Source of the DNA: Lachnospiraceae bacterium | GTDB taxonomy: Bacteria > Bacillota > Clostridia > Lachnospirales > Lachnospiraceae | Direction of reading: 5' to 3' | Assembly: GCA_017446045.1 (NCBI GenBank) | Contig: JAFSRP010000046.1 | Span: forward strand, 1 to 34,081 | Length of the DNA: 34,081 nt | Part shown: piece after piece, positions 1 through 34,081 of the stretch | Position numbering within the stretch: position 1 is the first letter of the stretch | Layout of the letters: each line of letters opens with the position of its first letter | The notes under the pieces: generated by a model | Databases searched by the model: none | Told to the model about the DNA's origin: nothing | Seen by the model: the letters and a program-made list of their open reading frames with translations, nothing else | Made by a program: the position numbers and the translations under genes

Positions 1-666
1 GTAGCCGTTCTCCCAGAATGCAAGTGCCTTGATGCCGGTGCCGTCGAAGCCTGCAAGAAGCTGCTGGCCTACTTCGCCGTCAAGTACTGCGTATGCAGAC
101 TCATAGGACGGGAACAGGTACGGAAGGTCAAGGACTGCCCAGTTAGCGGTGGACTTAGCAAATGCCGGGATCGGACCGGTGGAGGTGACCAGCATGTCCT
201 GGGTGCCCATGGAAACGGCATCCAGCATGTCGGACTCGTTGCCAAGAGAGGATGACGGATAGATATCTACGGTCATCTCGCCGCCGGAAAGCTCCTCAAG
301 GTGCTTTCTGAATGCTACAAGACCCTGGTTGTAAGCAGAGGTCATTGCGTTGGTGTCGCCGCACTTGAAGCGGATGGTTGCGTCCGGAGAACCAAGAGGC
401 TCTTCGTCGGTCGGCTCGGTAAGAACCGGAGGAAGGATCGTGTAAGCTGCTGCTGCCGGAGCTGCTGCTGCCGGAGCTGCTGCCTCAGTCTCTGCCGGTG
501 CCGCCTCGGTAGCTGCCGGAGCTGCCTCGGTAGCTGCCGGAGCTGCTGCCTCAGTCTCTGCCGGTGCTGCCGCTGCTGTCGTCTGGGTGGTGGAAGAACC
601 GCCGCCGCAGGCAACGAGAGCTGCAGTCATGACAGAAACAAGCATCAATGAAATAAATTTTTTCAT
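1..666 (-). CDS. TRAP transporter solute-binding lipoprotein (DctP type), partial
   Basis: N-terminal 222 residues of an extracytoplasmic binding protein; the reading frame is open to the window edge, so the C-terminus is missing. It starts with MKKFISLML, a hydrophobic signal and a lipobox LVAC with the lipidated Cys at residue 20. An Ala/Glu/Pro/Thr-rich tether of about 50 residues follows, then a DctP-like domain with the segments NAMTSAYNQG, SSSLGNESDML and GTQDMLVTSTGP. An AAGGGA ribosome binding site precedes the ATG. In this family the protein captures a carboxylate outside the cell and passes it to DctQM membrane subunits, which presumably lie beyond the left edge. It lies downstream of panB, 154 bases away, with its own promoter. 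The family call is firm; the ligand is unknown. Confidence 0.88.
   Translation of the reverse strand, partial: MKKFISLMLVSVMTAALVACGGGSSTTQTTAAAAPAETEAAAPAATEAAPAATEAAPAETEAAAPAAAAPAAAAYTILPPVLTEPTDEEPLGSPDATIRFKCGDTNAMTSAYNQGLVAFRKHLEELSGGEMTVDIYPSSSLGNESDMLDAVSMGTQDMLVTSTGPIPAFAKSTANWAVLDLPYLFPSYESAYAVLDGEVGQQLLAGFDGTGIKALAFWENGY
445..585 (-). repeat. 21-base coding tandem repeat in the lipoprotein tether
   Basis: Degenerate 21-base units encode seven-residue repeats of the form APAETEA or APAATEA just after the lipobox. They form the flexible, proline-rich linker between the membrane anchor and the binding domain. Perfect or near-perfect copies are adjacent, so copy number may vary between strains by slippage. 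Confidence 0.75.
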
Positions 667-705
667 AAGTTGTTCCCTTTCTTAAAAATATTATTGTTTC
701 TGCAT

Positions 706-733
706 GCCGGGGACTGCTTACCCAGCCCCCGGC
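706..733 (-). other. GC-rich hairpin at the 5' end of the TRAP binding-protein mRNA
   Basis: A perfect 7-bp stem, GCCGGGG at 706-712 against CCCCGGC at 727-733, encloses a 14-base loop. It starts about 10 bases after the predicted transcription start and has no U-tract, so it looks more like an mRNA-stabilising or processing structure than a terminator. Confidence 0.5.
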
Positions 734-750
734 AATGCCGTCCAACCATT

Positions 751-779
751 ATTATATACTTTTCACGCAGAATTGTATA
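751..779 (-). promoter_or_regulatory. Putative sigma-A promoter for the TRAP binding protein
   Basis: On the minus strand TATACA (774-779) and a perfect TATAAT (751-756) are separated by 17 bases. Transcription would start near 744, giving a leader of about 78 bases. This would let the binding protein be made in excess over the enzymes upstream. Confidence 0.55.
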
Positions 780-820
780 TCTTTTTGTGCACTATTTGTC
801 AGAAAAATGACAGAATTTCG

Positions 821-1654
821 TCAGTCGACCGGGTAACCCTCGACCTTTGCGTTGTAGCTGTACTCCGGAGTCGGGAAGGTGCCAGCGCAAGTGTCATCGT
901 AGAATGCGTTCAGCGCATCGACCATCGGCTGGCGAAGCTCTGCGTAATGCTTGACGAACTTCGGCTTGAAATCACCGAACAGTCCGGTCATATCATAAAG
1001 GTTCAGCTCCTGTCCGTCGCAGTACAGCCCGGCACCGATGCCGCAGGTCGGGATCTTGACGGTCTCGGTGATCTTCTTTGCCACGCCAACCGGCATGCAC
1101 TCAAGGCAGATACCGAATGCGCCCGCTTCTTCAACTGCAAGTGCATCAGCCAGCAGCTGGTCTGCCACGGAGCTGTCCTTGCCCTGGACCTTGAAGCCGC
1201 CAAGTGCGCTGATGGACTGCGGGGTCAGGCCGATATGTGCCATGACCGGAATGCCTGCATCAACGATCGCACGGATACGGGGAGCCATCTTTGCGCCGCC
1301 CTCGAGCTTGACGCAGTCGCAGCCGGTCTCCTGCATGATACGGTTTGCAGTCATGACAGCCTGCTCGTTGGAAGCGTTGTATGTGCCGAACGGCATATCG
1401 CCGACGACGAAGGTGTTGGGAGCGCCCTTGACGACAGCCTTTGCATGATGGCAGATCATGTCTACAGTAACCGGAATGGTGGAGCCGAAGCCGGTCATGA
1501 CATTGCCCAGAGAGTCGCCGACCAGGATCATCTCGGTCTTGGATTCATCTACGATGCCCGCGAAAGTATAGTCATAGCAGATCGTCCAGGTCCACTTCTG
1601 TCCCTCTTCCTTGTAACGCTTGAAGTCCTGAATACTGCACTTTTTCTTTGCCAT
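821..1654 (-). CDS. panB: 3-methyl-2-oxobutanoate hydroxymethyltransferase-like protein (PanB family)
   Basis: 277 residues, close to the family length of about 265. PanB transfers a one-carbon unit from methylene-tetrahydrofolate to 2-oxoisovalerate, giving ketopantoate; the reaction is reversible. The (beta/alpha)8 motifs are present: VGDSLG with metal and substrate residues D47-S48, VGDMPFG with D86, VKLEGG with K116 and E118, GLTPQS, the catalytic-type Glu in LECMPV (E185), and GIGAG. All expected active-site residues are therefore conserved. A clear GGAGG site precedes the ATG. It lies 49 bases after the panE-like gene and is followed by the TRAP gene. Neither panC nor panD is nearby, and the neighbours are a TRAP importer and a UxaA-type lyase, so a retro-aldol catabolic role is a possible alternative to pantothenate synthesis. 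Confidence 0.88.
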   Translation of the reverse strand: MAKKKCSIQDFKRYKEEGQKWTWTICYDYTFAGIVDESKTEMILVGDSLGNVMTGFGSTIPVTVDMICHHAKAVVKGAPNTFVVGDMPFGTYNASNEQAVMTANRIMQETGCDCVKLEGGAKMAPRIRAIVDAGIPVMAHIGLTPQSISALGGFKVQGKDSSVADQLLADALAVEEAGAFGICLECMPVGVAKKITETVKIPTCGIGAGLYCDGQELNLYDMTGLFGDFKPKFVKHYAELRQPMVDALNAFYDDTCAGTFPTPEYSYNAKVEGYPVD

Positions 1655-1703
1655 GGTTTCCTCCTTAATTTAAGAAATATATTTACACTTTGATGTTCCT
1701 GGG

Positions 1704-2645
1704 TCAATACATCTGATCCTCGTAATGATCCTGGATCATATTGATCAGATGGTAGATCGTGGTGTTGTAAGGTACCGGGATCCCCAGCCGCTGGCCTTCA
1801 CGGACGACAGCTCCGGTAATGGTCTCCACCTCGGTCTTCATATGTTTCTTCGCGTTCTGGTTCATCGAAGAATAATGTGTGCTCGGTGTATAGATCTCGA
1901 AGAAATGATCCCTCTCAGTCTCATAATCCAGATCCAGGCCTTTCGCGTTGGCGACTTCGCAGACCTCACGGATGAGCTCGCTTGAAAGTGCCCTGCCGTG
2001 GGGCGGCTCGCAGACCTGCCCACAGGAGAGGCGGGTGATCATGCCGATACCGCAGGTGCAGACGTTGATGCAGAGCTTCTTCCAGATCGCCTTCTCAGCC
2101 TCCGGGGTAGCCTGGGTCTCAAGGCCTGCCTCGCTCAAAGTCTCGCAGATCTTCTCGATCGCCGGGGTAACGGGGCCTTCCATCGGCATGATCTGGGTGA
2201 AACCGCTGGTGCCGGAATCTCTGACATGCGCGGGGCCTTCAACAACACCTGCCGCCAGAGTAGTTCCCAGAATGATGCGGTTCTTCGGAACATACTTGGC
2301 AATGATGTCCGCATTGCCAACGCCGTTCTGCACCGTCAGCACATAGGTGTCCGGCCCGATGATCACCTTTGCGTCGCGGGTGATCCTGTCAGTAAAGTTG
2401 GTGTTGACGAAAATGATCACGAGTTCCATGTAACCGTCCTGATCATAGACATCATGCACGTTGGTGGTCGCCCTGACCTTAAGGACCTGAGTCCCTTCTC
2501 TTGTGTCGAGCGTCAGGCCATCCTTCTGCATCTTAGCCACATGCTCACGCCAGGTATCCACCAGCCAAACATCATTTCCCGCAGCTGCCAGTCTGGCACC
2601 GACCATGCCACCCATGGCACCTGCGCCCATCATTGTAACTTTCAT
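1704..2645 (-). CDS. panE: 2-dehydropantoate 2-reductase-like dehydrogenase (ApbA/PanE family)
   Basis: 313 residues with the start taken at MKVTMMGAG, because AGAGGAG lies just upstream of that ATG; an earlier in-frame start at 2678 lacks such a site. The N-terminal Rossmann motif GAGAMGG (7-13) binds NADP(H). QNGVGN carries the family Asn (N107), WKKLCIN the catalytic Lys (189 or 190), and TEVETITGAVVREG the C-terminal Glu region that contacts the hydroxy acid. The family interconverts 2-keto and 2-hydroxy acids such as ketopantoate and (R)-pantoate. It is the first gene of a leftward transcript with panB. Both enzymes act on a 3-hydroxymethyl-2-keto acid in the classical pathway, but the surroundings suggest the true substrate could differ. 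Expected to be cytosolic. Confidence 0.85.
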   Translation of the reverse strand: MKVTMMGAGAMGGMVGARLAAAGNDVWLVDTWREHVAKMQKDGLTLDTREGTQVLKVRATTNVHDVYDQDGYMELVIIFVNTNFTDRITRDAKVIIGPDTYVLTVQNGVGNADIIAKYVPKNRIILGTTLAAGVVEGPAHVRDSGTSGFTQIMPMEGPVTPAIEKICETLSEAGLETQATPEAEKAIWKKLCINVCTCGIGMITRLSCGQVCEPPHGRALSSELIREVCEVANAKGLDLDYETERDHFFEIYTPSTHYSSMNQNAKKHMKTEVETITGAVVREGQRLGIPVPYNTTIYHLINMIQDHYEDQMY

Positions 2646-2686
2646 AGTTTCTCCTCTTGAAAAACCAATCAAAAACAAGGAACGGG

Positions 2687-2705
2687 TGTGCTACATTACA
2701 GCACA
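2687..2705. promoter_or_regulatory. Candidate operator TGTGC-N9-GCACA, copy A
   Basis: A perfect dyad with a nine-base spacer centred about 30 bases downstream of the predicted panE start of transcription. The same dyad with the same spacer occurs at 4746-4764 before the cupin gene. Its position would suit repression, and the divergent IclR-type protein is the nearest candidate ligand-responsive regulator. That assignment is inference. Confidence 0.6.
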
Positions 2706-2732
2706 GCATTTCCTAATATAGTACTTTTATAG

Positions 2733-2759
2733 ATTATCAGTATATTCCTGCAATTTCAA
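2733..2759 (-). promoter_or_regulatory. Putative promoter A for panE-panB
   Basis: On the minus strand TTGAAA (2754-2759) and GATAAT (2733-2738) are separated by 15 bases, shorter than optimal, with a TG just before the -10. The element AGATTATCAGT at 2731-2741 is identical in promoter B at 4791-4801. The short spacer suggests dependence on an activator. Confidence 0.55.
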
Positions 2760-2771
2760 CACAAAATACTG

Positions 2772-2801
2772 CCCAAAAAAGAGGTTGGAAATTTGTTGAA
2801 A
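2772..2801. promoter_or_regulatory. Conserved upstream boxes of promoter A
   Basis: Two elements, CCCAAAAAAG (2772-2781) and ATTTGTTGAAA (2791-2801), lie about 45-75 bases upstream of the predicted start. Both recur, 19 bases apart start to start, at 4831-4860. They could be activator sites, or an A-tract UP-like element plus an activator site. Confidence 0.55.
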
Positions 2802-2847
2802 ATGCGTCCGGGAATCTGAAGCGCTGTTCGCTGTACTGCAGCTTGCC

Positions 2848-4020
2848 TTACACGTAATTACAGGTCCTCATGACTGCGATCTCGTTGATGCCGAGGGCTT
2901 CCGACTTGGTCTGCCGTCCGTTGCAGGTGTCGACAACCATATCATACAGTTCCTGCTGCAGCTCTTCTATACTGTGCGTTCCCTTTATGTACCGGCTGGC
3001 ATCGAAATCGATGTTGTCTTCCATCTTTGCGTATGTGGATGCGTTGCCGGTGATCTTGATGACCGGCATGATCGGATTGCCCAGGGCTGTGCCGCGGCCG
3101 GTGGAGAATACGCAGACCTGTGCGCCGCCTGCTGCCATACCTGTCATGGAGCTCGGATCATTGCCCGGAGTGTCCATGATCACGAGGCCTTTCTGCTCCG
3201 CGGGGATCTCCTTTGCGTAGTCATATACCTGGCTGATCGGCCTGCTGCCTCCCCTATGGATACATCCGAGAGACTTCTCCTCGAGGGTCGTGATGCCGCC
3301 CGCCTTATTGCCCGGGGTCGGGTTGCCGCTGCGGATATCCTCTCCGCAGGCTCTGCGGACTGCCTCCTCATAGCGATGAACGATCTCAAGGACGCGGTCG
3401 TGTACTTCCGGCGTGACACCGCGCTCTGCCAGCAGATGCTCACCGCCGATGAACTCGGGTGTCTCGGAAAGGATCGTTGCAGCGCCTTCATCCACCAGAC
3501 GGTCGGACAGCGCGCCGATCACATTGTTGGCCGCCAAACCGGATGTCGGATCGGAACCGCCGCACTCGGTCGCAAGCAGAAGCTCTGTGATCGGGAACTT
3601 CTCTTTACGCATCATGGCAGCCTCTGCCGCAAACTGCTTTGCATAGCGCACGCCCTGCTCGACTGCCCGGAGAGTGCCGCCGGCTTCCTGGATGATCACT
3701 TTCTCGACCGGTTTGGTGGTCCGTTTCGCGATCCTGTCTGCCACTTCGTCACACTGGCAACCCTCGCAGCCGAGCGAGACCAGGACTACAGCGTATACAT
3801 TGGGATTGGCCGCAAAACCGACCTCGAAATCAAAACTCATCTCCAGATCGGAGGTTACCTGGGAACATCCCACCTGGTTGTGGAAGCTGACTGCTCCCTC
3901 GACCTGGTTCGCGATGATGTTCGCGACATCCGACGCGCAGACGCTCGTGGGAAGAACAAGTACATAGTTTCTGATGCCCGGCCTGCCGTCGGGGCGCCTG
4001 TATCCGTAAAATTCAGTCAT
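2848..4020 (-). CDS. UxaA-family lyase, large catalytic subunit (altronate dehydratase / sulfolactate sulfo-lyase beta-like)
   Basis: 390 residues. The opening FYGYRRPDGRPGIRNYVLVLP is the hallmark start of the UxaA/GarD/SuyB family. Further family features are VSLGCEGC, LLATECGGSD, GNKAGG followed by TTLEEKSLGC, and MDTPGNDP. These enzymes use a metal or Fe-S centre to eliminate water, or sulfite in SuyAB, from hydroxy acids. The protein lacks an N-terminal SAF domain. That domain is supplied by the separate gene just upstream, only three bases away, so the two form one enzyme, the arrangement known for sulfolactate sulfo-lyase. Altronate dehydratase itself is usually a single fused chain near 495 residues. 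The GGGGA ribosome binding site lies in the end of the SAF gene. Substrate cannot be read from the sequence. Confidence 0.87.
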   Translation of the reverse strand: MTEFYGYRRPDGRPGIRNYVLVLPTSVCASDVANIIANQVEGAVSFHNQVGCSQVTSDLEMSFDFEVGFAANPNVYAVVLVSLGCEGCQCDEVADRIAKRTTKPVEKVIIQEAGGTLRAVEQGVRYAKQFAAEAAMMRKEKFPITELLLATECGGSDPTSGLAANNVIGALSDRLVDEGAATILSETPEFIGGEHLLAERGVTPEVHDRVLEIVHRYEEAVRRACGEDIRSGNPTPGNKAGGITTLEEKSLGCIHRGGSRPISQVYDYAKEIPAEQKGLVIMDTPGNDPSSMTGMAAGGAQVCVFSTGRGTALGNPIMPVIKITGNASTYAKMEDNIDFDASRYIKGTHSIEELQQELYDMVVDTCNGRQTKSEALGINEIAVMRTCNYV

Positions 4021-4023
4021 TTC

Positions 4024-4299
4024 TTATCCCCTTTCCGGCTCTTCGATATTGTGTGTATGGACATGCTGTCCCGGAACGATATCCTGGGACGCGATCCCGA
4101 TCAGCTCGCCGTACTTGATGACGCGGCCGCCCTTCGGCACTGCCTTGACAGCCATCTTATGATATACGGGGATCGCATCCAGGGCGGTTACCTCACACGT
4201 GACTCCGCCGTCCGTATACTGTACCGTATCGCCCGGCTGCACAGCGCCGCCCAGGGTGACCACGCAGTCCTTCGGGTCAATAAACATTCCATTTACCAT
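4024..4299 (-). CDS. SAF-domain small subunit of the UxaA-family lyase
   Basis: 91 residues, essentially one SAF domain: a start with DPKDCVVTL, a central small beta fold, IKYGELIGIA, and the terminal signature VHTHN in GQHVHTHNIEE. This matches the N-terminal domain of altronate and galactarate dehydratases and SuyA, the small subunit of sulfolactate sulfo-lyase. It is cytosolic and expected to pair with the large subunit encoded three bases downstream. A GAAGGAG site sits before the ATG. It lies 56 bases after the cupin gene in the same leftward transcript. Confidence 0.85.
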   Translation of the reverse strand: MVNGMFIDPKDCVVTLGGAVQPGDTVQYTDGGVTCEVTALDAIPVYHKMAVKAVPKGGRVIKYGELIGIASQDIVPGQHVHTHNIEEPERG

Positions 4300-4355
4300 A
4301 TATAATGATCTCCTTCTTCTTTAATATGCTCCTTCATGGGCTGCCAGGACAGCTT

Positions 4356-4709
4356 TTATTTGAACAGGATCAGCGCGATAATCTCGGCTGTCTCGTCCGT
4401 ATCATTCATGAAACCGTGAGACTCCCCGTCTGCGCAGAAGGTAATGTCACCGGCATTGATGCGTACCTTCTCATCGTCGCGGTAATAAATACCGCTTCCT
4501 TTAATAAGGTAGTAAGTCTCCGCTTCGCCCTCATGCTTGTGGAGCCCGATCTCGCAGCCGGGCTCAATGATCGTATGCTGGAAGACACGGCCTTTCTCGT
4601 ACATTTCCTCCCGCCCGTTCAGGATCGGCTTAGCCAGGATATACCCCGCTCCGCCTCTCATGTGCTCTGTCCTGACCGGCTCATCTGTGATTTTTCTGAT
4701 AAATGACAT
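4356..4709 (-). CDS. Small single-domain cupin protein
   Basis: 117 residues forming one cupin barrel. Motif 1 is visible as GLHKHEGEAETYYLIKG, giving two His and one Glu ligand. Motif 2, around GDITFCADGESHGFMN, supplies a further His. Such proteins bind a divalent metal and can act as isomerases, epimerases or lyases on sugar acids and keto acids, or as small-ligand sensors. It is the first gene of the transcript that encodes the UxaA-type lyase, so a step just before or after that lyase is likely. An AGGAG site lies 11 bases before the ATG. The exact reaction is unknown. Confidence 0.82.
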   Translation of the reverse strand: MSFIRKITDEPVRTEHMRGGAGYILAKPILNGREEMYEKGRVFQHTIIEPGCEIGLHKHEGEAETYYLIKGSGIYYRDDEKVRINAGDITFCADGESHGFMNDTDETAEIIALILFK

Positions 4710-4745
4710 GGAAAATCGACGCTCCTTTCCTTAATTTAACGACAA

Positions 4746-4764
4746 TGTGCGGTATTGAAGCACA
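4746..4764. promoter_or_regulatory. Candidate operator TGTGC-N9-GCACA, copy B
   Basis: Perfect dyad identical in arms and spacer length to that at 2687-2705. It is placed about 31 bases downstream of the predicted start of the cupin transcript. Only the arms and spacer length are conserved, which is typical of a dimeric regulator site. Confidence 0.6.
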
Positions 4765-4792
4765 TAGTACACGACTATAGAATATAGTTCAG

Positions 4793-4819
4793 ATTATCAG
4801 TCCATGCGGCATAAATCAA
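4793..4819 (-). promoter_or_regulatory. Putative promoter B for cupin-SAF-lyase
   Basis: On the minus strand TTGATT (4814-4819) and GATAAT (4793-4798) are 15 bases apart, the same geometry as promoter A. AGATTATCAGT is shared exactly with promoter A. Predicted start of transcription is near 4786. Confidence 0.55.
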
Positions 4820-4830
4820 TATCCATAATG

Positions 4831-4860
4831 TCCAAAAAAGCTTAATGCTATTTGTTGAAA
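4831..4860. promoter_or_regulatory. Conserved upstream boxes of promoter B
   Basis: TCCAAAAAAG (4831-4840) and ATTTGTTGAAA (4850-4860), with the same spacing as the pair at 2772-2801. They also lie about 45-70 bases upstream of the divergent IclR gene's promoter, so a protein bound here could control both directions. Confidence 0.55.
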
Positions 4861-4903
4861 TTCCTAATTTTTCGTCTGTCAATGCCGGAAACCGGAATCA
4901 GTC

Positions 4904-4933
4904 TTGCTTTTCGGGGCCCCGCAATGCTACAAT
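4904..4933 (+). promoter_or_regulatory. Putative promoter of the IclR-family regulator
   Basis: TTGCTT (4904-4909), 18 bases, then TACAAT (4928-4933). The spacer holds the palindrome GGGGCCCC. Transcription would start near 4940, about 48 bases before the chosen start codon. Confidence 0.45.
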
Positions 4934-4987
4934 GTGGGAAAGTGTTCGTCATTATCATCTTGTTTGATCGATGAAAGCTGTGGTTTT

Positions 4988-5722
4988 ATGATACAGTCTA
5001 TCGAAAGAGTATCCAATATATTGCATTGTTTTGACCAGGATTCCCTTCTGGGGATCACACAGATCGCCAAAAGAGTAGGCCTTTCCAAGTCCACCACGTT
5101 CGGGATCGTCAGTACGCTGACAAAGCTGGGATTTTTAGAACAGGATAAGGACACAGGTCTCTATAAGCTCGGCCTGGAGCTCTTCCTGCTTGGAAACCGT
5201 GTCGATGCCGAAGGCCGCAACACGATCACCCGTGAACTGGACGTGCTGGTGGAAACGCTGGGAGAGACCATCAACTACGTCCGCCGCCAGGGCAGCAATG
5301 TGATCTATCTGGCCAAAAAGGAAAGCCCGCACTCCATGCGTATCTCCACAACGGTCGGCATGAGCCTGCCCATGTACTGCTCCGCGGTGGGCAAAGCCAT
5401 ACTGGCATATCTGCCGCAGGATGAACAGGATGCCATCATCAACGTAACAGAATTCCAGAACCTCACTGACAATACACTTGCCAGCGCGGAGACCCTGCGA
5501 TCCGAGCTCAAGAAGATCCGTTCCCAGGGCTATGCGCTTGACAGTGAAGAGCTGGAATACGGTCTGACCTGTGTCGCTGTGCCTATCCTGAACATCCAGG
5601 GATATCCGGTCGCTGCGATCAGCTGCTCCGGACCTTCGACCCGCATGACCCCGGAGAAGATCGCGGTCTGCCAGAACGAGCTCCGCCAGAGTGCAGCGCG
5701 CCTTTCCCGTCTGATCAGCTGA
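4988..5722 (+). CDS. IclR-family transcriptional regulator
   Basis: 244 residues from MIQSIERV, the usual family start. An upstream in-frame ATG at 4904 would overlap the predicted promoter and adds a non-family extension. The N-terminal winged helix-turn-helix reads LGITQIAKRVGLSKSTTFG (residues about 21-39). The C-terminal IclR effector domain includes GETINYVRRQG, VGMSLPMYCSAVGKAILAYL and the late segment LTCVAVPILNIQGYPVAAIS. IclR proteins bind DNA as dimers or tetramers and respond to small carboxylates. It is divergent from the cupin-lyase transcript and upstream of the crotonase-PFOR genes, so it is the best candidate regulator of the island. Ligand and sign of control are not visible. 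Confidence 0.9.
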   Translation: MIQSIERVSNILHCFDQDSLLGITQIAKRVGLSKSTTFGIVSTLTKLGFLEQDKDTGLYKLGLELFLLGNRVDAEGRNTITRELDVLVETLGETINYVRRQGSNVIYLAKKESPHSMRISTTVGMSLPMYCSAVGKAILAYLPQDEQDAIINVTEFQNLTDNTLASAETLRSELKKIRSQGYALDSEELEYGLTCVAVPILNIQGYPVAAISCSGPSTRMTPEKIAVCQNELRQSAARLSRLIS

Positions 5723-5781
5723 TGGAAATCTTGCACAATCGGAACCGGCAATCCTTGTGAATTATTTATCCCGCGCAAACA

Positions 5782-5810
5782 TTGACGCTTATGGGAATTT
5801 ACCTTACTAT
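5782..5810 (+). promoter_or_regulatory. Putative promoter for crotonase-PFOR
   Basis: TTGACG (5782-5787), a 17-base spacer, and TACTAT (5805-5810). It lies in the 205-base gap after the IclR gene and leaves a leader of about 110 bases. Confidence 0.5.
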
Positions 5811-5927
5811 GTTATTGCGGTATTTACGGACGTTGTTTCCTATTGTAGGACGCCGAAATGCCGTTTTCGCGACGCTTTGATTTCTGTTAATCTATATTTT
5901 TATACATCATAAGGAGGACCTGACCCC

Positions 5928-6701
5928 ATGTACGAGCATCTTCTGTACGAAGTCGCGGATGGCATTGCCACCATCAGCATCAACAACCCCAAATCCCTCA
6001 ACGCTTTGGACCCTGCCACCATTGAAGAGTTTGGCGCATGCATCGATGAAGTCGCTAAAGACAAGGCTGTCAAGGCCCTGATCGTGACCGGTGCAGGTCC
6101 CAAGTCCTTTGTCGCGGGTGCGGATATCTCCAAGATGGTCCTGATGTCAGCGGAGGAGGGTGCTCGCTTTGCGGCTCTCGCAGACGGATTCTTCTCCAAA
6201 CTCGAAGCTCTCCCGATCGTAACGATCGCGGCGGTCAACGGTTATGCACTCGGCGGCGGCTGCGAGCTTGCCATGGCCTGCGATATCCGCATCGCTTCCG
6301 AAAACGCTATCTTCGGCCAGCCTGAAGTCGGCCTCGGCATCATTCCGGGCTTTGGCGGCACCCAGCGTCTGGCGCGCCTGATCGGCAAGGGAAGGGCGAA
6401 AGAACTCATTCTCACCACAGACCGTATCGACGCGAATGAAGCGTACCGCATCGGCCTGGTCAACAAAGTCACTTCCAAGGAGGAACTGATCGATACCTGT
6501 AAGGCAATGATCGGCAGAGTCCTGAAGAACGGTCCGTTTGCTGTTGCGGTCGCAAAGAGCTGCATTGAAAGCGGTATGGATATGGACCTCAAGAACGGTC
6601 TGAAACTGGAAGCGGATGCTTTCGGCCTTACTTTCGCTACCGAAGAGAAGAAAGAAGGCATGACCGCGTTCCTCGAAAAGCGCAAGGCTAATTTCGGCTG
6701 A
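5928..6701 (+). CDS. Enoyl-CoA hydratase / crotonase family protein
   Basis: 257 residues, the standard crotonase length. FVAGADISKM supplies the CoA-binding and oxyanion segment, GYALGGGCELAMACD holds the first catalytic Glu (E113), and FGQPEVGLGIIPGFGGTQRL the second (E133). Having both glutamates argues for true hydration of a 2-enoyl-CoA, for example crotonyl-CoA, rather than a decarboxylase or isomerase variant. An AAGGAGG site lies before the ATG. PFOR follows after 59 bases. No thiolase, 3-hydroxyacyl-CoA dehydrogenase or acyl-CoA dehydrogenase is adjacent, so this is not the usual butyrate operon. Its substrate may be an acyl-CoA of the island's pathway. Confidence 0.9.
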   Translation: MYEHLLYEVADGIATISINNPKSLNALDPATIEEFGACIDEVAKDKAVKALIVTGAGPKSFVAGADISKMVLMSAEEGARFAALADGFFSKLEALPIVTIAAVNGYALGGGCELAMACDIRIASENAIFGQPEVGLGIIPGFGGTQRLARLIGKGRAKELILTTDRIDANEAYRIGLVNKVTSKEELIDTCKAMIGRVLKNGPFAVAVAKSCIESGMDMDLKNGLKLEADAFGLTFATEEKKEGMTAFLEKRKANFG

Positions 6702-6760
6702 TATTACGGTACTTCTGCACCCCGGTGCTTAACAAACATATATTTTAAGAGGGTTGATCT

Positions 6761-9700
6761 ATGAGCACATTCCAGAAAGTAACAGTCGACGGCAACACCG
6801 CCGCCGCAATGGCTTCCTACGCATTTACGGAAGTCGCAACCATCTATCCCATCACTCCCTCCTCCGTCATGGCTGAAATGATGGATGAGTGGGCTGCCAA
6901 CGGTAAAAAGAACATTTTCGGTGAGAAGGTAGAGATCCGTGAGATGCAGCATGAAGGCGGCGCAGCCGGTGCACTGCACGGCGCGCTCCAGGGCGGTGCG
7001 CTCGGTTCTACCTACACTGCCAGCCAGGGCCTGATGCTGATGCTTCCGAATATGCACAAGATCGCCGGCGAACTTCTTCCCGGTGTCTTCCATGTCAGCG
7101 CCCGCGCGCTTGCATCCAACGCACTTTCCATCTACGGCGACCATCAGGACGTCATGAACTGCCGTGCGACCGGTTTCACGATGCTCTGCGGCAGCACCGT
7201 TCAGCAGGCTTTCCACATGGCAGCGATCGCACATCTTTCCGCGATCAAGAGCCATATCCCGGTCCTGCATTTCTTCGACGGCTTCCGTACCAGCCATGAA
7301 TATCAGAAGATCGAAGCTATCGATTATGATACCCTGGCTTCCCTGGTGGACCGTGACGCGCTCAAGGCATTCCGTGACAACGCGCTGAATTCCGACCATC
7401 CGAAGTCACGCGGTTCTGCGGAGAGCCCGGACGTCTTCTTCCAGGCACGTGAGTCGACCAACAAGTACTATCTGGCAGTCCCGGCTGTCATCGAAGAGTA
7501 CATGGCCAAGATCAATGAGATCGCCGGCACCGACTACAAGCTGTTCAATTATTTCGGCGCACCGGATGCCGAGCACATCATCATCACCATGGGATCCTCC
7601 GCAGGTGTTATCCGCGAAGCACTGGATTACTGGAATGCGAAGGGCAAGAAGCTCGGCGTTGTCGAGGTCCATCTCTATCGTCCGTTCTGCAATGACAAGC
7701 TTCTCGAGGCGATCCCGGCAACCGTTAAGAAGATCGCGGTCCTTGACCGTACCAAGGAACCGGGCGCACCCGGCGAGCCTCTGTACCTGGATGTCTGCAA
7801 CGCACTGTTTGGTGCCGGCAGAAGCGATATCAAGGTCGTCGGCGGCAGATACGGCCTCGGCTCCAAGGACTTCACCCCGATGGATGCCATGGCAGTCTTC
7901 CAGAACCTGGATCAGGACGAGCCGAAGAACAACTTCACCGTTTCCATCGTGGATGACGTGACCAATACCTCTCTTCCGGACTTCGCTGAGCCATTTGACT
8001 CCACGCCGGACGGCAACTTCTCCTGTAAGTTCTGGGGTCTCGGTTCCGACGGTACCGTCGGTGCAAACAAGTCCGCCGTCAAGATCATCGGCGACAACAC
8101 CGACTACAAGGTGCAGGCATACTTTGCTTATGACGCAAAGAAGTCCGGCGGCGTCACCATTTCCCATCTGCGTTTCGGCCCGAAGGAGATCAAGGGTTCC
8201 TACCAGATCAAGGCAGCCAATTTCATCGCCTGCCACAACCAGGCATATGTCGACAAGTATCCGCTGATCGACGACCTCAAGGAAGGCGGCGACTTCCTGC
8301 TCAACACCATCTGGAACGATGAGGAGCTCGAGCAGAACCTGCCGGCAGAGCTGAAGCGCAAGATCGCATCCAAGAAAGCGAAGTTCTATACCCTGGATGC
8401 TTTCCACATCGCAAAAGACCTCGGCCTCGGCAGCCGTATCAACATGATCATGCAGGCCGGCTTCTTCGCCATCACCAAGATCCTTCCGGTGGATGACGCC
8501 GTGAAGTATCTGAAGGAGCAGGTCGTCAAGACCTACGGCGCAAAGGGCCAGGATATCATCGACATGAACTTCTCAGCGATCGACGCCGGCATCAGCCACA
8601 TCCATGAAGTGGCGGTTCCGGACAGCTGGAAGGACGCTGCAGATGATAAGGCAGACGACAAGAAGGATATTCCGGAGTTCTTCAGGAAAGTCCTGTTCAA
8701 GATGGGCCGCCAGGAAGGCAACGATCTTCCGGTCAGCGCTTTCAACGGCCATGAAGACGGCAGCTGGGAGCAGGGTTATACCCAGTATGAGAAACGCGGT
8801 ATCGCGATCGAAGTTCCCGCATGGGATGTTGAGAAGTGTATCCAGTGTAACCGCTGCGCGGCTATGTGCCCGCACGCTGTCATCCGTCCGATCCTTCTTA
8901 CCGAAGCAGAAGCTGCGGCAGCTCCCGAAGGTTACGCTGTCAAGAAAGCAAACGGCTACGACGGCCTCCAGTATCACCTCGCGATCTCCGGTCTCGACTG
9001 TACCGGATGCGGCGTATGTATCAAGGCCTGCCCGGTCGGCTGCCTGAAGATGACTGAACTGGCTCCGATGCGCGAATCCAACAGCGCAGAGTGGGAGTAC
9101 TCCATCAAGAAGGTCAGCGACAAGGAGATCAAGGCGACCAACACTGTCAAGGGCAGCCAGTTCCTGAAGCCCTACATCGAGTTCTCCGGCGCCTGCGCAG
9201 GCTGCGGCGAGACTCCGTATATCAAGATGATCACCCAGCTGTACGGCGACCATATGCGTATCGCGAACTCCGCGGGCTGTACCCACATCTGGGGCGGCTC
9301 ACCCGAGATCCCGTTCTGCACGAATGAGAAGGGCCAGGGCGTCGCATGGGCCAGCGGCCTGTTCGAAGATACCGCAGAGTACGGCTACGGCATGTACCTT
9401 GGTTCCAGTGCTGTCAGAAAGTGGCTGAAGTCCAGAGTCGAAGAGCTGGAGGGTCAGACCTCCGATGATGCTGTCAAGGCAGCAGCTGCAGAATGGCTCG
9501 AAGGATTCGATGCCGGCGACGGCACACGCGCACGCTCCGATAAGCTGATCGCGGCTCTCGAAGCAGCTCCGGCGACAGAGCTTGGCAAGAGCATCCTTGA
9601 GCGCAAAGATTACCTGCCCAAGACATCCCAGTGGATCGTCGGCGGCGACGGATGGGCTTACGATATCGGCTACAGCGGACTTGATCATGTCATCGCTTCC

Positions 9701-10279
9701 GGCGAGAACGTCAACATCATCTGCGTCGATACCGAAGTTTATTCCAACACCGGCGGACAGTCCTCCAAGGCTACCCAGACCGCAGCAGTCGCACAGTTCG
9801 CGGCAGCCGGCAAGAAGACCAAGAAGAAGGATCTGGGACGTATGTGCATGAGCTATGGCTACGTCTACGTCGCACAGGTCGCGATGGGCTATGACCCGCA
9901 GCAGACTCTCAATGCGATCCGCGAGGCTGAAAGCTATGACGGTCCGTCCGTCATCATCGCTTACGCTCCCTGCGTCAACCACGGCATCAAGGGCGGCATG
10001 AGCAATGCACAGAACCGTATCAAGGAAGCTGTCGAGTGCGGCTACTGGCATGCATGGCGCTATGATCCGCGCCGTAAGGAGGAAGGAAAGAATCCGTTCG
10101 TCCTCGACTCCAAGCCGCCGACAGCAAGCTTCCGCGATTTCCTGATGAAGGAAGTCCGTTATTCCTCCCTGCAGCGTAAGTTCCCGGATATCGCGAAGGA
10201 GCTCTTCGCGAAGGCCGAGAAGGATGCCGCGGACCGTACCGAAGCATACATCAAGCTGAACGAAGGCACGATGGTATAA
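6761..10279 (+). CDS. nifJ: Pyruvate:ferredoxin (flavodoxin) oxidoreductase, single-chain
   Basis: 1172 residues, full length for the homodimeric clostridial/Desulfovibrio type. It oxidatively decarboxylates pyruvate with CoA to acetyl-CoA, CO2 and reduced ferredoxin. The N-terminal pyruvate-binding domain starts with AYAFTEVATIYPITPSS. Two 4Fe-4S motifs follow, with cysteines 693/696/699/703 and 747/750/753/757. The proximal cluster ligands are C812, C815, C840 and C1071, the same numbers as in the Desulfovibrio africanus enzyme. The thiamine diphosphate motif is GGDGWAYDIG with VDTEVYSNTGGQ. AGAGGG precedes the ATG. It sits between the crotonase and the LarA-like gene, so it may drain keto acids from the island; pyruvate is the expected substrate but other 2-oxoacids are not excluded. 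Confidence 0.96.
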   Translation: MSTFQKVTVDGNTAAAMASYAFTEVATIYPITPSSVMAEMMDEWAANGKKNIFGEKVEIREMQHEGGAAGALHGALQGGALGSTYTASQGLMLMLPNMHKIAGELLPGVFHVSARALASNALSIYGDHQDVMNCRATGFTMLCGSTVQQAFHMAAIAHLSAIKSHIPVLHFFDGFRTSHEYQKIEAIDYDTLASLVDRDALKAFRDNALNSDHPKSRGSAESPDVFFQARESTNKYYLAVPAVIEEYMAKINEIAGTDYKLFNYFGAPDAEHIIITMGSSAGVIREALDYWNAKGKKLGVVEVHLYRPFCNDKLLEAIPATVKKIAVLDRTKEPGAPGEPLYLDVCNALFGAGRSDIKVVGGRYGLGSKDFTPMDAMAVFQNLDQDEPKNNFTVSIVDDVTNTSLPDFAEPFDSTPDGNFSCKFWGLGSDGTVGANKSAVKIIGDNTDYKVQAYFAYDAKKSGGVTISHLRFGPKEIKGSYQIKAANFIACHNQAYVDKYPLIDDLKEGGDFLLNTIWNDEELEQNLPAELKRKIASKKAKFYTLDAFHIAKDLGLGSRINMIMQAGFFAITKILPVDDAVKYLKEQVVKTYGAKGQDIIDMNFSAIDAGISHIHEVAVPDSWKDAADDKADDKKDIPEFFRKVLFKMGRQEGNDLPVSAFNGHEDGSWEQGYTQYEKRGIAIEVPAWDVEKCIQCNRCAAMCPHAVIRPILLTEAEAAAAPEGYAVKKANGYDGLQYHLAISGLDCTGCGVCIKACPVGCLKMTELAPMRESNSAEWEYSIKKVSDKEIKATNTVKGSQFLKPYIEFSGACAGCGETPYIKMITQLYGDHMRIANSAGCTHIWGGSPEIPFCTNEKGQGVAWASGLFEDTAEYGYGMYLGSSAVRKWLKSRVEELEGQTSDDAVKAAAAEWLEGFDAGDGTRARSDKLIAALEAAPATELGKSILERKDYLPKTSQWIVGGDGWAYDIGYSGLDHVIASGENVNIICVDTEVYSNTGGQSSKATQTAAVAQFAAAGKKTKKKDLGRMCMSYGYVYVAQVAMGYDPQQTLNAIREAESYDGPSVIIAYAPCVNHGIKGGMSNAQNRIKEAVECGYWHAWRYDPRRKEEGKNPFVLDSKPPTASFRDFLMKEVRYSSLQRKFPDIAKELFAKAEKDAADRTEAYIKLNEGTMV

Positions 10280-10334
10280 TCTGATACCCCGGAACGCGGC
10301 ACATGAAGTGACGCGTGATACAAAAGCATTTAAC

Positions 10335-10364
10335 TACACGGCGGCTGCTCTCGGCCGCCGTGTA
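10335..10364. other. Perfect 11-bp hairpin between PFOR and the LarA-like gene
   Basis: TACACGGCGGC (10335-10345) pairs with GCCGCCGTGTA (10354-10364) around an eight-base loop. No T-run follows on either strand, so it is not a standard intrinsic terminator. It may protect the PFOR message from 3' decay or reduce read-through into the next gene, whose ribosome binding site begins about 15 bases later. Confidence 0.6.
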
Positions 10365-10389
10365 CCCATAACGATAGTAAGGAGCTGTC

Positions 10390-11700
10390 ATGACATTTAT
10401 TGATTTTCCTGATATTTCATTTCCTGTGCAGGGTATCGAAGATGTACCGATGCCAAAGATGTACAGGATCCGGGAACTGTATGAAAATGACAAGATCGAC
10501 GACATCAAATCCCATCTGATCAACGAGATGGAAAATGTTGCCCTGGACCGTGAATGGATCAAAGGCAAGTCCATTGCCATTACGGTAGGAAGCCGCGGCA
10601 TTCCGGACAACGCGCTGATGGTGCGCACGATCTGCGATACCCTGAAAAAATGGGGCGCGAATCCCTTTATCGTTCCCGCAATGGGAAGCCACGGCGGAGG
10701 AACTGTCGAGGGAAACCTTGAGATCATCAACGGCTACGGTGTCACGGAAGAAGCCATGGGCGTTCCGATCAAGGCAAGCATGGAAGTCGTGAAGATCGGC
10801 GAGATCCCGGACAAGGTCCATACCCCGGTCTACTGCGACAAGAATGCCGCGGAAGCGGACGGTATCATCCTCTACAATAAGGTCAAACCGCATACCGATT
10901 TCAAGGGTTATGTGGAGTCCGGTATGTGCAAGATGATGGCGATCGGATTGGCCAAGCATTACGGCTGCTCCTGGTTCCACCAGCAGGGCTTCGACACCTT
11001 CGGCGAGCGCGTGCCGCTGGTCGCGAAGGAGTTCCTGTCCAAGATGCCGGTGATCATGGGCATCGCGGTCGTACAGAACGCTTACGACGATATTTCCGAG
11101 ATCCGAGCGTTTGCCCACGACGATATTTTCGAGGGCGACCATGAGATGCTGCAGATCGCGAAGCGCCGTCTGCCGAGAATGAAATTCGACAATATCGACG
11201 TCCTGGTGATCGACCGCATCGGCAAGAATATCAGCGGTGAAGGCGCTGACCCGAATGTCACCGGCCGCGGCTTCATGCCGGGCTTTGAGGATGATTTCCA
11301 CTGCAAAAAGCTCTTCATCCGCGGACTGACCGAGCAGAGCCATCACAACGCCTGCGGCTTAGGCCTCGCTGATATTACGACACAGCGATGCCTGAACAGC
11401 TGTGACTGGGCAAGCACCTGGATCAACCTGACCACCAACACATGCGTGCATGGCGGAAGGATCCCGGTCTACCAGAACAACGATTTCCTGGCTTTGCGTC
11501 TTGCGATCCGTACCTGTGCCCGTGCCGATTTCCTGAATCCGAGAGTGGCGCGTATCCGCGATACCCTGACCCTCAACGAGCTGGAAGTCTCCGAGGCGAT
11601 CCTTCCCGATATCAAGGACAGGGACGACGTTGAGATCCTCTCCGGTCCGTTCGTCTACCAGTTCGACAAGGATGGCTACATGGAGGACTTCAAATTGTAA
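10390..11700 (+). CDS. Lactate-racemase-domain protein (LarA/DUF2088-like)
   Basis: 436 residues. The N-terminal half has the LarA-like nucleotide fold: AITVGSRGI, then the glycine-rich MGSHGGGTVEGN, then NKVKPHTDFKGYVESG followed by KMMAIGLAKH. These correspond in position to the LarA regions that bind the nickel-pincer nucleotide and catalytic histidines. The spacing differs from lactate racemase, so it belongs to a divergent homologue group that may racemise or epimerise another 2-hydroxy acid. The cofactor genes larB, larC and larE are not in this window. A TAAGGAG site precedes the ATG. It closes the rightward series crotonase-PFOR-LarA-like and ends at a strong terminator. Family call good, reaction unknown. 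Confidence 0.8.
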   Translation: MTFIDFPDISFPVQGIEDVPMPKMYRIRELYENDKIDDIKSHLINEMENVALDREWIKGKSIAITVGSRGIPDNALMVRTICDTLKKWGANPFIVPAMGSHGGGTVEGNLEIINGYGVTEEAMGVPIKASMEVVKIGEIPDKVHTPVYCDKNAAEADGIILYNKVKPHTDFKGYVESGMCKMMAIGLAKHYGCSWFHQQGFDTFGERVPLVAKEFLSKMPVIMGIAVVQNAYDDISEIRAFAHDDIFEGDHEMLQIAKRRLPRMKFDNIDVLVIDRIGKNISGEGADPNVTGRGFMPGFEDDFHCKKLFIRGLTEQSHHNACGLGLADITTQRCLNSCDWASTWINLTTNTCVHGGRIPVYQNNDFLALRLAIRTCARADFLNPRVARIRDTLTLNELEVSEAILPDIKDRDDVEILSGPFVYQFDKDGYMEDFKL

Positions 11701-11762
11701 GCAGCTTGCTGTAAGCGGCTTACCGGAACCGGACGGTCCATCCGTTTCAAAGTATTCAGTTC

Positions 11763-11793
11763 AAAAGGCTGCCGATCAGCGGCAGCCTTTTTT
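11763..11793. terminator. Bidirectional intrinsic terminator
   Basis: Stem AAAAGGCTGCCG (11763-11774) pairs with CGGCAGCC plus a T6 run (11780-11793) around the loop ATCAG. A-rich on one side and T-rich on the other, it can end both the LarA-like gene and the convergent comFC. Confidence 0.9.
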
Positions 11794-11799
11794 GTATTT

Positions 11800-12744
11800 T
11801 CAGTTGACGTCCTCACCCGCTGCGATACACAGTCCATACACATCCGAGGCGCCCGCGCGGAGCAGTTCCTCGGCGCAGGCATTCAGAGTAGCGCCGGTCG
11901 TGTAGATGTCGTCGATCAACAGGAGACGCGAAGGCTGTGTCCAGCCCCTCAGGTCTTCCGATGCTTCAAATGCGTTTTGCAGATTCAGCAGGCGGGCTTC
12001 CGCCGTCAGCTCCTTCTGTGCTTCCGTCTTTTTGATACGGATCAGAAGGTCGCTTCGCACCGGGATCTTTTTATTCCTGTCAGGGCTCCCCCCGCCGGAC
12101 CCTCCCGTGTCAGACCCTTTTCTGCCCTGTCCTTCCCTGCTGTCTGCAGGATCTGCCTGCGCAAGGATCTCCGACAGGGCTTCCGCCAGCAATTCCGCCT
12201 GATTATACCCTCGGACAACGCGCCGGTCAGGGTGGATGGGGACCGGTACAAAAGCATCGGGATGGACCGCCCGGATCCACGGACCGAGGCGCTGCGCGGC
12301 GAGCGCTGCCATAAGCCACACATATTCCTGCCTTGCGTGATATTTGATATCTGCCATGATCTCCTGCGCCGTTTCATCATACGTAAGCAGGCAGCGGCAT
12401 TGCCGGAAGACCCGTTCTTTGCGACGGCAATCAGCACAGCCTGCCCGGGCATTTCTCACGCCGGAATGATGACTGTGCAGCAGCGGTTTTCCGCATTTTT
12501 GACAATATGGGAATCCAATAAAGGCAAGATCGGAGAGACACTCCGGACAGACGTAACTGCCAAGCAGTTCTTTTATCGACAAAGAAGTGACGGGGCGGGA
12601 CGCCGCCCGCATTTTCAGACGGTAATGCGGGATGCGGCGCTCTATCGGGATCACGTCATGGCAGACCGGGCAGCGTGCCGGAAAAAGTATATCTTTCCCT
12701 AATTCGATCCCGCAGGCCCGAATATCGTTTATTCTCACTCTCAT
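11800..12744 (-). CDS. comFC: ComFC-like phosphoribosyltransferase-fold competence protein
   Basis: 314 residues from the ATG before RVRINDIRA; later starts would remove the first zinc pair. CPVCH, CPEC, CQKCGKP and CADC give the N-terminal zinc-finger cysteines. The C-terminal PRTase signature LLLIDDIYTTGATLNAC lies at about residues 273-289. ComFC is needed for DNA uptake during transformation and may help unwind incoming DNA with ComFA. The start lies 89 bases inside the end of recD2, so translation is probably coupled. An odd Gly/Ser/charged stretch at about residues 193-228 (around GRKGSDTGGSGGGSPDRNKK) interrupts the PRTase core, where relatives have a short loop. Confidence 0.87.
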   Translation of the reverse strand: MRVRINDIRACGIELGKDILFPARCPVCHDVIPIERRIPHYRLKMRAASRPVTSLSIKELLGSYVCPECLSDLAFIGFPYCQKCGKPLLHSHHSGVRNARAGCADCRRKERVFRQCRCLLTYDETAQEIMADIKYHARQEYVWLMAALAAQRLGPWIRAVHPDAFVPVPIHPDRRVVRGYNQAELLAEALSEILAQADPADSREGQGRKGSDTGGSGGGSPDRNKKIPVRSDLLIRIKKTEAQKELTAEARLLNLQNAFEASEDLRGWTQPSRLLLIDDIYTTGATLNACAEELLRAGASDVYGLCIAAGEDVN

Positions 12745-15154
12745 TACGTTCCATTTCTTCAAATACCTGCGGCAGACCGACCATGCAGACGCATTTTCGC
12801 GCACGGGTCACAGCCGTATATAAGAGGTTCCGGTTCATCAGAAGATGCGGACCGCGGTACATCGGCATGATCACAGCCGGGTATTCGCTTCCCTGAGATT
12901 TGTGTACGGTCACGGCATATGCCAGCTCCAGGTTTCTGATCTGTTTTTTGTCATACTCCACCTGACGGTCCTCGTCAAAGACGACCGTCACTGTATCGGA
13001 AATAGTATCGATCTTTAGGATCCTGCCGATATCTCCGTTGAAAACGCCGGTGCCATGCTCCATGGGAAGACCTTTCGCGTCGTGCCGGATCCATTCCAGG
13101 TCATAGTCATTCTTGATCTGCATGACCTTGTCGCCTTCCCGGAGAATCTGTTCGCCGTTCTTAAGCTCTGTTTTGTATCGATCGGGAGGATTAAGAAATG
13201 CCTGGAGTTCCCTGTTCAGAAGCTCCACGCCCAGGGCGCCTTTGCGGGTCGCACAGAGCACCTGGATCTCCAGCCTGTCACAGCCGACATACGCCGGCAG
13301 CTTCTCTGTGATCAGGGATCTTACCGCTGCCGCGATGCTCTCCGGCTGACGGCTCCGGATAAACAGAAAGTCCTCACTTCGTTTGGCAAGGTCTACCGGC
13401 TCTCCCCGATTGATCCTGTGCGCGTTGAGGATGATATCCGACTGGGCCGCCTGACGGAAAATCCGTGTCAGCCGGACAGTTTCAAAACATCCGGAATCGA
13501 TCATATCGCGGAGCACATTGCCTGCGCCGACACTTGGCAGCTGGTTGGAGTCGCCTACCAGTATCACACGCGTGCCCGGGACCACAGCCTTCAGGAGCGC
13601 GTCCATCAGGAAAATGTCGACCATCGACATCTCATCGATGATCAGGACATCTGCCTCCAGCGGGTCTTTCTCGTCACGCATGAACCGGCCTTTCCCGGAA
13701 GTGGAGCCGGCCCCTCCGGCATTTCCCGCGCCTGCATACGGAGCAGCCTCGCCATCCAGTCCCTGCCGGGTGCCTTCGTAGCTTGAGACACTGCCGGGAG
13801 CGTTCCCCTGTTCCGGTACACCGGTATACTCGAGCATCCGGTGGATCGTCTTTGCTTCCTGGCCGGTGGCCTCAGTCATGCGCTTTGCGGCACGACCTGT
13901 CGGCGCAGCCAGCATGATCTCGTCATGATCCTCCGCATAGTAGCGGATCAGGGTGTTGATGGTCGTCGTCTTGCCGGTGCCGGGGCCGCCGGTCACGATC
14001 AGCAGACCATTCGTCACAGATGCGCGGATGGCCTCCCGCTGCTGCTCATCCAGTTCGATCCCTGTCTCCTTTTCGATCTGGCGGATCCTGCGATCCACCT
14101 GTGCCGGATCACACTCTCCATGGATTGCCAGACTGTGCAGCCGTTCGGCGATATTCCGCTCCGTATAATAGTAAGCAGCCAGATAGATCTGCTCCTGATC
14201 CTGCTCTGCTGTTTCCGGCTGTGGCAGTATATTTTCGCCCTGTTCCCCGGGCAGTTCCCATGGATCCGCGCCGGATATATCCCACGGCTCCGCTCCGGAC
14301 ATTTCATCGAATGCAGGCATTTCTGAAGTATCGTCTGACGTCATTTCCTGCTTCGGGGACAGGATAACGATCCTTCCGTCGATCTGCAGATCCATGAGAT
14401 ACCGGTCGATCTCTCCGAGGCCAAGGCCCAGCAGTTCGCTGCTCTTTTGCCTAAGAAGATACTTCGGCAGCCAGGTATGACCGTCTGCGGCAGCCATGGT
14501 GAGCACATAAAGCAATCCGCAGCGAATGCGGAATTCCGAATCCTCGGAGATCCCCATTTTGATGGCAATGTTGTCAGCCGTACGGAATCCGATGCCGTCC
14601 AGGTCTTCTGCCAACTGATAAGGATTGGTATTCAGGATCATATAGAGCGCCGGGCCGTACCGCTCATAAATGCGGTTGGCCAGATTCGCGCCTATGCCAT
14701 ACTGCTGCATATACATGACAGCGTCGCGCATGCCGCGTTTCATCTGCGCCTGCTCGGAAACAGACATCGCCATGGTTTCGCTGATGCCTTTGACCTCTGA
14801 CAGGCGCTCCGGCTCTTCTTCTATGATCCGGAATGTGTCCGCTTTGAATTTTTTAACAATGCGTTTTGCAAGTGCAGGGCCGATGCCCTTGATGGCGCCC
14901 CCGGCCAAATACCGTTCAATAGCATCTGCGCCTTCCGGGGGTATCACCTGAAATGAACTGACAGAAAACTGCTCCCCATAGACAGGGTGCGATGTATGCT
15001 CTCCTGTGGCTTCGATGGACTCACCGACACTGATATACGGAAAATATCCCACCAGTGTGATCTCGGCTCCGTCCTCCGAAGCCTGCAGGACCGCGTAATA
15101 ATTCTCTTCGTTATAATAGATGATGTTTTCGATAAATGCTCTGATACTGCTCAC
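12656..15154 (-). CDS. recD2: RecD2-type ATP-dependent DNA helicase
   Basis: 832 residues, longer than the 720-750 usual for RecD2. It starts with GTG six bases after the mreB stop. The N-terminal part has an OB-like domain and helix-hairpin-helix segments (AIKGIGPALAKRIVKKF). Helicase motif I is TGGPGTGKTTT (about 388-398), motif II LIIDEMSMVD (about 500-510), and the C-terminal superfamily 1 motif is TVHKSQGSEY (about 745). RecD2 unwinds DNA 5' to 3' and acts in repair independently of RecBC. Two low-complexity insertions stand out: about 270-321, acidic with a GAEPWDIS/GADPWELP duplication, and about 445-500, Gly/Ala/Ser-rich, between motifs I and II. Neither breaks a motif, so the enzyme should be functional. 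Confidence 0.93.
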   Translation of the reverse strand: MSSIRAFIENIIYYNEENYYAVLQASEDGAEITLVGYFPYISVGESIEATGEHTSHPVYGEQFSVSSFQVIPPEGADAIERYLAGGAIKGIGPALAKRIVKKFKADTFRIIEEEPERLSEVKGISETMAMSVSEQAQMKRGMRDAVMYMQQYGIGANLANRIYERYGPALYMILNTNPYQLAEDLDGIGFRTADNIAIKMGISEDSEFRIRCGLLYVLTMAAADGHTWLPKYLLRQKSSELLGLGLGEIDRYLMDLQIDGRIVILSPKQEMTSDDTSEMPAFDEMSGAEPWDISGADPWELPGEQGENILPQPETAEQDQEQIYLAAYYYTERNIAERLHSLAIHGECDPAQVDRRIRQIEKETGIELDEQQREAIRASVTNGLLIVTGGPGTGKTTTINTLIRYYAEDHDEIMLAAPTGRAAKRMTEATGQEAKTIHRMLEYTGVPEQGNAPGSVSSYEGTRQGLDGEAAPYAGAGNAGGAGSTSGKGRFMRDEKDPLEADVLIIDEMSMVDIFLMDALLKAVVPGTRVILVGDSNQLPSVGAGNVLRDMIDSGCFETVRLTRIFRQAAQSDIILNAHRINRGEPVDLAKRSEDFLFIRSRQPESIAAAVRSLITEKLPAYVGCDRLEIQVLCATRKGALGVELLNRELQAFLNPPDRYKTELKNGEQILREGDKVMQIKNDYDLEWIRHDAKGLPMEHGTGVFNGDIGRILKIDTISDTVTVVFDEDRQVEYDKKQIRNLELAYAVTVHKSQGSEYPAVIMPMYRGPHLLMNRNLLYTAVTRARKCVCMVGLPQVFEEMERNESENKRYSGLRDRIRERYTFSGTLPGLP

Positions 15155-15159
15155 AGGGC

Positions 15160-16167
15160 TTACTCTTCATCCTGGCTGTTGACCAGCTCGATAAACCGTC
15201 CGGTACCGATCGCCACACAGGAAAGCGGATCCTCCGCAACCATGGTGGTAATGCCGGTCTTTTCCTCGATCAGCTTGTCCAGGCCATACACCAGTGAGCC
15301 TCCGCCGGTCAGGATAATGCCCCGCTCATAAATATCCGAGGCAAGTTCCGGCGGGGTCCGCTCCAGTACATTGTGGACAGCATTGACGATCTGGGAAGCG
15401 GCATCCGCAAATGCCTCCATGGTCTCATCGCTGGTCACCTGCACCGTCTTCGGAAGACCGGTCACAAGATTGCGTCCACGGACCTCCATGACCAGATTCT
15501 CGGGACGCTTGTAGACGCATCCCACGCCGATCTTGATGTCCTCTGCCGTACGCTCACCGATCAGCAGGTTATGTTTTTTGCGCATGTAGCGGATCACGGC
15601 TTCATCAAAATCATCACCGGCAACCTTTACGGATTCGGAGACTACCGGGCCTCCCAGTGAGATCACTGCGATGTCCGAAGTGCCGCCGCCGATATCTACG
15701 ACAATATTGCCGAACGCCTTGGAGATGTCGATTCCCGCGCCGATCGCCGCCGCTACCGGCTCCTCGATGATGGTAACCTCACGGGCACCAGCCTGGTAAG
15801 TCGCATCCTCGACTGCCTTCTTCTCGACCTCGGTCGCGCCGGACGGGATACAGACCGCAACGCGCGGCTTGCGCAGGGTCCTTCTGCCGACCGCCTTATC
15901 GATGAAGTGTTTCAGCATCTTCTCGGTCAGGGTATAGTCGGAGATGACGCCCTGGCGCAGGGGACGGACCGCCTTCAGGTTGCCCGGCGTACGTCCCAGC
16001 ATCAGACGGGCGTCCTCGCCGTATGCGACGACATTGCCGGTATCACGGTCCACCGCGATAACGGAAGGTTCCCGCAGCACAACGCCTCTGCCCTTGATAT
16101 ATACCAGAATACTGGCTGTACCAAGATCTATGCCTATGTCATTGGACATGAGTGAAAATAATGCCAT
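15160..16167 (-). CDS. mreB: Rod-shape-determining protein MreB/Mbl
   Basis: 335 residues of the bacterial actin family. The phosphate 1 motif is IGIDLGTASILVY, phosphate 2 is VVDIGGGTSDIAV, and the adenosine motif is IILTGGGSLVYGLD. CIPSGATEVEKKAV is also typical. It forms membrane-associated filaments that position the elongation machinery for peptidoglycan synthesis, so the organism is probably rod-shaped. The usual mreC, mreD partners are not next to it; recD2 and comFC follow instead. This is typical of a second MreB/Mbl copy. A GGAGG site precedes the ATG and a sigma-A promoter lies at 16206-16234. Confidence 0.95.
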   Translation of the reverse strand: MALFSLMSNDIGIDLGTASILVYIKGRGVVLREPSVIAVDRDTGNVVAYGEDARLMLGRTPGNLKAVRPLRQGVISDYTLTEKMLKHFIDKAVGRRTLRKPRVAVCIPSGATEVEKKAVEDATYQAGAREVTIIEEPVAAAIGAGIDISKAFGNIVVDIGGGTSDIAVISLGGPVVSESVKVAGDDFDEAVIRYMRKKHNLLIGERTAEDIKIGVGCVYKRPENLVMEVRGRNLVTGLPKTVQVTSDETMEAFADAASQIVNAVHNVLERTPPELASDIYERGIILTGGGSLVYGLDKLIEEKTGITTMVAEDPLSCVAIGTGRFIELVNSQDEE

Positions 16168-16205
16168 GTAGTCCTCCAGACTTTAACTGTGTGATAAGCT
16201 GTATA

Positions 16206-16234
16206 AGTTTACCACAACCCACCGTATTTTTCAA
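16206..16234 (-). promoter_or_regulatory. Putative mreB promoter
   Basis: On the minus strand TTGAAA (16229-16234), a 17-base spacer and TAAACT (16206-16211). The -35 lies inside the last codons of the upstream acyltransferase gene. It allows mreB-recD2-comFC to be transcribed separately. Confidence 0.55.
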
Positions 16235-17282
16235 GCAAGGGGTCAAAGACACTGCGAAGCTTCGCAAAGGGGCCTTCCAGGTACCGGCTGCCCAGAATCA
16301 GAGTGAGCATGACAGACAGCAACAGTACAAAGATCACATGCAATTTATGATTTGCATCGATGCCCCGGTAGAACCCGAAATACTCCATCAGATCCCGGAT
16401 CGGACGATGCAGGATATAAATCTGCAGCGTACGTCTCCCGAGACTGGTAATACAGGGCAAACGCATTGCCGGCGCAAGTCCTGTTACGCCCAGGGAGACC
16501 ATGAAAGCCAGGACATACCAGAAAAGATTCAGCGCCCAGAGGTACGGCCTCATCTCGGGAAGATACCTTGTGTAATCCGCACCGTATACCACCAGATGAT
16601 ATTTCATAAAGTGATCGTAGGTACAGAAAAATACGATCAGCAGGATCCCGATCGCGAGGACGTTCATGATGCGGCTCCCGCTGCTCTGAAGATAACGTCC
16701 CAGCATCCCCGGAGTCCCGTAATAACCAAAGTAAAAAAAGGGCAAAAGCGTAAGCGTCCTGTCAAAGGAAAACAGATCGCCGATATGGATCACATACTTG
16801 GCAAAGGAAACTGCCAGCATCATTACGGCAACCGTCAGGAAACCCTGCGCGGGGTCCTTGCGGAAGCGGTCAAAAACCGGAATAGTCAGGTAATACGTTG
16901 CCAGAGACATCAGATACCAGGGCGCCCCGCTCTCGTGGAAATAATCGGGGATCAGGGGAATATATCCCGCGACGAGTCCTTCCGTAATGTTGACGATCGA
17001 CTCATAAACAAAATAGAGCCAGAGGATCTGGACAGTCTTACCCCACTTAAAATGTCCGTCCTTATAAACCGAATGCGCAAAATAGCCGGACAGGATCATA
17101 AAACAGGGCATGTGGAACACATAGATCGCATAGATCAGCCCCGTAACAAAACGCGTCCTCTCAAGAGGCAGCAGAAAATGACCGATCACGACGATCATGA
17201 TCAGTATTCCCCGGACGTTGTCCATACGCGCGTCGCGCGCGCCTGCGCCGGTTTTTTGGTATGTGCCGCTTGAATTCCGCAA
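16209..17282 (-). CDS. Acyltransferase-3 family integral membrane protein
   Basis: 357 residues from a TTG preceded by AGGTG at six bases. The ATG at 17225 (MDNVRGILI) is the alternative, but a GC-rich run with no ribosome binding site lies before it. About ten hydrophobic segments span the protein. The start of the first, RMDNVRGILIMIVVIGHFLL, has the Arg and His typical of the OafA/WecH/NolL acyltransferase family. These proteins move acetyl or other acyl groups onto sugars of surface polysaccharides or peptidoglycan. The next genes encode MreB and repair proteins, so cell-envelope modification is plausible but the acceptor is not known. It follows the phosphohexomutase gene after 178 bases with a terminator between. 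Confidence 0.8.
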   Translation of the reverse strand: MRNSSGTYQKTGAGARDARMDNVRGILIMIVVIGHFLLPLERTRFVTGLIYAIYVFHMPCFMILSGYFAHSVYKDGHFKWGKTVQILWLYFVYESIVNITEGLVAGYIPLIPDYFHESGAPWYLMSLATYYLTIPVFDRFRKDPAQGFLTVAVMMLAVSFAKYVIHIGDLFSFDRTLTLLPFFYFGYYGTPGMLGRYLQSSGSRIMNVLAIGILLIVFFCTYDHFMKYHLVVYGADYTRYLPEMRPYLWALNLFWYVLAFMVSLGVTGLAPAMRLPCITSLGRRTLQIYILHRPIRDLMEYFGFYRGIDANHKLHVIFVLLLSVMLTLILGSRYLEGPFAKLRSVFDPLLEKYGGLW

Positions 17283-17326
17283 TACTGCACCTGTTGTATA
17301 ACGTTTCAGCTACAGCCACCATAAAC

Positions 17327-17350
17327 AAAGTCGCTGCTTTCAGCGGCTTT
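17327..17350 (-). terminator. Intrinsic terminator of the phosphohexomutase gene
   Basis: A 10-bp stem, AAAGTCGCTG (17327-17336) against CAGCGGCTTT (17341-17350), loop CTTT. On the minus strand it is followed by TTTGTTTAT. It lies about 110 bases after the stop codon. Confidence 0.65.
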
Positions 17351-17367
17351 GCTGCTCATGCGCCGGC

Positions 17368-17442
17368 TGTCTGCAAATCAGACACTGCCTGGTTGCCTGC
17401 GGAAAGCATGCCTGCATGCTTTTCCGACATTCAATCAGGCAG
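17368..17442. other. Structured 3' untranslated segment with three stems
   Basis: TGTCTG/CAGACA (17368-17384) stands beside an outer stem CTGCCTG/CAGGCAG (17385-17391 with 17436-17442). The outer stem encloses a GGAAAGCATG/CATGCTTTTCC hairpin (17401-17425). With the terminator at 17327-17350 the 178-base gap is almost fully foldable. It may be a 3'-derived small RNA or simply a decay-blocking structure. Confidence 0.45.
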
Positions 17443-17460
17443 TTGCCGAATCGTTATCGT

Positions 17461-19206
17461 TTATTTCATGATCTTGTCGATCTTGCCGCTGATATCTGTC
17501 TGCAGCGCATCACTCAGAGCAGATGCATTTTCCGCGTCGCTGCCCTTTACGCCGGTATAGATCTTGAGCTTGGGCTCTGTGCCGGAAGGACGTACACAGA
17601 CCCAGGCGTTGTCGTTCAGCTCGAAGTACAGAACATTGGACTTCGCCAGTCCGGTCGGGGTCTTGCCTTCTTTGCCCGGGCGGAAGTCACGGATGACATC
17701 ATTCGAATAATCGCGGAAACGCTCCACACGATAAGCATCAAAGGATACCGGCGGTTCCTCGCGCAGGGTGTCCATGATCTTCCGGATCATCTGCAGGCCC
17801 TCGATGCCGGCCAGCTCGATGGTCTTGACATTCTCGCGATAATACCCGTACTTCAGGTACATATCCTTCATCGCATCCCAGAGGGTCTTGCCCTGTTTCT
17901 TGTAGAACGCCGCTGCCTCGCAGAGGGAAGTCACTGCGGAGATCGCATCCTTATCGCGGGCATAGGTACCGATCAGGCAGCCGTAGCTCTCTTCCATACC
18001 GAATACATACTGTCCGCTGCCTTCGCCCTCTGCCTTCAGGATCTCACGGCCGATCCACTTGAATCCGGTCAGGACTTCCTTGGCCTCGACATCCCAGCCT
18101 GCCGCTACTGCCTTGATCAGGTCGGTGGAAACGATAGACTCTACTACAAAGGCGTCTGCCGGCAATGTACCCATGGCTTTTCTCTGGGAAAGCTCGTACT
18201 CACAAAGCAGCGCACCGGACATGTTTCCGGTAAGCGGAATATACTCACCGCTCTCACTGTCCCGCACATAGACTCCCAGACGATCCGCGTCCGGATCGGT
18301 CGCCAGGACCAGATCGGCATCCTTCTCCTTCGCAAGCTTCAGGCCGAGCTCGAATGCGGCCTTGGACTCCGGGTTGGGATAGGATACAGTCGGGAAGTCG
18401 CCGTCCGGCTCTGCCTGCTCCGGAACCTCATAGACCTGCGTGAATCCGAGCTCACGAAGCATGCGCATGACCGGGACATGGCCTGTTCCATGCAGGGGAG
18501 TATATACGATACGGATGCTGTCTGCCATCTCACGGATCACATCCGGATGCAGGATGGTCTTTTTCACTTCCGCAATGTACGGATCGTCTACATCCTTGCC
18601 GATGGTAATATAAAGGCCGGCGGCTTCCGCGTCCTCTTTGGACATGGTCTTGCATACCGACATGTCGGTGATCGCAAGTACGTGCTCTGTTACAGCCTTG
18701 TCGTGCGGCGGGGTGAACTGCGCCCCGTCCTCCCAGTAGACCTTGTAGCCGTTGTAATTGGCCGGGTTATGACTGGCGGTGATATTGATTCCGGCAATGC
18801 AGCCCAGATACCGCACTGCAAAAGAAAGCTCCGGTGTCGGTCTGAGTGACTCAAAACGATAGGCTTTGATGCCGTTCGCCGCCAGAGTACGCGCTACTTC
18901 ATCCGAAAACTCGATGGACATGTGACGGGAATCATATGCGATCGCAACGCCCTTGTCCTGTCCGCCCTGTTCTATAATATAATCTGCCAGACCCTGGGTG
19001 GCTCTGCGGACCACATATTTGTTCATACGATTGGTACCGGCGCCGATGATGCCGCGAAGGCCTGCCGTACCGAATTCGAGATCCATATGGAAACGTTCCA
19101 TGATCTCCTTTTCATCATCCCTGATGGCTGCCAGTTCATTCCTGGTCTCCTCATCGTAATAGGGATTGCTGAGCCACTCTTCGTAAATTGCCTTGTAGTC
19201 TCTCAT
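17461..19206 (-). CDS. pgcA: Phosphoglucomutase/phosphomannomutase (alpha-D-phosphohexomutase)
   Basis: 581 residues, the same length as the Bacillus enzyme PgcA. It interconverts glucose-1-phosphate and glucose-6-phosphate, or the mannose equivalents, via a phosphoserine. The catalytic loop is TASHNPANYNGYKVYW, the Mg2+ loop DPDADRLG, the sugar-specificity loop GMEESYG, and the phosphate-binding loop RPSGTEPKLKIY. The start YKAIYEEWLSNPYYDEETR is typical. The ribosome binding site AAGGAG is about 13 bases from the ATG. It feeds cell-envelope glycan precursors and lies 46 bases downstream of the CCA-adding enzyme gene. Confidence 0.94.
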   Translation of the reverse strand: MRDYKAIYEEWLSNPYYDEETRNELAAIRDDEKEIMERFHMDLEFGTAGLRGIIGAGTNRMNKYVVRRATQGLADYIIEQGGQDKGVAIAYDSRHMSIEFSDEVARTLAANGIKAYRFESLRPTPELSFAVRYLGCIAGINITASHNPANYNGYKVYWEDGAQFTPPHDKAVTEHVLAITDMSVCKTMSKEDAEAAGLYITIGKDVDDPYIAEVKKTILHPDVIREMADSIRIVYTPLHGTGHVPVMRMLRELGFTQVYEVPEQAEPDGDFPTVSYPNPESKAAFELGLKLAKEKDADLVLATDPDADRLGVYVRDSESGEYIPLTGNMSGALLCEYELSQRKAMGTLPADAFVVESIVSTDLIKAVAAGWDVEAKEVLTGFKWIGREILKAEGEGSGQYVFGMEESYGCLIGTYARDKDAISAVTSLCEAAAFYKKQGKTLWDAMKDMYLKYGYYRENVKTIELAGIEGLQMIRKIMDTLREEPPVSFDAYRVERFRDYSNDVIRDFRPGKEGKTPTGLAKSNVLYFELNDNAWVCVRPSGTEPKLKIYTGVKGSDAENASALSDALQTDISGKIDKIMK

Positions 19207-19252
19207 GGTGCTGCCTCATCTCCTTGGTTGTCACAGGTGAATATAGTTACAG

Positions 19253-20947
19253 TTATGGTTTCCGATGGTAATAATTGGAAATCAGGTACAGGATGGTGTT
19301 GAGTCTCGGATCTCTCTGCGCCGCATCGAGCATGCGGTTCAGGATCTCTCCGATCTCCGGTCCCTCCGGCGCGCCCAGCGCCTTCAGCTCCGCGCCTGAC
19401 AGTACCAGGTCGCTGAGATAGACCGGCTCCCCCATCTCCCTGATATCCTCAAACAGGGCAAGGACCTTTTCGATGTCTTCCTCCGGGCAGGCTGTGCGGT
19501 ACTTATCAGTCAGACTGGAGGCAAGCTTGACATACAGAAGATCCCGGAACAGCTCCGGCTTCATGTCTGCCATCTGTTTCTTCAGCAGATAGCGGTCTTC
19601 CGGCAGCGGCTTCAGGCTCAGCTCCGAAAGAAGAACTCCCTGTTTCAGAGTAACGTTGTCTGCCTTCAGGCTCTTCAGCAATGCCCTGGCGGACGCCGGA
19701 TCCATTCCCTGCAGCAGGAAAGCGAAACGTATATAACGCTTATCCTGTGAGACTTCCGCCTGCAGGTCATATGCCCGGAAAAGCGATCTCGTGTCTTCCG
19801 CAACAGTCTGCTCCGATTCTGTTTCCTTCGCGGCCTTTGTCGGCGGGAGTCCGAACAGCGCGAAAATGTTGTTCATAGGGGGCTGGCCGGCTGCTTTCTG
19901 ATCTCCCGGCGCGCCCCGGGTGCCCGATCCTAAAGACCCATGGCCTTCCCGGGGAGCAGATACAGATCCGCCGGGCTGAGGTGCATTAACGACTCTCTCC
20001 AGGGTATGTCCGTGCGCGTGCTTTTCGTTGTGTTCCGCCACTGCAGCATCCGGCTCCGCCAGACAGACATGGCTGTCATAGTCTTCATTATGCAGCTCCC
20101 CGCCGTCTGCCCCTGCTGCCGGGCCGGATGAAGCCTCCGGCCTGGTCCAGGCGGAAAGCTCTTTGGCATTCTCCCACAGGGCAGTCATTGCTTCTGTCCC
20201 GGCGCTGTCCTTCAATGCCGTGATATGCGCAAAATCGATCCCGGAAAAATGCTCTGCGATGTATGGTGCCAGTCCCAGTTCCTCCAGCACCGCAGCCTTT
20301 TCCATATGGGCGGAACAGATCAGTTTGGACACTTCCGTCAGGATCCGTTCCTTCGAGACAGCAGAAAGATTGGCTGCATGTCGCTTCACTGCTTCCCTGG
20401 TCTCATTTTCGATCCCAAAATCAAGCTGAGCGGCGAAGCGGACTGCCCGCAGGATCCGAAGCGCATCTTCGTTGAAGCGGTCATCCGGGGCGCCGACACA
20501 CCGAACCAGCCGGTCCTCCAGATCCCTTTGCCCTCCGTACAGGTCTACCAGCCCAGCCGATTCGCTGTATGCCATCGCATTGATCGTAAAGTCCCTGCGC
20601 TGCAGATCCTCCCGCAAAGAAGAGGTAAAGGTCACCTCCGCAGGATGTCTTAAGTCCCTGTACTCGCCGTCCACCCGGTAGGTCGTGACCTCATAAGCCC
20701 GGTCACCCAGCAAAACGGTCACCGTTCCATGCTCGATCCCTGTATCTACCGTGCGCCGGAAGACTGACTTGATGTCCACCGGCTTTGCGGAGGTTGTGAT
20801 GTCCCAGTCCTCAGGCGTCCGTCCCAATATCGAATCCCGGACACATCCGCCGACGGCATAGGCCTCATGCCCTGCCTTTTCCAAAGCCGATATGATCGTT
20901 TTAACATCTTCCGGCAGCCGGATGACTGCCTGCGTGCTTTCTGCCAT
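19253..20947 (-). CDS. cca: CCA tRNA nucleotidyltransferase (class II) with large insertion
   Basis: 564 residues from MAESTQAVIRLP, preceded by AGGGG; an earlier in-frame start at 21022 lies upstream of the proS terminator and is unlikely. It adds or repairs the 3' CCA of tRNAs. The nucleotidyltransferase core has VGGCVRDSILGRTPEDWDI with the metal-binding D47 and D49, RRDFTINAMAY, DRFNEDALRILRAVRFA, and the head-neck helices. Typical relatives have 400-450 residues. The excess is an approximately 130-residue hydrophilic stretch at about 270-400, rich in Gly, Ala, Pro, Glu and His, between the neck and the C-terminal tail domain. No HD-phosphohydrolase motif is evident in it. Confidence 0.92.
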   Translation of the reverse strand: MAESTQAVIRLPEDVKTIISALEKAGHEAYAVGGCVRDSILGRTPEDWDITTSAKPVDIKSVFRRTVDTGIEHGTVTVLLGDRAYEVTTYRVDGEYRDLRHPAEVTFTSSLREDLQRRDFTINAMAYSESAGLVDLYGGQRDLEDRLVRCVGAPDDRFNEDALRILRAVRFAAQLDFGIENETREAVKRHAANLSAVSKERILTEVSKLICSAHMEKAAVLEELGLAPYIAEHFSGIDFAHITALKDSAGTEAMTALWENAKELSAWTRPEASSGPAAGADGGELHNEDYDSHVCLAEPDAAVAEHNEKHAHGHTLERVVNAPQPGGSVSAPREGHGSLGSGTRGAPGDQKAAGQPPMNNIFALFGLPPTKAAKETESEQTVAEDTRSLFRAYDLQAEVSQDKRYIRFAFLLQGMDPASARALLKSLKADNVTLKQGVLLSELSLKPLPEDRYLLKKQMADMKPELFRDLLYVKLASSLTDKYRTACPEEDIEKVLALFEDIREMGEPVYLSDLVLSGAELKALGAPEGPEIGEILNRMLDAAQRDPRLNTILYLISNYYHRKP

Positions 20948-20975
20948 GAATGCCCCTGTCTGACAGCATTGCCGT

Positions 20976-21010
20976 AACAAAACAGAACTGCCTGCATTTC
21001 GCAGACAGTT
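20976..21010 (-). terminator. Intrinsic terminator of proS
   Basis: On the minus strand a 10-bp stem (21001-21010 with 20986-20995, one G-U pair) with loop GAAAT is followed by CTGTTTTGTT. It separates proS from the CCA-adding enzyme gene. Confidence 0.75.
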
Positions 21011-21092
21011 CGTGTTATGCATATTGATGCAGCGGACTCTGTGCCGGATCCTCCGGTATCAAAGTCCCTCTGCCTGGTAATACTGCCGCGGT

Positions 21093-22535
21093 TTAATATG
21101 CCCGACCCCAGTATACCATTTTTTGTGCCGGCTTGCCACAGTTAATGCAGGTATCGCAGACACATTCCTGCTTGAACGGGATGCACCGGGAAGTTGCTCC
21201 GGTCTTCTCCTTGACCGCATCCTCACAGGCACGGTCGCCGCACCACATAGCCTTGACAAAACCGGTCTTCTTATCGAGGATCTCCTCCATCCCGTCGATC
21301 GTCGTGGCTGTAAAAGTATGGCTCTCGAGATGCGCCTTTGCCATCTCAAACATGTTCTGCTGGATCTCTTCGAGCAGAGCAGCCGTCGCCGTCTCCAGCT
21401 CCTCCAGAGACACCGTTGTCTTCTCTCTCGTATCACGGCGGACCAGTACTGCCTGACCGTTCTCAATATCTCTCGGACCGATCTCGACCCTGAGCGGAAT
21501 GCCGCGCATCTCGCAGTCGGCAAACTTGAATCCGGGGCTCTTCTCGCGGTCATCCAGACGTACACGCATCCCTGCTTTCTTCAGGCGGTCTCTCAGCTCT
21601 GCAGCCTTGTCCAGAACGCCTGCCTTCTGCTGCTGGATCGGACAGATCATGACCTGCACCGGCGCGATATGCGGCGGCAGCTTCAGACCGTCGTTATCGC
21701 CGTGCACCATGATGATGGCGCCGATGATGCGGGTGCTCAGGCCCCATGAAGTCTGGTGAACATACTGGAGCTTATTGTCCCTGTCAGTATACTGGATATT
21801 GAAGGCTTTTGCGAATCCATCGCCGAAGTCATGAGACGTGCCGGATTGCAGTGCCTGTCCGTCATGCATCAGCGCTTCGATCGTGAAGGTCGCTTCCGCA
21901 CCGGCAAAACGCTCCTTTTCCGTCTTCTGGCCGCGGATGACCGGGATCGCCAGGTCCTCCTCGCAGAAATCCGCATAAACGTTCAGCATCTGGATCGTGC
22001 GCTCTCTGGACTCCTCTGCTGTTGCATGAGCGGTATGCCCTTCCTGCCACCAGAACTCTCTCGAGCGGAGGAACGGCCTGGTCGTCTTTTCCCAGCGAAC
22101 GACAGAGCACCACTGGTTCAGGAGTTTCGGAAGATCCCGGTAGGAATGCACTTTCTTCGCATAATAATCGCAGAACAGGGTCTCGGAGGTAGGCCTTACT
22201 GCCAGCTTTTCCTGCAGCAGCTCGGAACCGCCCCGGGTGACCCACGCCACTTCGGGCGCGAATCCCTCTACGTGATCCTTTTCCTTCTGGAGCAGACTGT
22301 CCGGAATAAACAGAGGCATGGCACAGTTCTCCACGCCGGTCTCTTTGAAGCGCTTATCCAGGCCTTCTCTGACCGCGTCCCAGATCGCGAATCCGGCCGG
22401 CTCCAGGATCATACACCCCTTGACAGAGGAATAATCACAAAGCTCCGCTTTCTTAACTACATCTGTATACCACTGCGCGAAATCCACATCCATGGATGTG
22501 ATATCTTCCACCAGTTTTTTATTATCATTTGCCAT
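21093..22535 (-). CDS. proS: Prolyl-tRNA synthetase (short, archaeal/eukaryote-like type)
   Basis: 480 residues from the ATG of [11 protein letters not shown], because AAAGGTGG sits at ideal distance; the in-frame GTG three codons earlier lies on that site. It charges tRNA-Pro with proline. Class II motifs are visible: [17 protein letters not shown] (motif 1), [21 protein letters not shown] (motif 2), and [29 protein letters not shown] (motif 3). The anticodon-binding domain has [16 protein letters not shown]. It lacks the approximately 180-residue editing insertion of the long bacterial form. The C-terminal segment has [11 protein letters not shown], a cysteine-rich tail typical of the archaeal-type ProRS. 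No T-box leader was seen. Confidence 0.95.
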
Positions 22536-22594
22536 TTCGTCCACCTTTCCGCCGTTGAAAGCGTTGGAACCCAGTTGATTACAGTAACTTGTTC

Positions 22595-22623
22595 AGTATA
22601 CCCGACCTTTGCCGCTATTTCAA
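22595..22623 (-). promoter_or_regulatory. Putative proS promoter
   Basis: On the minus strand TTGAAA (22618-22623) overlaps the stop codon of the upstream DUF1836 gene, followed by a 17-base spacer and TATACT (22595-22600). It leaves a leader of about 50 bases, too short for a T-box. Confidence 0.65.
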
Positions 22624-23228
22624 GTCACTTCTAACGAAATACTGCCGCCGTCTGCCAGGGTCTTTCCTTCGAGGCGCAGGAGCTTTTCAGCCAAAAGGCG
22701 GGCCAGGCCGCCGTAGATTACCGAAACGACCACAAGGTCTTCCGTATCCTCTGCCGCGTCCGACGGCGCATCCGCATGATCAAGGATCTTGCCGGCGATC
22801 AGCCGTACGCCCTCCACGAAATTCTCTGTTGCTACATGCTGAAGTCCCGCATAGTAGTCATAACGCTCCCTGGCCTCTTCCTCCGGCATGTCCAGCGGCA
22901 TGAAGCGCCGGATCATTGTAATGCTGAGGCTCTGCTTAAGAAGGCAGATGATGATCAGATAGGCGATGTGGATTCGGAAGTACTTTTTCCTTACCGGCTC
23001 CGGCATGATCTTCTTGCGCACATAATTGTTGATAGCCGCTGCCGTGATCAGCTCCTCCTCCACCATCTCGGGAGGGATATAATTGAAGTAATCCCGCAGG
23101 AGCGACAGTACCTGCTCCATATACAGCCCGATATCGGGAATGTTCTCCCATGCGGGCAGCCGGAACGTATCGATATATTTTTCCCACCTTCGCAGCTTGC
23201 CTGCGATCAGTGCCTTGTCAAATTCCAT
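22620..23228 (-). CDS. DUF1836 domain protein
   Basis: 202 residues from MEFDKALIAGKL; GAGG lies seven bases before this ATG. The pattern LPAWENIPDIGLYMEQVLSLL, then ITAAAINNYVRKKIMPEP resembles a MerR-like winged helix that ends in a DNA-recognition helix, as described for DUF1836 proteins. KYFRIHIAYLIIICLLKQSLSI and the remaining helices follow. The function is not established; a transcriptional regulator is likely. It sits just upstream of proS and divergent from degV, with overlapping promoter regions, so the degV gene or its own gene are natural targets. Expected to be cytosolic despite the hydrophobic helix near residues 95-110. Confidence 0.8.
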   Translation of the reverse strand: MEFDKALIAGKLRRWEKYIDTFRLPAWENIPDIGLYMEQVLSLLRDYFNYIPPEMVEEELITAAAINNYVRKKIMPEPVRKKYFRIHIAYLIIICLLKQSLSITMIRRFMPLDMPEEEARERYDYYAGLQHVATENFVEGVRLIAGKILDHADAPSDAAEDTEDLVVVSVIYGGLARLLAEKLLRLEGKTLADGGSISLEVT

Positions 23229-23268
23229 ACCGCAGCCTCTTCCTTCCATGTTTACGGTAATTTATACT

Positions 23269-23297
23269 ATCATACTCCGAATTGATCTGTATGACAA
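23269..23297 (-). promoter_or_regulatory. Putative promoter of the DUF1836 gene
   Basis: On the minus strand TTGTCA (23292-23297), a 17-base spacer and TATGAT (23269-23274). Transcription would start near 23262. Confidence 0.6.
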
Positions 23298-23319
23298 GAT
23301 AAAAGTTTCCATTATCCTG

Positions 23320-23362
23320 TTGACTAAGTTTACAAAATCTGTTAATCTTGTCTTTAAGATTA
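23320..23362 (+). promoter_or_regulatory. Putative degV promoter with overlapping dyad
   Basis: TTGACT (23320-23325), 17 bases, and TAATCT (23343-23348). A perfect inverted repeat, TAATCTT (23343-23349) and AAGATTA (23356-23362), covers the -10 and the start of transcription, the layout of a repressor site. Confidence 0.5.
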
Positions 23363-23443
23363 GATGAAATGATCCGATGAATTTCTTGCATTCCGGCCGC
23401 TTACGCAGATGACCGGTCTGTATTTTCATGACAGGAGGTAATT

Positions 23444-24340
23444 ATGGCTTATATTATCGCTACAGACTCCGGCAGTGATCTTCTTCCCCCCGTTCTGGAA
23501 GAGTGGGGCGTGATCGGTGCCGACCTTACTTTCCGTTTTGACGGAGAGGACAAAGAATACACCAACGGAGAGATGTCCCCTGCGGATTTTTACGATAAAA
23601 TGCGGGCGGGCGGGCTCAGCCGTACCGCAGCTGTCAATACCGAGGCTTTTAAAGATCTTTTCCGTCCCGTTCTCGAGGCAGGGGATGACCTTCTTTATAT
23701 CGGCTTTGACTCCGGCATCAGCTCAACCAGCGAACACGGCATCGCTGCCGCGATCGAACTTCGGGAAGAGTTTCCGGAGAGGACCATCGAAGCCATCGAC
23801 ACCCTTGCGGCTACCGGCAGCCAGGCGCTGCTGGTCAAAATGGCAGTTGACCTTAAAGCTGCAGGTGCCGATCTTAAAACCGCGGCAGATTTTATCCGCA
23901 ATCTTTCTCCGTCCATGGCTACCTGGTTTACCGTCGATACGCTGACCTATCTGAAGCGGGGCGGCAGGATCAGCGCGGCATCCGCCTTTGCCGGCAATCT
24001 GCTGGGTATCCGGCCGGTGATGCATGTCGAGGACGACGGCAAGCTCGGCGTCGTATCAAAGGCAAGAGGCCGGAAGGCTTCCCTTGCAGCTCTGGCAGAT
24101 GAGTATCTGAAGCACGGTATGGCTGTCGGACCTGATGGAAAGGTCTCGGCGGATGTCCCCGGGGGCGCGCCGTACTCGATCAACCAGGGCGATGCCATGG
24201 AAGACGCGAAGTACCTGGAACAGCTGATCTATGAAAAGACCGGCCGCAAGGCAGAGTTTATCATGGATATGGGTCCGGTCATCGGATCCCACACGGGACC
24301 CGGCATCATGGTCCTGAACTTCCCCGCCTCACAGCGCTGA
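23444..24340 (+). CDS. DegV family fatty-acid-binding protein
   Basis: 298 residues with both DegV lobes. The N-terminal TDSGSDL motif, RTAAVNTEAF in the place of the usual lipid-contacting Thr-Ser segment, and GFDSGISSTSEHG belong to lobe one. TWFTVDTLTYLKRGGRIS and NLLGIRPVMHVEDDGKLGVV belong to lobe two. DegV proteins hold a single fatty acid and deliver it to the FakA kinase for incorporation into phospholipid. No fakA is in the window, as is common because several DegV copies are scattered in Clostridia. AGGAGGT precedes the ATG. It converges on the nhaC gene with a shared terminator. Confidence 0.93.
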   Translation: MAYIIATDSGSDLLPPVLEEWGVIGADLTFRFDGEDKEYTNGEMSPADFYDKMRAGGLSRTAAVNTEAFKDLFRPVLEAGDDLLYIGFDSGISSTSEHGIAAAIELREEFPERTIEAIDTLAATGSQALLVKMAVDLKAAGADLKTAADFIRNLSPSMATWFTVDTLTYLKRGGRISAASAFAGNLLGIRPVMHVEDDGKLGVVSKARGRKASLAALADEYLKHGMAVGPDGKVSADVPGGAPYSINQGDAMEDAKYLEQLIYEKTGRKAEFIMDMGPVIGSHTGPGIMVLNFPASQR

Positions 24341-24358
24341 TAAACTGCAGATAAACAG

Positions 24359-24397
24359 AAAACCGCCTCCTGCCAAAAGGCAGAAGGCGGTTTGTTT
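24359..24397. terminator. Bidirectional intrinsic terminator between degV and nhaC
   Basis: Stem AACCGCC-T-CCTGCC / GGCAG-A-AGGCGGTT around an AAAA loop, flanked by A-rich and T-rich tails. It can stop both convergent genes. Confidence 0.85.
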
Positions 24398-24412
24398 ATG
24401 ATGCTCTGAAGC

Positions 24413-25930
24413 TTATGCTTCCTTCGGACTCATCTTCTGGATCACAGTAAGAACCAGGAAGGTCAGAACGATGCCGACCGGCAGGCAGATGAACCAGCTG
24501 CGGACAAAGCCGGAAAGAACGTAGCAGACCAGCGAGATCGCCGCAACGGTGATCGCGTAGGGAAGCTGGGTCGATACGTGCTGGATATGGTCGCACTCCG
24601 CGCCGGCGGAAGCCATGATGGTGGTATCGGAGATCGGTGAACAGTGGTCACCGCAGACGGCGCCGGCCATGCAGGCGGAGATCGCGATGATCATCAGCTC
24701 GTTGCCGAGGTCAGCATTGAACACATTGACTACGATCGGGATCAGGATACCGAAAGTACCCCAGGATGTACCGGTCGCGAATGCCAGGAAACAGCCGATC
24801 AGGAATACGAATGCGGGCAGGAAGCTCATGACAGCATTGTTGCCGGCAACATTGGAGACGAGGCCCGCAACATAATCCTTTGCGCCGAGAGAATCGGTCA
24901 TAGCCTTCAGGGTCCATGCAAAGGTCAGGATCAGGATCGCGGGGACCATGCTCTTGAAGCCTTCGGGAAGGGCGTTCATACATTCCTTGAAAGTCAGTAC
25001 CCTGGTAGCGAGGAAGAAGATGATCGTAATGATCATGGCAGCGGAGGAGCCGTAAACCAGGCCGACCGATGCGTCAGAGTTTGCGAATGCATCGACAAAG
25101 GACTCACCCTCGAAGAAGCCGCCGGTGTAGATCATGCCGATCACGCAGCAGACGATCAGGGAAATGATCGGAAGTACAAGATGAATGACGCGGCCCTTCT
25201 GGCTGACCGGCGGGTTCGGCTGATCCTCGGCACCGGTAATGCTCGCTTCAGCCATGCTGTTGTTCAGCTGGTTGCTCATCTCGACCATACGCATCGGGCC
25301 ATAATCAAAATCCTTGAGCGCGAGGATGATCATCATCGCCACTGTCAGGAAAGCATAGAAGTTGTACGGGATCGCCTTGATGAAAAGGCTCAAGCCGTTG
25401 GCTCCGTCGACAAATCCGGTCACTGCTGCCGCCCAGGAAGAGATCGGGGCAATGATACATACCGGAGCCGCTGTCGCGTCGATCAGGTATGCCAGCTTTG
25501 CGCGGCTGATGTTATGCTTGTCAGTCAGCGGACGCATAACAGAGCCGACGGTCAGACAGTTGAAATAGTCATCGATGAAGATCAGGCAGCCAAGTGCGAT
25601 CGTCGCAAGCTGTGCGCCGAACTTCGTCTTGACGTGGGTCACGGACCAGCGTCCGAAAGCAGCGGAGCCGCCTGCGCGGTTCATCAGCATGACCATGGTG
25701 CCCAGGATGACCAGGAAGATCAGGATGCCGACGTTCCATGCATCGGCGAGGGAGCCGATCATGCCGTCTACGAATACATGCTGCATCGTACCTGCAAAGC
25801 TGAAGCCGGAATACAGCAGTCCGCCAAACAGAATGCCGATGAAAAGCGAGGAATAGACCTCCTTGGTGATCAGCGCGAGGCCGATCGCCACGATGGGAGG
25901 TACCAGTGACCAAAAGGTGTTTGCAAACAT
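24413..25930 (-). CDS. nhaC: Na+/H+ antiporter NhaC family
   Basis: 505 residues, about 11-12 membrane segments. Family features are IFIDDYFNCLTVGSVMRPLTD with acidic residues in the membrane, APISSWAAAVTG, FATGTSWGTFGILIPIV, and GAVCGDHCSPISDTTIMAS. These belong to the NhaC/MleN group, which exchanges Na+ for protons or couples it to organic acids (malate/lactate exchange), so an organic acid cannot be excluded. A GAAAGGGG site precedes the ATG. A consensus promoter lies about 330 bases upstream. The response-regulator gene is next upstream in the same orientation. Confidence 0.9.
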   Translation of the reverse strand: MFANTFWSLVPPIVAIGLALITKEVYSSLFIGILFGGLLYSGFSFAGTMQHVFVDGMIGSLADAWNVGILIFLVILGTMVMLMNRAGGSAAFGRWSVTHVKTKFGAQLATIALGCLIFIDDYFNCLTVGSVMRPLTDKHNISRAKLAYLIDATAAPVCIIAPISSWAAAVTGFVDGANGLSLFIKAIPYNFYAFLTVAMMIILALKDFDYGPMRMVEMSNQLNNSMAEASITGAEDQPNPPVSQKGRVIHLVLPIISLIVCCVIGMIYTGGFFEGESFVDAFANSDASVGLVYGSSAAMIITIIFFLATRVLTFKECMNALPEGFKSMVPAILILTFAWTLKAMTDSLGAKDYVAGLVSNVAGNNAVMSFLPAFVFLIGCFLAFATGTSWGTFGILIPIVVNVFNADLGNELMIIAISACMAGAVCGDHCSPISDTTIMASAGAECDHIQHVSTQLPYAITVAAISLVCYVLSGFVRSWFICLPVGIVLTFLVLTVIQKMSPKEA

Positions 25931-26263
25931 AAAAATCCCCTTTCAACAATAAAGAGCCATGATATGCTATCATGACTCACATAAATGCTCCTGCGGGAAT
26001 TATGTATGCCATGACAGCGCTCCGCGTCTGATCCAAAGGGCTTTCTATAGCCCAGGCCGGCCGTATACCCGGCAGCGATCCCCGCGACAGTCCACCGGAT
26101 ATTTTCCGGTGTCCCAGGCAGCAGATGATCAGGAATCACCTGTTCCTTCGGCGGTCTCCCCTTTGACTCCCCCGTTCCTGACGGCTTTCCGGAGCTACTC
26201 ATGTCGACCGCATCCTCTATCATGCTCGAGCGGAATACCCGCTCTGTGTACAAGTATTATGTA
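25931..26263 (-). other. Long 5' leader of nhaC
   Basis: About 330 bases of transcribed leader with no firmly supported gene. It contains three stems: GAGCGG/CCGCTC near the 5' end (about 26225-26242), CACCGGA/TCCGGTG (about 26093-26111), and a perfect CATGATA-TGC-TATCATG hairpin at 25958-25974, just before the nhaC ribosome binding site. An in-frame start at 26199 after GAGG could encode a peptide with NIRWTVAGIAAGYTAGLGYR, but it runs on into nhaC. No known sodium, lithium or other riboswitch consensus was recognised. Confidence 0.45.
25958..25974 (-). promoter_or_regulatory. Hairpin immediately upstream of nhaC translation start
   Basis: A perfect 7-bp stem with a 3-base loop ends 28 bases before the ATG and is followed in RNA by a short U-rich stretch (CUCUUUAUU). 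It could attenuate transcription or control access to the ribosome binding site. Confidence 0.4.
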
Positions 26264-26291
26264 ATTATACAGCTTTTTCTTCCTGTGTCAA
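26264..26291 (-). promoter_or_regulatory. Consensus promoter for nhaC
   Basis: On the minus strand a perfect TTGACA (26286-26291) and a perfect TATAAT (26264-26269) are separated by 16 bases. The strongest promoter in the window. Its -35 falls in the loop of the response-regulator terminator-like hairpin. Confidence 0.8.
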
Positions 26292-26308
26292 GGAAGAAAG
26301 AACAGCTG
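26270..26308 (-). terminator. Imperfect hairpin after the response-regulator gene
   Basis: CAGCTTTTTCTTCCT (26270-26284) can pair, with a bulge, with the 26291-26308 segment AGGAAGAAAGAACAGCTG. It lies 33 bases after the stop codon. In RNA it is followed by UAUAAUU rather than a clear U-run, so termination may be weak. Confidence 0.4.
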
Positions 26309-26340
26309 CTCATAAGTTTTTGCGATAACCGGCCTGCCTT

Positions 26341-27057
26341 TTATCTCGCGTTTTTCAGCTCAAACTTATATCCGATGCCCCAGACTGTGGAGATCGCCCA
26401 TGACCCGTTCTCCGGAAGCTTCTCCCGAAGCCGCTTGATATGCACGTCAACCGTTCGGGTGTCTCCCAGATATTCGTAGCCCCAGATATTGTCCAGAAGC
26501 TGTTCCCTTGTGAACACCTGGTTGGGCGATGCCGCAAGGAAGTACAGAAGCTCCAGCTCCTTCGGAGGCATATCGACGGTCCGCCCGCCGCAGGTGACCG
26601 AATAGTTGGAAAGATTGACCGTCAGTCCGGGATACTCCACATATTCCGAATTTGCCTCCTGCCGGCTCTCCTTCCTGTCCGGACGCGCGGTATACCGGCG
26701 CAGCACAGCTTTGACCCTGGCGACAAGCTCCTTGGAGTCGAACGGCTTGATAATATAGTCATCCGCGCCCAGTTCCAGTCCAAGCACTTTATCAAAGACC
26801 TCACCCTTCGCGCTCAGCATGATCACCGGCACATCCGAGTCCATCCTCAGCTGCCGGCAGACCTGGTATCCGTCAATACCGGGCAGCATCAGGTCCAGAA
26901 GGACGATGTCCGGCTTGTAGACCGGGAACTGGCGAAGCGCTTCCTCTCCGTCCTCCACAGTCAGGGTGTCGTAGCATTCCTTCATCAGGTACAGGCTGAT
27001 CAGCTCCGCGATGGACGGATCGTCGTCCACGATCATTACACGTTGTTTTTCTGCCAT
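26341..27057 (-). CDS. OmpR/PhoB-family response regulator
   Basis: 238 residues. The receiver domain has the acidic pocket DDD (11-13), the phospho-accepting D55 in LLDLMLPG, S82 in MLSAKG, and K104 in IIKPFDS. The winged-helix output domain ends with EYLGDTRTVDVHIKRLREKL and WGIGYKFE. It should activate or repress promoters after phosphorylation. No sensor kinase gene is adjacent, so it is an orphan here. GGGAGAAG precedes the ATG. It lies 17 bases after mutS2 in the same orientation and may be co-transcribed with it. Confidence 0.93.
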   Translation of the reverse strand: MAEKQRVMIVDDDPSIAELISLYLMKECYDTLTVEDGEEALRQFPVYKPDIVLLDLMLPGIDGYQVCRQLRMDSDVPVIMLSAKGEVFDKVLGLELGADDYIIKPFDSKELVARVKAVLRRYTARPDRKESRQEANSEYVEYPGLTVNLSNYSVTCGGRTVDMPPKELELLYFLAASPNQVFTREQLLDNIWGYEYLGDTRTVDVHIKRLREKLPENGSWAISTVWGIGYKFELKNAR

Positions 27058-27074
27058 ACTTTCTTCTCCCGCTA

Positions 27075-29525
27075 CTACTTGAATGTCACGATGGTCACGC
27101 CCGTATCGCCTTCACCGAAGGCGCCCAGCCGGAAACTGTCCACATATTTGAGCTTCTTCAGGCGCTGGTGTACCATGTTTTTAAGCGCGCCCGTCCCCCG
27201 GCCATGCACGATGCGCACATTCTTCAGATGCGCCAGATAAGCGTCATCCAGGTATTTTTCCATCACCGGAAGCGCTTCATCGGTCGTCATGCCGATCAGG
27301 TTGACCTCCGGACTCACTGTCATGGATTTCATTCCGAAACTCGTTGTAACACCGCCCGCAGTTCCGGCAGGCTTTTCTCCCGCCCGGCCTTTGCTGCCGG
27401 ATCCGGTCCCGGCGCTGTCAGCCAGCTCGATCTCCTTCACACTGACCCGTGTATTCATAAAACCGATCTGTACGGAAACATTTCCATCCTTATCCGGCAG
27501 GGATGTCACTGTGCCGGTCATACCTCCCATACCGGGCATGCGTACTTCGTCTCCGACCTGAAGCCTGCGCGCGGATACCGGCCTGGAGGGCCCTTTCTGC
27601 TGAACAGCCTGCCTGGTCTGATGCTTTTTCATGCTCTCCCGGAGCAGCTCTCTTGCCGCTTCGGCATCAGATGTATCCGCCTTTCCCGCGCCTGTCTGCC
27701 GGATCTCCCGAAGGGCGAGGTCCGCCGTCTCCTTAGCCTCCCGCAGGATCTTCTGCGCTTCTTCCCTGGCTTCGTTCAGGATCTTTTCCCTGGATTCTTC
27801 CAGCCGCTCTTCCTTCTTCCGGATGCGGCCCCGCAGAGAACTGATCTCCTGTTTCGCCGCCTCGGTCTCCGCCTTGGCTTTCTCCATGCGGACGCGGTCA
27901 TCATTCAGCTGGCGGATAATGTCTTCGAAATTCTCATTTTCCGCAGCGATGTGCCGCTTCGCTTCTTCTATGATATAGTCCGGAAGGCCCAGCCTGCGGG
28001 AGATCGCGAATGCATTGGATCTGCCGGGGATGCCGATCAGGAGCCGGTATGTCGGCTGCAGGGTCGTGACATCGAACTCGCAGCAGGCATTTTCCACCCT
28101 GTCTGTCTCCAGTGCATAGACCTTGATCTCACTGTAATGGGTCGTAGCCATGGTGCGGGTCTTCATGTTGTGCAGGAAATCCAGGATCGCGATGCCCAGC
28201 GCCGCCCCTTCCGTAGGGTCGGTGCCGGATCCGAGCTCGTCAAAGAGGCAGAGGGAACGGGCATCCGCCTTCTTCAGAATACGGACGATGTTCTTCATAT
28301 GCGCGGAAAAAGTTGACAGGCTCTGTTCAATGCTCTGCTCATCGCCAATATCCGCATATACGTCATCAAAAATACCCAGCACGGAACCATCAGCGGCAGG
28401 AATGTGCAGTCCCGCCTGTCCCATCAGCGTAAGCAGCCCTGTTGTCTTCAGGGAAACAGTCTTGCCGCCGGTATTCGGTCCCGTAACTACCAGCAGGTCA
28501 AAATCCTTTCCGAGCTGTACGTCGACCGGCACCACCCGGTCCCTGTCGATCAGCGGATGACGAGCTTCCTTAAGATCGATGCAGCGGTCCCTGCTGAACA
28601 CCGGCTCTGTCCCGCTGATCTCTCCGGAATACAGGGCTTTTGCGAAAATCATATCCAGCTTTTCAAGGATCTTTATATCATCCGAGATCACGTCCGTATA
28701 CGGAGCAAGACGTCCGCTAAGGTTCTGCAGGACTCTGTCGATCTCCTTCTTTTCTTCTGCCATCAGCTCCCGGATGCGGTTGTTAAGATTGACGACTGCC
28801 ATGGGCTCGATAAAAAGAGTCATGCCTGTAGACGACATATCATGGACCATGCCGGGTACCCTGGATTTGTACTCCGCCTTTACCGGAAGGCAGTATCTGC
28901 CATCTCTCTGCGTCACGATGGCGTCGGTCAGATAATCACGGTAGGTATTGAGCCGGGAGGCCATAGCGTCCCGGATATCTCCCTCGATCTGCTTCATTTT
29001 CCTCCGGACAGCATAAAGCTCCGGAGAGGCGTCGTCGGCGATCTCCTCTTCCGAAAGGATGCAGCGTTGGATCTCCCGGTTGATCTGCACCAACGGCTCG
29101 ATCATACCGAACATTTCCGAAAGAGAATCCTCGCGTTCCTCTGCCTCATTTCCGTCCCTGCGCGGTCTGCTGCTTTCTTTTGCATGCTCCTGTCCGCCGC
29201 TCATGTCATAACGCCGGACCCGGTCCGCTACGGTCAGGATGCCGCTCACAGCCAACAGTTCCCAGGCGGAAGCTGCCGCACCGATCTCCAGCCTTTTCAA
29301 AATGTCTGTGATGTCCCGTACGCCCCGGAAAGAAGGTGCATGTCCGCTCAGACGGATCCGGGTGCAGGCATCCGTCGTATTTTTCTGCCAGGCAGCGATG
29401 TGCCGGGGATTGGAAGACGGCCGCACCTTGGCACAGTAAGCCCGTCCCGCGTCCGAAGACGCGAAACCGCACAGCCGTTCGATGATCTTATCATATTCAA
29501 GTATTTCAAGAGTTTTGCTTTCCAT
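27075..29525 (-). CDS. mutS2: Endonuclease MutS2
   Basis: 816 residues. The MutS-type ATPase has TGPNTGGKTVSLKT (Walker A, about 342-356), FDELGSGTDPTEG, and ATTHYSEIK. A long coiled coil with many Lys/Glu (about 520-620) follows. The C-terminal Smr domain (about 740-816) has LIGMTTDEALP and HGRGTGALK. MutS2 acts on branched DNA to limit recombination and in Firmicutes also at collided ribosomes. A charged stretch around residues 103-138 (ESSRPRRDGNEAEERED) looks inserted. No ribosome binding site precedes the ATG; instead a promoter lies so close that the mRNA would be leaderless. Confidence 0.95.
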   Translation of the reverse strand: MESKTLEILEYDKIIERLCGFASSDAGRAYCAKVRPSSNPRHIAAWQKNTTDACTRIRLSGHAPSFRGVRDITDILKRLEIGAAASAWELLAVSGILTVADRVRRYDMSGGQEHAKESSRPRRDGNEAEEREDSLSEMFGMIEPLVQINREIQRCILSEEEIADDASPELYAVRRKMKQIEGDIRDAMASRLNTYRDYLTDAIVTQRDGRYCLPVKAEYKSRVPGMVHDMSSTGMTLFIEPMAVVNLNNRIRELMAEEKKEIDRVLQNLSGRLAPYTDVISDDIKILEKLDMIFAKALYSGEISGTEPVFSRDRCIDLKEARHPLIDRDRVVPVDVQLGKDFDLLVVTGPNTGGKTVSLKTTGLLTLMGQAGLHIPAADGSVLGIFDDVYADIGDEQSIEQSLSTFSAHMKNIVRILKKADARSLCLFDELGSGTDPTEGAALGIAILDFLHNMKTRTMATTHYSEIKVYALETDRVENACCEFDVTTLQPTYRLLIGIPGRSNAFAISRRLGLPDYIIEEAKRHIAAENENFEDIIRQLNDDRVRMEKAKAETEAAKQEISSLRGRIRKKEERLEESREKILNEAREEAQKILREAKETADLALREIRQTGAGKADTSDAEAARELLRESMKKHQTRQAVQQKGPSRPVSARRLQVGDEVRMPGMGGMTGTVTSLPDKDGNVSVQIGFMNTRVSVKEIELADSAGTGSGSKGRAGEKPAGTAGGVTTSFGMKSMTVSPEVNLIGMTTDEALPVMEKYLDDAYLAHLKNVRIVHGRGTGALKNMVHQRLKKLKYVDSFRLGAFGEGDTGVTIVTFK

Positions 29526-29534
29526 TCGATTTTA

Positions 29535-29563
29535 TTTTTACCATAGTTGACAAAATAAATCAA
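29535..29563 (-). promoter_or_regulatory. Putative mutS2 promoter giving a leaderless mRNA
   Basis: On the minus strand TTGATT (29558-29563), 17 bases, and TAAAAA (29535-29540). The predicted start of transcription lies only about 3 bases before the ATG at 29525. Confidence 0.45.
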
Positions 29564-29564
29564 T

Positions 29565-29596
29565 GTAACAGTGCACGCAGTCCAAAGCTGTGTTAC
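29565..29596. promoter_or_regulatory. Dyad GTAACA-N20-TGTTAC in the divergent mutS2/WYL gap
   Basis: Two perfectly inverted six-base arms (29565-29570 and 29591-29596) lie in the 133-base intergenic region. A consensus TTGACA for the rightward gene lies at 29547-29552 but no good -10 follows it. The dyad may be an autoregulatory site for the WYL protein. Confidence 0.35.
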
Positions 29597-29658
29597 TATT
29601 GCATTGTATCCTCTCTTTTGAAGCAATCGGCACCTATTTCTGATATGGAGGACGACCC

Positions 29659-30651
29659 ATGGCAAAGGGCAGCAACCAGAAACTGAAACTGTTATATCTC
29701 GCCAGGATCCTGACCGAAGAGACCAACGACGACCACGGTCTGACCATCGCGGAGATCTCGCAGCGGCTGAAGGAACATGATATCCCCGCGGACCGGAAGA
29801 CACTGTACTCTGACTTTGAAGAGCTGCGCCACTTCGGCCTGGATGTCATTGCCGAACAGCACGGCAAAAACCACTACTATCATGTGGGCGAACGCCCGTT
29901 TGAGCTTGCGGAGCTCAAGCTTCTCGTGGATTCGGTGCAGGCTGCCCAGTTCATCACCGAAAAGAAATCGATCTCCCTGATCCGTAAGCTCGAAGGCCTG
30001 ACCAGCAAATACGACGCCCAGAAACTGCACCGGCAGATCTACTTTTCCGGTACCAGCAAGGCTGTCAACGAGAGCATCTATTATAATGTGGATATCATTC
30101 ATAATGCCATCAGCGACAATGCCCAGATCCGATTCCAGTATTTCAACTGGAACAATAAAAAGGAGATGATCCTGCGGCATGACGGAGCGTTTTACCAGGT
30201 CAGTCCATGGGCCCTGGTCTGGGCCGACGAGTACTACTATCTGATCGGATATGATGCCGGCGCCGCCGGCATCCGCCACTATCGGGTCGACAAGATGCTG
30301 AAGCTTTCCCAGCTGGAAGAGAGCCGGGAAGGTGCCGAGATCTTCCGGACGCTTGATATGGCATCCTATTCACAGCGCATGTTCAGCATGTTTGCCGGTG
30401 AGGAACAGAATGTCACTTTGGAGGGAGACGCGGATATGGTCGGCGTGATCATCGACCATTTCGGCACCGACGTGCCGCTGCTTCCGCTTGCCGGCGGAGG
30501 ATTCCGCGCACACGTCAAAGTCGCAGTAACAGATCATTTTCTTGGATGGATCTTCTCGCTTGGAGGCCGCGTCCGCATCACGGCACCCGCCTCGACTGTC
30601 GAGATGGTACGAAACAGGATCCGCGATCTGGAGGAGCAGTATCGCGAGTGA
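29659..30651 (+). CDS. WYL-domain transcriptional regulator
   Basis: 330 residues. The N-terminal helix-turn-helix spans about residues 5-65 (LTIAEISQRL and DRKTLYSDFEELRHFG). The WYL domain lies near 150-215, with IRFQYFNWNNKKE, VSPWALVWADEYYYLIGY and the IRHYRVDKM end, and a C-terminal WCX-type extension follows. WYL regulators sense nucleic-acid-like or nucleotide ligands and often control DNA damage or phage-defence genes. Here it is divergent from mutS2, fitting a DNA-stress link, though no defence gene is near. TGGAGG precedes the ATG. Confidence 0.88.
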   Translation: MAKGSNQKLKLLYLARILTEETNDDHGLTIAEISQRLKEHDIPADRKTLYSDFEELRHFGLDVIAEQHGKNHYYHVGERPFELAELKLLVDSVQAAQFITEKKSISLIRKLEGLTSKYDAQKLHRQIYFSGTSKAVNESIYYNVDIIHNAISDNAQIRFQYFNWNNKKEMILRHDGAFYQVSPWALVWADEYYYLIGYDAGAAGIRHYRVDKMLKLSQLEESREGAEIFRTLDMASYSQRMFSMFAGEEQNVTLEGDADMVGVIIDHFGTDVPLLPLAGGGFRAHVKVAVTDHFLGWIFSLGGRVRITAPASTVEMVRNRIRDLEEQYRE

Positions 30652-30775
30652 TCCTGTTTTGGTAACGGAATCGACAGTACTTTCTTCATGATTTCGTCAG
30701 ACTGCCTTCAAGTATTTCATAAACAGATATGGTATTCTTGAGTTAATGAATCACTTGGCATAAGGAGGATATGCT

Positions 30776-31690
30776 ATGAGAAAGAATATCGGAAAAGCTT
30801 TACTCATCGGTGCTCTCGGCTGCCTTGTCCTGAGCGCCTGTTCGACCGCCTATGCGGCAACGGGAACATCCGGTGAAAAGAACACATCTTCGGAAGCGAC
30901 GCAGGAAGACGCAGCCGAAGCCGATTCCAAAAACGCATCGGCACAGGAAGCGCTGGACCTTCTGAAGGATCTTCTCGCAGGCGGCGGGATCGGAACCGGC
31001 GCAGGCGAAAAGAGCAGCGCGGGAAGCATCATGATGCAGACCGCTCCACAGGAGCCCCGTACTGTCACTGTCAGTGCCCAGGGTACGGCTAAAGCCGTCC
31101 CGGACAAAGCAGAGATCACATTCGGCGTTACAACGCAGTCCAAGACCCCGGATGCTGCCCAAAAAGAGAATGCGGAGAAGATCGACAAGGTCATTGCCCA
31201 TCTGAAGGAGCGCGGCATAGAAGAAAAAAGCATCCGCACCTCTTCATACAACCTGTACCCGGAGTATGATTACAGCAACAATACGCAGAAGATCATCGGC
31301 TATCAGGTCCGTACATCGCTGACAGTCAGTGACCAGGAGATCGACGATGCCGGAGATATCGTCAGTGAATGCATCGGACTCGGCATCAATGACGTGGAGA
31401 ATTTCCGTTTCTATGCCAGCAGCTATGACGAAGCCTATGAAGATGCACTGCGCGCAGCTGTTGCAGCTGCCGGTGCCAAGGCAGCAGTCCTCGCCGAATG
31501 CACCGGCGATACGCTCGGTCCTGTTCTTTCCCTCAGCGAGGGCTACCAGAACACTTCTTACCGTTACGCCAAGTCCAATTACGCCATGGCGGAAGAAGCA
31601 GCGGCTGATGCGGGCGGGTTCGGCATGGCAGTCATGCCGGGGGAAGCATCCATTACCGCACAGGTAACCGTCACATACCAACTGCAGTAA
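30776..31690 (+). CDS. SIMPL-domain (DUF541) lipoprotein
   Basis: 304 residues. A signal peptide ends in the lipobox LSAC (lipid-modified Cys at 22). A hydrophilic Ser/Ala/Glu/Lys linker of about 70 residues follows, then the SIMPL domain (about 95-304) with VTVSAQGTAKAVPDKAEI, ITFGVTTQSKTPDAAQKEN, and the late QVTVTYQLQ. SIMPL proteins are exported and proposed to counter oxidative stress or, by homology to eukaryotic SIMPL, act in signalling; the bacterial role is unclear. AAGGAGG precedes the ATG. It stands alone, followed by a strong terminator. Attached to the outer face of the membrane. Confidence 0.88.
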   Translation: MRKNIGKALLIGALGCLVLSACSTAYAATGTSGEKNTSSEATQEDAAEADSKNASAQEALDLLKDLLAGGGIGTGAGEKSSAGSIMMQTAPQEPRTVTVSAQGTAKAVPDKAEITFGVTTQSKTPDAAQKENAEKIDKVIAHLKERGIEEKSIRTSSYNLYPEYDYSNNTQKIIGYQVRTSLTVSDQEIDDAGDIVSECIGLGINDVENFRFYASSYDEAYEDALRAAVAAAGAKAAVLAECTGDTLGPVLSLSEGYQNTSYRYAKSNYAMAEEAAADAGGFGMAVMPGEASITAQVTVTYQLQ

Positions 31691-31737
31691 ACCGGTCCCA
31701 ACGGGACACTGTTTATAGCTGCGGGATCCATAAAAGC

Positions 31738-31775
31738 AAAAATCCGTACTCTGTCGCTGCAGGGTACGGATTTTT
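31738..31775. terminator. Bidirectional intrinsic terminator
   Basis: A perfect 12-bp stem, AAAAATCCGTAC (31738-31749) against GTACGGATTTTT (31764-31775), ends both the SIMPL gene and the convergent symporter gene. Confidence 0.9.
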
Positions 31776-31806
31776 ATATGCTTTCTTCCGATCCGGATAT
31801 TCAGTA

Positions 31807-33177
31807 TCAGATCCTGATCAATCCCAGAACGCTTGCAATGGAGCTAGCCAGGATGACCAGCAGAAACGCGATCGCAAGGTACCGCAAAACAAATCGGTAG
31901 ATACCTCTGCCGCTGAATTTCGAATATCCGCCGCTGGTGACCTCTTCCTCTACCTTTTCGATCGTCACCTTCCGAAGGATCAGCAGGCAGATCATGACCG
32001 CGGATACCGGCATCATAATGGAATTGGTCAGGAAATCAAAGAAATCCAGGATGCCCATTCCGAATATCCTGACTGCTTCGAGCAGATTGAAGCCCAGACA
32101 GTTCAGTACGCCCAGGATCAGCATTTCCACGGCCATGAGCAGTACGCCCTGCTTCCGGCTCATGTGCAGTTCGTCTTCCAGTGTCGAAATACAGCATTCC
32201 GCCAGCGCGATGGCGCTGGTCAGCGCTGCGAAAAGCACCAGAACAAAGAACAGGATACCGATCGCACGGCCGAATCCCATGCTGAGAAAGATCTTAGGCA
32301 TGGTGATGAACATCAGGGACGGACCGGACTGCAGAGCCTCCGGCGTGCCCCCGGAAAAAGCGAACACCGCCGGGATGATCATCAGTCCGGCCATGATGGC
32401 GATCGCGGTATCAAAGATCTCCACCTGTACGGAGGAAGTCTCCATATCCACATTTTTTTTCATATAAGAGCCAAAGGTCACCAGGATGCCCATGGCGATC
32501 GAAAGTGAATAAAACATCTGCCCCAGCGCGGCAACGACCGTCATCCAGGAAAAATGTGAGAAATCAGGAATCAGAAAGTACTTCACACCTTCGATCGCAC
32601 CCGGCCGGGTGACAGAGTAAAGAGCAATGATCACTGCCAGCACTACCAGCATCGGCATCATGATCCGGGAGATCCACTCGATCCCGTTCTCCACGCCGCG
32701 CCAGACCACAAAGAGCACCAGGAATATGAAAACACAGAACCAGAAGACCTGCTGTCCCGCGCTGCCGATGAAACTGCCGAAAAAAGCATCCTGTGTCAGC
32801 TGTACCTGGTGTCCCGCAATATACTCAAAAAGATATTTGCAGACCCAGCCGCCGATCACAGAGTAATAGGGCGCGATCAGCATGGGGATCACGGCATTGA
32901 TCCAGCCTCCGAAACGGTTGCCTGCAGTATCACCGAACCGTCGGAACGCCCCGACCGAACTGCTGCCGGTCATACGCCCGAGAGCGGTTTCTGACATGAT
33001 CATGGTGTATCCGAAGGTCATCGCCAGGATGATATAGACGAGCAAAAACATGCCGCCTCCATACTGCGCGGCAAGATAGGGAAATCTCCAGATATTGCCC
33101 AGGCCGACGGATGCGCCGGCGGCTGAAAGGATAAATCCGAGCTTACCGGAAAAGGTGCTTCGCCGATTATGTTCCAT
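31807..33177 (-). CDS. Neurotransmitter:sodium symporter family (SNF/NSS) transporter
   Basis: 456 residues from MEHNRRSTFSGKLG; the alternative ATG at 33192 has its purine run too close. About 11-12 membrane segments. The first helix has SAAGASVGLGNIWRFPYLA, with unwound Gly residues that in LeuT and MhsT bind Na+ and the substrate's amino and carboxyl groups. The family imports amino acids such as Leu, Trp or Tyr with Na+; the substrate is not decidable here. The length matches MhsT. A GAGG site lies nine bases before the ATG. A promoter and two leader hairpins lie upstream. Together with NhaC it implies active sodium cycling. Confidence 0.93.
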   Translation of the reverse strand: MEHNRRSTFSGKLGFILSAAGASVGLGNIWRFPYLAAQYGGGMFLLVYIILAMTFGYTMIMSETALGRMTGSSSVGAFRRFGDTAGNRFGGWINAVIPMLIAPYYSVIGGWVCKYLFEYIAGHQVQLTQDAFFGSFIGSAGQQVFWFCVFIFLVLFVVWRGVENGIEWISRIMMPMLVVLAVIIALYSVTRPGAIEGVKYFLIPDFSHFSWMTVVAALGQMFYSLSIAMGILVTFGSYMKKNVDMETSSVQVEIFDTAIAIMAGLMIIPAVFAFSGGTPEALQSGPSLMFITMPKIFLSMGFGRAIGILFFVLVLFAALTSAIALAECCISTLEDELHMSRKQGVLLMAVEMLILGVLNCLGFNLLEAVRIFGMGILDFFDFLTNSIMMPVSAVMICLLILRKVTIEKVEEEVTSGGYSKFSGRGIYRFVLRYLAIAFLLVILASSIASVLGLIRI

Positions 33178-33198
33178 TCTGTCTGTCCTCTTCATTCT

Positions 33199-33251
33199 CC
33201 GGCAATGCTGCCGGTGTCTCACATAAATCATGCCGGCGTAACGCGCCGGCA
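33199..33251 (-). other. Two consecutive GC-rich hairpins in the symporter leader
   Basis: TGCCGGCG/CGCCGGCA (33231-33238 with 33244-33251, loop of five) lies right at the predicted 5' end of the mRNA. CCGGCA/TGCCGG (33199-33214, loop ATGC) is near the ribosome binding site, whose GAGG begins about 9 bases later. No glycine or other riboswitch consensus was recognised. Confidence 0.5.
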
Positions 33252-33256
33252 CGGGA

Positions 33257-33285
33257 AGTTTACTGTAAATGGCGGAGATTGTCAA
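33257..33285 (-). promoter_or_regulatory. Putative symporter promoter
   Basis: On the minus strand a perfect TTGACA (33280-33285), 17 bases, and TAAACT (33257-33262). Transcription would start near 33250, inside the first hairpin arm. Confidence 0.65.
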
Positions 33286-33378
33286 CCTGTGATCTCTGAA
33301 ACATCATTATTTACGTCCGCGCACAGCGTCAAATGCCCTGTCGGCTTTGCATTTCCTCTTCGAAAAGGTGCCATAATC

Positions 33379-33407
33379 TTGATGGTTATAATATGACGTG
33401 ATAATAT
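33379..33407 (+). promoter_or_regulatory. Putative promoter of the XRE regulator
   Basis: TTGATG (33379-33384), 17 bases, and TAATAT (33402-33407). ATAATAT is repeated directly around the spacer, 13 bases apart, and could be a repressor site. Confidence 0.4.
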
Positions 33408-33540
33408 ATGTATGTATTGTATTCAAATTAGTGCATAATGCTAATAAGTCCGTCACCGATGCAACCAAGCCTAGACTGTTTTTTGCTACAATTGAATCAG
33501 GACTATTGGCTGATCGTAATAGAAAGAGTTCTGCAAAGTT

Positions 33541-33864
33541 ATGAAAGATGAAGCACTGGCGCTGAAATTAAAGATCATGAGACAGAGAAGGGGGCTGACC
33601 CAAAAAGAGCTTTCCGAATATATCGGGATCGGCCGGCAGAGTCTCTCGGCCTATGAGACCGGACGGTGCACACCACCGCCGGAGAATCTGATGATCATCG
33701 CGGATTTCTATGGGATCAGCGTGGACTCCCTGTTGGACAAAACGGTTTCGGCCCCATCGCAGATAGACGCAAGAGATCTGACCAAAAAGCAGATCGAAGC
33801 ACTGAACATCGTCGTAGAGGAGCTCCGCCAGTTAAACAGGCAGAATCCATCCTACATGATCTGA
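33541..33864 (+). CDS. Small XRE/Cro-CI family DNA-binding protein
   Basis: 107 residues. The helix-turn-helix is clear: LTQKELSEYIGIGRQSLSAYE (about 19-39), followed by the typical PPPENLMIIADFYGISVDSLLDK. The rest is a short helical tail (LTKKQIEALNIVVEELRQL) that may dimerise. No strong ribosome binding site lies before the ATG; AAAGAG is about 14 bases away. It stands between the symporter gene and an insertion sequence and is intact. Could be chromosomal or a remnant of a mobile element; targets unknown. Confidence 0.85.
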   Translation: MKDEALALKLKIMRQRRGLTQKELSEYIGIGRQSLSAYETGRCTPPPENLMIIADFYGISVDSLLDKTVSAPSQIDARDLTKKQIEALNIVVEELRQLNRQNPSYMI

Positions 33865-33948
33865 TCCGCAATTTCAAGATCCATAAAAAGCTGATCCATG
33901 CTTACACGGATTTATGCATCAACAAAGGGCGCGGCCTGATTGATATGT

Positions 33949-33980
33949 ACCCTCTTTACTGGACAACCAGTAAGGAGGGT
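33949..33980 (+). promoter_or_regulatory. Terminal hairpin hiding the transposase ribosome binding site
   Basis: A 14-bp stem (33949-33962 with 33967-33980, one G-U pair) with the loop ACAA. The right arm contains AAGGAGGG, the ribosome binding site of the OrfA-like gene that starts nine bases later. Read-through RNA entering from outside would fold this stem and block translation. Confidence 0.65.
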
Positions 33981-33988
33981 ATATTTTT

Positions 33989-34081
33989 ATGCGTTACAGT
34001 TATGAGTACAAGCGGAAATGCGTTGAACTGTACAGGAACGGAAGATGGCCCGAGACTCCGGATGGAATAAAAGATCCGGAA
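33989..34081 (+). CDS. IS3-family transposase OrfA-like helix-turn-helix protein, partial
   Basis: The first 31 residues, MRYSYEYKRKCVELYRNGRW with PETPDGIKDPE after it, match the start of OrfA-like, helix-turn-helix proteins of Firmicutes IS3/IS150 elements as I remember them. The OrfA protein binds the element ends and normally fuses with OrfB by a programmed frameshift. AAGGAGGG precedes the ATG but lies in a hairpin. Truncated by the window edge; whether it is functional is not visible. Confidence 0.7.
   Translation, partial: MRYSYEYKRKCVELYRNGRWPETPDGIKDPE

Follow-up and report, generated by a model that had tools for sequence, protein, structure and literature searches.

Gene content of the island

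The window analysed here is the whole of contig JAFSRP010000046.1 (C21 in our numbering; 34,081 nt) from a Lachnospiraceae bacterium genome (GCA_017446045.1) that is 78.88% complete. Its left part carries the genes listed in Table 1. Those named in the original prediction (a TRAP binding protein, PanB, PanE, a two-subunit lyase, a cupin and an IclR regulator) all gave Pfam or TIGRFAM matches where it had placed them. The limits proposed there, positions 1 to 5722, proved too narrow: past the IclR gene the island runs on through an enoyl-CoA hydratase, a PFOR and a nickel-pincer isomerase to position 11700. Neighbouring minus-strand genes are separated by 3 to 202 bases, and the TRAP transporter is represented by its binding protein, inside whose gene the contig terminates. 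This protein is 35–45% identical (112–134 residues) to the binding proteins of 10 PanB loci, and the IclR protein shares 34–39% identity with IclR regulators from such loci, among the 14 matches listed. The Pfam-scanned island genes included no M20, Amidohydro_3 or S58 hydrolase, nor was a tetronate-type (DUF1537) kinase present among the scanned island genes. A promoter scan gave 11 candidates against 7.5 expected, little above chance, and a scan for IclR operators found none convincing, with one 74% palindrome at 4899–4934.

Table 1. Features of the island and the evidence for each.
Feature	Position	Strand	Evidence
DctP-family TRAP substrate-binding protein	1–666	−	Pfam DctP 97.8 bits; 3' end lost at contig end
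PanB homologue, proposed retro-hydroxymethyltransferase	821–1654	−	TIGR00222, panC-free set, altered positions 25, 216, 218
PanE/ApbA-family dehydrogenase, pantoate-type residue set incomplete	1704–2645	−	TIGR00745; NKNCCHSE vs NKNNNNSE
UxaA/GD_AH-type lyase (dehydratase), large subunit	2848–4020	−	Pfam GD_AH_second 128, GD_AH_C 311.2 bits; 86% relative in G500
Lyase small subunit, SAF domain	4024–4299	−	Pfam SAF 30.2 bits, cut-off 21
Small Cupin_2 protein	4356–4709	−	Pfam Cupin_2 57.9 bits
IclR-family regulator, divergent from catabolic genes	4988–5722	+	Pfam IclR_C + HTH_IclR
Short-chain enoyl-CoA hydratase	5928–6701	+	Pfam ECH_1 238 bits
Pyruvate:ferredoxin oxidoreductase (PFOR)	6761–10279	+	Pfam POR_N, POR, EKR, PFOR_II
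Nickel-pincer cofactor-dependent isomerase, group 22, LarA-like	10390–11700	+	NF052515 483.6 bits, cut-off 400
Terminator-like stem-loop after plus-strand genes	11763–11791	+	12-pair stem, T-rich tail; consensus match, not proof

The PanB and PanE homologues

The window PanB passes the TIGR00222 model (299.6 bits, cut-off 207.55), matches Pfam Pantoate_transf above cut-off (346.7 bits), has the length of its family, and is identical to E. coli PanB at all seven active-site positions compared (D45, S46, D84, K112, E114, H136 and E181, E. coli numbering). THF-dependent hydroxymethyl transfer is predicted from its family. However, and in spite of these similarities, it differs from the biosynthetic enzymes in several ways: (i) It has no panC or panD partner. 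As predicted, neither gene was found among the Pfam-scanned genes of the window, and a search of the whole genome for panC (PF02569) gave no match, an absence that is not final at this completeness. (ii) It stands apart in the tree: among the PanB matches listed, it falls within a set of 62 rows with FastTree (support 98) and of 44 rows with IQ-TREE (support 96), and neither set has a row adjacent to panC or panD. (iii) It carries I25, E216 and N218 (positions 23, 212 and 214 in E. coli numbering), whereas the residues at these sites are T, V or I, and V, respectively, throughout the 63 panC-linked rows. Positions 216 and 218, selected after inspection and changed in rows of two lineages, are thus polar in the window PanB and hydrophobic in 63/63 biosynthetic rows. 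Three dehydratase-linked PanBs show a similar polar change, whereas the hydrophobic pair is present in 24 of 25 PanE-linked rows; L139, which is PanE-linked and has the full PanE residue set, shares the change at 218. Around the closest PanB among the matches listed (L115, 76%) we recognised no pathway gene, and a search for the lyase (E 1e-60) in the 1.3 Mb genome that encodes it gave no match. Our analysis suggests that the window PanB runs in reverse, cleaving a food acid and passing the one-carbon unit to folate.

The window PanE passes TIGR00745 (223.4 bits, cut-off 141.35) and has both the ApbA and the ApbA_C domain. The catalytic residues, which had been predicted to be intact in both enzymes, are so throughout PanB and only in part here: N98, K176, N180, S244 and E256 (E. 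coli numbering) are retained, with them the active-site Lys, Glu and Ser, whereas N184, N194 and N241 are replaced by C198, C208 and H257. At the eight positions compared, the protein therefore reads NKNCCHSE and lacks the full pantoate-type set; the E. coli set, NKNNNNSE, occurs in 30/30 PanB-adjacent PanEs and in none of the 22 background rows (20 distinct). In the PanE tree it forms a long branch that is unplaced, and we build no claim on that tree. Its top phmmer match, 3wfi, is deposited as a 2-dehydropantoate 2-reductase; we take this protein to be a D-mandelate dehydrogenase.

Neighbourhoods of related PanBs

Loci were picked by similarity to window-type PanBs (best 80 matches), and neighbours were counted around 97 PanBs from 94 loci (5 repeat loci dropped), 14 of them adjacent to panC or panD; the p values given here are uncorrected and ignore kinship and multiple testing. 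Among the matches listed, transporters and hydrolases were each found near 22 of the 83 panC-free PanBs, and IclR or GntR regulators near 21, as against none of the 14 others (p 0.035 in each case). PanE was borderline (29/83 vs 1/14, p 0.057), folate genes were not significantly commoner near panC-free PanBs (13/83 vs 1/14, p 0.68), and neither were dehydratases (5/83 vs 0/14, p 1.0). The 29 panC-free loci with a nearby PanE, again among the matches listed, include 7 with TRAP genes, 9 with SSF/DUF997, 18 with a candidate hydrolase, 6 with folate one-carbon genes and 10 with IclR. Two SSF proteins of these relatives' loci score 552 and 559 bits with the PanF model, above its cut-off of 328. 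From such neighbours we infer that the relatives' PanB-PanE clusters may break down pantothenate. Compared with these clusters and their PanF or TRAP importers, the window PanB belongs to the same panC-free set, but the window PanE is not pantoate-type.

Several individual loci are informative. All six loci of another type (L048–L051, L053 and L055) have formate-THF ligase (FTHFS) less than 6 kb away from PanB, and in L049 FolD, FTCD_C and a FolT-family protein also follow. L150 has FTHFS, FolD, a formate transporter, IclR, PanB and PanE in a row. The L156 run comprises GntR, an IlvD-type dehydratase, PanB, both lyase subunits and three TRAP genes, and then a LarA-type racemase, a second PanB and a second dehydratase. 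Two different PanBs also share a gene run in L176, where the contig end leaves a fragment of 79 residues for one of the two. An IlvD next to PanB may be biosynthetic.

The source genome

As the original prediction proposed, we searched the genome for a second panB set: a second panB was found, alone on contig C49, while panC was not. In the tree it clusters with the second of the two PanBs in L156 (support 97, at a point where long branches meet), and L156 itself joins PanB to a two-subunit lyase and a complete TRAP transporter; the prediction thus survived the comparison with its relatives. Both FTHFS and LarC, which the NPN cofactor requires, are encoded in the genome.

The nearest PanBs come from other families of the order, and a binning error was considered. 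It was rejected: window positions 12.7–22.5 kb match one stretch (C6:27465–38336) of G308, a genome of the same genus, at 66–76% identity, and the contig therefore belongs to this genus. The left, PanB-bearing part of the window has no match on that G308 contig, and no PanB match was obtained in G308 as a whole, a genome 97% complete; this part may have been gained by transfer or lost in G308.

The lyase and the nickel-pincer isomerase

The lyase has the two-subunit UxaA-type make-up (GD_AH_second, GD_AH_C and a separate SAF subunit), the form also seen in SuyAB. It aligns to galactarate dehydratase 6u7l, but scores 189.7 bits with the galactarate dehydratase model, far below the cut-off of 730.85. 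In L278, L284, L286, L287 and others the small subunit adjoins the large one, and L287 has PanE together with the lyase. Homologues of the isomerase, 74–78% identical, lie 17–60 bases from the lyase in L201, L203 and L204. A DHDPS-family aldolase gene separates lyase and isomerase in L194 and L195, pointing to a 2-oxo-3-deoxy acid as what the lyase forms. At L284 the lyase is accompanied by a KdgT-type permease, a PdxA-type dehydrogenase and a kinase; the kinase matches the D-threonate kinase model best, though under its cut-off (267.6 vs 450). These neighbours in L194, L195 and L284 fit a lyase that would dehydrate a 2,3-dihydroxy acid. We propose that the isomerase, whose family predicts 2-hydroxy acid isomerisation, is a C2 epimerase partnering the lyase. 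The closest lyase relative (L278, 86%) has the isomerase beside it and no PanB, on a contig of 4070 bases, and the source genome holds a second lyase-isomerase cassette, likewise without PanB; the lyase is thus able to work without PanB. The name of model NF052515 states no substrate, and neither PMC11770544 nor PMC12611868 uses the term 'group 22' in its main text.

Proposed pathway

In our reading, the island would serve the inducible breakdown of a 2-hydroxy acid that is small and polar, with PanB reversed onto THF and tetronate as the best guess at the substrate; we give this reading an even chance. Its direction, its substrate and the role of each step are inferred from the genes, their order and families, the place of PanB in the tree, the residue changes and the partners observed in relatives. 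The TRAP transporter would import the acid, the isomerase would fix the configuration at C2, and the lyase would dehydrate the 2,3-dihydroxy acid to a 2-oxo-3-deoxy acid whose C4 is a CH2OH group. PanB, working against its biosynthetic sense, would then move this group onto tetrahydrofolate with no free formaldehyde. If the acid is a tetronate, such as threonate or erythronate, its dehydration would give 4-hydroxy-2-oxobutanoate, which PanB would split into pyruvate and 5,10-methylene-THF; PFOR would be a fitting sink for the pyruvate, and the genome's FTHFS could convert the one-carbon unit into formate and ATP. In PanB chemistry, THF is needed only if the leaving carbon is at the formaldehyde level, a rule that by analogy may carry over to C4 acids. 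The predicted order, oxidation by PanE before cleavage by PanB, is less secure: dehydrating a 2,3-dihydroxy acid yields a 2-oxo acid directly, so that PanE need not sit on the main route and may provide a side entry or exit there (2,4-dihydroxybutyrate to and from 4-hydroxy-2-oxobutanoate). Neither PanE nor the cupin has an assured role in the island, and that of the enoyl-CoA hydratase is unclear.

The original prediction also had a catabolic route, and this part gains from the panC-free PanB set and from relatives whose PanB has importers, PanE and IclR-type regulators as neighbours, joined at some loci by folate one-carbon genes. Pantoate itself fares worse: the residue losses in PanE and PanB make it unlikely here and indicate that the substrate is probably a polar acid, in agreement with the prediction's own leaning towards a related acid. 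Among the pantoate-like or hydroxymethyl-branched acids that it named, apionate is still possible, although a linear tetronate takes fewer assumptions.

More tentative is an extended version: a non-phosphorylative tetronate or apionate route, with PanB as a THF-dependent aldolase that is supplied by a nickel-pincer epimerase and a UxaA-type lyase and gives pyruvate and methylene-THF, would derive from a wider, unnamed anaerobic pathway degrading pantothenate, with PanE and PanB run backwards and ATP obtained from formyl-THF. Among the open-licence papers listed, we found none that dealt with a catabolic PanB or with breakdown by PanE and PanB run in reverse.

Alternative explanations

With apionate as substrate, the lyase would form 3,3-bis(hydroxymethyl)pyruvate and the PanBs would take off one or two CH2OH groups as methylene-THF. 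The paired PanBs of L156 and, with its contig-end fragment, L176 speak for this, as does the grouping of the genome's second PanB with that of L156, long branches notwithstanding. However, that second PanB is isolated on C49, the sole apiose-type model match seen is weak (OiaK with the L284 kinase, 28.7 bits, cut-off 700), and more steps are needed than for tetronate; we regard this reading as unlikely.

Catabolism of pantoate or pantothenate, with PanE oxidising pantoate, PanB turning ketopantoate into ketoisovalerate and methylene-THF, and the lyase serving another compound, seems to us quite unlikely. The window PanB does stand among PanBs with PanE, PanF or TRAP neighbours, where the PanB-PanE pair is common; but its PanE lacks three of the eight residues kept by every PanB-adjacent PanE, its PanB has lost the hydrophobic pair of PanE-linked rows, the island genes scanned include none of the three hydrolase types, and C3 of pantoate has no hydrogen, which precludes dehydration.

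Two further readings appear improbable, and to the same degree. In the first, PanB works forwards and uses methylene-THF to hydroxymethylate pyruvate or some other 2-oxo acid, the product then being reduced by PanE, in an anabolic or overflow route. Both reactions are reversible, and an anabolic role would also suit the IlvD that some relatives have next to PanB, whereas TRAP, IclR, lyase and isomerase indicate catabolism and some relatives carry FTHFS, FolD and a formate transporter. Reversal of PanB is mentioned in PMC7073904. In the second, a PanB-PanE remnant and a lyase-isomerase cassette are unrelated neighbours, as the cassettes without PanB, elsewhere and in the same genome, would allow. 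Against it are the single strand and short gaps, the PanB-lyase-TRAP run of L156, the PanE-lyase pair of L287, and the polar change shared with dehydratase-linked PanBs.

Ordinary pantoate supply for coenzyme A, to which the family names PanB and PanE point, is hardly tenable: panBC biosynthesis was rejected on the missing panC (in a 78.88% complete genome) and on the position of the window PanB apart from panC-linked rows, and G308, too, gave no match to PanB.

Relation to known pathways

PanB is usually annotated as a biosynthetic vitamin enzyme. With a large set of PanBs standing next to importers, hydrolases and folate genes but not to panC or panD, many anaerobes may have been wrongly annotated for 'pantothenate biosynthesis', a point that bears on the prediction of vitamin B5 auxotrophy. 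Pantothenate degradation is known to proceed via pantothenase and pantoate dehydrogenase; the relatives' clusters would likewise start from pantothenate or pantoate, but would instead run PanE and PanB in reverse. Their M20, Amidohydro_3 and S58 hydrolases are also candidates for pantothenase, an enzyme whose protein PMC10393543 describes as unknown.

Should the tetronate reading of the window be true, a sugar acid would yield a one-carbon unit directly on THF, PanB would gain a new role as an aldolase, and nickel-pincer group 22, to which the isomerase belongs by its score above the model cut-off, would have its first substrate lead. Tetronate catabolism otherwise uses DUF1537 kinases with PdxA2 or OtnC. 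The route put forward here would differ in cleaving without phosphorylation and in passing carbon to THF; the likeness lies in L284, whose related lyase has a kinase and a PdxA-type gene as neighbours.

An island of known families

The original prediction had named a TRAP binding protein, PanB, PanE, a two-subunit lyase, a cupin and an IclR regulator in this island, and curated models bear these genes out. On the minus strand the run reads cupin, lyase small subunit (S), lyase large subunit (L), PanE, PanB and TRAP binding protein, with successive gaps of 56, 3, 202, 49 and 154 bases, contig C21 ending inside the last gene; on the plus strand IclR, an enoyl-CoA hydratase, a pyruvate:ferredoxin oxidoreductase and a nickel-pincer isomerase of group 22 are followed by a terminator-like stem. 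The PanB island borders a conserved block, since a neighbouring stretch of the window matches a single stretch of the same-genus genome G308 (see table), which itself gave no PanB match. While the component families are known, literature searches found no description of the arrangement or of the proposed PanB direction. We infer that in the window the PanB and PanE families serve catabolism, by a dehydratase route instead of through pantoate.

Host genome and PanB phylogeny

The host genome, G000 (2.26 Mb in 63 contigs, the window being one entire contig of 34,081 bases), is 78.88% complete, and in that portion no PanC was found. Its second PanB, on C49, stands alone among unrelated genes, is 44% identical to the window PanB and groups with the second PanB of locus L156 (support 97; long branches). 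PanE-type proteins occur elsewhere on C23 and, as a fragment, on C2; the C23 protein, in which no residue of the pantoate-type set is missing, shares 90% identity with the PanE of L135, that PanE having PanB and a three-subunit 2-oxoacid:ferredoxin oxidoreductase nearby. Genes for formate-THF ligase (FTHFS) and LarC are both present.

PanB matches were found in 60 of 196 genomes of the order and 77 of 299 of the family, and a scan of named genomes gave at least 79 loci. Among the matches listed, 152 PanBs were labelled by neighbour genes; panC or panD lay within 3 kb of 63, many of these loci having only ~1.5 kb of flank. In a FastTree tree of 148 rows (the labelled PanBs minus 6 repeats, plus the window and E. 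coli), the window PanB falls in a 62-row set (support 98) with no panC/panD-adjacent row, made up of 20 PanE-linked, 10 folate-linked, 4 dehydratase-linked, 4 hydrolase-linked, 2 TRAP-linked and 21 other rows besides the window. With the 37 unlabelled rows left out, panC-linked versus catabolic label takes 2 changes on this tree. An IQ-TREE tree of 102 rows, 17 panC-linked ones being kept, places the window PanB in a 44-row set (support 96), again with no panC-linked row, and in both trees it pairs with the L115 PanB (support 98-100).

Neighbours of related PanBs

Among the matches listed, 97 PanBs sit in wide-flank loci; for 83 of them neither panC nor panD is adjacent, and PanE lies within 6 kb of 29 of the 83. 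These 29 loci carry M20, Amidohydro_3 or S58 hydrolases (18 loci), IclR (10), SSF/DUF997 (9), TRAP genes (7) and folate genes (6); two SSF proteins pass the PanF model, TIGR02119 being passed by the PanF-type symporters of L122 and L167. L167 reads DUF997, PanF, M20 peptidase, class III aminotransferase, PanB, PanE, IclR; L172 reads FTHFS, FTCD, FolD, a FocA-type protein (called by its cluster with an L150 protein), IclR, PanB, PanE, M20 peptidase, plus 2-oxoacid:ferredoxin oxidoreductase subunits. On the simplest reading, pantothenate would be taken up and hydrolysed to pantoate and beta-alanine, PanE would oxidise the pantoate and PanB would run in reverse, the products being formate, ATP and isobutyryl-CoA. 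L122, L167, L134 and L117 are candidate pantothenate-degrading clusters, and their M20, Amidohydro_3 and S58 proteins candidate pantothenases. A second type of locus, in which PanB adjoins FTHFS, occurs in six f17-family genomes, most of these loci also having a DUF1537-type kinase. In L047, an amino acid such as homoserine may be fed to PanB.

Coordinates of features in the window and in compared loci
Locus	Coordinates	Feature
Window	400-620	TRAP binding protein: repetitive Ala/Pro/Glu/Thr linker following lipoprotein-like start
Window	~11.8 kb to 34081	Genes scanned are housekeeping: RecD2, MreB, phosphoglucomutase, polyA polymerase, ProRS, others
Window	12.7-22.5 kb	Matches single G308 stretch
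L003 (C49)	12109-12960	Second PanB of G000
L245 (C20)	7031-9862	Second lyase S-L plus group 22 nickel-pincer cassette of G000, without PanB
L122	8239-17285	PanF-type symporter with PanB and PanE or hydrolases
L167	1268-9710	As L122
L134	5201-11860	As L122
L117	3014-13300	As L122
L049	5048-18270	PanB beside FTHFS, FolD, FTCD, FolT-family genes
L048, L050, L051, L053, L055		As L049; several of the six with 4-hydroxy-2-oxovalerate aldolase, acylating acetaldehyde dehydrogenase, tartronate semialdehyde reductase-type and DUF1537-type kinase genes
L047	5847-14539	PanB with two PLP enzymes (class I/II aminotransferase, Cys/Met type), LysR, TRAP transporter, class V aminotransferase; PanB nearly identical to L044 PanB of same genome
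L040	8336-11055	Tandem PanB pair ~9 kb from group 22 nickel-pincer isomerase
L145	8979-10800	As L040
L155	8315-9978	IlvD-type dehydratase preceding PanB, read as two separate pieces

The lyase, the isomerase and a possible substrate

The window lyase large subunit is 86% identical to a G500 protein and 62-63% identical to proteins of G074, G167 and G111, genomes absent from the PanB matches. A nickel-pincer isomerase lies 17-60 bases from the lyase in L201, L203 and L204 and also adjoins it in L278 and the C20 cassette, while L194 and L195 have a DHDPS-family aldolase between the two. Lyase matches at E 1e-60 or better occur in 22 of the 38 searched genomes with window-type PanBs; PanB and lyase are physically linked in the window, L156 and G046. 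In G046 ~10 kb separates the two, and the lyase adjoins the IclR of the folate-type cluster. In L287, PanE directly precedes the lyase pair.

Judging from gene anatomy, the lyase would yield a 2-oxo-3-deoxy acid. If the leaving part were an aldehyde with at least two carbons, a DHDPS-type aldolase would be enough, as in L194, and PanB would be needed only if the leaving carbon were a single CH2OH on C3; tetronates or C3-hydroxymethyl-branched acids would therefore remain as substrates. We favour tetronates, because all their stereoisomers would give the same achiral 4-hydroxy-2-oxobutanoate, which would also explain an epimerase beside the lyase, and because the related L284 lyase accompanies KdgT-type, PdxA-type and D-threonate-kinase-like genes, the kinase scoring below the cut-off of the D-threonate kinase model. 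By model match, the LarA-type protein of L156 is assigned to LarAH10, a different nickel-pincer group from that of the window isomerase; a LarAH10 enzyme isomerised 2,4-dihydroxybutyrate, 4-deoxy-threonate/erythronate and, as its best pair, D-gluconate/D-mannonate (PMC11770544).

Specificity residues

Eight PanE positions (E. coli) were compared, an assumed set based on the structure. All 30 PanEs near PanB, one of them from a panC-linked locus (L179), have the E. coli-like NKNNNNSE, as against 0 of 22 background rows from the PanE family, of which 20 are distinct; the window PanE has NKNCCHSE and the lyase-linked L287 PanE NKNNIYSE.

For PanB, positions 23, 25, 202, 212 and 214 (E. coli numbering) were chosen after a screen; 212 and 214 presumably line the pocket for the two methyl groups. 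TYI(V/I)V is found in 63 of 63 panC-linked rows, and TYIVV in 24 of 25 PanE-linked and 11 of 11 folate-linked rows. The window PanB has IYIEN, L115 VYIEN, and the dehydratase-linked L155, L156 (first PanB) and L176 have TYCNN, TYVNN and VYTCN. N214 is confined to these five and L139 among 148 rows; it is present in 4 of 6 rows that have a dehydratase gene nearby, versus 2 of 142 others (p 1e-5, though the rows fall in two lineages and the positions were picked after the screen), the dehydratase-linked rows without N214 being L144 (TYIDV) and the second L156 PanB (TYIVV). L139 is an exception, N214 there accompanying the full PanE residue set.
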